NCBI RefSeq assembly: GCF_026745355.1
Contig: NC_079202.1
Span: 4,224,173-4,288,172, forward strand
Length of the DNA stretch: 64,000 nucleotides
From: Beta vulgaris subsp. vulgaris
Lineage: Eukaryota; Streptophyta; Magnoliopsida; Caryophyllales; Amaranthaceae
Direction of reading: 5' to 3'
Positions 1 through 64,000 of this stretch are shown in pieces. Each line of letters begins with the position of its first letter. The first letter of the stretch is position 1. The translations under genes and the position numbers were made by a program. The notes below the pieces were generated by a model. The model saw only the letters and a program-made list of their open reading frames with translations. It searched no databases and was not told the DNA's origin.

Positions 1-111
1 AGACCGAGAGCTAACTATCGACACTTTGGGTTATCCGGACACATACTTCGTGAAATTGTTCAGACATGTTTGTTGCCAGGGGCAACAAGATCAAGTTGGT
101 AAGGATAAAAA

Positions 112-113
112 GA

Positions 114-159
<46 letters not shown>

Positions 160-187
160 ATATAATATAATATTATATATATATATA

Positions 188-229
<42 letters not shown>

Positions 230-231
230 TT
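112..231. repeat. Compound (TA)n / (TG)n microsatellite
   Basis: About 75 bases of TA repeat, with a few interruptions, run directly into about 40 bases of TG repeat. The array lies inside or at the edge of the decayed transposase region and is expected to be length-variable. Confidence 0.95.
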
Positions 232-239
232 TATCACTA

Positions 240-1713
240 TAGATTATTTCAATGCCCTTAACATGATTATAAACTTCGGTACCAGAAGAGCAACTTCCTC
301 TTCAACCGTCCCATCAAAGGCCTTTTTCTTAAACCAATAGGGATGGTCGCGTCTGAGGAGCTCTCGCATGCGTATATAGACATGTTTGCAACCCTTAATG
401 TATGTAGACTTTCGTATCATCTATACAAATCTGGCACAGGTTTTTCCCTTTGGTCTTATACTAAGATAAGTTCCCATAAGCTGGAAAGTCATTCATAGTA
501 CAGAAAAGCATGGCACATAGAGTGAATATCTCATTAGCATACGCATCAAATGCCGACACTCCTTCGTTCCACATCTTCTGTAAATCTTCAACAAGTGGTT
601 GGAGGTATACATCTATGTCATTTTCAGGTTGTTTTGGCCCTAATATGAGAAGCGATAACATGATATACTTGTGTTTCATGCCCAACCAAGGAGGCAAGTT
701 ATAAATAACTAAAAATATTGGTCATGTACTATGCTAAGAACTAAGGTTGCCAAAGGGGTTCATGCCATCCGTACATAATCCAAGCATTAGATTTCGAACC
801 TCATCACCACACGCCTTGTGCACCCTGTTGATACTTTTCCACTCAGGGGAATCAGCCGGATGCTTCAACGAACCATCTTTCTTCCTACGATCTGCATGCC
901 ACCGCAAATTCTTCGCATCTTTTTTAACTGAGAACATGCGCTTAAATCTAGGTATTATATGAAGATACGACAACACCTTAGCTGGTGGTCCTTCACTACC
1001 CCCAGCTCATTCACGCCTATACCTCGACAATCCACAACGTGGACACGCGGCTAAATGCTCATACTCATTCTGATAAGAACACAATCGTTTGGACAAGCAT
1101 GTATCCTCTAGTACTCTAAACCGAAAGCCCACATGAGTTTCTTAGCATAGTAGTTCGATTTTGGTAGTTCATTTCCATCAGGGAGCATATCAACTAAAAC
1201 TTCCAACAACGACGTGAAACTACAATCCGTCCAACTTGCTTTTGACTTAATATTGAAGATTGTTATCACAGCGGAAAGCTTAGTATAGTTTGTACAACCG
1301 GGATACAATGGCCTTTCAGCAACCTTAGACACAGACTCAAACATACAAGGTCGTTTGCAAGACTGATCTTCAACCTCTTGTATCATCTCGTCTACCCGAT
1401 CCCTATCATCATCCCCATAATCATCATCCCCATTCTCATCCCCGAACTCATCAACGACCTATAAATCCTTCTTTTCTTCACATACATCGTTCATTATTCT
1501 ACAACTTCTTGTATATCTCCCCTCCTCACCATGCCAAACCCATACGTGGTATTGAGGCCTTAACGCATGACGAAAGACATGCTCCCAAAGCAAATGAATA
1601 CTACTAACCTTGCTCACATTTTCACAATCGAAACAAGGACAATAAAAGTCGACTGCTCCAGAAGATGCTTGATATTCTAATGTAGATTTACAGATTTCTG
1701 AGACCCTATTCAT
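240..1713 (-). pseudogene. CACTA (En/Spm) TNP2-like transposase, broken, 5' part
   Basis: Remnant of the TNP2-type transposase that cuts and pastes CACTA elements. Read on the minus strand, 1713-1459 resembles the transposase-associated N-terminal domain (FYCPCFDCENVS, later a W-HGE motif). About 1080-734 carries CPRCG-SRY followed by a run from PRFKRMF through LRWH, KHPADSPEWK and DEVRN to GLCTDGMNPFG. 697-461 carries MPPWLGMKHKYIMLSLLILG, then GPKQPENDIDVYLQPLVEDL and DFPAYGNLS, all typical of the TNP2 family. Weaker similarity (KTKGKTCARFV, AFDGTVEEE) continues to about 240. The pieces lie in different frames with stops between them, so no single transposase can be made. The rest of the gene would lie to the left of the window. 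The family call is firm; whether some breaks are introns is not resolved. Confidence 0.85.
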
Positions 1714-2900
1714 AAATCAATCGATTTACGGATACCATACATCCAAGTACGATCCATCTCATTCAAGAAGACCTCTAATTAAACACAACCAATTATAAGT
1801 ATCAATCATATAAGCATATTCACATGCAAGACATTCACATATTGAAAACACGCATATAAAAATGAAGGCTAATAGAGTCACATGTGCAAATGTATGCATG
1901 CATCCGAAGGTCCTTATCACTCCAACCTAACCCATCATTGAACGTGTAATCTAACTAGTGAATATATGCCAACTTTTCAACTGTAATGAAAATCCAGCAG
2001 CATTTCCCTATAGTTCTCCAAGTGCACAATGTAGATAATTGCTTATCTACATATGTAAACAGAGAACAACGTAGAGAAATGACAAGTCAAGACTTTCCTT
2101 AGAATTGAAAAGAAGACATACGTTCACCACCTAAGTGAGATCAAACATCCAAGGACATTCCCAAACAGGGGACTATTCAAGACTTACTGCTAATTAGTAA
2201 GTCTTGAACAGATATCTAGGCATATGATTAATGATGATGATGATGATTAATATAACTTATACATTTCATAGCTTAATTAAATTGTTTTCATCCAATCTCA
2301 TATCAAGAAGTATACATACACATAAATTGAATCTACATATATACACAATAAAGGAAGATAGATTGAATTGTCTTTACCATAAATACATACTAATAACAAC
2401 TAATATGGAGATCGATCTCTATATATACTCTACATTATCTCCTAGTTGATTTATCGCTTCCAATATGCTAATATCTAAGACACATAAAACCAAAAAAGCA
2501 TTGTTAGCATATACTAATTACAAATTACATATTATTATAAAAAATACATTAATATATAAAAATTATCATATCTTACCCACATTGAAACACATTAGAACTA
2601 ACTTTTCTCATTAATTTAAACTATAAACAAATTATAAATGAAATATGTTCACATTCAACTAATTAAGTTAATAGCTAATGTAGCTCATCAAAAAATTCAA
2701 ACTATCATAAAAATCCCAAAATCACAATAATTCACTAGTTTACAGTTACAAAAATCCAAAAATTTCACCTCCTATAACTCAATTACGAATCCCTAACACC
2801 ATTGTAAGTTTGTAACCTCCAACAAAATTGATAATTTAACCTTTGAAATCACGATAATCAAACATATATTCAAAAAATTAAATTAATTAAGAAAACTAAA
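1714..2900. other. AT-rich non-coding interior of the left CACTA
   Basis: I see no gene here. Short homopurine and AT-rich runs dominate, with a small GAT microsatellite at 2231-2247. The position between the transposase domain and the GC-rich subterminal patch suggests leader or intron sequence of the CACTA element. Confidence 0.5.
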
Positions 2901-3244
2901 TTGCAAACCTAGCTAGGACGCGGTGGTGCGATGGTAGCTGGCCCGGGGTAGTGGTGTACGGCTGCGTGAGAGGTGGTGGGTTGCACGCATGTGGGTGGCG
3001 CGCATGTGGTCCGACTGTTAGGGCTTTAGTTAGGATCAAAGTAGAGGATCGAAGGAGAGGGAACTCACTGCTAGGACGCGGTGGTGTGTGGTATAGGGTG
3101 GCGCGCAGGAGAGCGGTGCGGTGCTGCTACCGGTGAGGAAGGAGAGGGTTGAGAAAATATCAGCGAGCGAGGGAACTTGAAAATGAATGCACGTTTTGTG
3201 TACTGTATGTAATTGGCAAATTAATTTTTTTAAAAACATATATA

Positions 3245-3353
3245 TTAAAAAGGGCTGCGGTTTTGGGCCTGACCGTAGCCCTTCACTTAAGGGTTGTGGT
3301 TTTGGGAGTCACAACCCTTTTAAAGCAGCAAATGAGTTTTTTTTCCTCTAGTG
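3245..3353 (-). repeat. CACTA terminal and subterminal repeats
   Basis: Alternating direct and inverted copies of a motif of about 10 bases (GGGCTGCGGTTTT, GGGTTGTGGTTTT and their complements) end in the TAGTG terminus. In En/Spm elements such motifs are transposase-binding sites; that role is inferred here. Confidence 0.7.
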
Positions 3354-3356
3354 TTA

Positions 3357-3608
3357 CCACCTCTATTTCTTATTAATCTACTAACGTTATCATTTGACAT
3401 TATTCACATATTTCACTTTGATTATCATTTATATACCTAAGGATAAACACAGTCATGCAAGATCTTGTTAGATTCATCTCAATATAAAATTCCAAATATA
3501 TCTACTCATTAAAATATTTACTTATTCGTAATTAAAGATATAATGATCAAAGTTTTACCTTGACAAGTGTGAAAGTCAAATGATATAGATTAAAAAGAAA
3601 CGAGGTAG
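3357..3608. mobile_element. Stowaway-type MITE, degenerate
   Basis: Imperfect terminal inverted repeats CCACCTCTATTTCTTA (left) and, from the right end, CTACCTCGTTTCTTTT, flanked by TA on both sides (3355-3356, 3609-3610). The inner segment around CAAGATCTTGTTAGATTC is shared with the Stowaway copy at 38893-39212 (TGATCTTGTTAGATTC), so both belong to one family. The CACTA terminus sits directly against its left end. Confidence 0.7.
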
Positions 3609-3975
3609 TATCAATAAATTTAAATAATTATAAGTTACAATAAGTTTCAAATAAATTCAGATAAGCTTAGATATTTTAAGATGAAAACAACGTCCCTAGG
3701 TTAACAGTCACATAATCCCAAAGAGCTCATTCAACCAAATGGCACTACACTTAGAGGTCTAGGCATTGCACTTAATGATACTTAGTCATTTAATCCACAT
3801 AATACTCGAGTTTTGTGTCAATATTATTGCGTTTGGTTGGACGGCTTCAAGAAAGTGAAAGGGAATAAAGTTCCTTGTTTCCTTTGTGAGTTTTTTGGCT
3901 AGTGCTTTTGGCAAACCCTTTACCACTTTTTTGGTTTAGAATTACCCCATATCCCTCTAACATACAACCACCAAT
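3609..3975. other. Unannotated AT-rich interval
   Basis: No gene or clear repeat is seen. It separates the MITE from the ATT microsatellite. Confidence 0.5.
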
Positions 3976-4574
3976 AGAATTATTATTATTATTATTATTA
4001 TTACTATTATTATTATTATGATTATTATGATTATTATTATTATTATTATTATTAAATTATTATTATTATTACTATTATTTATTATTAATTACTATTATTA
4101 GCTATTATTATTCAATATATTAATTATCATTATTATTATTAATGATCATTAATATTTACTATTTTACTTTTATTTTTATTATTAGTATAATTTTTTTTTT
4201 GGTTATTATTTGTTATCTAATCATCTTATTATTATTATATTTTGATAATTATTATTATTATTATTATTATTATTTATTATTATTATTATTACTATTATTA
4301 TTATTATTACTTTTACTACTATTATTACTGTTATTATTATTACTATCATCATCATTATTATTATTATCATTACTTATTATTATTTATTTATTGAATATTA
4401 TTATATGTTATTATTATATCATTGTTAATTACTATTTCTATTATTAATTATTATATCATTATTAATTACTATTTCTATTATTAATTTACTATGATTATTA
4501 TGTATATTATTAATAATATTTACTCATTATTATTATTATTTATTATTACTATTTTATTATTATTATTTAATATT
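3976..4574. repeat. Long imperfect (ATT)n microsatellite
   Basis: About 600 bases of ATT/TTA triplets with scattered AC, ATC and AAT interruptions. Long open frames here encode only Leu/Ile/Tyr runs and are artefacts of the triplet repeat. Confidence 0.95.
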
Positions 4575-5485
4575 ACCCCTCACAAATATTTTTTTATACT
4601 ATGTACCCTCCCAAGTTTTCAAATTCACCATATACTCTCCAATTTTCAAAAAATAGCGTATGCTAGTCATTAACCCCTAATCCCCACACATCCCTAATTA
4701 ACTACCCTAAACCTAAGCCAAATCCTAACATTAACCCCTAATCTAATAACCTAATCATCCTCCCCTACCCCTTAACCCTTCCCCTCACTGGCCCACCACC
4801 CGAGCACCCCCATCCCTACCACCCCCGAAGGCCCCCCTCCCCTTCCCTTGCTAAACGCACAACCCCCTCCCCTGTTGAACGTGCAACCCCCGCCTTAGAA
4901 AAATTCATCGCCATTGTTCTTCACGTCTTGCGAAAGCTCACCCCCAAAAAATCTGCAATCTCTCCTTGATTTTATGTAGATCTTGCCTAGATTTTTTTGG
5001 GGTTTTCGAAGGGGGTGGGTAAAGGGGCTGCGAGATTCGAAGGGGGTGGGGGAGGGGGGCTGCATGATTCTAAGGGGTGGGGCAGGGGGATGCAAGCTGG
5101 GGGTGGTGGGAGGGGGGGTTTACGTGAGCAGGGGTGAGGAAAACGGGGCTACTGCGCTGTTGGGGATGGGGGCTGCGGGGATGGGGGATGGGGTTGGGCT
5201 GCAAGGGTGGGTGGGGGATGGGGGATGATTGGGTGGTTAGGGTTAAGGTATTAGTTTAGGGATTAAGGGTAGGGTTAGGGTTAGAGAGGATTAGGATTTA
5301 GGGGATCGGAGATAATGAGATTTAAAAGGTGGATTAGGGATTAATGACTAACAAAAGTCTAACGCCATTAGTCATAAGGGTAAGTGGATGTATTTTAAAA
5401 AATGGGGGGTATATGGTGAATTTGGAAACTTACGAGGGTATATAGTACCAAACAAAAATGTCGAGGGTATGTCGTTAAAAAACCG
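4575..5485. mobile_element. Palindromic MULE-like element, copy 1 (left end truncated)
   Basis: The right end reads GTTAAAAAACCG and is the same terminus as the intact copy at 20664-21849. Both arms carry the same text in opposite orientation: left about 4575-4680 (ACCCCTCACAAATA, CAAATTCACCATATAC), right about 5355-5485 (GGGTATATGGTGAATTTGG and so on). The left arm lacks roughly the first 17 bases. Between the arms, the left half is C-rich with CCCTAA-like motifs and the right half G-rich with TTAGGG-like motifs, so the whole unit could fold on itself. The right flank is TATTATTAA; the left flank has TATTATTTAA, close to a 9-bp duplication. It sits inside the ATT microsatellite. No coding sequence is supported. 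Confidence 0.75.
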
Positions 5486-5715
5486 TATTATTAATATTAT
5501 TATTAATTATGTTATTATTATTAATATTTATATTATTATTATTAATATTACTATTTATTATTATCAAATATTATTATTACTAATTTTTTATGATTATTGA
5601 TTGTTTATTAATTTTTATTATTTATTATTATTTATTATTTATTAATTTTTATTATTAGTTATTTATCATCATTTTCATTAATTATTAATATCAATATTAT
5701 TAATGATTATTTATT
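5486..5715. repeat. (ATT)n microsatellite, right part
   Basis: Continuation of the ATT/TTA array on the other side of the MULE insertion. It suggests one original array of about 0.8 kb that was split by the insertion. Confidence 0.9.
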
Positions 5716-5717
5716 TA

Positions 5718-5961
5718 CTTCCTCCGTCTCAAAATATTATGACACCTTCACTTTTCACGCATGTCAATGCAAAATTTTGAGGATATATATCTCCAATTTT
5801 GTATTTGTAAAAGTTATAAAAAGTATATATTAAGTTTATTCTAACAAGATTTCACAGGACTATATTTTTATTCATGTATAAATCACAAAGGATGGTCAAA
5901 GTGAAATTTCTGAATAGTGTAAAAATGTCAAAGTGTCACATTTAATTTGAAATGGAGGACT
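5718..5961. mobile_element. Stowaway-type MITE (Tc1/mariner-derived)
   Basis: Starts CTTCCTCCGTCTCAAAATAT and ends, read from the right, AGTCCTCCATTTCAAAT. The ends are flanked by TA at 5716-5717 and 5962-5963. Inner inverted segments pair TGACACCTTCACTTTTCAC with GTGAAATTTCTG and AAAGTGTCAC. Length 244 bp, no coding capacity. The CTCCGTC terminus and TA target are diagnostic of plant Stowaway elements. Confidence 0.85.
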
Positions 5962-5963
5962 TA

Positions 5964-6399
5964 TTATTATTTTTATTATGATTATTTATTTATTTATATT
6001 TTTATTTATTTTTATTAATTTAATCATAGTAATATTAAAGATAGTGACAATTTTCCATTTTCTTTGATGATCTTAATAATAGTAGTGACAATTTTACATT
6101 CCCTTTCATGTTCTTAATAACCAAATAACATGTTTAATCAAAGGTGGAAAACCCTTTCGATCCCCTTGTAACTTTTTATCATACCCTTTTTTTTTTGCTA
6201 CATAAGAGTAATATTATAACACCAAAAAGATATTTACAACCTAAAGGATCAAAGAAAAATGGCAAACCAACTAGGTTCGACTCCCCCAAAACCCCAACGA
6301 CTCTAACAACACAACTATACATCATCTTAACACCAATTGATCAAACCAATTGCTATCTCTCACTGAATTCTTTTAAGGTTTAACCCCATTGAGGCTCAT
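5964..6399. other. Unannotated AT-rich interval
   Basis: After a short tail of ATT repeat there is AT-rich sequence with no supported gene. The open frame at 6144-6383 has no recognisable domain. Confidence 0.5.
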
Positions 6400-7510
6400 A
6401 ATCAACTGAGCTTTGAGTTGCTTGGCAATTTTGTCTATCATCTAGAAAGTTCCATTCCACCATGCTTCATTCCTAGCCCACCAAACTGTGTGAATCACAT
6501 CATCCAGACAAGCACAAATGACTTTCTTTTGAAACTGACTTTTACTGGATCTGCTAATAGTCCTCAAGAGTTTCTGATACTGAACCTGATTTGTCTGCAT
6601 TTGCAGCCATTGCAAAATAATCTTTAAATAGCAATTTGCATAATTACACTGAAAAAGAGGTGAGCATTTGATTCATTTCCATCCTGGCAGAGCATGCATG
6701 AACTGGAGTTAGGCAGTCCCATTTGCATAAGCCTATATGTAGTTTTCAACCTCCCATGCATGACGAACCAGCATATAAATCTATGCTTCGGGATTGACAA
6801 CCTATTCCAAATATATGTGTCCCAGTTTACCTTCGCATATTCTCCAGTCTACATGTTGTACATTTTTTTTCACACTATACACAAGAATGGCAAGAAACTC
6901 TTCTCTATAAATAAAATTCTTAATCTCTTTCTTCATCTTGCATATCTGCTTCCAGTAGCAACTGCTATTAGAGGGGGGAACATACCCCCAACAATCATCA
7001 TCCTTGATATACACATAATGGGCCCATTTTATCCATAAGTTATCATGTTTAGTAGCAATTGCCTATATGTACTTTGTGATAGCTGCTTTGTTCCAAAGTT
7101 TGATATTTCTCACACCCAAACCTCCTGCTTTCTTTCGGGTACATATAGTGTCTCTATGTTGCTGCTTTCTGACTATAATAACACCCACTCCACAAGTGAG
7201 CACGACACACATTCTCAACTAGCTTTAAAATGGTCTTAGGTATGAAAAAGACATGTGCCCAATACACATGGAGACTCAAAAGAACTGAGTTGATAAGTTG
7301 CTCCAAATCTTGATTCTCATACACATCTTCTCTACTATACTTTCATATTCAGCCAGTGGAATTTTCTTTACACAAAAGCACTCCCATATTTCTAAATGGA
7401 AGGTTACTGTGCTTGAAGCCTGTTGCAAACAATCGTCCCTTCATATGTATCTCATGCGATTGTTTTTTCAACATCTTGAAAAATTGCAAAATGTGAGTTA
7501 CGAATAAAAA
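6400..7510 (-). pseudogene. LINE (L1-type) ORF2 remnant: RT C-terminus and zf-RVT region
   Basis: On the minus strand, pieces in shifting frames read like the end of plant L1 reverse transcriptase and the following zf-RVT domain. 7500-7200 gives EKMCMRIKIWSNLS followed by GHVFFIPKTILKLVENVCR. 7140-6810 gives GVRNIKLWNKAAITKY-like text, then MYIKDDDCWGYVPPSNSSCY and WKQICKMK. 6800-6430 gives RHAWEVEN, then a cysteine-rich stretch (MHALPGWK, PLFQCNYAN) and DDVIHTVWWARNEAWWNGTF. Many frameshifts and stops make it dead. The catalytic RT core (FADD) is not present, so this is a 5'-truncated or decayed copy. Confidence 0.75.
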
Positions 7511-7985
7511 CAATAAAATATTAATATTTTTTTAGGTAAAGTCAGATAAAAGATCCTACTACGCCAAAATCTGGCATTAGTCATTCTAGCTAGAATTAAC
7601 AAGCTAGACATATCGGAGTTTGCCCTCCCAAAAGTTTCCTTAATGGATATTGAACAAATATCTATGAAGTTGTAAGATACCGTCCTTATTAGTAGGTCGA
7701 GCTTAGCTTGATATGTAGGATAGTAGATATATCTTGTATTGAAGGTCTTGAAGGATGAAAGAGTGTGAGGGTTATGGATCTTCAGAGATTGACATGCATT
7801 GCGTCGGAAGCGTTTCGATGAAGCAACATTGGGTCTGGCGTTTCTTGGGGTTTTCTTTCTTTTCTATAGCATTTGTTTGGCAAATTACAACTATTTTTTT
7901 GGCATACTTGCCACAATAACCTAGATATCAAAGCTACAATGTTTAGTAGGAAAATATTGCCAACGAATATGTATCCTTACTGGTA
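7511..7985. other. Unannotated interval between two LINE remnants
   Basis: No gene is supported. TACTACGCCAAAATCTGG at 7557-7574 resembles a decayed CACTA-type terminus but has no partner end in view. Confidence 0.35.
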
Positions 7986-7989
7986 ATTC

Positions 7990-8795
7990 GTAACCTAAAA
8001 CTTTTGACCACTTGTTTTTTAATTGCCCAAACTCCCAAAATATTTGGCAACTTTGCAGAGGTTAAGTCTTGGTGCGATCCGCCATTGTCCTTCCCCTCCA
8101 CTTTATACTTCTTACAGGATTTCAAGGGTAATCATACACTGTCGAAATGCATCTTTCTTTTCTGTAGCATTTGAAAAGAGAGAAATTATATTATTTTTAA
8201 CAATGAAAAATGGGGCCCCCAACGTGTCGTTCATCGAGCCAAATTTGCTCATGAAAAATGAAAGTGACGCTTACAAGTGGATACTTGTCAGGCTGTTGTA
8301 TCTCCTCTTAAAGAGGCACTACCCCCTTAACCTCACCCCCCCCCCCTTCTTTGGCTACTCTTGTAGCCTGGGATCTTCCACCTCACTCATTCTACAAATT
8401 AAACTTCGATGGTTATGTTCATGGATTGGATGCAGCTGCTGGTTTCATTATCCATAATCACGAGGGCCATCTCCTTAACGCCAAAGCCTTCAATCTTGGC
8501 CACACTTTGGTTCTCATTACCAAAACCATTGCGCTGCAGCGAGGTATGCAACAAGATACATCAAATTAGCTCTGCAATCGGGTGTTCACAACACCATCAT
8601 TGAAGTGGATAACATCTTGGTAATCAACGCCATCACATTAATATTTGCTCTACTCTTTGGAAGATTGCTAATATTATTGCTAATTGTAAGCTCATGCTCA
8701 CTCATTTTGCCTCTTGTCAAGTCAGACATGTATTCAGAGAAGCAAATCGTGTTGCGGATTGATAGTCAATGTAGGACACCTAGTAATATCTTGTT
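7990..8795 (+). pseudogene. LINE ORF2 remnant: zf-RVT end and RNase H-like (RVT_3) domain
   Basis: Around 7998-8060 the plus strand reads DHLFFNCPNSQNIWQLC, the end of the zf-RVT domain of plant LINEs. At 8351-8560 it reads LVAWDLPPHSFYKLNFDG, then AAAGFIIHNHEGHLLNAKAF and further match to RVT_3. After a frameshift, the text at 8560-8765 (AIEVDN-type motif, ASCQVRHVFREANRVAD) matches the end of the same RNase H fold, including the HVxREAN motif. The two parts are joined by sequence with stops and a C-run at 8335-8347. It is on the opposite strand from the LINE remnant at 6400-7510 and so comes from a different insertion. Confidence 0.75.
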
Positions 8796-9605
8796 TTAAT
8801 ATTTCTCCTTATAATAACTTTTCTCTTACTTCCAATTTTGTATCTGACACATTACGTATTCTGCTCGTGAAAAAGATAGCCTAATATTTTTTTCTTACCT
8901 TTAAAAAAAAAAATGATTCGGTATGACATGCGGCTTATTTTAGCATAGAGATGGAAAAAAAAGGAGTTTCACGCACACCACTTTAATACGTTCTAGTTGT
9001 GTTAAAGAAGGCCACAGATGGCAGAGAAATCTTCTCGCACAAAAAAAAAAACACGTTGAGGCCCATGTTTGTCAAATATTACTATATTAGTACATGTCCA
9101 CCAGCAGTACTAAACTATCTAAGCCCACCTTTCAATCTCTTTTATCAAGTTATATTCCACTATTTCGAGCTTAGCCCATTTATGATTACTGCTTGTTATT
9201 TTTGGTTTCTTTGGTGATAGATTTAGTTTGCACTTCTTCTACGGTTCTGCCCAAGCAGATTGCATAAATTACATGGTAATCGAGTAGTTGTAATGGGCTA
9301 GGCTGGGTTGAAATTTGGAAAAAGAGTGGCTTTTTTAGGCCAAAGTCTCGAGTTAGGTCAAGCCTTGGGCTGATTTTATAGGCCAACTAGACTTTCAATA
9401 GTATTGTCAAGCGGGGCAAAAACTTAGCCTTTTTTTGCCCACAAATTAGGTTGGGCCAGTTTCGAATTATGGAGCAAAATATTATACCCAAGAATCACTC
9501 TTTTTTAGATGGGGCTAATGTTGTATCAGCTCTATTATTGAGCTACGATCATTATAGAACAATTGTGCTTAGAAACTAACAACTAGTGAACTAATAATAT
9601 ACTAA
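8796..9605. other. Unannotated interval
   Basis: AT-rich sequence with A-runs at about 8903-8913 and 9042-9051. No gene or recognisable repeat is supported. Confidence 0.45.
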
Positions 9606-9617
9606 CTAGAATTTTTT

Positions 9618-9632
9618 GCACGCAATGCGTGC
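9618..9632 (-). other. Helitron 3' hairpin
   Basis: GCACGC and GCGTGC arms around a 3-base loop, followed by an A/T-rich spacer and CTAG. In Helitrons this hairpin marks the end of rolling-circle transfer. Confidence 0.8.
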
Positions 9633-9728
9633 TTGAATTTTTTTCGAAACATAAACTCGATTTTTTTCGGCATAAGAGTTAAAATTTGAACATTAGACAT
9701 ACGAAGTATAATTGTTTTTAGTTGCAAA

Positions 9729-10363
9729 TTTTTTTTTTTTTTTTTTTGAATAGTAAAATTAATTCATTAATAAAAAGTCATACGACATCTACATAAGCAA
9801 TCGAATCAAACAAATACATAAGTTGAATCAAACAAAAATTTCCTTCATAAAAACTACGATCGTCAAACAAATCTTGCAATGTGGAACATCTCCCGCTTAT
9901 ATCGCTGGAAAATACAACCTTGTTGGAGAGACAATCTAACGATCCCTTGTAGTCGTGAGGATGATTTCCGTCGGATTCATCTGACCGTATTCGAAAAATT
10001 GATAACCTTTGTGATCCCGCATAATTCTTCACCAACAAAATAATTTCACGACAATCCATTAGATCTAGTATCCCGGATTGTAACATGTAGAAATTCCCCC
10101 TCTAAAAGAGGAGAAAAACCCTGTCTTTCGAAGGACGTCGAAAAACCTTATCTTTCAAAGGAGATCGAAAAACCTTTTCTTACGAAGGAGATCGAAAACC
10201 CTTTCTTTCAAGGGAGAAATCGTTATTGAAAACCTAAAAACAAATAAAAAACAAAGGTGGGGGCTTTCCAACGGTGAAAACCGATGGAAGCCCCTTTAAA
10301 AATCAACAATGGAGGCTAGGGTTTTTGAAAGTAGAGAGGAGAGAGGGGAGAGAGAAAAGTTCG
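9729..10363 (-). mobile_element. Poly(A) retroelement (truncated LINE or SINE-like) inside the Helitron
   Basis: An 11-bp target duplication TTAGTTGCAAA lies at 9718-9728 and 10364-10374. On the minus strand the insert ends in AATTTTACTATTC followed by a long A-run (T-run at about 9729-9746). The 5' part has CT-rich leader sequence and four degenerate copies of GGTTTTTCGATCTCCTT-type repeats (10100-10215). A 102-codon open frame at 9778-10086 matches no family I recognise. TSD plus poly(A) tail indicate insertion by target-primed reverse transcription. A related leader and tail occur in the larger retroelement at 11316/21993. Confidence 0.75.
10100..10215 (-). repeat. Tandem repeats, about 26-30 bp, in retroelement leader
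   Basis: Four imperfect copies of a unit containing GAAAAACCTTTTCTTACGAA-like text. They lie in the presumed leader of the inserted retroelement. Confidence 0.7.
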
Positions 10364-11315
10364 TTAGTTGCAAAATTTTATTCGTTTAGTTTATGTCACT
10401 TAAATCTCTCACCATTTTTTTTTTTTTTTACTTTTCAAAGTTAAATTCTATGAACAAAATAGAAATTTTATTGAATTTATTTTATGATCTCTAATATTAT
10501 AATTTTTTAGTTGATTTTTGAATTAAGTACAGCCCTTCTTAAATTGTAAATAAAGTGGACACTTTAATTTCAAGTCAATTTTTTCATAGGTTGTAGTTTG
10601 TAAGTGAATTTTTATGTTTTTTGTAAAGTTTTGTCATTTTAGTGATTTGCATAACGTAAATTAGGAAAACCCTCATTTTAGTGATTTACATAAACCTTTT
10701 TACCTTGATAATTATCGTTATTATATAATAAAAGTTAGGTCCAAATATATGTAAAAGTTTCATTATATATAGGAAACACTATAAAAAAGTAAATAATTTT
10801 TTTCCTTGTTTAATTTCTAAATTCTAATTTCACTACAAATACACCTCTATTTTTTATCATGACCCGCCATTAATTGTGAATGGTTCTTAAATAGTGATTT
10901 GTAAGTAAATTTTTGTAAATGTTTTTGTATGTATTGACGTTCTAGGTTATTAGTTTTAGTTTGTATGTTAATTTTAAGTTTTAATAGAGTTTCCTGATTA
11001 TTTGAATGGTTTACGTGATTTTCATAACATGATTTTGTCAATTGTATGAGTGATTTGTAAAGTTTCTTCTTTTAAGTGATTTGTGAATGAGTGTTGTAAA
11101 TTAATTTTCGGTAGTTTCTTTGAGTGCCGATTTTGATTTTGACATTTCTTTTGTAATTTAGAAAGGGAAGGGGGGCAAAATAGACATTTCAAAAGAGGAC
11201 ACCATTGCTCCCCCCCTTCCCTTATATAATAGAGATATGTAAAACAAAGTGATAACTAGCAAATATGCTTGGAAACTTTATTTCTCCGTTTACCTGTAAA
11301 GTAACTTTAAAAAAT

Positions 11316-11786
11316 GGTTCCCTCTAGGGTTTCTCCTTGAGAGGATTTTTTCTCTCAAGGGTTTCTCCTTGGGAGGGTTTTTCCTAGCCTCCGTCGCTAG
11401 GTTTTCTTTTTTTTTTTTTTAAGGTTTTTCCTTCATTCTTTCTTCTTTCTCTTTGTTTTTTCATCACTTTTCTTCTTGGTCTCAATTGTGAATCTTTGTA
11501 GGGGATTCCACGGGTGTTCGTACCGGTGGTAAGCCCCAAAAACCTTTTTTAATTGCTTCCAATAAGTATATCACATCATTCAGATGGTATTTATTTTAGG
11601 ATGTTCCATTTCTTTTTTTGTTCGTCTAATGAAGAAGGAAGATCTAACAATCATTATTCTTTGTAAGGATCTAGAAGACCGCGGAAGTATTTTCACCCAA
11701 ACGACTATGCATCAGCGGAAGTTAAGCCGAATCAGGGCGAACTCACAGATTGTATTGCTTCAGATGAAGTTTTTTATTAAGGTTAT
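11316..11786 (+). mobile_element. LINE-like retroelement, 5' part (3' part at 21850-21993)
   Basis: CT-rich leader with repeated GGGTTTCTCCTTG motifs, a T-run, then text up to 11786. A similar style of leader is seen in the retroelement at 9729-10363. The CACTA element begins at 11787. After the CACTA and the adjacent MULE, the sequence resumes at 21850 and ends TTATGAATGAAATTA, T-rich text and an A-run at about 21984-21994, as in the related retroelement. AACTTTAAAAAA before the 5' end (about 11303) and AACTTTTAAAAAAA after the tail could be its target duplication. Splitting by the later insertions is inferred from this match. Confidence 0.55.
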
Positions 11787-11805
11787 CACTACAAAAAAAA
11801 ATTGG

Positions 11806-12420
11806 CTATAGAGGCACATCATTTGGCCGACTTGCCTCTAAAACCCCCTTTTACCATCACATAAACATGGTTGCCTCTAATTATATGGTTTTTAGTGTCA
11901 AGTATATTCTGGTGCCTCTAAAGATACATTTTAGCATCAGATGAATGTTGGTTGCCTCTAAAACCATGTTTTTAGCATCACATGAATATTGGTTGTCTCT
12001 AAATCCATATTTTTAGCATCACATGATTTTAATTGTCTCTAAAGCCATTTTTTTTAGCATCAAATATAGTTAGTTGTCTCTAAAGCCATGTATTTAGTGT
12101 CACATGACTTTAGTTGTCTCTAAAGCCATTTTTTCAGCATCAACTGTAGTTAGTTGTCTCTAAAGCCATGTATTTAGCGTCACATGAATTTAGTTGTCTC
12201 TAAAGCCATTTTTTCAGCATCAACTATAGTTAGTTGTCTCTAAAGCCATGTATTTAGCGTCACATGAATTTAGTTGTCTCTAAAGCCATTTTTCAGCATC
12301 AACTGTAGTTAGTTGTTATAAAGCCATGTATTTAACGTCACATGAATTTAGTTGTCTCGATAGCCATTTTTTTCAGCATCACATAGATTATTGTTGCATC
12401 TAAAGATATTTCTTAGTGTC
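11806..12420. repeat. Left subterminal repeat array of the CACTA
   Basis: About fifteen degenerate copies of a unit of about 41 bp. Each holds GTTGTCTCTAAAGCCAT or a variant (GTTGCCTCTAAAACC) followed by TTTAGCATCACATGAA or TTCAGCATCAACTGTAG. The two variants alternate in the middle of the array. In CACTA elements such arrays bind the transposase. Confidence 0.85.
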
Positions 12421-13500
12421 ACTTGAATTGTCGTTAGTGGTGCCAAAAACTATTATGACTGCTGGGTCAACCTGATATTGACCTGATTTGAACCTGGTTC
12501 GACCTGTGAGGGTCAGTCTCTAGACCTGATCGAAACCTAACATGGGATTACCCAGACCTGACCGTAGTGGTGTCAGAAACAGATCTGACCGCTGGATCAT
12601 CAAGATAAAAATGCAACTTCCTTCCGAAATTGTCAAATCCATAACTTTGATTCCAATTCTAAAATAAGATAGTAATTATTGCTAAACAGGATTTAAATTG
12701 GTACAGAATTTTACCGAAAAATAAAAACAAACTCGATTTTTCATTCTTTTTGTGTGATTTTTGGTGTGTTTTTGTTGGTTTTTGTGATTGTAGGTGGAAA
12801 TTGGAATTGAAAAGGATATAAAAAAACAAAATTAGAACAAGGAGCATTAGCACTGTAGCAGCGCCCAGTAGGCAGTAGACACCACGGCCCGGCCGTGGGC
12901 TTCATCCCACGCCACGACTGACCCGTGGCTGCCCTTTCCATTTCTTCGCATAAACCAACGCCGGTCACCTCCTCTGCGCACCACCACTCATCACCTCCCA
13001 GGTCATTCGGCACCAGAAACCCACTGGAACCCCACCGTCTTCTCTTCGCGCCTACCACCTCCCTCGCGTCTCCTGCCCGCACAACATCGCCTGACAATCT
13101 CCCCTCCTCTTACCCACACGATCGCCAGCATCGCACCACACCGCCGCCGACCCCCCTGCGCGGAACCACCATCTCCGATACCCTCGAATCCTCGCGACCC
13201 CGCCTGGTCCTTCGAATCACACTCCACCGTCCTAAGCCGCATCATCACCTGCGCCTTGTTCGTCGCCTCCTTCGACCGCCTACAGCAGCCGCAAATCTAA
13301 CCATCACCTCTCCTGCTCCGACCACCTTCCATCCTCCTGCTTTCGCACCCAGCCAGCTTCCCTGTTTTTCTGCTCTCTCTCTTCTTGCTTTACTCTGTTT
13401 CTTACGGTTTGGGGGTGCTTAGGTAAGGTGGTGTGGTGGTTGTCAAAGTGGGTGGTGGTGGAGAATGGAGCGAAAGAGATGGTTGGTGGTGGAGAGAGGG
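12421..13500. other. CACTA interior: GC-rich leader-like segment
   Basis: 12421-12840 has no supported coding. From about 12841 to 13420 the base composition jumps to CG-rich (CCACCACC, CCGCCG) and drops back sharply after about 13500. Both strands hold open frames (12925-13422 plus; 13003-13248 and 12741-13097 minus) made of Pro/His/Ser/Arg or Gly/Arg runs without any domain. I read it as a captured promoter/5' leader segment rather than a gene. Confidence 0.4.
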
Positions 13501-13827
13501 TCGAGGTCGCCGGTTTGGGGTTTAGTATTATAGAAATGATAGAAATTTAGGGTTTCATTTTAGAGTTTGTTTTTATAGGGGGGTTGATTTGGGGTTGTTT
13601 CAACTGTTGGATTAGATCTAATGGTTAGGATAGAAAGAAAGGAGAGATGAGAATTTCCAAAAAAGAAGAAGAAATTGGATCATTTTGGACCATTAGATCA
13701 ATAAGATTTTTGCTCTTTTACAAATCAAAGGCTAAAAATTAGGATTCATGTGTTTGTCTTTTGACCAATGAGATTTGAGAATGATAATGTTTATGGATTA
13801 TGACAAAAAAAATTATTGAATAACCAA

Positions 13828-13856
13828 TTAACAATATATTATTATTATTATTATTA

Positions 13857-13931
<75 letters not shown>

Positions 13932-13954
13932 CATCATCATCATCATCATCATCA
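13828..13954. repeat. (ATT)n/(ATC)n microsatellite
   Basis: About 100 bases of ATT triplets followed by about eight ATC triplets, inside the CACTA element. Confidence 0.95.
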
Positions 13955-13999
13955 TTTATATTATAATTGTTATTGTTATCGTGTTATTTTATTATTATT

Positions 14000-15300
14000 A
14001 TTTCGAATCATAATGCTTACCATAACCGAGTCATTAAAATTTTATATGAATCCAGTAATTGATTGTATACTCGTAGTTAGTATATAATACTCATTATTAT
14101 TATCGTTAGTTAAATTAGTCTAGTGGCTACCATTGGCACATTCATTAATTATACTAATTTGATATGAAATTTTCTTATTGTTTTAATTTCAATCCTCTTT
14201 GTAGATTTCGTATGCCGATTATCATGAATGAATTATCAATTCTCTTTGCTAGAGGAAGTAAAAGAAGTCAAAGTATTGCAATGATTGCATGATGAGTACT
14301 TGATAAAGTTAATTGATTGATTGTGACATTTGATTTCCAATATTCATAAGGATAGGAGTAATCAACCTAAAATTAGGTCTAAATTGGATTATGACTACTA
14401 GGTTCAGCAATGGATTGTGAATCTAGAAGTCCATAATTGATTGATTTGAATTGAAACCTCTATATCTACGACACTCATAGCGGGATACACCTCATTACCT
14501 CACATTTTCACTCGCTTTCTCTCACCTCACATACATATCAAAATACTCACCCACACCGACACTATTCTCTCTTTCAATCTCTTTCTCTCACCTCACCTTC
14601 ACTCCTCCCTTCGTTGCCCTTCATCTCTCTCACTTCACCGTCTCCTTCATTGCGATTTCGGTAAGTTCTTTTTCTCCAATTTGGTGCATCTCAACTTTTT
14701 TTTATCTTTGAATTTTCTGGATTAAGTTCGAAATTTGGGATCTTAAATTATGTGGGTTTGGGGCTTTGAATTTTGAGGGGTTTTGGGGTAAAATTCTGCT
14801 TCGAGTTAGTTCGAATTTTGGCTTTGACTACTTCGAATTTTCTGGATTATATTCAATTTACATTATGTTATACAGGATGTGGGTTCATATTTGAGTTTTA
14901 TTTGGATAATCTGATCTGTTTACGATTCGCTATTGACAGTGGCGATCATCTGCAACTAACAATTGGGTTGGTGTAAATTTTCTTATATGATATAAATTTT
15001 CCTGATCTAATATGAATTCTTCTTATTATACTTCGTTGGTTTTAAGGTTATAATTAGTCGAATCCGATGTGATTCGATTTGATTTTTTCTAACATTCCAT
15101 ATGTGAACACATTTTAGATTCGTGCAGCAATTCATAGGTAGGATAATTTCATCTACCTACTAATCAAATCAACAGAATGTACTACATACTACACACTATA
15201 CAGTCTAATTACATCGAAAGAATGGATGGATAGGATAATTCCATCTACCAACTGCTGGAAACGAAGGCGTTCTCTTCACACTCGTGGAAAAAACTCCTTG
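14000..15300 (+). other. CACTA interior: CT-rich leader with possible 5' splice site
   Basis: 14500-14655 is CT-rich (CTCTCTTTCAATCTCTTTCT and similar), like plant 5' leaders. It ends in GCGATTTCGGTAAGTTC, with a perfect GTAAGT donor at 14660, then T-rich intron-like sequence. No protein-coding exon was found in 14000-15300. Capture of the first exon and intron of a host gene is plausible but unproven. Confidence 0.35.
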
Positions 15301-15309
15301 TGCTACTTA

Positions 15310-15428
15310 TCAAGTGCTTGGGTTGATTAATCAACCGGAGCACTTATTCACAAGTGCTCCGGTTGACTAATCAACCCAAGCACTTGTGAAATAAGTGCTC
15401 CGGTTGATTAATCAACCCAAGCACTTGA
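15310..15428. repeat. Triple alternating inverted repeat, 36-38 bp units
   Basis: Unit 1 (15310-15347) and unit 3 (15391-15428) are exact reverse complements over 38 bases. Unit 2 (15351-15386) has the orientation of unit 3 with one visible difference. The units contain CAAGTGCTTGGG, TTGATTAATCAA and CCGGAGCACTT and are separated by 3-4 bases. RNA from either strand could form a strong hairpin. Confidence 0.95.
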
Positions 15429-17300
15429 TTGGACTCTAATTTTCCCTCCCAATAAGAAGTAATTAATTTTCGACTCTCTCTAATTAAGCCCACTTCTCCC
15501 TCCCTCCCAATTACTTCCCTCAATTGGAATCTCTCAATAGAACCCTCACTCGCACCGTTCCTCTGTAATAGCCCTATTTTTAAGCGCAACTATTTAAACG
15601 TTAAATATATTTTTAAGTTAATTATGTTACGAAAATTCTTATTTTATTTAAGTTGTGGAGTATTATTTTAATTTGTCTTGTTGTAGTATATTTGTTATAT
15701 TAATTTTATATAGTTATTATTATTATTAATGTATATTAAGGATTCTAAGTTTAAGTTGAGCGATATTTGGCCCAAATAGAAAACCAAAACCGGTTTCATT
15801 CTCGAACCATTAGACCTTGTTATTTTGTCGATTTAGTGAAACAAAACCCAAACCCAAAGATTTCCAATCTCATTTCATTTCTCCTTCACCTTGAAAACTA
15901 ATTTCTCCCAAACCGCAATTGATGAAAACCCGAAAACCTAAACCCCGTGAAGCTCTATCGCTCACCTTCGCCTGCTGCGTCGCCGACAATTCTTCCAGGC
16001 TCGTCGGAGTTTCCCCCTTGTCGGCGCCATTGATGTTCTCGTTTTCTCTCTCCTCCTCTGTTTCGTCGCTGTTGTTGTTGTTTTTAGCGGTGTTGCCGTT
16101 GGTCTTACTGGTTGTTAGCGCCGCTGTGGGCTGCTGCTACCATCACCTTGTTGTTGGTGGTGCTAGTTGTTGTCGCCTTCGAAGCCTCGAAACTCCTCCT
16201 CTCTGTTCTTCGCGTCGATGCTCTTGTGAGCAGAGGTAAATTTATTTCTTTTTAGACCCTTATATTTGTAAATTAAGCCAAGTTGTTGTTGTTTGTTGTT
16301 TGTTGTTGCTGGGTTGTTGTTGTTGTTTGTGAGTCGTGGAGTTGGTGGTGGTGGTGTTGGGTGTTGCTGTTTATTGTTACTGCTATTATTGTCGCTGTAG
16401 TATTATGTTATTGGGTTGCGTCTGTTTATTGTTGTTGAGGTTGTTGGTGGACATGCGTTGTTTAGTGTGTAGTTGGGTTGTTCTGTTTGGTGGTGTTTTT
16501 TCAGCTAGTGTTCATATGTTAATATATTGAATAAAAAGCTTGAGTCACAATATGAAACAATTATAGTATTTATTTTTGTAAGAAAAAAAACTTCCACATA
16601 TATTTCAAATAATCTACCAATATTGTATGATTAATATTTTAGGTGAAGTCCAACCTTGATAAATATAGTGATTGTAATTTCGACAGAGATATTATAACTT
16701 TGTTGTGGATGTTAGGCTTGGTGTTAGAGTTACCTCGGTCTTACTAGAAAGGATCATATATCCTCTTAGGAACAGTTTTTGCTTCTCACCAAATGGGTTG
16801 ATTTTCTTATCTTGCTAGGTGCTAGCCAAAGTCTGAATTCCTTGTGTTTGAAAACCATTTACAGGAGGTTATGGTCAACCAATAGTATATGTTGGCACCA
16901 GCATGCGAAGTATTGGGGTGTTGCAAGGTTTTTACTCGGTTTGAATTTCTTTCTCTCTCATTTATGTTCCTGCAAGTGTGAAAATGTGGTTAATACTTAA
17001 CCTATCCCTCCAAAAAATTGCAGCATCTGGTTATATATGCAGAAGGGACCCAACTGATTATTGCACAAGTATTGACAAACTAGATTCCATGAAAGACGGA
17101 GCAATTTGATAGAGCTTATTGTTTCCTGGATAAATTGATGTTTTTAAACATGTAGGTTCTTTTCTTTACAGTTGTTATTCTTCTTTCCAGTTCCACAGTC
17201 AAACTCAGTTTTCTTAGTCAACAATTTCCCATAGTTTGTTTTTAGGTTCATTCTGTTATTTTCTGAGGGATAGTTGCTCTAATGTTTCTTGATTTTTCGG
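15429..17300 (+). other. CACTA interior: leader-like and intron-like DNA
   Basis: 15850-16240 resembles a 5' leader (CCAAACCCAAAG, CTTCACCTTGAAAAC) leading into an open frame at 15919-16239 that encodes low-complexity Ser/Leu/Val and Cys-rich text. It ends at AGCAGAGGTAAATT, a possible donor. The GTTGTTGTT-rich run at 16280-16460 is simple sequence. I recognise no protein family. Confidence 0.35.
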
Positions 17301-17305
17301 CAGAA

Positions 17306-17410
17306 TTTTGCCTTTCTGTGGTTCTTCATTGGAACGTTATGGCATTTAAGATTAGGAATATTGCCTTTATGTGGTTCTTCATGGATGGTTATGGCATTTA
17401 AGATTAGGAA
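17306..17410. repeat. Tandem duplication, 52-53 bp
   Basis: Two adjacent copies of a unit containing TTGCCTTTCTGTGGTTCTTC and GGCATTTAAGATTAGGAA, plus the start of a third copy. The second copy differs at a few bases. Confidence 0.85.
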
Positions 17411-18371
17411 TATTGTCTTTCTGAGTCTTCGAATTCTTCGAGGAACGTTTCGAAGGTATTTTTCACTCCATTGAATTTCTATCTTTTCGTCGATTTCGTC
17501 ATTTTTTCAATTCTGGATTCGTTTATGATAATATTATGAATCTGTTGTTAATTTTCAAGAATTTTAGCGGAAATTTTTATCTGGATTATACAGTTTTGTG
17601 TGTATGAACTTATGATGTAATGACGCCTGTTTCTCAGTTTAATATAGATTGGTTTTGTCTGGATCATATGTTTTTTCAGTGACTTATTTGGATTGTGGTT
17701 TTGTAGGTTGTTTGTGTGGTTGAATTTGATTATTATTTGATTCGGTGTTATTCGATTGGTTGTATATGTGATTGGTTGTATATCTCCTCCATGCCCTCTT
17801 TACAACCTCATTGTTGTCAATGTGGGGAGGAACAACCAGGTCAACCACAGCAGTCACGGTGTCACTGAACCATTCTTCTTTTTGTGTGCAGTTTTTCAAA
17901 CCCTAAGCTTCTACTGCAAGTCTGCAACTCAAAATCATAAGCATCTGCAATAACAACTACTTTTTTTTGAGGTGATGCAAGAGCCTAGATGTGTCAAATG
18001 AGTCGACTAGGCTCGGTTCAGGTCAGTCAAATATTTTTGGGTTTCAAGTATTATTCTGTTATTCTGTATTAACCTTTTAGTGGAATTTCTAGATTTTTAC
18101 TCAAGTTACGTTGGGTCTTTCTCTGGTTAGGCGTAAGTTTATGCTACTTTTAGTGGTTTGGGTCTTATGGCTATGTGGTATCGTTGTTCTTTAAGTAGCC
18201 CTCGCTTCAAAATCATCTTAAATCATTAGTCCTTAGCAATATAACGTGTACACCCAGTATATCAGCCTCAAAGTACTACATTTTCTTATGTTAATTTTCC
18301 TTTTATTTGTGTTCTTTTGTAGTCAAAGTTCATGTCCAATAACTGAATGTTTATCTTTGTTAAGTGGTTAG

Positions 18372-18675
18372 AGCTGTTACCACTCCTAATTCAGCTCTGG
18401 AGCTGCCCCTAACTGAGGAAAATGTTGAAACTGTACTAGATGAAGTGCGGCCATACTTAATGGCTGATGGGGGTAACGTTGCCATACACGAAATTGATGG
18501 TAATGTTGTTCGTTTGAAGTTACAAGGAGCATGTGGATCCTGTCCGAGTTCTGTAACGACCATGAAATTGGGTATCGAGCGCCAGCTTATGGAAAAGATT
18601 CCTGAGATAGTTGCAGTTGAAGCAGTTCCTGATGAAGAAACTGGCCTTGAGCTAAACGAAGAAAACATAGAAAAC
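18372..18675 (+). pseudogene. NFU2-like: Captured exon of chloroplast NFU2/NFU3-type iron-sulfur scaffold gene
   Basis: The NFU domain carries Fe-S clusters to plastid apoproteins such as photosystem I subunits. This exon encodes about 100 residues typical of plant chloroplast NFU2/3: [39 protein letters not shown], then GACGSCPSS with both cluster-binding Cys (codons at 18532 and 18541), [20 protein letters not shown] and [12 protein letters not shown]. It starts after an AG acceptor (GTGGTTAG, 18371) and ends at a GTATGT donor (18676), so it is a whole internal exon with an intact frame. I found neither the transit-peptide exon upstream nor the second NFU-domain exon downstream within the element. 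It lies inside the CACTA at 11787-20654, so it is most simply a captured fragment. A spliced chimeric transcript remains possible. Confidence 0.85.
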
Positions 18676-19960
18676 GTATGTCTTGATCCCAAGTCATTAT
18701 TTTCAAAAAATTAGATCATATATTGGTACTTAATTTCCTCGATATTTTGTCTGTTATTTAATCAAATCAACACAATTAAGATAATGGTTGTAACTTGTAA
18801 TTGGTTTAAGATACACCCCTAGACTGGAGGTTGTGCTTGTTCCTCTCCTACAATGTTTCATAGGGGTCGACAGCTTGTCTTTGGTCCTCTTTTACAATGT
18901 TCACTCCAACATCCTTCCCAGGGGTTTATCTATAGACTTAAGAAAATAACCAATGGCTATAAGGAACTTTAATTGGTTTAATGAGATGGGAGTAAGTGGA
19001 AACTGTCAAGAGAACATTAAATGCATAGTGAGTTCGATGGAGAGCTATGGCTTTAAATGGTGCGCTTCTTCTGTTTCCTTGAGCCTCGGATACCAGTGAT
19101 AACACCTATTGACTAGAATATGGACTTATAAGGTTCAGTTCTGTGTGAGGTTTTCTAGAGTTTGTTCAGGTCATGTATGAGAACAGAATGAATTTGCTCT
19201 TTTTACTGATATATAGTTTTGAGGTTATCTTGTTCAAGCCTAAAAATCACTGATTTTGGCCAGGAGAGAAAAAGTAAAAACCAGTGCTCTTTTTACTATA
19301 ACAGTTGTAAATAATGGTGAATAAAATTGCTATCTGAATCCTTCTAGTTGTGGCTTTGATGCTGTTAAATAAGTATTTTTGGTCAATCTGGAAAGGTTTG
19401 TGCTGCTGACTTGCTCATGTTTGTTTTTGCATGATCATTGTTGTTCATGTACTTAATCTTGTGTTATTGCAGCGGTTGCTATGCTTTTTAGTTGTTTCCG
19501 GTGCAAGTTGTCGTGCCACTGCGTGCTACTACTACCGGCTAAGCCAATTATTGTACAAGTTATTACAACTTTGTTAAACTAATATTTGTTATTAAACTAA
19601 TATTTACTATATGCATGTGTTGCAGGTGCTTGCGGAATCCAACTATTCAAACAATTGAAGAATAATATGAGGAAGAAAATAGCATGACACTAACAAAGAC
19701 TGAGGCAATTGAAAAATGGAATGACACTATTCAAACTATTAGATATCTTTTTTTTTCTCTCTTGTAATTTCCAATTTCTTTTTACTGTAACAATTGTGAA
19801 CAACCAACTAGACATGTTAGTTGATTAAGTATTTATATAAATAACAATTATTTTTTATCTATATAGTAGCTTTTTATTGATTCATTAAATTGTTTTGTTT
19901 GTTTACTTTTAGTATTACTATAGCATATATATGTATTAATTCATAAATCTTAAACTGTAA
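18676..19960 (+). other. CACTA interior downstream of the NFU exon
   Basis: Intron-like T-rich sequence follows the NFU donor. No second NFU exon or other gene is recognised. 19470-19790 has a few short GC-richer stretches without a domain. Confidence 0.45.
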
Positions 19961-19974
19961 AATGTGTAGTTGCC

Positions 19975-20640
19975 CCTAATAGTTTTAATAAAAATGTCAA
20001 AAGTTGCACCTAAAAACATCCTTTAGCGACTAACTTATGGTTGCATTACAAGAAACATATAATTAGAGATGGATTTATGGTGCCTCTAAATATAAGTGGT
20101 CTTATCAGCAATATAACTTGTGTGCCCCAAAAAGGTGGATTAGGGGCAACCTATAATTAGCGACAGACATATGGTTGCCTCTAAACGTAAGAGGCTTTAG
20201 CAGAATTGTAACTTGTGTGCCTCAAAAGGTGGCATTAGGGGCAACCTATTATTAGCGACAGACACATGGTTGCCTCTAAACATATCAGTCTTTAACCGCA
20301 CCATAACTTGTCTGCCTCTAACTGACGCATTAGGGGCAACCTATAATTAGCGACAGTCATATGTTTGCCTCTAAACTTAAGAGTCTTTAGCAGATACCAT
20401 AATTTGTCTGCCTCTAAAACGTGGCATTAGGGCAACCTATAATTAGCGACAGGCATATGGTTGTCTCTAAACATAAGAGTCTTTAGCAGCACCATAACTT
20501 GTCTGCCTCTAAAACGTGGCATTAGGGGCAACCTGTAATTAGCGACGGACTAATTAGAGGCAACCAAAAAATTGTTTCTAAACACCATTAGAGGCTACAA
20601 ATATATATTTAGATGCAATTTTGGATTGCCTCTATATGTA
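19975..20640. repeat. Right subterminal repeat array of the CACTA
   Basis: About six copies of a unit of about 97 bp holding GGTTGCCTCTAAACATAAGA, CTTTAGCAGCACCATAACTT, GTCTGCCTCTAAAACG, GGCATTAGGGGCAACC and TATAATTAGCGACAG. The same unit appears inverted at 59640-60080, identifying a sibling element. Confidence 0.88.
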
Positions 20641-20663
20641 GTTTTTTTGTAGTGTATTTTTTA

Positions 20664-21849
20664 CGGTTTTTTCACCATATACCCCTGACAAATTTTTTTT
20701 TGCACCGTATACCCTTTCAACTTTCCAAATTCATCATATACCCCTCACATTTCGAAAAATACATCAGCTTACCCTTTTGACTAACGGTGTTAGACTTCCG
20801 TTAGTCATTAACCCCTAATCCCCTCTAACCCTAATCAACTAACCTAAATTAAACCTTAACTCTAACCCTAATCTAATACACTTTGGGATCTAACCCACTG
20901 CCACATCACCCTCACCCCTTAACCCACTGCCACATCACCCTCACCCCTTACCCCACTGCCACATCACCCCCACCCCTTACCCAAATTGCCACATCACCCC
21001 ACCCCTTACCCCCCTCCACCTCCCCACCACTGCCACATCAGCGCTGACCCCCCTCCACCTCCCCACCACCCTCGAATCCCGCCTCCCCACTCCCCGGCAA
21101 CCCCCCTCCCCACTCCCCGGCAACCCATTCGATTTTCGCACCCCCCACACCCCCGAGACCACGCATCCCCTTCTCCCCAGACCACCCACCCCGTCGATTT
21201 TCGCACCCCCCCACCCCAGTCGATTTCCTGCCGATTTCCGCAGCAGGTCAGCCCACAGAAGGGTGAGATCCGACGGCAACCTGAAGAGACAAGGAGGGGG
21301 TTTGGTGCGACGGAAAGTTGGGGGGAAGGGGGGGGAGGGGGTTGCGGGACTGAGGGGGAAGGGTTACGGGGGTGGGATGCGGGGGAGGGTGCGGGGGGGG
21401 CTGCCGGGGAGGGGTGCTGCCGGGGAAGGGGGAAGGGTTACGGGGAGTGGGGATGCGGGGGAGGGGCTGCGGGGGTGGGACTGCCGGGGAGGGGTCTGCC
21501 GGGAAGGGGGCTGCGGGGGTGGGGCTGCCAGGGAGTGGGGATGTGGCTGTGGTGGGGAAGGGTGGGGTGAGGGTGGGGAGGGGTGGTTAGGGTTTAGGGT
21601 TGATTAGAGTTAAAAGAAGATTAGGGTAGGGTTTAAGGTTAATTAGGTTAGAGGGGTTAGGGTTTAAGTTAGTTAATTAGAGTTAAGGGAAATTAGGGGG
21701 TTAATGACTAACGAACGTTAACGCCGTTAGTCATTAAGGGTAAGTGGATGTATTTTTTCAAATGTGAGGGGTATATGGTGAATTTGGAAACTTGAAATGG
21801 TATACGGTGCAAAAAAAAAATTTGTCAGGGGTATATGGTTAAAAAACCG
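20664..21849. mobile_element. Non-autonomous Mutator-like (MULE) element, palindromic
   Basis: Terminal inverted repeats CGGTTTTTTCACCATATACC (left) and CGGTTTTTTAACCATATACC (right, read inwards) are flanked by an identical 9-bp duplication TATTTTTTA (20655-20663, 21850-21858), the target length of Mutator elements. The arms extend several hundred bases. The left half is C-rich (CCCCACC, TAACCCTAATC) and the right half G-rich (GGGGTGGG, TTAGGGTTTAGG), so the whole 1186 bp is nearly self-complementary around a short centre at about 21230-21300. Open frames inside are Pro/His or Gly-rich artefacts. The first three bases of its left duplication are also the CACTA's TAT duplication, so it inserted exactly at the CACTA edge. 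Confidence 0.88.
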
Positions 21850-21993
21850 TATTTTTTATCAAATCTACGATGTATCTAGTTCTAAGGTGTTATATACCTA
21901 TGTTGAAATTTTCGATTTTTCAGGAATTGATTGTAAGTGCCGTTTGGCTATCCCTTATGAATGAAATTATTTTTTTTCCTGTCAAAAAAAAAA
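21850..21993 (+). mobile_element. LINE-like retroelement, 3' end with poly(A)
   Basis: Continuation of the retroelement begun at 11316. It ends CTTATGAATGAAATTA, a T-run, CCTGTC and about ten A. It is separated from its 5' part by the CACTA and MULE insertions. Confidence 0.55.
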
Positions 21994-22259
21994 ACTTTTA
22001 AAAAAAGAACCACATATCTCTACTTCTTTTAAAAAAACACTATAATAAAAGATAATAAATGCCTTGATTCACTAATAACGTTAGTTACTGTTTTGCTTTA
22101 AAAAACTTTTGCACCATATTTTACTAAAACTATTCAGAAGCACCATAAAAAAAACCCCATAAAGAATAGTTTCTTAAATTTAAACAATGCATTACCCATA
22201 TTTTGCCTTTATCTATATGTGAGTGTGTATAACCTAAATATAATAATAGACTGCTCATT
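21994..22259. other. Unannotated AT-rich interval
   Basis: No gene or repeat is recognised. Confidence 0.4.
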
Positions 22260-23310
22260 TTTTTGCCAAAAATGAAGTTAGACTACTTTTTTTTTCCTAA
22301 TTTGCTAAATGACGCCATAGAATTTTCTAATTACACCCTAAATACATGTATAAAAATACTTTATAGGTATACTTCATCTCTTTTCTCATTTTTCCCTTTT
22401 CTTCTTCACTTCCCTTTCCTACCATCCTCCACTTCACCACTGCCTCCGACAAACCACCACCACCACAGCCTCCACCACACCACCACCACCACCACCACAA
22501 CCGCCGCCACACCACCACCACCACAGGCCATCCTTCTTCTCTCATCTGTTTTTCCCATTCCCCCCTTCCTTCTTCACTCCCCCTCCTTATCACCTTCACC
22601 GACGCCGGCACACCATCACCACCACCACAGCCTCCGGGACACCACCACCATGACAGTCTATCCTTCTTCTCTCCTCTGTTTAACCCATTTCGATTTACAG
22701 AAAAAATTCAAAAAAAAGTGAGGCGTCCATCATGAACTCCCCACCACCGGCGAAGGCGTCCACAGCAGGCGCTCCACCACAGGGTGAGGCGCCTGCCATG
22801 GACGCCTCCACCAGTGGTGGGGTGTCTATGGTGGGCGCCTCTCAATTTTTTTAAAAACAAACAGTTTTAGGGTTTGGATGGAGGTGATTTGTCAGTGTAC
22901 TTAGAAGGGGGGAGGCGAAGCATGTTGTGGTAGGCGTGGTGCTGGTGGCAGTGTGGCGACAGTAATACAGGTGGTGGCGGCTGGTAATATAATACAGTAA
23001 ATCCTGGTGTAACACTATATTGTAAATCGATAATGCTAGAATGAAACAGAGGTGTGGCGGTGTATATTACTCTATATTTTGCTTGTTTCATTCTAGCATT
23101 ATTGTGCTCTATTTTACCCACATGTATTACTGTATTGTAATAATGTATTGTATTAGTAATACAGATGGCATCATTCTAGCATTATTGCATTATTGTATTT
23201 TACTGTATTATAGAGAGAAAAAAGGTAAATATATAAATACAGTATATAATACAGTATTTAGGGCGTTAGTAGGTAATTGTAAGACGTCAGCACTGCACGT
23301 TCCTTATGAG
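22260..23310. repeat. CAC/GTG-rich partly palindromic repeat element
   Basis: The left half (22420-22640) is rich in CACCACCAC and the right half (22910-22985) in GGTGGTGGCGG. A central segment (22715-22850) contains GAGGCG and CGCCTC motifs in inverted order. A related segment lies at 29860-29945 (GACACCTCCACCGGCGGTGG), and a shared end (TTAGTAGGTAATT here, TTAGTAGGAAATT at about 30312) supports one repeat family flanking the LINE. The open frames here are His/Pro/Thr runs of the triplet repeats. Exact boundaries are uncertain. Confidence 0.45.
23032..23100. repeat. Inverted repeat, 17-bp arms
   Basis: AATGCTAGAATGAAACA (23032-23048) is perfectly complementary to TGTTTCATTCTAGCATT (23084-23100), with a 35-base loop. 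Confidence 0.9.
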
Positions 23311-23650
23311 TCCATACTCGCGCACAACCGTACAAGTTTTTTACAACTTAAATCATCCCACATTGCCACACCAAAATAAATTGCCGATAGTTTGCAAGTT
23401 TAAGCCGAAATGTTTAGTAACTCATGAGAAGTTCATAATCATCACTTAGTCGTCACATATTCTTCAGCTAGGACTGATGTTAGGCAAGGCCATGTCAAAC
23501 AAGGGAGAGAGTCGATTGGAGTTGCAAGAATGATGAAGTAGTATCAACAAGCAGATGCTTGGAAGAAGAAATTCAATAGATGAAGAGCAAACTTGCATTG
23601 ATAAAATGAAGAAAGAATTAATAACACAAATTTTAGGAAGAATAACTGTT

Positions 23651-23680
23651 GGAGATAACAAAGGGTCCTATGTTATCTCC
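23651..23680. repeat. Short hairpin, 10-bp arms
   Basis: GGAGATAACA and TGTTATCTCC are separated by 10 bases, just outside the 3' end of the LINE. Confidence 0.85.
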
Positions 23681-23819
23681 AACAATAACTCCTTTTCTTT
23701 TGGTGAAACTGGAAATCATATTAATAAAATAGTATGTTACAAATCAGTGTGGTCCATATTGGCCACATCCGACCTTGAAATACATTCCGCTTGATATAAA
23801 TCCATACAATAACTAGGGG

Positions 23820-26800
23820 GGAGGGGAAAATCCTAGTTACATTGTTATAACCATAAAAATCATCATCCCGTCTACGACCATACAATCTGCAATCTTGTTT
23901 AATTCCCTGTTGTAATGTATAATCTTAAAATCTTGGTATGTCTACCGTAACTCCTTGCATAGTTTAATGATATGTGAATATTGATTAGATTGAGTACTGC
24001 CATTAGACACGAGGTGCACTGCCACTTTGCAATCAGAGAAGATAACTAATCTATGAAATCCATAACTTATGACTATTTTAAGACCTTCCATATTCCTAAC
24101 AACTCAGCTAATAAAGCATATCTCGCAAAGGAATATCTCTTAAACCCTAGCATCCATTTACCCTAATGGTCTCTAACTACCACTGCCATCTCACTCTCGA
24201 CACCCGGACCTAAGAAAGATGCATCTACGTTGATCATTACCCAACCCGACGGAGTGTGGTAGGTGAGCGGACAAGAGTTTGTATAAAGAAGAGATTTGCA
24301 GGGTAGACGATCAAGGCATGCAAGCCAAATGAAGATATGAATTTTGGGTAGTGTTTTGCTTTTCCAAATCCAGCCCAACTCGCACGCATTCTCAAGCTGT
24401 AACTGGGCTTGGTATGCTAAGGATAGAAGAATCCTACGTGGGTGAGAAAAGTTGGGGCTTGCATATCCCGATCCATTTCAGGGGATGGTGGCGGAGGCTT
24501 TTAATTCTATCAATTACTTCCTGAGGTACATGTAATGTAATGCCGCTAAAGTCCCATTGACCATTCACAACTAAAGTACTCACTGTCCTATGGTCCTCAA
24601 CCAGATTTAGGGGGCCCTGCACCTTACTTCGAATGGATCCTATATTTAACCAATCATCATGCCAGAAGCTAATTTCCTTCCCCGTACTTAAGATCCATTC
24701 ACCATGCTTATCCAGAATATCCCACCCTCTCCCTATACTCCTTCAAGTTGAAAGCCATTAGCGAAAGGAGTGACGTTCTTCTTATGAATATACTTTGACA
24801 TTATACATTTCTGGGCTAGGTTTGGGGGGCCTTAGGCTATTTTCCATCCTAGTATTGCCATATAAGCTTTGTTCATTAACTTTTGGTTGTGAATCCCCAG
24901 GCCTCCCTCCTTTTTAGGCCGAAATGTTGTTTCTTTGCCTAGTAGGTGAAGCTTTCTTAGATTCTCTTCATCCCCCCATAAAAAGTTATTACAAATTTGA
25001 TCAAGATCCTTAAGGGTTCTGGCAGGAAAAAAAGGTTGCTTGCATGTAGTAGGTTGGGATAGTTGATAAAGTAGAAATTATCAAGCACAAGCGACCAACT
25101 TTTGAGAGATATTTTGATTTCCATCTAGCCAGTCTATGTTTAACTTTATCTACAACAAATTGAACCTGGCTTCTTGAGGGTCTTTTGTGAGAGAGTGGCA
25201 TTCCCATATAGAGACCGAGATTTTCATTTTCCTCAATATTCAACGTATTTTGAAACAGTTCCTTGTGCTCCTCATGAGTGTTGGGAGAAAAAAACTAGGC
25301 GACTCTTTTGCTCATTGATTTTTTGCTATGGCGTTTCACAAAACTGATTCAAAACCTTCTTAACTGCAAAAGCAGTGTTTTCATCCACCCGGCCAAACAG
25401 GGTGAGGTCATCTGCGAACATAACATGAGATATTTGAACTTTATCCTTTCCAACCCAAAATGGGGTCCATTCACCCTCATGAGTAGCCTGGTTTATTAGC
25501 TGTGTTAAGGAGTCTGGACAAATATTAAAGAGGTAAGGGGACATGGGGTCCCCCTGCCTAAAGCCTCTAGTGTGATTAAACTTTCTTGTAGCTCTTCCAT
25601 TCACCAAAATTGCAGAGGACGATTGGGTTATACAGCTCATGATTAATGCAATAGACCTATCATCTAAGTTTTGATCTTGTAAAGATGCTCTAACAAAGCT
25701 CCACACAACCCGGTCATAGGCTTTTTCAAGATCACTTTTTTGAGCGAACCACCCCAGTTTCCCTTTCTTTTTGTGCATTGAATGAAGAATTTTTGAAGCT
25801 ACAACAAGGTTAATCTTAGTACCCTCCCTTTTATAAAACTGTTTTGGTTTCGGGAGATCCGGAGGGGGATGAGGGGTTTTGAACCTATTCACTACAATTT
25901 TTGTGATATGTTTGTAGATTGTGTTACAAAGACTAATAGGACGGAGGTGTTTAACCATTTCAGGGGGATGTTGTTTGGGGATCAGACACATAATTGCCTG
26001 GCAGAGATCATGAGGAACTCTAGATTTATCAAACCAATCTCTAATGTTCTCACACACATCCTCTTCGACTACACTCCACATTCTTTGAAAAATATAGGAT
26101 GAAAGCCATCAGGCCCCAGAGCCTTTAGAGGTTTCATCATATTCAACGCATCTTTAATCTCCTTATTTGATGGGGCGTAGGAAATATCAATGTCTTGATT
26201 ACTCACATTAGGCTTTCTACCACTAAAAGGGTGGTTCGAAGTATACAATATCTCGAAGAGACTAGTTATATGATTTTGAATCCTTTCAGGCTCCTTAATG
26301 TCATTACCTACATCATCCCTAATTGACATGATGCGAGCTGCGTTTCTCTTTATCATCCTATGAAAATATCTCGTGTTTCTCTCCCCGTCTATTCTCTCCA
26401 TACGGCTCTTTGTAACCCATGAGGTTTCTTCTTGCATAAGAATATCAATTAGTTCCTTTTAAAGGTCTCTCTCTAGGTCTTGGTGAAAAGGCGAAGTGGG
26501 GTGATCCTGGAGGTATTTTTACATTCCACCTAACCTAGCTAGTACACGTTTTTTCCTATGGTAGACATTCCCAAAGGTGTTCAAGTTCCACTCCTTAAGG
26601 ATTTCTTGCAAGTCCCCTAACTTATCCCCTATACTTGATCCATTATACGGCCAATGAGAGTCGACATGACATTGGAACATCTCATGATGTAACAACATGG
26701 GTTCAAAATGGAACATCTTGGAACCTAACTTAGGAGTTGGATTATCTAGACGCACTAAAATCGGGTTATGATCAGACGTATCCTAGCGAGGTGCCATAAA

Positions 26801-27590
26801 TTGGAATTAAGGAAGCTTAATGGCCAATCTGGATTTACCCAGGCCCTATCTAGTCTTTCAAAGATTGGATTCTTCTTCCTCATGTTACTCCAAGTGTATC
26901 TCGGCCAATTGTAGCCCAAATCCACCAAATTACAATCACTCATTGATGAGGCATACAAATCTGCTCGTTTTCTATTTATATGCCGACCCCCCAATTTCCC
27001 CCTAGCTTATTCTTTCGTTAAAGTTGCCTAGAACAATCCAAGGGCAATCAATATTCCCCGCAACATCACAAAGATTTTTCCATAACATTTTCCTTAATTC
27101 AAAATCTGGAACTTACCTCCACTATTCCATGCACTCCTTGAATATATTGTAGAAATCATAAAAGGGTGTTTTAAGTAACTTACCTCCACTATTCCATGCA
27201 CTCCTTGAATATTACCACCCACAACATGGAACTTGATACGAGAGGAGTTCCAAAGGATGATAATAGCTCCAGAAATCCCCGCAGTTCTACCAAATGCCAA
27301 GAATCAAAGCTTATTCTCTTGAGAATTAGGGAGGATTTCGCATGACATACTCGCATTTCCACAAGCACCACCATCTCGGGGTGACGCTGGGAGAATAACG
27401 GCCGCAAGTTAGGTTTGAATGAGGGCCTTGCAATCCCTCTGACATTCCAGTATAGAATTGTCATATTACAAGGGATATTTGGTTTTTCGTAGAACGTTTT
27501 CAGAAGTTCCACGTCGTCGGGAGCCCATGGATTGTATTCTTCCCCCGTATCTATGCATGCTATCCTTCCCCGGTGAGGCCATAACACCAC
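23820..27590 (-). pseudogene. LINE ORF2: endonuclease, reverse transcriptase, zf-RVT, RNase H
   Basis: The ORF2 polyprotein nicks the target, copies the RNA and processes it. The endonuclease begins with TILYWNVRGIARPSFKP (27459 downwards) and continues with SDCNLVDLGYNWPRYTWSN and ERLDRAWVNPDW (26930-26800). The RT linker SRMERIDGERNTRYFH is at about 26400 and SNKEIKDALNMMKPLKALGP at 26170. The RT core at 26081-25326 has LIPKQHPPEMVKHLRPISLC, KSDLEKAYDRV, RQGDPMSPYLFNI and the catalytic FADD (GAT GAC at 25407-25412). The zf-RVT text KTLPKIHIFIWLACLDRLP (24350) leads into the RNase H start GWVMINVDASF. Frameshifts and stops at several joints make it inactive. A 67-bp-period duplication lies in the endonuclease part. 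Confidence 0.85.
27110..27212. repeat. Direct repeat of 36 bp at 67-bp spacing inside LINE endonuclease
   Basis: The text AACTTACCTCCACTATTCC and the following 17 bases occur at 27110-27145 and again at 27177-27212. The 67-bp offset is not a multiple of three, so the duplication shifts the reading frame. Confidence 0.9.
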
Positions 27591-27599
27591 CTCTGATTC

Positions 27600-29530
27600 T
27601 CAAGGGAAGTTTAACCCTTTTTCCTCAACCCAAGACACAGTAACCCCCATCTGTTTCAGAGGGAGATGGACTCGTGCTAAAATAATTGCATTTGTGTTGC
27701 TCATTGCCTGTAAACTGATCGGACGGTTTTGTAGCAGCACAGATTTGTCGTCTCTGGTGGGAATAGTGGTGTTGGCTCCAACCAGAGCCCTAGATTTATC
27801 ATTAACTCTCGCTCTTCGCTTTCGACTTCTACCCCTTTCCTTAGAAACCACTTCAAGAAAACCTTTATTAATCCTGGCAGATGCGTCACATCTTGGAACC
27901 AGTGAACGTGAGCATGAAACAGTTTGGAGTTCGCATATGACATTAGGTTCTCGAATAATTCGCTTGTTGGGTAAGGGTTTAGCATCAAGGCTTTGGCTTT
28001 TTGAAGAGAAAGGTCTGTGAAGTACCCTTCCTCTTCTGGGATTCGGGTAAGAAAATCCATGTAAACCGAATTTAGTTCCGGTAAAAACGTGAGCACCGGT
28101 CGGTTGAAGTGGAAGGGGTGATCGTATTTGACCAGGTAGACTCGAGGTGGCGTGGGTGATGACAGTAGGGATAGCAGAGGAGGAGGGGATGGACATAAAA
28201 TTTCTTCCGGCTGATCTATTTTGAGTATTTTTTTTTCGGGTGGTATGAGGGGCGTTTTAAATTTTGTGGGGGTTTCTAATACATGGGGGCTTTTTGGAGG
28301 TAAAAGATTAGAATTAATTTCTGGAGTAGCTGACAAAACTGAAGTGACTAGGCCACTTTTCGAGGTCTCATTGGCTCTGATGAGGATAAAACCTTCTTAT
28401 GACTCTTGGAGATCACTTAACGTTGAAAAAGCGTTGACAAATGCCATAGCCACTTCGCCATTTATCGAGAAGGTTTTTCTTTTTTTTTTCCCCCTCTCTC
28501 CTCCTACTTCTTCTATCTTCTGTGTGTGTCTCCCTTTTACCCACAATGACTGCAAGCTTTTGGGAGTCCAGCGTGTAATGCTGGGGCCACGTTGGGAACC
28601 CTCCTGGTCCTTGCCCTTTCTTCTTCCTTTGGCGTTTTACCATTATATGTTATGGCTGCTGATGTTTTGATCTTTCTTGTGGGCCTCTTCTGGGATAATC
28701 TTTCCCTTTTCACACCTTCTACTTTGGTGTCCAAATTTATTGCATATCTCACAGAATCATGGCCCATCACAAAAGACAAGATCTTGGAATGTTTTCCCAA
28801 CCATGCCCCTTTAGGTAAGTTTTGTGTCTTCTTCATAAGTATAGAGATAGCCGTATATCTTCTCCTTTCTCCTATTAAGGAGTGAGCATCCACTTTCAGC
28901 ACTCTCCCAAGTGTGTTTCCTATTTTTTCCAACATTTTCTGATTAAAGAATTCAATAGGTAATTCTGGCAGCATCACCCATCTTGGTATTGTGTTTATTT
29001 TTGCTGCGAAGTTTTAAACCGAGGTTCCTAGAATTGAACCCATAAATGGCTTCCTACGATACTCCAGGTCCCCTTCGATAGCACCGTAGCGCACGTCCCA
29101 GCATCAGAGCATTGTAAACTATAAAACCCCTTGCCTAGAGTGACGAGCTTCAAGCTTCCTTTCCACTTCCATAGTTTAGCTAATTCTGACGTCAAAAACT
29201 CTTTTGAAAATGATCTCCCCACTTTTTCATACATTAGGGCATTTTCCCAAGGCTTACGGAGATCCACATATTCCTCTTCCGATATCGGAACAAGAATCGT
29301 ATCATCACTGGACATATGAGGGGGGGGGATGAGATAGAAAAAGGAAGGTTAGATGGGGGGAGTGAGCAAGTTTTTACCAGAGGAATCTCCAAACCATTTA
29401 GCTCGGTAGAGATGGCCTCCTTAAATGATTTTTGTATGGTCAGAGGGGGATGAGTGTAAGAGGAGGACATAGGGGGTACGAGAATAGGAGTGGGTGGAGG
29501 GGGTAGGGGGGGTAAGATGCCTAGCATCTA
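27600..29530 (-). pseudogene. LINE ORF1: DUF4283 and zinc-knuckle gag-like protein
   Basis: ORF1 of plant L1 elements binds the RNA. The N-terminal part reads LTIQKSFKEAISTELNG and EIPLVKTCSLPPSNLP (29460-29350). A frameshift leads to the DUF4283-type domain at 29315-29028 (LRKPWENALMYEKVGRSF, LWKWKGSLKLVTLGKGFYSL). It is followed at 28977 by WVMLPELPIEFFN-type text, MLEKIGNTLGRVLKVDAHS, and a C-terminal zinc-knuckle cysteine pair (ACSHCG) near 28540. 28336-27600 encodes the basic, Pro/Ser-rich C-terminal region in overlapping frames. Several frame changes and stops show it is broken. It lies upstream of ORF2 in the usual order. Confidence 0.75.
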
Positions 29531-29648
29531 AGGCAGAATCGGTGACACCGTTGGACGGAGTGTTGGAGTTTACCTCACTTTGTGCCGAGAGGGCGGGTTT
29601 AGAGAGAGAGCATTTCGAGAGTACTTTTCCCTGGCAACACTAATTTGT

Positions 29649-30350
29649 AACAGTAACTCCTTCAATTGCATTGATTCATGCTTTTATAATGTGAATTCTG
29701 ATCCTACATAGTCATGTACCATTGAAAATAAAGCTTAAATAGCTATATTTTGTTTAGCTACAGAAATTAATTAAAGGATTACATATTTACATTGACTATT
29801 TTATTCCACTACACTGCACCTTTAGATGGATGAAATTTCTAAGATGTTCATCTTTTAATAGGCTCTCCACCATCGGTGCAAGCCTATAATAGACACCTCC
29901 ACCGGCGGTGGTCGAGTGTCTTACTATAGACGCCTCACCATGTTTTTTAGATCTTGAAGTTCATCTTTTATGTTGTCATATTATCGCCTTCAAATTGGGT
30001 TGTTGGTATATTCTTGACCATTTCGCTTCTCTGGCAAGGAATTTCGGGTGACATGGAATTCGTAATAGGTGGTGGTGGTGCAATAAAAGGGAGAAAGAGG
30101 AGGTACATAGGAAATGAAGGAAGTTAAAAGAGGGAAAGATGAAAGAGGAGTTAGAGTGGTTCTTGGTCGAAAAATTTGCAGTGGGTAGTGGTGGTACGAT
30201 GGTTGTGGCTCTTATGGGGTTGGAGTAGGAGTGCTAGAAGGTGGTGATGTTGGTGGTATAAGAGAGGGGAGAAGAAGGATAATGTATGTGTAGTCTTATA
30301 CGTAGGGGCCTTAGTAGGAAATTTTAGGACGGTAAATAGCAACCGAGTTT
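29649..30350. other. Right flank of the LINE with GTG-rich repeat
   Basis: 29860-29945 and 30060-30330 carry GGTGGTGG-rich sequence related to the element at 22260-23310. No gene is supported. Confidence 0.4.
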
Positions 30351-31258
30351 TGAAAAACTAGTTGTCCTAATGCATTTGAAAAAAATTTTAAAGACATACA
30401 ATCCAAAAGTTTTCTACTAGTTTATGTTATTAGTGAGTAAGGATATTTATTACCTTCCGTCATCCATATAGTAAAGGACCGGGTTATATGGTACTTTTTA
30501 AAATATGTAATGATACACGATGCACTATGTTTTAAAAGTGGATACATCTGTATGAGTTTTCTATTTTTTGTAATCCCTTGGTATCAAAATAATTTCAACA
30601 TTTATATATTTAAATATTTTTATAAAATTGTAACATTACCTTGTATGATTAGAATTTTAATAACACGGGAGGGACAACACAGCAATCCTGTATGGAGAAT
30701 TCTTATGTATATCCACAGGAATGTGTGTTGTGTTTATTGAAACATGTAAAATTTCATAGGAATAAGAGGAAGAACTTGTAGTGTGTGGTATATAACTCCA
30801 TCTTCCAGGGTCTTGCACCATGGTTGAGTTCTCATTGTAGCAGGAATTCCCTGCCCTACTGCTCCCACCAACTTGCCCTTAAGAGAGGATATTGGTGGAT
30901 TAGGCCTATAAAATGGTAAGAATGCAATTAATTGGGTTTCATTTCACATTTTCACCTTTTCTCTTTTTGCGTGCCAATATTGCTAACAATATTGATTATT
31001 TAAGTAATACAATATCTTCGTGTCTTTTCTTTTACCTTTTTGCACGTTCTCTATTTTATGCTACAAATTTTCCTTTTTTAAGTATATTTCTTCTTCAAGT
31101 TACCTTCTCATATCCACTTTTACTTTACTTGCTCTACTTTGTTGTGTTTACCCCACACCCGAATTTACTTGATCCAAACTTCACCTGACTCAAATCCTAA
31201 AGGGTAAATGACCTATCTTAACTCAACTTCAAAATGACCCAACCCAAACTCAAATCTA
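30351..31258. other. Unannotated interval
   Basis: AT-rich sequence with GC-richer text at 30780-30910 (CCATGGTTGAGTTCTC, GCAGGAATTCCCTGCC). No recognised gene or repeat. Confidence 0.4.
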
Positions 31259-31260
31259 TA

Positions 31261-31518
31261 CTTTCTCTGTTTTTTAATATTTGAATATTTAGACTTTTAC
31301 GCTTTCTTATATACAAATTGGACTATTAATATTTTTAATTATATATTTGTAAAAAATTATAAAAAAGTTGAAATCTTGTAAATGTGCATTAAGATAGATT
31401 CAATGTCATTCTACAAGCTAAAATTTATATTATATATTATTCACAATATACCAATCAAAATAAGTACATAAATAATGAAAAAGTCAAAATCATACAAATA
31501 TTAAAAACGGATGATGCA
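31261..31518. mobile_element. Degenerate Stowaway-like MITE
   Basis: The left end CTTTCTCTGTTTTTTAATA and the right end (read inwards) TGCATCATCCGTTTTTAATA are imperfect inverted repeats flanked by TA at 31259-31260 and 31519-31520. Inner segments (AAAGTCAAAATCATACAAAT and so on) echo the left arm. About 258 bp, non-coding. Confidence 0.55.
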
Positions 31519-31630
31519 TAATACATGATGACCTAGAAATAATATGATTTGATAATCAAATTCAAACCTAAGAAATCACTCAAGTTGATAGCTCAAGTGA
31601 GTAGCTTATTAGATTATTAGCATTTAGCAA

Positions 31631-31924
31631 TGAAGAAAATAGTTAATTACTTTCATGCCAGCTAATATTACATGTTATGTAGTGTATACTATTACTTTAC
31701 ACCTTCTGTAAATTAGCTCTTGTTTTGTCTGTTTTTACAGCTATATATAGACAGATTTTCTAGGTTTTATTGGTTAAGGTTGCACACACACACATATATA
31801 TAGGAGTTTTGTAGAATCCTAGGCTGGAAGATAAAATGGTGTTTTTGGTTTGAAATAAACACAACAGAGAAAAATATGCTATTGCATAAGATATCAGAAA
31901 ATAGTAGAAAGTTTCTAACTTTCA
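31631..31924 (+). repeat. Copia 5' LTR
   Basis: Begins TGAAGAAAATAG and ends CTAACTTTCA. It contains a TATATATA box at 31742-31749 and a CA/TA microsatellite at 31783-31802 that the 3' LTR lacks. Directly downstream is the primer-binding site. Confidence 0.9.
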
Positions 31925-31927
31925 TCA

Positions 31928-31940
31928 TGGTATCAAAGCC
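31928..31940 (+). other. Primer-binding site
   Basis: TGGTATCAAAGCC, complementary to the 3' end of initiator methionine tRNA apart from one base of the usual TGGTATCAGAGCC. It lies three bases after the 5' LTR. Confidence 0.85.
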
Positions 31941-32049
31941 ATAAGGCTTGATAAAAGATGGGAGATTGATTTAATCAAGGAAATCTGAAGATATCAAAAG
32001 TTTCATAGATGGCAGGCAAGGAAGATGAAGGAGGAGCAGTATGAGCCTA

Positions 32050-35000
32050 CTTGTATCCACTATTTCTTTCAAACGCAGACAATCCTCAAATGTAGTTGAG
32101 CACAATGATATTTGATGGAGGTAATTTTCTTAACTGGAGTAGAAATATCAAGATCGCATTAGGAGCTAAAAACAAAGTAGGATTTATAGATGAAAGTTGT
32201 GTTAGGCCTGAGAAGGGGTCTTAAGGATTTGTATGTATGGTTGGGGAATGATTACATGGTAAGATGTTGAGTGTTTAAATCCATGAGTGTTAGGCTGGCT
32301 CAAAGTGTAATGCTAGTATAATCATCTAAGGAACTGTATGTGGGATGAACTGGTTAAGAGATATGGAGAGAGAAATACACCTTAGTTGTATCAGTTGAAG
32401 AAGGAGGTTGCAAAGCTAGAGCAAACTTAGAAGTTATTGGGATGAGATACAGGTTGTTGAAAATATGCCCTCTTGTGAATGTGGTAAGTATACTTGTGAC
32501 TTACAAAAGAAATTGATGGAGATGATTGAAAGAAACAGGTTGATAGATTTCTTAATGGGATTAAATGGGGATTATGAGCATATGAGGGGAAACATCATGG
32601 GAATGGAACCCTTGCCTTCTGTGAACAAGGCATTCCACGTGATACAACAAGTTAAACGGAAGTGCTGGCTTGAATGGGAAGTGAAGTGGTAGAGGTGAGT
32701 GCCTTTAAAGCAAGGAAGCAGGAAGGAAGAGAGTTTCAGATCAGGAGAGACTACAAGAAAGAAAAGATGAACAAATAATGTGACCATTATGGGATGAGAA
32801 GGCACATCAAGGCTAAGTGTTTCAAGATCAGTGGACCACCCTAATGGTTCAAAGATCTGCAAAGTAACAAAGGGGTAAACAAATATGCAGCAAATGTGAA
32901 AAGGCGTGAAGAATTTGAGAAGGGAGAGACTCCTCTTGATGATGAAGAGTTGTTTGGAGAGGGGAGTAGCAGCTCTCCAAGCCTGATGCGAGACTCAAAT
33001 CACATGGCTGAAAACATAAATATGTTTCTGAATTTGAAGAGCTTGGACAAAGCTATTAATGTAGGTTAGCCTGATGGGAAGATAAAAAAAAGGTTCTTAA
33101 AGTAGGAAATGTGAAACTGACACCCAAAATTACACTTACTCATGTTTTATACATACCTAATTTCAAGAACAATCTAATATCAGTAAGTAAGTTAATAAAA
33201 GGTGGAAACATGAAAGTGATAATGAGAAGCAAGGAAGTGGTAAAAAAAGAAGTGGATTATACATGTTTCAAGTAAGATCAAGTAGAAAGGAGAATAAGAG
33301 TGAAGATGTTGCAATTGTTTTTCTGGCATTAGTCATGAGGAAGCTACTCAAATAGCTAGCAGTATCCAAATGCCTATTGGATCCTTACCTTTTAGGTATT
33401 TTGGGGTACCTCTTGCAACCAAGAAACTTAGCTTCCAACCTCTCAGTGTAAGCCTCTGGTTGTTAAAATCACTGTTAGGGCTCAAGGGTGGATGTCCCAC
33501 TTTCTATCATATGCTGGCGGATTACAGTTTGTCAAAACTATCCTTGGGAGTATGCAAAACTACTGGGCTTAAATCTCCCCCTACCTAAAAAGTTAATAAA
33601 GGTAGTGGAGACTATTTGTAGAGGGTTCATGTGGACTGGATCTGTGGATTTTTCAAGGAAGGCTCCAGTGGATTTGTCTTTCAATCAACTTCCTAAATCA
33701 GCTGATGGTTTGAATGTGGTGAATATGGGCGGTCAACTGGAATAAAGCAGCTATGTTAAAGTTGTTATGGGTTATTGCTTTCAAATAGGATAAGCTTTGG
33801 GTGAGGTGGGTCAATTCCTACTATATTAAGAGAAGTAATGTTCAGGATGTTGCTATTACAAGCAACATTACTTGGGTGCTCAGGAAGATTGTAGCCTCTA
33901 GAGACCTGTTGGTAAGAGTGGGAGGATGGCGTGCAATTAGCTCCCCTCTTACTTTCAGCATTAAAAAGACTTACAAAAAGCTTCAAGATGATAATAAGAG
34001 GGTTGAATGGAGAAGATTGGTGTGTAATAACAAAGCCACTCCAAAGAGAATTTTCATTTTGTGGCTCAACTTGCTAAACATGCTAGCAACTGCCTCTAGG
34101 GTGCACCAGTGGGATCTAAATGTTAGCCCTTACTGTAAGATCTGTGGACAGGAGCTGGAAACCACTCAACATCTCTTTTTCAGCTATGGTTATAGCAAAG
34201 AAGTATGAAAGAATGTGTGGGGTATATCAACTGTCAATCTCAGATTGATGCAGTGGAGAAGCTGGGAATTGCTATTAAGAAAGCTAGAAGTAAAAAAAAG
34301 CAAGGATAAGGTGTTTGTGATGCTTTACACTAAGATTTTGTATTCAAGATGAATGCAGAGGAATAGTATGGTTTTTAATCAATCACTAATGAATCCTAGC
34401 AATGTAGCTAAGGATATCATTTTTAGAGTGTCTTGTAGATGTAGTGAACAAGAAAAGGGCTAAACTAATTGTATGAGCTGAATGTAAGGTGCAGGTAATA
34501 GCCATTCTGGTGCATTGATTGTGGTTATTGGAGTCTTGTATCATGCAGCATGTTGTATTTGGTTATGTTTTCTATGATCGATTTACTTGGTTGTCAATAA
34601 ATACTTTGAATTACCAAAAAGAAAAAAAGAGTGAAGATGTTGAAGGAAATGTTTTTGTAGGGAATGCTAGTAGAAATGTGTAAAAACTATTAAGCTAAAA
34701 TTGATTCATGCTAGACTTGGATACAGTTCATTATCTAAAATTAAACATTTGGATTTCTGTGACAATGCAAACATTTGAATGAAATATTTTGTGATACTTG
34801 CGATGTTTGTAAACATCATAAACTGCCTTTTGAGATCAGTAAGAATATTGCCAGTGAATCTTTTTCTCTAGTTGACATGGACTTATGGGAGCCATATAAG
34901 ATAAAAAAACATATTAGGGGCAAGTTACTTTCTTACTATACTTGATGAATATAGTAGAGTTACTTGGACACATATTTTAATCTCAAAAGAAAAGGTTAAA

Positions 35001-37500
35001 GTGGTGATTGGAGGTTTCTTAGCTCATGTAGAAACTTTGACACTAAAGTGAAATGTATCAGGAGTGATAATGGGAGAGAATTTATTCAGAATGAATGTGG
35101 TGGGTTGCTGAGACAAAAGGGAATTGTGCATCAAAGAAGCATGCTAGGTGTTCCCCAACAAAATGGGAGAGTTGAGAGGAAGCATGGGTTTCTTCTTAAA
35201 ACTGCTAGATCACTCAGAATACATGCTAATCTTCCAAAGTTTTTGTGGGGGAAATGCATCTTAGCAACCACTCATTTAATTAATTTGCTTCCTAGTGCTG
35301 TAATAGAATGGAAGACACCCTATGAAAGGTTGATGAAGAAAAACCCTAATTATGATCACTAAAGAGTGATAAGATGCTTATGTTATGCTAGTAAGCATGA
35401 TAAGAAAATTGACAAGTTTAAAGAAAGGGGTATAAGGAGTGTTCTTATGGGTTATCCCTATGCTCAAAAGGGATACAAGTTTTATGATCTTGAGAAAATA
35501 ATTATTTGTAAGCAGAAATGTAGTGTTTAAGGAAAAGATATTCCCTTTCTTAAATCCTTCCAAAGAAAGAGATGCCATGAAACTTGATTTCAATTCCATA
35601 CTTATGTTGAGTAGTGACCTACTGTAGGTGAATGAATATGATCGAATAATGATAACAGAGGAGTTTGGGAAATAAAATCAGAATGTTATAGGAGAACATG
35701 ATGTTGTTCAGACAAATGTTGATACTACTGAAGTGACAGTGGTCAACACAAATGAAAATGTTCAAGAGACAAAAGAATAAGTTATCTTAAACAATATTAC
35801 TCAAAAAGAACTTAAGAGATCATCTAGGGAAAGAGAAATTCCCAAGAAATTCGCAAATTATGAGTTTCAGTTACCTCTATGTAATGTAACTAACAAAGAA
35901 GTTGCAAATGCTTACAGTTTTAATGTCAAAATGCTCCCATGAGTGAAGAAGTATTCAAGAGAGTATCTCTACTCACTTAACAATGTGATTCAAGTGATAG
36001 AGCCTCAGAGTTACAAAGACTGCTGCTACACACCCAGGATGGAGGAAGGCGATGAAGAAAGACATTGAAGCATTAGAGGAAAACGAGACATGGACTTTGA
36101 CAAAGTTACCTGAAGGAATGAAGGCAATAGACAACAAATGGGTGTTTAAAATAAATAAAAATGAGACCAGATGGAAATATAGAGAGGTAGAAGGCAAGGT
36201 TAGTTGCTAGAGAAGACAAGCAATTGAAAGGAAAAGATTATAAACATGCCTTTTCTCCAGTAGCTAAGTTTGCTAGTGTGAGAATTCTTATAGCATTGGT
36301 AGCCATGAAGAATGAGCAACTCGACATAAACAATACCTTTCTTCATGGTTATGTGGAGGAAGAAATATATACGAAACCACCTCTAGGGTACATTGACAGA
36401 AATGAAGGAAAGTTTTGTAAGCTTCATAAAAGCCTTTATGGATTAAAGCAGGCTTCCAGGCAATGGAACATCCAATTAAAGAATTTCTTGCTCAAAAGAG
36501 GATTTGTGTAGTTAAAGAGAGATTATTCACTATTTTGTAGACAAGACAAGGAGAAAATGTGTATTGTGCTAGTATATGTCGATGACCTTTTGATCAGTGG
36601 AGATAATGAAGCCTACATATGCACTTTGAAGCAAGACCTTCACACTGAGTTTACATATAGTGAAGGATTTGGGAGAGATGATATGCTTTTTGGGCCTAGA
36701 AGTGTCCACGAATGAGGAGGAAAGTACGTTAAATCAAAGGAATATGCCCTAGATATTGTTGCAGACACATGGCTTATCAATTACAAGGAAGCTAAGTTTC
36801 CATTTCCCAAAGGAATCAAGTTTTCTACAGATGAAGGTAAAATCATGCAAGATGATGAGCAATATAGAAGGCTTATAGGCAGGTTACTTTACTTAAACCT
36901 CAGTAGACTTGATTTATCCTACCATATGCAGCAATTCAGTCAATTTATCAGTTGTCCTAGAGTGCCATATTGGAATGTTGCACTTCACATTGTTAGATAT
37001 CTCAAGGGTACAATCACTCAAGGTCTGTTTTATCTAGCTAATTCACCTATTACCATGATTGGCTATTGTGATGCAGACTGGGGGGGCTTGTGCTTTTAGT
37101 GGGAGGTCTTTGATAGGCTATTATACGTTGGAGGATCCTTAGTGTCCTGAAAAACAAAGAAGCAAAAGATAGTGTATAAATCCTTAGCATAATCAGAGTA
37201 TAGAAGCATGTCTCAAACTGCTAGTGAGCTAGTTTGGATCAATGGTGTGCTTTAAGACCTTCATTTTTTCATTCCTAAACCAGTCACTTTATATTGTGAT
37301 AACAAAGTTGAGCCCTATGTATATTGCTCAAAATCCAGTGTTCCATAAAGGAACCAAACACCTCAAATTAGATTGTGACTATGTTAGCTAGAGAGCATGG
37401 CTTCATTAGCACTGCCTATATTAAATCATCTCTTCAACTAGCTGACATCACGACTAAAGGCCTTTCTGAAGCTCAACATTTTTATCTTCGTCTCAAGTTG
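32050..37500 (+). pseudogene. Copia gag-pol polyprotein, broken
   Basis: Gag at 32100-32870 shows MIFDGGNFLNWSRNIKIALG, then LWDELVKRYGERN, RLIDFLMGLNGDYEHMRGN, and a zinc knuckle remnant near 32780. The protease and GAG-pre-integrase region follows at 33000-33240 (TLTHVLYIPNFKNNLISVSK-like). The integrase at 34860-35600 has CIRSDNGREF, GVPQQNGRVERKH and FLWGKCILATTHLINLLPS, i.e. the acidic catalytic residues. The RT at 36040-36850 has MKAIDNKWVFKI, AFSPVAKFASVRILIALVA, LDINNTFLHGYVEEEIYTKP, LHKSLYGLKQASRQW and YVDDLLISGDN (36575-36607). The RNase H at 36980-37500 has YLKGTITQGLFYL, YCDADWGG and LADITTKGL. Stops and frameshifts are frequent throughout. Confidence 0.9.
33312..34626 (+). mobile_element. 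5'-truncated LINE inserted in the copia element
   Basis: Flanked by a perfect 16-bp duplication AAGAGTGAAGATGTTG (33296-33311, 34627-34642) and ending in an A-rich tail (CCAAAAAGAAAAAAA). It encodes the C-terminal part of L1-type ORF2: LPFRYFGVPLATKKLSFQPL, GVCKTTG, PLPKKLIKVVETICRGFMW, NSYYIKRSNVQDV, then zf-RVT text (ATPKRIFILWLNLLNMLATA, CKICGQELETTQHLFFSYGY). Frames shift in several places. Length 1315 bp, younger than the copia element that hosts it. Confidence 0.93.
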
Positions 37501-37530
37501 GGACTTTGCTCCTTATACACCATCCAACTT

Positions 37531-37546
37531 GAAGGGGAGGGGGGTT
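37531..37546 (+). other. Polypurine tract
   Basis: GAAGGGGAGGGGGGTT immediately before the 3' LTR. It would prime plus-strand DNA synthesis. Confidence 0.75.
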
Positions 37547-37836
37547 TGAAGAAAATAGCTAATGACTCTCATGTCAGCTAGTATTACATGTTATGTAGTG
37601 TATATCATTACTTTACACCTTCTATAAATGAGCTCTTATTTTGTCTGTTTTTACAGCTGTACATAGACAGCTTTTCTAGGTTTTATTGGTTAAGATTGCA
37701 CACAGACTTAGGAGTGTTGTAGAACTCCTAGGCTGGAAGATACAATGCTGTTTTTGGTTTGAAATAAACACAACAAAAAAAATTGTGCTATTGCACAAGA
37801 TACTCAAAAAGAGTAGAAAGTTTCAAAGTTTTTTCA
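37547..37836 (+). repeat. Copia 3' LTR
   Basis: TGAAGAAAATAG to TTTTTTCA. It aligns along its length to the 5' LTR but differs by many substitutions and by lack of the CA/TA microsatellite. Confidence 0.9.
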
Positions 37837-37898
37837 AGCAATATACTCCTTCATCTTTTATTAGTTTTTCCATTTTGATTTTTAATACTATTCATATA

Positions 37899-38889
37899 CA
37901 TGAATTTGACTATCTTTTGTGATTTGTTCTTAAGGAAAAAAAATCATAATATTATGAGCTCTTATTTGATTCGTCTTAATTTGTATTATTCAAATATTAA
38001 CTTTTTTAAATTTTTGTTTATTCAAATTAGAGCATGTACAATGGTATATGCCTCTCCAACTAGCTCTCCGCTCTCTCTCATCTATTCTCCCTCTTCAAAC
38101 TACTCTCAAGAACTATATTTAAAAACACTCAACAACAATAAAACTCTTGAAGAGTTCTTCATTCAACTTTCCATTGTTTGGTGGTCCTCATATCAATAAA
38201 TGAACCTCATTTCATATTATGATCAAAGTTATATATATAAAGTTATTCATGTAAATTAAAATATAATGTTTTAAAAATATTTTTTTTCATAATTTATGTA
38301 ATGTGGGATTTTTTCAAAATAAAATATTAAATTTCATAAATTAAAAAAATGGTAGTAGATTTTGTGTATGAAATATATCAAATATTAGGCTAATTTTATA
38401 GATAAAGAAAAATTATTATTGTTGAAACCATAATTATTATCATCTTTTGTTTTATTTTTATAAAAGAGGTCATTAATGGTTGCAAGAAGAAAAGAAAACT
38501 TAAGTACTTGCAATAATATGTGGGCCCCACATATTAGAGACTTATATCTCTTTCAACCCAAATGGTATATCCCCCAAGAGCTACTTTGCAAAGTGTCTTC
38601 ATGGAGAGACATTCAAGACACACCTAAGAGCCACATTGTTGGGTCAGAGGTGGCTCTCTATTTTTCCTCTCCGTGGAGAGCTAGATGGAGAACTAGTTGG
38701 AGAGCCCCATTGTACATGCTCTAATTTGAATAAGCAAAAATTATAAAAAGTTAATATTTGAATAATACGAATCAAATAAAAGAGCTCATAATGTTATGAC
38801 TATTTTTTTTCCTTAAGTACATATCACAAAAGATAGTCAAATTCGACAAAAGCTAGTTGAAGAGTCATACACCATTGTACATGTTCTTA
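37899..38889. mobile_element. Large inverted-repeat MITE (or nested MITEs)
   Basis: The arm 37899-38075 (GAATTTGACTATCTTTTGTG, ATTATGAGCTCTTATTTGAT, TTAGAGCATGTACAATGG, CTCTCCAACTAGCTCTCC) is complementary to about 38680-38852. A second, weaker copy of the inner terminus (AACATGTACAATGG, CTTCAACTAGCTTTTG, read leftwards) lies at 38845-38889, so two related elements may be nested. The centre (38080-38680) is AT-rich with no gene. The superfamily is uncertain; the GAGCATGTACAATGG end resembles hAT or PIF/Harbinger MITEs. Confidence 0.65.
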
Positions 38890-38892
38890 GTA

Positions 38893-39212
38893 CTTCCTCC
38901 GTTTCATATTTTATGCAACACTTTTACTTTTACACTATTAACAAATTTCACTTTGACCATCGTTTATGATTTATACTTAAATAAAAATATAGTCATGTGT
39001 GATCTTGTTAGATTCGTTTAAATATGAATTTTTTTAATATGTACTTTTTATAACTTTTACAAATACAAAATTAAAGATATATTTCCTCAAAAAAATTTAC
39101 ATTAACATGTGTAACAAGTACAAGTGTTGCAAATATTGTGAAAAACAGATCAATTATATCGACAAACGTTAAAAAAAAAGGGTATATTAATAAATAAATA
39201 AAAAAAAGGGAG
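38893..39212. mobile_element. Stowaway-type MITE
   Basis: Left end CTTCCTCCGTTTCATATTTT, right end AAAAAAAGGGAG, flanked by TA at 38891-38892 and 39213-39214. The inner sequence GTCATGTGTGATCTTGTTAG matches the MITE at 3357-3608. It lies directly against the inverted-repeat element to its left. About 320 bp. Confidence 0.7.
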
Positions 39213-39330
39213 TATTACGGTGTACGAGGCCTACAGTGGCGGGAGTCTGAAATTCTCAGTGTGAAAAAAAAAAGAAAGAATTGTTGACCACTAGTAACCC
39301 AAACTAACCAACTACCTGTTTTCAAATAAA

Positions 39331-39334
39331 AAAG

Positions 39335-39373
<39 letters not shown>
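39331..39373. repeat. Poly(A) run
   Basis: About 40 A with two G/A interruptions at the left. No retroelement could be recognised upstream, so its origin is unknown. Confidence 0.9.
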
Positions 39374-39375
<2 letters not shown>

Positions 39376-40255
39376 AACCAACTACCTACCTTCTGTGCAA
39401 AAAAATTGAAAGTGTCTGTCCAAAGCATCGAAGCGGTTAAAGTTTGTCCTGTCAACGTACGGTGAGCTCTTCGTCCAGTGAATGTGATGGAGGGCTATTT
39501 CCTTTCCTATTTGTACGATGAGGTGTTGGACCACTAACGCATATTATAGCCAAATTGGCTAATAGGGGGTTTAACCATTAACATAGGTCATAGGACAATG
39601 GACGATTAATAATGACTGACCTGTTCAATCTTTGCCACTCTTTCGACAAGTGGAGTTTAATGTCTTACTTCAATGTTAATTTCAACTTCCCATATTCACT
39701 CCAAATTAATAATAATAATAGTCACAGTACATAGTACACTTATGATGATGGAACAAATTTTACAGGTGAGAATGCATCTCAATTTGCTATTCCGTGCTAT
39801 TAAGGACAAACATCATCACAAAGACTTTTGCTATAACCTCCTATATAAGGACAATACCACATGCTAAGATAACATTTCTATTTCATCAATTTTCTATTCC
39901 CTCAATTGAAGGTATGGGTTGAATTACCCTCTCCGTCGTTTAAATATTGTTATACGTGCATTGATTGTTTGGGTCTATTTTTAATAAATTTCATCAATAT
40001 AAAATTATAAAAGATTGATTTATAATTATTGTTATACAAACTACTATAATTTATAGAATTTTTAAAAATTGGGATAAACATTTAGATGTAAAGTTTTGTA
40101 GTCAAATTAAATTTGTAATTTTTTTATTGAGTAACCATTTTTCTCATTATATCAAGTTATGTTGTTAATGCTTATTTAGTTTGTTATTAGAATTTTTGAT
40201 CCACCTTTAAATTAGGAAAGGATATAATTGTACAAAATCTGAATATCCAATTAAA
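39374..40255. other. Unannotated interval
   Basis: AT-rich; no gene is supported. The right part may be the body of the truncated Helitron that ends at 40340. Confidence 0.4.
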
Positions 40256-40340
40256 TATAAATATTAAGCTAAGGATAAAAAAAAATTTCATTGGGGGACA
40301 CCATACCTCCCCCCCCCCCCCCCGGCTTATATAATAGAGA
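40256..40340 (-). mobile_element. Helitron 5' end, same family as 9606-11235
   Basis: On the minus strand it starts TCTCTATTATATAAG at 40340, then a long G-run and GGTATGGTGTCC. The Helitron at 11235 starts with the same 15 bases, a G-run and GCAATGGTGTCC. The host base before TC is A. No matching 3' hairpin was found to the left, so this copy is truncated or diverged. Confidence 0.6.
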
Positions 40341-40499
40341 TTTTTTCATTTAGGTGTGTCTCTTATTTGTTGCTGCATTTACACAATATACAACAAATGG
40401 TAAAAAGGGCCCATTAATTTACCATCCATCCATTTAACTAAGTCCAACTAAAACCCAACATCCCCACCTAATCTCATTTAATACCCAACCTTCTCCTTT

Positions 40500-41100
40500 A
40501 ACTCTCCCTAACCGTCCTGTTAATACTCCCTCTAAAACCCTAATTGCCCTTTCACCTCATTTCTCTCTCTCTTCCTCTGACGACTTCTATGTTTCTCTGA
40601 CTTTCACTTTCCTCCCTCTTCTTCTTCATCAAACCCTCATATCCAGAGTTTGTTTGTTGAAATTTCTCAAAACAAAAAAATTCAGATTAATAATCTATGC
40701 TAAATTGCGAGTATTCTAAAACCATTTTTTTGATTTTTTAAAATTGTTTTATATTTTGGGTCCCCTATTTTTGGTTGTTTTCCATGGATGAGTTAACACC
40801 AAACTCGAATATTCGTCTGTTTTCTTTGCCTGACGAGTTTGGTGTTGAGGCTAAAAAGGCTAGGGTTTCAAAAAGAAACACGAATTTGGAAATTGCTATT
40901 GGAATTGTGGTGCTCCTTCAAAGAAACCACCCGATCTAGGGTTTGGTGGTCCAAAAAAGCTTGAAAAAAGGAAAAGATTGAAGATCCCCCACGTACCAGA
41001 AGGGTTCGATTCATGGACTTCTTATCTTTTCTGGTATAAAAGCTATCAAGATGAGTCCCCCGAATTATTTTGCGGGAGATTGGTCCACTTCTTAAGTTTT
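40500..41100 (+). other. CT-rich leader-like region with short reading frames
   Basis: 40500-40640 is CT-rich (TTTCTCTCTCTCTTCCTCTG), like a plant 5' leader. An ATG at 40784 opens a 51-codon frame (MDELTPNSNIRLFSLPDEFG, EAKKARVSKRN) that stops at 40937-40939. After it, another frame reads KRLKIPHVPEGFDSWTSYLF. The two could be parts of one decayed or spliced gene. I do not recognise the family and cannot show that it is expressed. Confidence 0.3.
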
Positions 41101-41159
41101 TCCTCTATTTCTAATTTTTTTTAGATTTATTTGAATGAATTATTTGTGAGTTTGTGTTT

Positions 41160-42240
41160 GGAAGCATGAAACTCTTTACGTTTTAGGTTGCATTTGTAGA
41201 TTTATGATTTTAGTTTAATTTTTACTTGTTTTGTGTTATGATTTAAGCTGATTTCATGTTATTTATGTTCATTTAAGTTGGTTTTGAATGATTTATGTTT
41301 GTTTCACTTGATTTAAGTATATTTCACTTGATTTTGTTATTTTTAGTTAATTTACGGTTGTTTTATCATGATTTGGTTGATTTTACTACATTATCCCTGA
41401 ATTTAGTTGATTATGGTTCAATATTGCTTCACCCGAGATGATTTTGTTCATTTTGTGTAATTAGAGTTGATTTATGTTGATGTTAGGTCATTATAGGTGA
41501 ATTTTAGGGTTCAGATCTTGCTTGATTTTGTTGATTTAGGGTAATGTAAGTTTATTGGGTTACTTTTTCTTGATTTAGGGTTCATTTAAGTCGATTTGGT
41601 GGATGTTACTTCATTTTCCCTCATTTTACTTGATATAGGGTTGATTCATGTCATGTATATGGTTCGAATCATGCTTGATTTTGTTGATTTAGGGTAAAAT
41701 TAAACTCATTTGGTTACTTTCAGTTGATTTAGGGTTAATTTAAGTTGATTTGGTGGATTGCATTTCATTTTCCCTCATTTTAGTTCAATTAGCAAAGTTC
41801 ATGTTAGGTCAATTTAGCTCATGTAGAAGGATATGCTGCTTTAGTTTGGATTATTTAGGGTATATTAGGTTGCTGTTAGTTCATTTTAATTTGATTTGCT
41901 TCTATATTGATCGATTTGAATTGCCTTGAGTTGGTTTATGTTGATTTTTGTTGATGTTTGCCTTTACACATGTTGTTGCCTTTAAGTTGATTTGCTTCTG
42001 TTAGTTCATTTTAATTTTTGTTGGTAGTTGATTTAGGATTTAATTGTGTGTGTTGATGCATCTTTATCATGTTTCAAGCTCTACTTCTCGACTACACTCA
42101 GAATATTGTGTTGCACACTTAAATCAATTCAGTCGGGAGTAGTAGAGGCTTGAATGATTTCTATTCGATTTAAGGCTATGTTTGGTTGCCTTTTTTTGTT
42201 TGTTTACAATTATAGAATTAATTAGGTAACTTTATCTGGT
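41160..42240. repeat. TTGATTT-rich degenerate repeats, with a 153-bp tandem duplication
   Basis: Dozens of scattered GTTGATTTAGG, TTGATTTTG and TTCATTTTA motifs. At 41521 and 41674 a longer unit repeats: CTTGATTTTGTTGATTTAGG, GGTTACTTT, TTGATTTAGGGTT, GATTTGGTGGAT, CATTTTCCCTCATTTTA. It looks like old tandem amplification, possibly in an intron. Confidence 0.65.
42073..42153 (+). ncRNA. Candidate miRNA-like hairpin
   Basis: TCAAGCTCTACTTCTCGACT (42073-42092) can pair with AGTCGGGAGTAGTAGAGGCT plus TGA (42131-42153). There are about 19-20 base pairs, one mismatch and two small bulges; the loop is 38 bases. Arm length and small asymmetry are what plant miRNA precursors show, but a decayed inverted-repeat transposon could look the same. 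I do not recognise a known miRNA in either arm. Confidence 0.35.
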
Positions 42241-42244
42241 TTTT

Positions 42245-42355
42245 GTCTCTGTTTGCCCCTTTTTGTATCTGTTTGCCTCTCTTTGTCTCTATTTGCCTCT
42301 CTTTGTATCTCTTTATCTCTGTTTGTCTCTGTATTAGCCTCTGTTTGTGTGTGTG
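42245..42355. repeat. Tandem TTTGCCTCTCTTTGTCTCT repeats
   Basis: About six imperfect copies of a CT/GT-rich unit of 18-20 bases, ending in a short TG run. Confidence 0.8.
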
Positions 42356-44485
42356 TTGGTGTGAACCTCAATGATGATATGCGATAAAACATACAAAATA
42401 TACTCCATGTTGCATTTATTCAATGTTAGGTTGATTGGGATTGTAGTGTGAATTTCTGATGAAGCATATTTAGTGTTAGATGTGGTGTCATAAGGGCTAA
42501 CCAATGTGATTTATTGAATTTAAAAAGCTTTTACATGAGAGGAGTAGTGTTATCCTCAATGAATCAATGATGAATGAGGTATGTTGATGTATATCTTGGA
42601 CATCATGCAAATTCACACAATTAACCTTAATACCTTATATTGCCACCAGAAATTTGTGCTCTCCTTTTCAACATGACAACTTGTTTGAATGCATGTGTTA
42701 AGTATAATGGATGAGTAGGGACTTTCTAAGAGGAATGTTAGTCATACCTAACTTGTTTTATTAATGGGTAAAGTTGATGTTAGATAATTTTTTGTTACAC
42801 ATGAGTGAGAAGAAGATGGACGCTTAAAATCACTTAATGATATTTACCTGAGAGTGAATCTACCCCCCCCCCCCAATCGCTGGTGGTGTGTTAGTTGCTT
42901 TGAATTGCTCAAAGGTGATAATTGTGAAAGGTGGTGAATTGCTCGAAAGTGAATTGAGGCTCCTTGGATTTTTTTTTGGGGGGGGAGGGAATTAAGGGTG
43001 GTCATGTATACATAGTCTCCTTTCAGTTTGGATTTTTTTTGGAATTTTCTGGGGGAAATTTGAAGTCCCCCCCATAATTTGACTTTTGTGTGAATAAATT
43101 GTTTTCGGGGGAAATTTAACCCCGATTGTATGAAAGTTCAATTAAGTTGTCTGTAATTTTGGAGGGAATTAAAATAAGGCTCTTCTTGTATTTAGTCCCT
43201 GTTGTAACTGAAATTCAATAAAATTTGCTCTGAAATTTTGGAGGAAAAAAAGATTTGGAAATCCCCTAAAAAATTCGCCAGATTTAACTTGTGTGGGCCA
43301 ACTTCCCTCTTTTATGTACTTAACCGCAACTTTTTCCCATTGTCATTAGCAGTATGATTTTCCCTTTAATATTGCCTCTGCACAGTGGGCCTCCACCAAT
43401 TTCTTGATCTTTGTGATAAAGCAAATGTAACAATATTTTCAGGACAGAGGGAGTATGCAATTCTCGTCTATAGCTTACTCTCTTTCTGTCACATGTATAG
43501 TACATATATATGGAGAAAAAAAATCTCTTGACAAAAATATGTTATAATAATTTGAAATTAGCCTACGACTATTATAAAAACTTATATACTATAATAAAGG
43601 TAACACATAAATTTTGGCATCTTTTACATCCAAGAACACTATTACATCAAAAATATGAACTAACTCCTTTGAAAACTCTCGGCTTTGATTGGTTAACAGT
43701 ATTCAAGTTATTTATGTTTTTGTTATAATATCGAGCGCATACGGATACGAGAGTTTGTATATAGATCGTAATTTCAATCATGAGGTTTTTTTTCTATCTA
43801 AATTTTTTAATATTCTAAAATATATCCATAATAATAATTTATACTCCTTTCGTCATACATTAATCACTTGTGTATAAATTTTAAGATGTAGATGAAATGA
43901 AACATGAGTTTTAGTATTGCATCGCTAAAAGTCTATTTGATTGAAGATAGTGGATAATTCAATATTAGGGGTAAATTGCACGAGTCCTTTAATTTAATTG
44001 GGTGTCTCAAAATTACAGTATTGTTGGAGTTCCAATGATCATATGATATACATTGGCCGGGGATTCAAGGTTGGGTTTAAAGATTATGCATTGGCACTCA
44101 AAAATGTTTACTATCAAGTAAAACTTGGTTTGAAAAAAGAAACACACCTTGCAACTTGAAGATCGTAGTTTCACTCCGAACTATGTGGAACTGTGGAAGA
44201 GGATATCCACCTATCATTTCTCCCACTTCTACTGCTAATTCGAGTTATACGTCAACCTTAGAGAGATTCCGGCCTAATAAAATCTTCATCTTACCTACCT
44301 AAAAGGAAAAAGGTCATAAATACTATTAGTTTTATCCAACATTATCGTGCTTCAAATATGCATATTATGATGGTGAAAGTCAGATTAAGTAAACATCTCA
44401 ATAAGAAAATATTCTCTTCATCTGTAAAAGTTAAGTTTAATGGCTAATCATGATTAAGGTTAGTCATGTTCAATCTGATGCAAAC
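42356..44485. other. Unannotated interval
   Basis: No gene is supported. C-runs at 42865-42874 and 43067-43071 and G-runs near 42980 belong to locally duplicated-looking text (GGGGGAAATTT, AATTTTGGAGG) at 43050-43250. The open frames at 43320-43877 have no recognisable domain. Confidence 0.45.
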
Positions 44486-45994
44486 ATAATGTGAAAATTT
44501 TCGTTGGATGCTAGGCATGGGTTCGACGCCACAGGTCTTGATACAAATTAGGGAGACATGATATGCGTCGGATTAGGACGGGAAACAGATTTAAGACTAT
44601 TTGCGTTGGATGGCAAGTGAAGTGCGACACATATGACTCATGTACCCAAGCTAAGAAGAAGCAACACCCAGTATTGTTGACAAGGTAGTCATCTGCATCG
44701 GATGGCGGAGCAATATGCGACACAGATGATGTGCCATTTGCGTCACAGGTTAAGCAAAGTCCGACGCAAATTATCAATTTTTTTATGAAAAAAAATATAT
44801 TGAAGAACAGATCGGAAACCAGCATATACCAAAGTGAGAGAGTTGAGATAAATAAATCAAATTCATGTAACTTGAGCCAAGTTTTATAGTTGTCAACACA
44901 TCAAGATCTATATTCATAGCCAATAATATACTCCATTAGTGATACATGCGAAAATATTATAAAAATCTTAAGACTAATTCCTAAAACCACTAAAAAAGTG
45001 TAAAAATTTAAATGGACGGTTGAGATAAATAAAATCAAATTCATATAAAAAAAACTAATTTAGATCGCAAAGTAAAAAGAAGAAGAAGAGAAAACGGAAA
45101 ATTCTGAACATTGAGATGCAATCAACAATTGGAGAATCATCCATAAACACATTTAAAATCTAATTACGACATCAAATTGTAGAGCAAAAAATTGACATGA
45201 GAATCATATTCTTCTACAAGCATCGAAATTGGTTCATCTTTTGCAACTTCAATTTTGGTTTGTTCTGCTCAAATCATTGATCTGCTTCCAAATATGCATT
45301 TCTTCGATGGAAATTTCTCCATTTTCGTGTAGAATTTCGAGCTTCCAGATCTGCATTTCTTCAGTCGAAATTTCTCCATTTTTGTGTAGAATTTCGAGCT
45401 TCTAAAACTGCATTTCTTCGATCGAAATTTCTGGGTAGGAATGGCAGATGTGATGGTGGAGATGAAGGTCTGGGAAGGAGACATTGAGGGAGGAGAGAGA
45501 AAGAGAGTCGACGGTGGGAGTTGATTCGTGAGGGAGAATCGTTGAAGTGACTATTGAGAGAGAATCGTTGGAGAGATAGTGGAGTGAGGGGGAAAAGTAT
45601 GTAGGCGGCTGTGATGAGAGACTTAGGGTCTGCCAAAGTCCAAAATATCTAGGCGGGGCTGGTTCGTGATGTGCGTCGGATCTGAAACCCCATATGACGC
45701 ACATGACTCAATCATTAACATTTGTGTCGACATTTAGCCTGTTCGACGTAAATAGTTTGGATCCAAAATCAACATTTGCATCGCATATTTTAGGGATCCG
45801 ATGCAAATTGTATATTGGTCCATATGCTAAACGCATTTGCGTCAGACGCGAGGGACGCCCAACGCAGAAGCTCTGTGATCTGTGTTGCATTTCCATTGTA
45901 TTCGACGCAAGTATCTTCCACCAGAGCACTTGCGTCGGTGTCTCTACTATTCGACGCAATAAAGTAGACGCAAATTAACGTTTTTCTACTAGTA
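44486..45994 (-). mobile_element. CACTA-like element with GCGTCGGA subterminal repeats
   Basis: Both ends hold many copies of TTTGCGTCGGA-like motifs in both orientations: left at 44495-44775 (GTTCGACGCC, ATGCGTCGGA, CCGACGCAAATTATCA), right at 45670-45975 (GTGCGTCGGATC, CATTTGCATCG, ATTCGACGCAA). The right terminus reads, from the other strand, TACTAGTAGAAAAACG, close to the CACTAGTAGAAA end of plant CACTA elements but with a changed first base. The left terminus is not identifiable. The interior has no transposase. The open frames at 45269-45704 are leader-like Ser/Pro/Leu-rich text. Confidence 0.55.
45282..45435. repeat. Tandem repeats, 59 bp, about 2.6 copies
   Basis: The unit contains TGCATTTCTTCGATGGAAAT, TTCTCCATTTTCGTGTAGAA and TTTCGAGCTTC. 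The three copies differ at a few bases. Confidence 0.85.
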
Positions 45995-48780
45995 AATCAA
46001 GCTTGAGAAAGGATGCAATGAAAGATACATTTCTCTTAGCAAATTAAATATAATAATTCTAACAAAGAAAGATACATAAAAAGCATTCAATTCTTATTAT
46101 CGTGTTCTTTTTCCTGTATTTAGAGAATTAAAATTGCTGATTTTGTATTCCTTACTCATCAACAGGTGGTGTAACACATAGAACAAAATATACAGACTAA
46201 AACTTCAGCTGATAAATGGATATAATTTTGTAAATACCACACCACACTTGCTTCAGTTAAAGTGACTAAAGGTTATGACTTTGGTGGATAATTATGGGCG
46301 GATATGAAGGTCGAAAATCATATCCGTCATGATTTAACGAATAGTGAGTAGATAGTGGATTTGATAGTTTATCCGCCAACATCCACCCGACCCGCACCGC
46401 ATCCATCATCCCCACATACTCACCAGACATCCACCTACCTGAATCTCTAGATCTAAAATAATATTTTTCCAAGCGAAACTATTATATAAATGGATATCAG
46501 CTCAAATCTAAATATCTAATAAATCCAGCACCTGAATATCCAATTGGTAGGTATTTTATGTTCTATTGTTTTAATTTTGTTATATTAAAGCATTTGACAA
46601 GTGAACTTGAGGCATATGTGAGGCGGGTGGTGATGAAATATAGGTGATTATTGGATATCCAATTGAATTATAGGGTGGATATGAACGTTAGATTTATACT
46701 GGCCATGATTAACAAATAGGAGGCTGATAAACATATTCTTTTTGCCCGATTATCATCCCTAACTGGCTAGAAGATTCCGTGTTTAATTTTTCCTTCTGGA
46801 AATTGAGAAGGAATGAAGGGTTTACGTTGTCCCATCAGCCATCACATAATAATACTATACGGTATTAGACTACTGGAACACAATTTACAGGTAATTTTTT
46901 GAAAAAGGAAGACAAAGGGTAAAAGTAGAAATTTGCTGTGTCTCGATTTCAATAAACTTCTATGGTACTCCCCTCAAAAAAAAAAAAAAAAAACTTCTAT
47001 GGTACTCGTCTTTTCGGCAATTTTAATTTATTTTCTTGATTTAGGTTGTTCAGACAATTCGTGTAAATGGTGTATTTTGTATTAAACACGTATTGGATAT
47101 TGATCTTGAATGAACAAACTCTAATAGGTGTTGGTCATTTTACATGACGTATGTTTAATTTTATTGTTACGCACACTTGTGATGGATATATGATTGAAAT
47201 GGGAAAAAAGAAGTCATGAATATTGTTTTATATCATAAAAAAATACGTGTGTTTAATTTAGACCCTTAAATCTCCAAAGATGTTTTCCATGTTACTAATG
47301 ACATTTTTTGCAATTTTGCTACTTCACAAAATGATTCTCAATTTTCTTTTGTGGATAAAAATTTGGTGAGAATAAAGCATACTCTAAAAATGAGAACAAA
47401 GAACCAATTTGGATCCTTAGATAATCAAAATTAAATGGTCTAGGTGTTTTGCATGTCATTAATGCAATAACCGTAATTTTGCAACTTCACAAATTGGCTT
47501 TCGATTTTCTTACTTTTAGGATGATTTCCTTTATATTTGAACTACATACAATTAATTAAACTAATTTTTTATTTACTTAAAAAATTAAATTAACGAAAAC
47601 TCATCAAGAACAATTGAAAAGTTTGTTGTGATGCTAGTACTTGATTATAATAAATGTTTTTCTTTAATAAAAGTTCAAAATATTGTGCATAAGAAGTTGC
47701 ATAATTGATCAATATTTGCTATCAAAACAACTTTTGTTTTACTTAAGTGTAGTTTTGCTTTTACTTTTAAAGAACAAAATTTGTTTTCACTTCTCATTTA
47801 TATACATATAAATGAAGATAAATCAAACATATTATAGAGTACTAAAATTGGTATATGTTAGTCAAATTTAGTATATTAAACAAGATATAATTGAAATTAA
47901 ATAAAAAAACCAAGACAATTAAAACAAATATTAGTAGGATCAAGTATGTAAAATCTTGTTAGCCTTTTGTACCTATCATCAATTATCAATTTTAAATTTA
48001 GTAACTGAAATTTAAAACTTAAATAATATTTCAGGCGACAGATAAATTTTTTTGTAAATAAAGTAGGTTGAATTTCACTGCAATGATGGTAATTTTGGAC
48101 TCCCTCTTACAAGAAGTGAGACTCGATCCACAACCTTTATAATCGGAAGTAAGCCAACACCAGAAGGTTATCACCTATTTCTCATTTCAGGTGATGACAA
48201 ATCTATTATACATACAAGTGTATTTTAAAATTAGTAATTCAATATCCCTTAAAAAAAAAAAATTTCAATGCAAAGGACATTTTCTATTACACCATAAATT
48301 AGCAAGAAAAACATAAACTTTACAATTTATGGACACTAATACATGTTAAAATTTGCAAGGTAAAAAAAATAATAATTAAGAGATAAATAAATCTGAGTAA
48401 TAAAACTGTAATAGTAGTAGTAAAAGAAGAAAAGCTACTTCTGTTACTCATTTATCATAACATGTGATTAACATTAACATTCCTCCATAAATTCTCTCAC
48501 AGGGCAACATACCAACAAGCGCTAGCCACCGTGAGAAAAAAATGATTATAATAAAACCTAGAACCCAAAAAAAACAAAATCATATCCCCGCCAATTAAAT
48601 GTACAAAATTCCTACCAAAAACCCATGAAAAACAAAAAATAATCTCCAATTGGGTTCTCAAGCTCATCACTCAAACATGATTAAGAGCTACTGAAATTTA
48701 AAGTTAAGTACCCCCCTAGTTTAATCAATTAGGAAAAATAACCTCCCTTGAGATAATTAATTAATTAGGAAAAATTATGA
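45995..48780. other. Unannotated interval left of the SAUR gene
   Basis: AT-rich with no supported gene. 46270-46440 has GGATATGA/TCCGCC-type motifs often seen in plant repeats. An A-run lies at 46976-46993. 48500-48780 is the downstream region of the minus-strand SAUR gene. Confidence 0.5.
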
Positions 48781-48784
48781 TTAA

Positions 48785-49105
48785 TTATCTCAAAAGCATG
48801 GAAGTGAGTGACTCAAAAACATGTTCATCACAAGGGATAGTAAGACCCATTTCATGACAAAACCCAAATTCTTCTTCAGATTGATGAAGTAAACTCTGAA
48901 ATTCTGGTCTGCTTAACAAAGAAATAGGAACAATGTATCTTGTTCTGTTAACACCAACATAAACTGCAAAATGACCTTTTGGTACATCATCTGGGAACTC
49001 ATTTTCTTGTTGATAACCCTGTTTTTTACCTAAACTTGAGCATCTCTTTAGTATTTGCTTCAACACTGCTGTTTGTGGCATTTTTGCTGATTTTCTGATA
49101 GCCAT
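48785..49105 (-). CDS. SAUR50-like: SAUR family auxin-responsive protein (SAUR50-like)
   Basis: Small auxin-up RNA proteins promote cell expansion, mainly by inhibiting PP2C.D phosphatases at the plasma membrane and so activating H+-ATPases. This single-exon gene encodes 106 residues with the complete family layout. A basic N-terminus ([20 protein letters not shown], then RCSSLGKK) leads to the core [13 protein letters not shown] (39-51), [20 protein letters not shown] (54-73), EEEFGF (77-82), [19 protein letters not shown] (86-104) and a final arginine. The length matches SAUR50-type members. The ATG at 49105-49103 is the first in the CT-rich leader, and there is no intron. SAUR50-type start MAIRKS and RCSSLGKK fit that clade better than the senescence or SAUR32 groups. 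It is the only intact host gene in the window, with no disruption seen. Regulation by auxin, brassinosteroid or light is typical of the family but not shown here. Confidence 0.95.
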
Positions 49106-49370
49106 GAATATGTTTTATGTTTGGTTAAGTGTATGTTTTTGTGGCGGAAGATTGAAGAGAAGAGAAGAGAGGGTGGAGAAAATGATGGGAATGAATGAGA
49201 ATGATGAGGGGATGTGTTGTGGGAAATGTAAAGGGTAGGAAGGAGAATTTAAAGAATAACAAAAGAGAGATAGAAGGCCAGAAAACAGGGGCATGTGGGG
49301 TTGTGGGGGCAAAGGACAGACCACGGGTGGCTTATTAGGGTACTTTGATGGCATGAAAATTTCAGGATAC
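49106..49370 (-). promoter_or_regulatory. SAUR leader and core promoter region
   Basis: On the minus strand the bases before the ATG are a CT-rich leader (CTCTCTTCTCTTCTCTTCAA at about 49150-49170). A TATA-like CTTTAAAT at 49246-49253 lies about 140 bases before the ATG. A perfect palindrome-like CCACCCGTGG occurs at 49322-49331. No canonical TGTCTC auxin element was noticed close by. The TATA assignment is a guess from spacing. Confidence 0.35.
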
Positions 49371-49497
49371 TACAAACATATCATTGTTAATACTTGTTAT
49401 AGTTACTACATTATTTATTAATTTTTTTTTTTAATTCTTTTTAAAATAGGATGAACGGGGATTCATTTAAGAGGTTAACGAGAATTATTAAATGAGT

Positions 49498-50331
49498 CTC
49501 ATGAAGTTTGATCACTAAATCTCAAGAATACGAGTTGGAAAATTATGTCACTGCTCAACTTCCCTCTATTATTTATTAATGGTAGTAGACTATAGACTAG
49601 TAGTATGTAGAGTTTTAAGTTTCTTAAAATCCTAAATTACAACTTTAATTAATCATCAATATTTTCAATTATCTATAGGTGAAAGTACAATAAGTTGATA
49701 TGATATATACATACACAAATCTAAACAAGATCTCACATGATCGTATGATAGTATGAGACAAAATAACTATATAAGTAATTTTTTTAAAAAAAACATTGGT
49801 AAGAAAAAATTACTTTGCGCTGTCCTCGCACATGCTCCCCCTCCCTCCTTAAATCCCAAGCAAATGTTTGGAAGTAGGAATTAAATCCTAAACTTTGTTA
49901 GAAAAGATGGAAAAGTCACCATTTATTAATTTTTTATAATTCTCATGAAGTTTGCTCCCTAAATCTCAAGAATACGAGTTGGAAAATTATGTCATTGCTC
50001 AACTTCCCTCCTTTACTTATTAATAGTATATAGTAGACTATAGACTAGTAGTATGTAGAGTTTTAAGTTTCTTAAAATCCTAAAGTATAACTTTAATTAA
50101 TCATCAATATATACCGACACAAATCTAAACAAGATCTCACATGATTGTATGAAAATATGAGACTAAATAAGTATGTAAGTAATTTTTTTTAAAAAAAAAC
50201 ATTGGTAAGAAAAAATTACTTTGCGCTGCCCTCGCACATGCTCCCCCTCTCCCCCTTAAATCCCAAGCAAATGCTTGGAAGTAGGAATTAAACCCTAAAC
50301 TTTGTTAGAAAAGATGGAAAAGTCACCATTT
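49498..50331. repeat. Tandem duplication, two units about 443 bp apart
   Basis: Unit 1 (49498-49930) and unit 2 (49941-50331) share long runs: TCTCATGAAGTTTG, CAAGAATACGAGTTGG, GACTATAGACTAGTAGTATG, CTTTGCGCTGTCCTCGCACA, GGAAAAGTCACCATTTA. Unit 2 lacks part of the middle (the segment around TTCAATTATCTATAGG). It is non-coding and lies upstream of the SAUR promoter. Confidence 0.9.
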
Positions 50332-51157
50332 ACATCAACCCCAATTCTTAAATATGTAAGTAGATATCCTGATCAATATTATGATTTTAAAGAAAACAAA
50401 CAGAAATAAAATACTTAAACAACAAAGTTACTTAGTTACATATAATTCTATTAAAGATCTTCAAAATACCAAGAATATTTCCGCCAAAATTACACAAGAT
50501 GTCCCTGTGCTATACTATTAGTCACATATCAGTGTATCACTATTGTTATTTGTGAGTATTCTATTAGAGACAAGCTCTGAAATGTGGTGGGGAAGAGACT
50601 GAGATAGGGTTCTTTTATTTTTTAAGTTTTCATCTTTTGATTTCCTCTGCCAAAAGACAACATGGTCCCTCCTTGGCTATTTGGCCTGACTAGCAAGGAA
50701 GTATTATTATTATTTTTATTTTGTAGTAACATCCTTAACTTTTCTTCAGCTCATCAGGTTTACAATATATCATTAAAGTATTACTATCAAATGCATGCAG
50801 CTAGCCTCAGTTAGACTAGTCCTTGACCCTTTTTTTTTTAACGTCGCTAGAAGGGAAAAAGTCCAAGTTTCTCGATTGACATGTTTGTAGTCTGGCAATT
50901 CGGCCTTATCTGTAATTGCATGACTTGAACTAATCTTTCTAGTTTTTATTGGAAATCTAACTATATCGGCTTCTTTTTAATTTATATATCTATTACATTT
51001 ATTCTTTTAATCTACACAATTTGCTAATCAAAGTAGATTATTTAACCATTGATTCATTTCATATCCTTGCATAAATTCACTAATGATGATCAAAGGAAAG
51101 AATATAAATAATGTAAAAGTATTTGGATTAAAAATAAAAAGTTGAATAGTATGCACC
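50332..51157. other. Unannotated interval
   Basis: AT-rich; no gene or clear transposon recognised. Confidence 0.45.
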
Positions 51158-51159
51158 TA

Positions 51160-51443
51160 CTCCCTCCCTCCCAATTTATTTGCTACAAGCACTTTTTCAC
51201 AAAGACCAAGGAGGGAGTGGGGATCATTGATAGAAATGGAATTAACAAAAAAACAAATAGGTAAATTGTGGGACCTATGTATTATATATGGAAACATTTA
51301 CAAAATCAAGGAGGGAGTGATGGCAAATTTGTAAATAAAGTGGTGGACCTATGTACTATATATAGAAATATTTGCAAATGTAGCAAATAAATTGAGACAC
51401 CCCTAAATGGCAAAATGTAGCAAATAAATTGGGACGGAGGGAG
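51160..51443. mobile_element. Stowaway-type MITE, well preserved
   Basis: Left end CTCCCTCCCTCCCAATTTAT and right end (read inwards) CTCCCTCCGTCCCAATTTAT are nearly identical, flanked by TA at 51158-51159 and 51444-51445. Inside, AAGGAGGGAGTG and GGACCTATGTATTATATATG-like text occur twice, showing an internal duplication. 284 bp. The similarity of its ends suggests it is the youngest MITE in the window. Confidence 0.9.
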
Positions 51444-51445
51444 TA

Positions 51446-51990
51446 TATGCAAACAATACAACTTTCATGAGAGGAGAAGCCTTAGTACAAGTATTTTGTC
51501 TTACTCCATTTGTTGTAACACGTGTTAATACATATTATAACACCCCAAAATTTTAATGCAATAAAAAGAAATAATAATAGTATTATAGGACGATGGCGGA
51601 AATATCGTTTTACGGGAATGCCACTAGTATAAAAAATGCGTTTAAATAACTAAGTGATAAAACCAACTTAAATAAATAATATAAATAAATTAAATTAATT
51701 AGATTAATATCAAAAAGAGAAAACTGACTCTTAAACTAACTAAAAATCTAGGCGTAAAACATCTAACATTTTAATGCTCACATCTCAACCCGAGCCTAAA
51801 ACCAAAAAAGATTCCTAACAACAATACCCTGCAAAAATATGCAACAAACATCCACAGTCATTGGGGGGGGGGTGTAACTAGCAGTTCTCCCAGAATAAAA
51901 GACATTAAAGTCTATTCCAGACATAGATTAGTAAGATAGGAAAGAATAAAGTCAAGTTTACTATACCTGTCAAAAAAAAAAAAAAAAAAG
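51446..51990. other. Unannotated interval
   Basis: No gene is supported. CACTAGTATAAAAAATGCG at 51622 resembles a CACTA terminus and could be the left end of an element ending at 52214, but the 3-base flanks do not match. Confidence 0.35.
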
Positions 51991-52214
51991 TCAAGTTTAC
52001 TATAATATGCGATTTCGGTTGGAAACTGCTGCAATAGAACTGGTCAAACAGTCAATCAAATTTGATTTTTTTCTCCTTGACATTTATTGTTGCGGTTTTG
52101 AATGTGAACCACAGCAATAGGTGTATTATCTATTTTACCTTTTTTTTTTTTTTTGATGTGGTTTCTTATTGCGTATTGGTAAAACCGCAACAATAAGCAA
52201 AAATTCTACTAGTG
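51991..52214 (-). mobile_element. CACTA terminus with subterminal repeats
   Basis: Read from the right the end is CACTAGTAGAATTTTTGC. Inside it are copies of TTATTGTTGCGGTTTT in both orientations (about 52087, 52160, 52182), the pattern of CACTA subterminal regions. The rest of the element is either very short (to 51622) or lost. Confidence 0.55.
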
Positions 52215-52290
52215 ATTATAAGTTATATACTTTATATTATATTAGTATTACAAGTATCCAAGGAAGGATTTTCGAAAATAAATATTTCAA

Positions 52291-52398
52291 CGGTTTTTTC
52301 ACCAAATACCTCGGACAAAAAAATTTATTCACCAAATACCCCAACTTTTTTCAAAATTCACCATATGTCCCTAACTTTTAACAAAATTCACCAGATAA
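52291..52398 (+). repeat. Solo arm related to the palindromic MULE termini
   Basis: Starts CGGTTTTTTCACCAAATACC, like the left end of the MULE at 20664, and continues with CACCAAATACCCCAAC and AAATTCACCATATG text of the same style. Only one arm is seen, and a LINE fragment abuts it. Confidence 0.6.
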
Positions 52399-52403
52399 GT
52401 GAG

Positions 52404-53495
52404 ATGTAGATGTAGATGTATATTGAAACGGAACAAGTTGCAACCTAGCTAACTCCAAGGGAAGGAAAACCAACTAGCTTGGACCCCAACCCAAGGGAAA
52501 TCACCAAAAGCTATATAGGCCAAACACAACCACCATAAGAAAACTATTAAAACTAGTGTAAATTACTAAACCAAGCAAAATCTCTTCGAGAAATCTTCTT
52601 AGACATCACAGCAAGAACTCTGCTTCTAATAATCTGCTCCAGCTTTTGGATTATGGAACTGATTGTAGGAACTTGATGTTCCCAGTAGGCTCGATTTCTA
52701 CTGTGCCAAATCATATTGATGACGCACATAAGGCTGCAGACCAAACATATTTCTTAGATTTTGACACCTTTGCAAAGTTAATTTGCGAAGTTAATCAACA
52801 TCAACAATCTTTGCAAATTATAGCTAGTTGAAAACCCGGCCAAACCTAATCTACTGCAAACATTTCTTGCTGAAATGACATAGGAAAAACAAATGGTCAC
52901 GTCTCTCAATACGCCAGAACATAACAGACGAGAGGAAAAATTTTCAATGCCAATTTTTTGAAGCTTTTTAGTAGTCTGCAGCATAGCTTGGGCTGCCAAC
53001 CAAGAAACAAAACGATACTTAAGAGTGTTGAGTTTTTTCCAAACCACATTTCTCCACATCACCTGCTACTGATCACCACACCTAAATATCTGAATGGCAG
53101 ATGGCTGTGAGCATAACCAGAGATATCTTTCTTCCTCTGATCATCAGTTTCTTTCATACCACAAACATAGAAAGATTACTTGTTGATATTTGCTTGTAAG
53201 CATTGAAGCAGCAGATGAATGCTCACAAAATCACCTCTACTATAGAGAAAGTCATCAGCAAAACACATATGTGTTAGCTTGACTTCATGACGCGTATAGC
53301 CTATAGGATTATAGGATGATATTTAAATTGCTCCATCTCACCAATAATACTCAGAATCCTAAACAAATATTCCATACAAATGACAGACAACAAGGGAGAG
53401 ATAGGATCCCCTTGTCTTAAACCCCTTTTTGAGCTAAAGAAACCATGCATAGCTCCATTAAGCATGAGAGAGAATTTTGGGTAGTAACACACTCC
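52404..53495 (-). pseudogene. LINE ORF2 fragment with internal deletion
   Basis: On the minus strand 53492-53300 reads [20 protein letters not shown] and [20 protein letters not shown], a reverse transcriptase core. 53290-53100 gives LTHMCFADDF and FRYLGVVIS. The next part (53062-52780) is already in the zf-RVT region (WKKLNTLKYRFVSWLAAQAM, LLCSGVLRDVTICFSYVIS), so the RT C-terminus is deleted. 52744-52553 carries CVINMIWHSRNRAYWEHQ. The 3' end has short ATCTAC repeats (52404-52423) like some LINE tails. Frameshifts are frequent. Confidence 0.8.
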
Positions 53496-53894
53496 GTGAT
53501 CAGCTGAATAAAGTGCCCATCCGAAATTACCTATCCCTCGAGATACTATCCCTAAAATTAATTAGTCTCGACTAATAAGCCAAGTTAACCCAAATCCGGC
53601 CATCCCCATCTAACTGCATGGCCTAGCCCATCCATGGCCCTAACCTTACTCTAGCCAACTCAAATAATTACATCGCATGCAACTATTCTGAAATTCCCAA
53701 CTTTAGCTCATTGTAGCCTGTTGAATAACTCACCTTGACTCTTGACAACCTTGATTCGCTTTTGACAAACCCATGACAAGGCCCCATTTGACTCTAAACG
53801 TAGACAAAATTTTCTATAATCTTTGCATATGTTGGTCCATCAGCTTCCTCTAGCCAAGCCGGTCGTTTCCAACTATACTAATAATCGCCACTAC
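53496..53894. other. Unannotated interval
   Basis: Moderate GC, no gene recognised. Confidence 0.4.
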
Positions 53895-54396
53895 TGTTGG
53901 GCCCACATTTTACAACTTGGCGCTGGGTTGCAAAATATTCAAAAAAGGGAGAGTTGAAGATGGGCCGCCAAAATGAAGGAGACCAGTTCAAAGCATGGCA
54001 GTTAAGCTGTTGAGATTTAAGGGGGATTTGCGCTGACATGGCGCTGAGATAGTGGAGCTACTCACGAGATCAGCTAACGAAGATTCCCATATATATATAT
54101 ATATATATCTCATGTAAACCTAGAGGAGGATCTGATTTTAATCTCTCTCTCTAAGTATCTCTTAAAGTTTATTCACCATCTTCTTTACTATCCTATTTCC
54201 CCTTGTAACGAAGAACAAAGTTCTTTACATTGTTCGATATTTGTACGACGCCGACATCATATTAGTGGATTGGTGATCAAGAGCATCACCGCGGTTTTTC
54301 CCTTTTTGGGTTTTCCGCGTCAACAATTCTCTGTTCCTTTTATCGCTTTATTTATTTTATGTCGTTTATTTCTTTAATAATGTTGATTGCTATTTA
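53895..54396 (+). repeat. Left LTR-like direct repeat
   Basis: Pairs with 55983-56467. It includes a (TA)n run at 54090-54109 and a CT-rich leader-like stretch at 54136-54215. Confidence 0.75.
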
Positions 54397-55853
54397 TATA
54401 TATGTATTTGCAGTGCAAGCCCCTCGTTGGCGACAGTAGTTAAGGGGAGGCTGGCCAGACGACGCTGAGGAGCAGGGAAGGCTAGTCTTTCCGCTGTTGG
54501 GAAAATGGCTGACAAAGTGATTTCTCCAAAGTTCTTGGGGAGCCTAATGGTGAATGTTTCCCCCTCTTGAAGCGGTGTCCTAGCAGTCTTGGCGGCGTCA
54601 TTGGAGTTTGACGTCTTGGCAGCCTTCGACGAGATTGGTGGAGGAGGCGTCATAGTTTTGCTGGCAGCAGATTATTTTCTCTTCTTGGCCCTCTCCAACA
54701 TTTCTGCCTCGGACAAGATGACGGTCGATGTTTTTGATCGGTTTGACATGGTGTTTTCTGGGAAATATGAATGACGTCATGTCAAGCATAGGTTACTAGA
54801 AATAGAGGTAATGAGAAATAGATCTACCTAACGCCATAGAGGGTGATGTATTGTTGGTAGGTTCGGTGGTAGTGACGGTGCGTTCTTCGGTAGAATGGGG
54901 CAGAGAGTCACCGTCGGGCGTTGGTAGCTTAAAGTTGTTTCTGAACGTCCGTTCTTGATCCGGGTAATTTTTCAGCAGTTGGTGGATCTTGGTTTTTGAG
55001 TAGAGGGAATCTTCGACGGGTAGAGGCAACACTTCTGCAATAACATCACAAATTAGACGGCGTCAATGATGCGGTCTATAAAAATACAACACAGGAAAGA
55101 AGAATTACCTTCGGAATTCCAGCCGTCGCGTAGGAAGCTGAGGTTTTTTCCCATAGTTTTCTTTTCCACAAAAAAATATTTCTTCTTCCAACCCCTGTCA
55201 TTGGCCCCCGAGTTCTCTACCAACGAGCGGCGTCCGGGTTTCAGAAAGAAGGTGTATCTAGTGTTTTCTACTGTTTTAACTTCATACAAGTAAAGGAGAT
55301 GTTCTATGGTAAAGGACATGTTCAAAAGTTCCGTCAGTTTGTCAATAACATGAATCACTCGCCAAACTAATGGCATGAGTTGGCCAGGACTAATTTGCAT
55401 AATTGACAAGAGTTGCGTCATCAGGGGGTTGAGAGGGAATTTATACCCAATCTTGAAGGGGTATTCGTAGAACACAACCCATCCCTCAGGGCAGTCGTCA
55501 GGGCCCTCGTCTATTTGGGGAATCTTGATTTTCGTAGAAATAGGTAAGCCTGATTTTTCTAAAAAAGTTTCTATATCTTCCTCAGAAAATTCGCTACTTA
55601 CATTCTTTCCCCCAATTATCCCTCATTCTATTATAACGACTTCGTCTGAGCTTTCAACGATTTTTGAGTTCCTTTTGGATTTTCTAATTTTCGGGTCTCT
55701 TTCGGAGCCATGGAAGAAAATTGAAGATGGCGAAGAGAAATTACCTGTTTTACGGAGGACGAGAACCTTTCTACGCGCCAGAGACTTGGAGATTCTTGGG
55801 AGTTGAGAGTTTTTGAGAGAAATGAGGAGAGAGGAACTGAAAAGTCGAAACAA
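54390..55853 (-). pseudogene. Transposase_28 (putative gypsy-type transposon) domain protein, broken
   Basis: On the minus strand, 55853 to 55110 stays in one frame apart from a TGA at 55622-55620. It encodes acidic text (SEEDIETFLEKSGLP, IDEGPDDCPEGW), then FYEYPFKIGYKFPLNPLMTQ, ISPGQLMPLVWRVIHVI, SFTIEHLLYLYEVK and FFVEKKTMG, the pattern of the plant Transposase_28 domain. At 55108 a GTAATT donor and at 55035 a TTGCAG acceptor define a 74-nt intron, after which the frame continues (EDSLYSKTKIHQLLKNYPDQ). Another donor/acceptor pair is visible at about 54829 and 54760. The last exon (MSNRSKTSTVILSEAEMLER-like, AAKTSNSNDAAKTARTPLQE) has a TAA near 54674. The domain's biochemical role is not established. 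Stops indicate a dead copy. Confidence 0.65.
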
Positions 55854-55982
55854 TGATGGGACTGGTTTTAAAATGAAAGAAGCGTGGGAAGTTGGTGAAA
55901 GATAATGGGTATTTCAAGGGAAGTTAATTGACGGTTATCCCAATGGTGATTTTTGGGGCGACACGCGTCAATTAGGGGCAAT

Positions 55983-56467
55983 CGTTGGGCCCACGTTTTA
56001 CAACTTGGCGCTGGGTTGCAAAATATTCAAAAAAGGGAGAGTTGGAGGAGACCAGTTCAAAGCATGACAGTTAAGCTATTGAGATTTAAGGGGGATTTGT
56101 GCTGACATGGCGCTGAGATAGTGGAGCTACTCACGAGATCAGCTAACGAAGATTCCCATATATATATATATATCTCATGTAAACCTAGAGGAGGATCTGA
56201 TTTTAATCTCTCTCTCTAAGTATCTCTTAAAGTTTATTCACCATCTTCTTTACTATCCTATTTCCCCTTGTGACGAAAAACAAAGTTCTTTACATTGTTC
56301 GATATTTGTACGACGCCGACATCATATTAGTGGATTGGTGATCAAGAGCATCACCCGCGGTTTTTCCCTTTTTGGGTTTTCCGCGTCAACAATTCTCTGT
56401 TCCTTTTATCGCTTTATTTATTTTATGTCGTTTATTTCTCTAATAATGTTGATTGCTATTTATATAT
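55983..56467 (+). repeat. Right LTR-like direct repeat
   Basis: Copy of 53895-54396, shorter by a deletion near 56045 and a shorter TA run (56159-56172). Confidence 0.75.
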
Positions 56468-57778
56468 TGATCTAGTTGTTGGCACCTTAACCTTTTAAGT
56501 ACTTGGTACAAAATCGGCATAAACAACTACCCTCTAGTGAACATCAAGAATCATTAGCATTAGCATTAGTATTAGCATTTCGTGATTCTTGTTTTTTCAA
56601 TCCAACTCCAAATTTATAATTTGATCAACTAATCAATGGTTTCACCAACCTAAAGAACAAAATTATAGATCATGATATGGGATATGCTACAAAGAAACTC
56701 CTTTAGTTGATTGTTCCAATGATGTAGAAATCCATCAGAAATCTCACTGACAATGAAATCTAGTCATACGCATATGAATTAGTACAAATTAGGATCCGTT
56801 TGGTTCACTTATTTTGACTTATCTTGAAGTCATTTTATGTTATATGAATTTATCTTATCTTATCTTATCAGAACTTAAATTCTAGTTTACTCTGTTTCCT
56901 AGTATAGTTAGTATGTCTTATTCAACTTATTGTATCTCATCAAATCTTATTTTATCTTATCTAAACATATTCTATCGTATTTTATCTTAACTTATTTGAA
57001 CTTATTTTTTCAAAAAAACTTGAATAGAGTCTTAGGGTGTATTCTCTTCACCTGAATAACCATGAACTGAACTAATCTGAATTGAATTGAACTTATCTGA
57101 ATTGAACTGAACTTATTGGACCTGATTCAACTTTATTGAAACTTATTGTCATGATTAATTGAAACTTATTAAACTTGATTGGACATTATTAGACCCTATT
57201 TGACCTAATTGAAACTTATTTGACCTAATTTGACAAAAAAATTAATGAGTAATAACATTAATATTACCCATAACATAAATACTATCCCTCAAAATTTATT
57301 ATGATATTAATAATTATTAAAATTTATCCTTCGAAAAAACAGTAATTATTATTATCTCTTATGATTAACATGTTAACAAAAATAATACTCTTTATATGGT
57401 TGCCTATACACAACTTTCACCACTAATATATTTAACAGTCTTGCTTTGATTTCATAAAACACTAGTAGGAAATCAATTAATAACATTTATATCTTTTATT
57501 GTTCTTAGTAATATAAACATGTTATCTCTCGTTATTTAAAGATGAATTGCAAAATATTTTAATTATGATGATTATTATTGTTAACCTTATTTGACCATGA
57601 TTATTTTTTTTAATAATAACATAGTCAACTAATGGTAATATGAATAATAAAATAATAGATAGTAGTGTAAACATTGTACTATATAATAATAGTGTTACTT
57701 TAATTAAATTTTTTAATAATAACATATATAATCAGCTAATAGTAATATGAATAATAAAATAATTGACAATATTACAAA
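56468..57778. other. Unannotated interval with degenerate AT-rich repeats
   Basis: 56797-57240 contains repeated TTATCTTATCTTATC-like and GAACTTATT/GAATTGAACT motifs after GGATCCGTTTGGTTCA, a start often seen in plant MITEs, but clean terminal repeats were not found. GCATTAGCATTAG repeats lie at 56547-56575. No gene. Confidence 0.4.
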
Positions 57779-58314
57779 TGTACGGGGGCTATCCAAGTTC
57801 CATACCTATTCTCATGGACCATTATTAACCTTCATGATCAACTCATATGAATAGATGACAATTGACCCAAAATGAGTCATTCCTCGATATCAGTATCTAT
57901 ATCATGTCAGTTATAATGTGATGCTTTAATAGTGTTCTCCGCCTGGGCCGGGCCATCCTCAAATGGGCTTGGGTCTAATTCATTACTTAGCTTATGAACC
58001 AATAGGCCTAAAGATAAGTATCAAAAGAGGATAGAATTGTATTCAACCAATAAGAGCAGCGTTCTACCTTGCTTGGGACAATGTCACCTCTTATAAATAC
58101 ACAATGATTTGAGCCAGAAGGTATTTTTACATATACTAACATACTCTACTTGAGATATATCGGTCATTATCCTTTACTGACTTAGGCGTCAGAGGGGCAT
58201 TTCACAAATCACCCCTGAGGTCAGTTCATGTGTCCTGCCTTGCAAAAAAAAAATTGGCATACGTGATTGTAGGATAACGTTTCACCCCAACAATAATAAT
58301 TCCATACTGGAACA
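57779..58314 (+). repeat. Ty3/gypsy 5' LTR
   Basis: Begins TGTACGGGGGCTATCC and ends CTGGAACA. It contains a TATAAATA box (58092-58099) and is followed by ATTGGCGCTAAAAGG, a diverged form of the TGGCGCC-type primer-binding site used by many plant gypsy elements. The matching 3' LTR is not in the window. Confidence 0.65.
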
Positions 58315-59624
58315 ATTGGCGCTAAAAGGAGGGGGAAATTGTACCTTTAGTCTTAAGCCACGAACATACCGTACCACCTACTCAATGGATCCTAGGAAAG
58401 CATTTGGGATGCCGGAAACAGATGAGAACAACAACACTCTGAATGACGCACCACCTGGGTTCAAAACTCCCCAGCCGATAATCGGGTCTTCCCAGCCACA
58501 AGCTAATAAGGGTAAGAGGGTAAGTACTGAAACCCCCATCCCAACATATTTGAAAGCTACAACACATGTTCATCTCTGAACAACTCAAAAGTGTTGCATA
58601 ATTAAGTCATTCAGGCCATGACGGGTCAAACTCCACCGACCGGTCGTGCTAGTAAGCATCCCCTGAATAGGCCACACAGTCCTGTTAGGAAGATTTGATC
58701 TCTGCTAAGTGGCCGTCAGGGTGATCAAAGTCGGCATGATTAATATTAGGAGTAAAGCTCTAAATCTGCCATAGAGCCCATGGGAGATGAAGCCGAAGGA
58801 GGTCGATCAACAGGATACGAAGATCCAACAATCGTCCCAGCCTACGAGAAAAAGTGAGTATGCCCAACGTCGAGCACCGGTTTCTCTCGCGTACTTCTCC
58901 TTTCTCGACTACTATGCTCCAGGGGTCGATGGAGAAGATCAAAATGCTGACATGCAAGTATGATGGCAAAATAGACCCTGAAGGTATATCTGCTGATGAA
59001 GGATACATGTTACTCTATACCGACACTGACTTTGTTTGGTGTAAAGTGTTCCCTTCCACTTTGTTTGGCCTGACACAAACTTGGTTCAAAAGTATTCCGC
59101 CAGAAACTATCTATGAGTTCCAACAACTTACGACCATGTTTACCACGCACTTCATTAGCAATAAGCGGAGGGAAAAACTACCAGTGAATTGATGTCAATC
59201 AAGTAGGGGGAAAATAAAGCATAAGGGATTATATCAGCCGCTTTAACTCTGAAGCTGTTACCATCCCCAACTTGCAGCAAGAGGTCGCAGTCTTAGCATT
59301 GATGACCGGTCTAAAGGAAGGAACTGCTTTCAAGAGTTAATTGGGTCGTAAGAAGTTAACGAGCGTAACTAATGCTCTTGGTAAAGATAATGAATTTATC
59401 AAAGGAGAAGAGTATGACTAGGCGACAACTTCTAAGCGGTCTGAAGGGGACGGTAAGGAGAACGAGAAAGAGAAGAAAAAGACAAATACTAGAAGGACAA
59501 TAAAAGTGATAGCTCCGGTAGAAGGGAAAGAGTAACTCTATAAAGAAGGGCTCAGACAGACGAGAGCGATACCACAATTCTACTCCCTTAACGATGTATA
59601 GAGCCGAGATCTACAAATTGCACA
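58315..59624 (+). pseudogene. Ty3/gypsy gag, truncated by a CACTA insertion
   Basis: The likely gag start is ATG at 58385 (MDPRKAFGMPETDENNN). After a disordered stretch with stops, 58854-59192 matches the Retrotrans_gag domain: EKIKMLTCKYDGKIDPEG, WCKVFPSTLFGLTQTWFKSI, PPETIYEFQQLTTMFTTHF. The match continues in other frames to about 59430 (DYISRFNSEAVTIP-like, MTGLKEGTAFKS). It is broken by stops and frameshifts. At 59625 a CACTA element begins, so any pol would lie beyond the window or is lost. Confidence 0.75.
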
Positions 59625-59639
59625 CACTACAAAAAAAAC

Positions 59640-60080
59640 TACATATATAGGCAATCTAAAATTGCATCTAAATATATATTTGTAGCCTCTAATGGTGATT
59701 AGAAGCAATTTTCTCGCTGCCTCTAATTAGTCCGTCGCTAATTATTATAGGTTGCCCCTAATGCCACCTTTTAGAGGCAGACAAGTTATGGTGCCGCTAA
59801 AGACACTTCTGTTTAGAGGCAACCATATGCCTGTCGCTAATTGTTGGTTGCCCCTAATGCCACCTTTTTTAGGCATAGAACTTATAGTGCTGCTAAAGCC
59901 ACTTACATTTTGAGGCGACCATAAACCAGTCGGTAATTATAGGTTACCCCTAAGGCCACCTTTTTGGGGCACACATGTTACATTGGTGATAAGACCATTT
60001 ATATTTAGAGGCAACAATAAGTTCGTCTCTAATTTTAAGTTGCATCTAATGCAACCATAAGTCTATCGCTAAAGGATGTT
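59640..60080. repeat. CACTA subterminal repeat array
   Basis: About four copies of the unit of about 97 bp found at 19975-20640, here inverted: GGTTGCCCCTAATGCCACCT, TTAGAGGCAGACAAGTTATG, CTAAAGACACTT, GAGGCAACCATATGCCTGTC. Confidence 0.85.
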
Positions 60081-60792
60081 TTTAGATGCAACAACTAGAA
60101 TTTCCACATTTTCGATAATTTTTTTGTGATTTTTTGACGTTTATAAGCATCGAAATAAAAAATTATGAACTCCCTAAAGGAGCAGCGAACATTTAGCCAC
60201 TGATAATTAACGACACTCATAGGCTTCGAAAATGTTGAGGCCTTTTAGCATCATTGCAATTGAAGATGTCGCAATTTGAAGCTACTATATAGACACTTGA
60301 AAGCGTCATCATTGTGTTATTAGTACAGCAACAGTTACAAGCACATTCTTACATCAACAAAAAAAAAATAACATTATAAATTAATAAAGGAAACTAGAAA
60401 TATAATAATCTTATTACTAACAATTTTGACGAATTGATAAAAACATTCAGAAGAGGAAATAAAAGAAATAAAAAAAATATGTAGAAATTCCATCTTCAAC
60501 CGACATTCAACCTTCAGTGAATCTTCAACATAAAACTTCAACTTGAATGCAATTCAATATGCAAATTCAACCCAAAAAAAAAGATCAATAATTGCAAAAT
60601 AAAAAAGAACATAAATCTGGAAATTGCAAAACTATACCAAAAATCTTTGAGGCCCTTTTCTGCTCTCAATATCCTGCATTTTTTCAGAAACACACACATC
60701 AAAAACAAGATCTTAAAAAAAAAGTCATATATATACAAAGAATAGATATTGATGAGCAGCGTTTCACAGATTCAGTACTGTGAACTGGTATC

Positions 60793-60888
60793 CTTCAAGT
60801 TATTTAAGAGATCCTTAAGAATGCTGATGAAGGGAGTTGCTCCAATGCCGAGTCCAATGAGCAATAGAATGTCATACTTCTTGTAATC
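60793..60888 (-). pseudogene. RBOH-like: Captured RBOH (NADPH oxidase) fragment
   Basis: RBOH proteins make superoxide at the plasma membrane. Their C-terminal cytosolic part binds FAD and NADPH. The 32 codons here read [11 protein letters not shown] then [19 protein letters not shown] and LK, the strongly conserved NADPH-binding segment of plant RBOHs. A TGA codon precedes DYKKYD where the family normally has sequence ending in AQ, so the frame is closed upstream. Nothing downstream of LK matches the family. It is a short genomic fragment inside the CACTA, on the same strand as the CAP-G and sulfotransferase pieces. Confidence 0.8.
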
Positions 60889-61009
60889 TCAGGCCACACA
60901 GCTGAGTAGCCAAGATTGGACCTTTAGCACTACTCTAAACACAACATTCTGAAAAGTACCCGAGTGAAGCAAAATGAGCAACTATATTAAACAGCTAATG
61001 TGAAATTAC

Positions 61010-61442
61010 CTGAGGCTCTGGAGAGGAAACTTATTATTGGCCAAAACGAAATACGCTGCTTTGCGCACTAATTCCTTAACATAAAGAGTACAACTAATGA
61101 TCACTAATGATGTAGCATTTGAGAGGAGTAATGATAGCAGAATGGTCTTTCTTACATCCTGCATAGTAAGAGTTAAGTAAGCAAGCAAGGAAAGGCACAG
61201 AAAGCCCGAAAAAATCTAAAAAAGCTCTTACAGAATCGAAATAGATTGGGTTACCAAAGTAAATCACTAGTATTTTAAACTTCAGGAACTACATAATAAG
61301 TAATCCCCTAAGCATATTACTGCAAAAAAAGCATATATACATACATCATTTTGCTCTGAATCCAGTGGTTGAACGAATAAATCAAGAATGTCACTGTTCT
61401 CAGAATCATTCACAAAACGTGAAAGAGCTCTAATTGAAAAGC
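61010..61442 (-). pseudogene. CAPG-like: Captured condensin subunit CAP-G fragment (two exons)
   Basis: CAP-G is the HEAT-repeat subunit of condensin I, needed for mitotic chromosome condensation. Exon a (61345-61442) follows a CCCCCAG acceptor and encodes GFSIRALSRFVNDSENSDIL then DLFVQPLDSEQND. Exon b (61010-61158) encodes DVRKTILLSLLLSNATSLVI, ISCTLYVKELVRKAAYFVLA and NNKFPLQSL. The 186-bp intron between them has GT and TTGCAG-like (TATGCAG) borders and joins the exons in frame. Exon b ends in CAG/GTAATT, an intact donor. Both match plant CAP-G (ALSRFxNDSxNSDILDLF, DVRKTIxLSLxxSNAT). The kept intron shows a genomic capture rather than a cDNA copy. The rest of the gene is absent. Confidence 0.8.
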
Positions 61443-61489
61443 CTGGGGGAAGGAAGTTCATTAACATGATGCAGTCTCTTTTTTCACCC

Positions 61490-62860
61490 CACCAGCCTTC
61501 TGATTGTTCGCTTTAAACCAACACTTGGATTTTTTTTCTCCCTCCCTTTATGACGCTAATTGCAACTTATCTATATTTCATTCAGTCCGCCTCACCATAC
61601 GAGATATAGAGATTATTTAGAATGAGAAACTTTAAATTGAGAAAAACACCTATATGCTGACATGTGGCCTATATAGTGTTAGGATTTTCGGCTCACAAAT
61701 TGCTGAATCACACAGTATTATAACATGGAAAAAATAAGATAGGAAATAACAAGAACTTCAATGAAAAAACACAAGGAGATTTAACCGGGGACCCAAGCTC
61801 CTTGAGTAAAAGCACCAACTCAGCACTAGGAATTTGTACCATGTATGAGATTATGATACAAGCATCTCAAAATCTCTCAATCTAAGCCTTAATGTGTTTG
61901 ATCCTATACAACTGTCATAATTTAAACATTTACGTTCTTTCATGGCCAAACAATGTACTTACACTAGGGTTACAAAAGCATTATTAAGTATGTTGTTTTT
62001 CACGCTGTAGTCGACATTGGCAATCCGTTTGACTGGGCACACAGGCAGACGCATGAAGAAGATAGGAATACCTGGCCTTTCGTTTGAGCGCTTGAGCAAT
62101 CTGCCGATTTTCTTTTCTTCTCCTTGCCACTTCTAGCCTTCAGTTATGCAATCTTGTGACCTTTATGTTTAACCATCTCCTCATAACTCCACATATATAA
62201 CAAAAAATCACCACCTCCATTGCTTTTCTTTCGACTTTGTTATGGCCAAGAGACAGAGTTCTATTTATCATGTCGGACTGTTGGAGAATAGAAACAGGGT
62301 TTTTTTGTAAGATTAGATAATAAGTCGCTTAATTGAAGCGTCACAGAACTAAATGTTCATCTTTTTAGTTGGACGTGTAACCTTTTGATCTAACTAGTAC
62401 CTGTACTCTTCTAAACAAATGTGTTTATCATCTCCATTTTTCAATTTTTTTTATATGAAATTCAGCTTAAAAAAAGTACATATCTTCTTTACTTGCTGCA
62501 CATGATCCTTTTCATTTTAAGCGCCTACTCATTGGATCCCTATGTGACAAAATATAACTCTATCATTAGCTCACCCATTTGCCAATATAGTAAACTTGAG
62601 ATTAGATTACTTGGAGTTCTTACAGGATTTTGATGTTGGTCTAAACTCTGGACCATTCATGTCGAGGTTTACAAATGAAAAGAACTTGTATTTAACAAAG
62701 ATGTACAGAATAATAATTTATTTCAAAAGTGTTGCACCTTTTTTAGCTGAAAAAAAGCTTATTCACTTATAAAAGTACGTTTAAGTATCCTCACATGATC
62801 ACATCCTTTTCTTATTAAGCCCCCTTCCCGTTGACCTCTCTCTCTCTGCTGCTTGCTCTC
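61490..62860. other. CACTA interior, unannotated
   Basis: No recognisable gene. 61770-62240 is GC-richer and might hold further captured material, but no protein family could be read in either strand. Confidence 0.35.
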
Positions 62861-62866
62861 TGTCCC

Positions 62867-62868
62867 TG

Positions 62869-62903
<35 letters not shown>

Positions 62904-62904
62904 T
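62867..62904. repeat. (TA)n microsatellite
   Basis: About 38 bases of TA repeat with one CA interruption, preceded by a CT-rich stretch at 62837-62864. Confidence 0.9.
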
Positions 62905-63036
62905 ACACAATCACACACAAGTTTTTCTGTTATGTGAATGAAATTGACTTACAACCTCCTCTAAAAGAAGTTCTCTTACCAGAGGAGCATTCAATTTGCT
63001 TCCTGCGCTATGTTCTTGCTCTTGAAAGCAAACATC

Positions 63037-63198
63037 CTCTAGATGATACACAAGTTCGCGTGGGTGATTTTTAAGCAAAGGACTTTCATGTTTTGGATAG
63101 TTGTTACGATTGACAATCGCAAAGACTAAGGCTTTAAACCAATTGGTTCCGATTTTCCGATGGCCAGCGACGATGAGATCGGAATCTCGAGCATAAAA
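63037..63198 (-). pseudogene. SOT-like: Captured cytosolic sulfotransferase fragment
   Basis: Cytosolic sulfotransferases move sulfate from PAPS to flavonoids, hormones and other small molecules. The fragment reads FYARDSDLIVAG, HRKIGTNWFKALVFAIVNRN and SPLLKNHPRELVYHLE. Plant SOTs have ARDSDLIVA, then the PAPS-binding loop PKSGTTWLKAL, then AIVNR and HPLL-NPHDLVPxLE. The loop is damaged here (H-R-K-I-G-T-N-W-F-K in place of P-K-S-G-T-T-W-L-K), so it cannot be active. About 54 of the usual 320-350 residues are present. The downstream codons to 62911 do not look like SOT. Confidence 0.78.
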
Positions 63199-63479
63199 GT
63201 TTAAAAGCATGATATGCAGGATGTTACCCCAAAATTAACCCCCAAATTCGATTTATTCCAAAATTTTTGAACAAAAGTATAAAACCCCCACAAAATTCGA
63301 ACTAGTTTATGAACCCAAATCCCCTAATCCACTGAATAACCCACCCAAATTCGAAATTTCCACCCCAAATTCAGATCGAAACAACAACCCCAAAATTGAA
63401 ACCAAGATTTTCAACTTATAAGCAAAAATCCCAATTCAATCGAAAAAAGGAAAACAGAAAAAATATCTGTGCAGATGAA

Positions 63480-63690
63480 AAAAAGAGTGAAGGACCGTCT
63501 GTGAGTGAGTAGAGGAGGCGGCAGTCACGGTGGTAAAAAGCGGCAGCACCAGCAGCAACAACGGTTCTTCAGAGATAGATAGTGAAGAAGAAATGAGAAG
63601 GAAATAAGGGGGAGAAAGAAAGCCTAGGAGAGATAGATGAAGAAATGAGAGTTAAATGGAAACCAGAATGAAAAATCAGAATGATATGAG
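63480..63690 (-). other. Possible leader of a chimeric minus-strand transcript
   Basis: On the minus strand this is CT-rich with GCCGCC-like runs, as in plant 5' leaders. It lies upstream of the three captured fragments. Promoter activity is only inferred. Confidence 0.25.
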
Positions 63691-63775
63691 GGCGGGGCTT
63701 TAAACTTTTGACGAAAATTTTTAAAACATTGAAGGGCGGGGGCTTTAAACATTTTTGATGAAAATTTATAACTTC
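63688..63775. repeat. Tandem duplication, about 46 bp
   Basis: AGGGCGGGGCTTTAAACTTT with GACGAAAATTT is repeated as AGGGCGGGGGCTTTAAACAT with GATGAAAATTT. Confidence 0.8.
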
Positions 63776-64000
63776 AAAAAATCAAATCAGATCTCATTAA
63801 ATCCTTTAAAAATAATAAGTTTTAAAAATTATTATACTTTGACCAAAGAAGTCAACTTAAATATGTAATAGGGAACAAAGGAAGTACTACTATAATTTTG
63901 TTTGACTCAAAATTGTTTTAATTTAATTTTTAGCTTTGATGTCTTTGTTTTCCTTGTTGATAGTACAAGAGTTTCCAATGAACTAGGGGCTGGACGACCA

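What the first reader, a model, noticed from the sequence alone, without database searches (positions are those of the whole stretch)
59625..64000. CACTA element that has captured pieces of three unrelated host genes on one strand
Seen: a CACTA terminus at 59625, and behind it minus-strand fragments of a sulfotransferase, condensin CAP-G (two exons with the intron) and RBOH. Their order on the minus strand is SOT, CAP-G, RBOH. Known: Pack-CACTA/transduplicating elements in plants acquire gene pieces. Inference: one minus-strand transcript starting beyond 63500 could read through all three and give chimeric RNA or antisense/siRNA against the parent genes. The preserved CAP-G splice sites make splicing plausible.
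Basis: partly seen in the sequence, partly recalled or inferred. Interest (0 to 1): 0.82.

Follow-up and report, generated by a model that had tools for sequence, protein, structure and literature searches.

The report
Jumping gene carrying five host-gene pieces
A jumping gene in what is almost certainly the sugar beet genome carries scraps of five ordinary plant genes, and sister copies elsewhere in the genome show the order in which it picked them up, which makes it a good case for studying how such elements acquire genes, although nothing shows that the scraps do anything.

Summary
The window lies in a 569-Mb plant genome whose size fits sugar beet EL10.2. Past the window edge is the second terminus, at position 65520, with the same 3-bp duplication, ACA: a complete 5,896-bp non-autonomous CACTA (Pack-CACTA) inside a Ty3 retrotransposon. 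The SOT, CAP-G and RBOH pieces are real, on the minus strand, with donor genes or close paralogues on C3, C2 and C10. Two plus-strand pieces were missed: 1.57 kb of a LEUNIG-like gene (mostly intron, C10) and a MATE-transporter exon (cluster on C5). Captures are nested: four sister copies carry the SOT piece uninterrupted; here LEUNIG-like DNA replaced 32 bp inside it, and CAP-G+SOT lie inside the RBOH piece. Four joints share 2-4 bp (13 in all, 2.9 expected, P 0.0006), and no family sequence lies in the 3.4-4.9 kb on either side of three donors. This favours capture by break or gap repair with template switching over the published fusion of neighbouring insertions. Chimeric RNA or siRNA is untested; the coding pieces look neutral. 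A new member of a known kind, useful for the capture mechanism.

The parts
58791..59192 (+). Ty3 retrotransposon gag reading frame into which the element inserted; gag-like sequence continues after the right end (L009:6124 on, read by eye)
   Evidence: Pfam PF03732 E 2.6e-5; sequence
59622..59624 (.). target-site duplication ACA, left copy (right copy L009:6121-6123 = 65521-65523)
59625..60644 (.). left end of the element: CACTA terminus, 96-bp subterminal repeats (59744-60056), and family sequence also present in copies without an RBOH piece (L002, L003, L007, L008 match to 60644)
60645..60887 (-). RBOH (NADPH oxidase) piece: exon, intron and start of next exon
   Evidence: L029 (C10) 5044-4799, 97%; K2P 0.022 over 60652-60887; Pfam PF08030
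60888..61440 (-). condensin CAP-G piece: two exons, the intron between, and part of the next intron; splice sites kept
   Evidence: L026 (C2) 4713-5272, 94.3%, K2P 0.041
61441..61472 (-). 3' part of the captured sulfotransferase piece (match runs 61437-61472)
   Evidence: L044 (C3) 1166-1201
61473..63036 (+). 1.57 kb of a LEUNIG/LEUNIG_HOMOLOG-like gene, mostly intron, opposite strand; it replaced 32 bp inside the SOT piece
   Evidence: L034 (C10) 4938-6536, about 94%; K2P 0.042 over 61471-62869
63037..63200 (-). 5' part of the captured sulfotransferase piece
   Evidence: L044 1234-1397, 91%; Pfam PF00685
63201..63217 (.). 17 bp of unassigned sequence between SOT and the RBOH remnant
63218..63226 (-). 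AGGATGTTA, read as the remnant of the other edge of the original RBOH piece (8 of 9 bases also occur in the SOT donor)
   Evidence: same joint in L041 and L039, in which no SOT body or CAP-G was found
63227..64000 (.). family core, continuing to 64406; shared by many copies
63834..64000 (+). MATE/DETOXIFICATION transporter piece (intron end plus exon), continuing to about 64051 in L009; oldest of the five
   Evidence: PDB 5y50 DTX14 E 0.0014; donor cluster C5:49.01-49.13 Mb; 84% over 224 bp to L046
64000..64000 (.). element continues beyond the window: deletion joint at 64401-64406 (6-bp repeat; L024 is 5.3 kb longer there), about 40-bp subterminal repeats from about 64920 (by eye), right terminus TAGTG ending at 65520
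   Evidence: L009

Best explanation
A complete non-autonomous CACTA (En/Spm-type) transposon of the Pack-CACTA kind. It moved by cut and paste with a transposase supplied in trans, leaving the ACA duplication (termini and duplication shown; transposase source inferred). Its cargo was acquired in steps: MATE, then RBOH, then CAP-G with SOT inside the RBOH piece, then LEUNIG-like intron DNA inside the SOT piece. Presence and absence in sister copies, and the split of one piece by the next, support this order. Each later step is best explained by repair of a break or excision gap inside the element, in which the copying end jumped to an unrelated gene at a few matching bases, copied a stretch of it, and was joined back with a small internal loss (inferred). 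The cargo is most likely passenger DNA (inferred).
For: Both termini and duplication; sister copies complete with their own duplications: L023 TTA and L039 TTT, L024 CTC. Donors or close donor paralogues: RBOH C10, CAP-G C2, LEUNIG-like C10, SOT cluster C3, MATE cluster C5. Before-and-after states: no RBOH at the same site in L002, L003, L007, L008, each with a MATE match 1.8-4.2 kb from its left end; RBOH joined directly to the core in L041; SOT uninterrupted in L025, L027, L028, L033 and split in L009, L024. Microhomology TAAT, AAAA, TGC, CT at four joints, sum 13 against mean 2.9, P 0.0006. In the 9.9-kb stretches around donors L026, L029, L034 only the captured piece matches the element (hits of 60 bp or more; flanks 3.4-4.9 kb). 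CAP-G exon codons: 7 nonsynonymous, 2 synonymous changes and a 3-bp insertion.
Against: Taken singly only two of the four joints exceed chance at 5% (P 0.019, 0.022, 0.062, 0.18), and the joints were read by eye before the test. The RBOH|CAP-G joint may be a later deletion rather than a capture joint, because sister copies L027 and L028 have a dynamin piece there. The core|RBOH joint shows at most about 1 shared base (by eye), and the SOT|core joint is complex, with 17 unassigned bases. The tree of the left 1 kb is star-like and puts L028 and L033 with L040 and L042 (100/99), away from L009 and L025 which share their CAP-G|SOT joint, so copies have probably exchanged parts; L040 does hold a 33-bp CAP-G trace. 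SOT identity to the best donor is only 91%, so the true donor may be another paralogue. No genome search for a transposase was made.
Confidence: 0.75

Rival explanations
1. Capture by fusion of neighbouring CACTA insertions followed by joint mobilisation (the published Pack-CACTA model): the DNA between two nearby copies becomes internal cargo.
For: Published model for Pack-CACTA (section 9 of PMC8903248; passages of PMC13317346). Newer cargo lies further inside, as that model also predicts. It could still hold for the MATE and RBOH steps, whose joints were examined least.
Against: No terminus sequence was seen at the joints read. The flanks (3.4-4.9 kb) of three donors hold no family sequence; only 1.6-2.8 kb around the SOT and MATE genes was fetched, and not tested for this. 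The LEUNIG-like piece replaced 32 bp inside an older piece, which needs one break and a filler rather than two tandem insertions.
Confidence: 0.15
2. The element makes a minus-strand chimeric RNA (SOT, CAP-G, RBOH) or small RNAs that affect the donor genes.
For: CAP-G donor and acceptor sites are preserved. The RBOH exon of this copy has no change over 109 sites. Soybean Tgm-Express1 fragments are spliced into chimeric transcripts (passages of PMC1947982).
Against: No RNA data. 1.57 kb of opposite-strand DNA splits the SOT piece. The SOT loop PKTGTNW of the donor paralogue reads RKIGTNW here. RBOH exon divergence over 16 copies (20 of 1483 sites) against the other RBOH sites (129 of 3777) is about what neutral copies of a constrained donor would give. 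The element lies in a retrotransposon, not in a gene intron.
Confidence: 0.12
3. The fragments are parts of separate host genes or pseudogenes unrelated to the element, or the arrangement is an assembly error.
For: None found.
Against: The same pieces recur in the same order in L024 and, less the SOT body, in L023, each with its own duplication; genes of the same kinds lie elsewhere.
Confidence: 0.01

Closest known systems
Tgm-Express1 of soybean (CACTA element with five host gene fragments, 5.7 kb; PMC1947982, passages seen)
   Same: Size, CACTA superfamily, several unrelated gene fragments with introns retained
   Different: Tgm-Express1 sits in an F3H intron and its fragments are shown in transcripts; here the element sits in a retrotransposon with no RNA evidence, but sister copies show stepwise nested capture
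Pack-CACTA / Pack-TYPE elements of Arabidopsis, maize and rice (PMC8903248, abstract and sections 9-10 read; PMC13317346, passages seen)
   Different: The acquisition model given there is fusion of neighbouring insertions; the joints here look like break repair with template switching
CACTA elements with captured gene fragments in Chenopodium (PMC8978399, passages seen)
   Same: Same plant family (if the genome is Beta), CACTA with host gene fragments
   Different: The fragments there (Neprosin, AP2) were found by conserved-domain search; no stepwise nested series appears in the passages seen
Pack-TIRs of animals made by gap filling (PMC8277862, passages seen)
   Same: Microhomology at joints, internal position of the filler, donors elsewhere
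   Different: Animal elements; that paper separates single-copy gap filling from multicopy elements

Membership tests
CACTA (En/Spm) superfamily | CACTA...TAGTG terminal inverted repeat | tested here: met
   CACTACAAAAAAAA at both ends, 59625 and 65520
CACTA (En/Spm) superfamily | 3-bp target-site duplication | tested here: met
   ACA/ACA; relatives TTA, TTT, CTC, ACA (L036), TAT (window 11787-20654)
CACTA (En/Spm) superfamily | subterminal repeats | tested here: met
   96-bp repeats on the left; about 40-bp repeats on the right, read by eye
CACTA (En/Spm) superfamily | transposase (Tnp2 type) in an autonomous relative | not tested
   The transposase family was not searched in the genome; one copy, L036, holds a Transpos_assoc frame (PF13963) between its ends, beside its right terminus
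Pack-CACTA | non-autonomous: no transposase inside | tested here: met
   Only two stop-to-stop frames of 80 aa or more in the element: 133 aa (weak MATE match) and 107 aa (SOT)
Pack-CACTA | carries host gene DNA with donor loci elsewhere in the genome | tested here: met
   Five pieces with donor genes or paralogues
Pack-CACTA | multiplies as a unit with its cargo | tested here: met
   L024 holds the same pieces in the same order in a complete element at C6:37349648-37360895
Transcribed chimeric Pack element (as Tgm-Express1) | chimeric transcripts | not testable with these tools
   no RNA data

The most novel reading that the evidence does not exclude
The family is a fossil series of gene capture by a CACTA transposon: repeated capture at one internal site, each new piece inserted into the previous one by repair with template switching and a small loss, with intermediates still present in one genome. 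It would be direct comparative evidence that Pack-CACTA elements can acquire genes by break or gap repair rather than only by fusion of neighbouring insertions.
Probability: 0.6. Interest if true: 0.55.

Novelty: new member of a known kind. Interest (0 to 1): 0.48.

Why it matters
How CACTA elements pick up genes is hard to tell from end products alone. Here the states before and after a capture sit side by side in one genome: an uninterrupted SOT piece in four copies, and the same piece with 32 bp replaced by 1.57 kb from a gene on another chromosome. The joints can be read to the base and tested in other beet accessions. It also gives a concrete multi-gene Pack-CACTA family for annotation, where such pieces are easily mistaken for genes.

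Tried and rejected
Separate genes rather than an element: rejected by the second terminus and duplication and by sister copies. A long SOT frame down to 62914: rejected, homology stops at 63037. RBOH exon under purifying selection: considered because this copy's exon is unchanged; over 16 copies the pattern fits neutral copies of a constrained donor. Captured genes always in one direction: considered, rejected because the LEUNIG-like, MATE and dynamin pieces lie on the other strand. A clean vertical tree of captures: not supported. A search for further copies of the LEUNIG-like piece (first 61561-62940, later 61471-62018) did not complete, so its copy number is unknown; the six copies seen came from a query ending at 61560. 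An NFU protein search did not complete. The dynamin donor was not sought. The LEUNIG name rests on recalled motifs plus one WD40 hit. Dating by substitution rates was considered and is not given.
Full report
Where it is. The window is C1:4224173-4288172 of a genome of 569,194,541 bases in 20 contigs. The total, and the longest contig length shown to me (C9, 72.47 Mb), fit the sugar beet assembly EL10.2 (568.8 Mb in 18 sequences, longest 72.5 Mb, in a table of PMC12614215, passages seen). The species name is an inference.

The element. The left end CACTACAAAAAAAA is at 59625. I fetched the DNA past the window edge. The right end TTTTTTTTTGTAGTG stops at L009:6120, window-equivalent 65520, and ACA flanks both ends. 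Length 5,896 bp. It lies in the gag region of a Ty3 retrotransposon (PF03732 at 58791-59192). Only its ends resemble the complete 8,868-bp CACTA at 11787-20654 of the same window (571 bp at 93%, 434 bp at 82%). The 476-bp left end gave 43 matches in the genome, with 40 of 302 candidates scored, so the family is probably larger than that. The longest stop-to-stop frame in the element is 133 aa, so it carries no transposase.

Cargo and donors. RBOH: 60645-60887 matches L029 on C10 (97%; 5 substitutions in 236 sites), an RBOH gene with Ferric_reduct and NAD_binding_6 domains. CAP-G: 60888-61440 matches L026 on C2 (22 substitutions in 548 sites), a CAP-G gene with a Cnd3 domain. The intron is included and its GT and AG are kept. 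SOT: 63037-63200 and 61437-61472 match two neighbouring stretches of an intronless SOT gene on C3, L044 (91%), one of three places on C3 at 86-91%; a fourth C3 place matches at 69%. A sister SOT gene, L045, gives a full Sulfotransfer_1 match (E 3.5e-70). LEUNIG-like: 61471-63038 matches L034 on C10 (56 substitutions in 1376 sites for 61471-62869). In L034 it lies between a glutamine-rich exon and the next exon, so it is mostly intron, and it is on the plus strand. The LEUNIG name is recalled from motifs; the tool support is a WD40 hit in one of three frames tested. MATE: 63834-64051 matches intron and exon of a MATE gene in a cluster at C5:49.01-49.13 Mb (84% over 224 bp; PDB DTX14 E 0.0014; Pfam MatE below its cutoff).

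How the pieces sit. In L025, L027, L028 and L033 the SOT piece runs through, and in L025 and L033, the two compared, it matches L044 1166-1397 as one block of 232 bp. In the window element L044 1202-1233 (32 bp) is replaced by the LEUNIG-like piece, and L024 has the same arrangement. L023 has part of the LEUNIG-like piece and the SOT stub but has lost 62449-63220. In L041 a 580-bp RBOH piece joins the family core directly at 63218; in the window element the same core joint is kept as nine bases, and CAP-G plus SOT lie inside. In L002, L003, L007 and L008 (3.4-kb stretches) the site reads on without RBOH, and a MATE match lies 1.8-4.2 kb from the left end of each of the four. So the order is MATE, RBOH, CAP-G with SOT, LEUNIG-like. 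Of 40 MATE protein matches in the genome, 34 lie within a few kb of a family match, four in the C5 cluster and two elsewhere. MATE is also the most diverged piece.

Counts. One search gave 28 matches: 24 at 21 element places, three at donors and one at an RBOH paralogue. I fetched 17 of the 21; C10:17602675, C6:41961035, C6:34333534 and C3:13859126 were not fetched. RBOH sequence is in 16 of the 17, the CAP-G|SOT joint in 7 of 17, LEUNIG-like sequence in 6 of 17, in three of them only in part (L030-L032).

Further cargo in sister copies. L027, L038 and L040 carry dynamin-like exons by Pfam, and L028 and L037 by DNA identity to L027 and L038 (96-98%), on the strand opposite to RBOH. In L027 and L028 this piece lies between RBOH and CAP-G, so the direct RBOH|CAP-G joint of the window element is probably a later deletion. 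L024 keeps 5.3 kb that the window element lacks at a 6-bp repeat. L036, a complete copy of 7,384 bp with ACA on both sides, holds a Transpos_assoc domain beside its right end.

How it works. Shown: termini, duplication, donors or donor paralogues, nesting, states before and after. Inferred: a transposase from elsewhere moves it; breaks or excision gaps inside the element are repaired with copying from unrelated loci. Support for the last step: shared bases TAAT, AAAA, TGC and CT at four joints (sum 13, mean of random breakpoints 2.9, P 0.0006 in 20,000 draws; singly P 0.019, 0.022, 0.062, 0.18), no family sequence in the 3.4-4.9 kb on either side of three donors, and loss of 32 bp at the last capture. 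Limits: the joints were read by eye, one may be a deletion, the core|RBOH joint shows about one shared base and the SOT|core joint is complex. The tree of the left 1 kb (19 copies and an outgroup) is star-like; L028 and L033 group with L040 and L042 at 100/99 although they share the CAP-G|SOT joint with L009 and L025, so copies have probably exchanged parts. L040 does hold a 33-bp CAP-G trace, which lessens the conflict for that copy.

Function. No RNA evidence was available. CAP-G exons have 7 nonsynonymous and 2 synonymous changed codons plus a 3-bp insertion, SOT 9 and 6 (against a paralogue), RBOH none. Over 16 copies the RBOH exon has 20 changes in 1483 sites and the other RBOH sites 129 in 3777, about what neutral copies of a constrained donor exon would show. 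I read the cargo as passenger DNA.

Against the literature. Multi-gene CACTA elements are known: Tgm-Express1 of soybean holds five gene fragments and is transcribed (passages of PMC1947982). Pack-CACTA elements with several loci are described in maize (section 10 of PMC8903248). The capture model given for them is fusion of neighbouring insertions (section 9 of PMC8903248; passages of PMC13317346; the original Arabidopsis paper was not held). Gap filling with microhomology is described for animal Pack-TIRs (passages of PMC8277862). A search of the held library for CACTA with template switch, gene fragment and microhomology returned one paper, that animal study; a search for CACTA, Beta vulgaris, captured and gene fragments returned three, of which I saw passages of one (PMC8978399). 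Other listings were seen as listings only, apart from the papers named. So the kind is known; the nested series is the useful part.

None of these called for a change of odds.

Noticed in passing
window 11787-20654: A second complete CACTA element (8,868 bp, TSD TAT) holds an open 116-aa NifU-like (NFU) frame at 18364-18714 (PF01106 E 1.3e-26). The stretch occurs at four places at 98-100% (own included); a C9 place (21594784-21594877) reads 18300-18333 directly next to 18716-18780 with a 4-bp overlap, like an empty site; the only other DNA match is 69% on C11.
   Followed up: partly
window 53913-54401 and 56001-56467: Two stretches about 97-100% identical in direct orientation, flanking a minus-strand gene-like region.
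   Followed up: no
L027, L028, L037, L038, L040: Sister CACTA copies carry dynamin-like exons, a further host gene captured by the family.
   Followed up: partly
L030, L031, L032: Three copies whose short RBOH stretch is 100% identical to the donor over 85 bp while their LEUNIG-like parts differ from that donor by 5-9%, perhaps recent exchange.
   Followed up: no
L036:7272-7970: A reading frame with a Transpos_assoc domain (PF13963) lies beside the right terminus of a complete family copy (L036:573-7956, ACA both sides), in sequence absent from the window element; a nested piece or a remnant of the family's transposase genes.
   Followed up: partly
L033:4660-5774: 1.1 kb of unidentified sequence between RBOH and CAP-G, unlike that of L027 and L028.
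   Followed up: no
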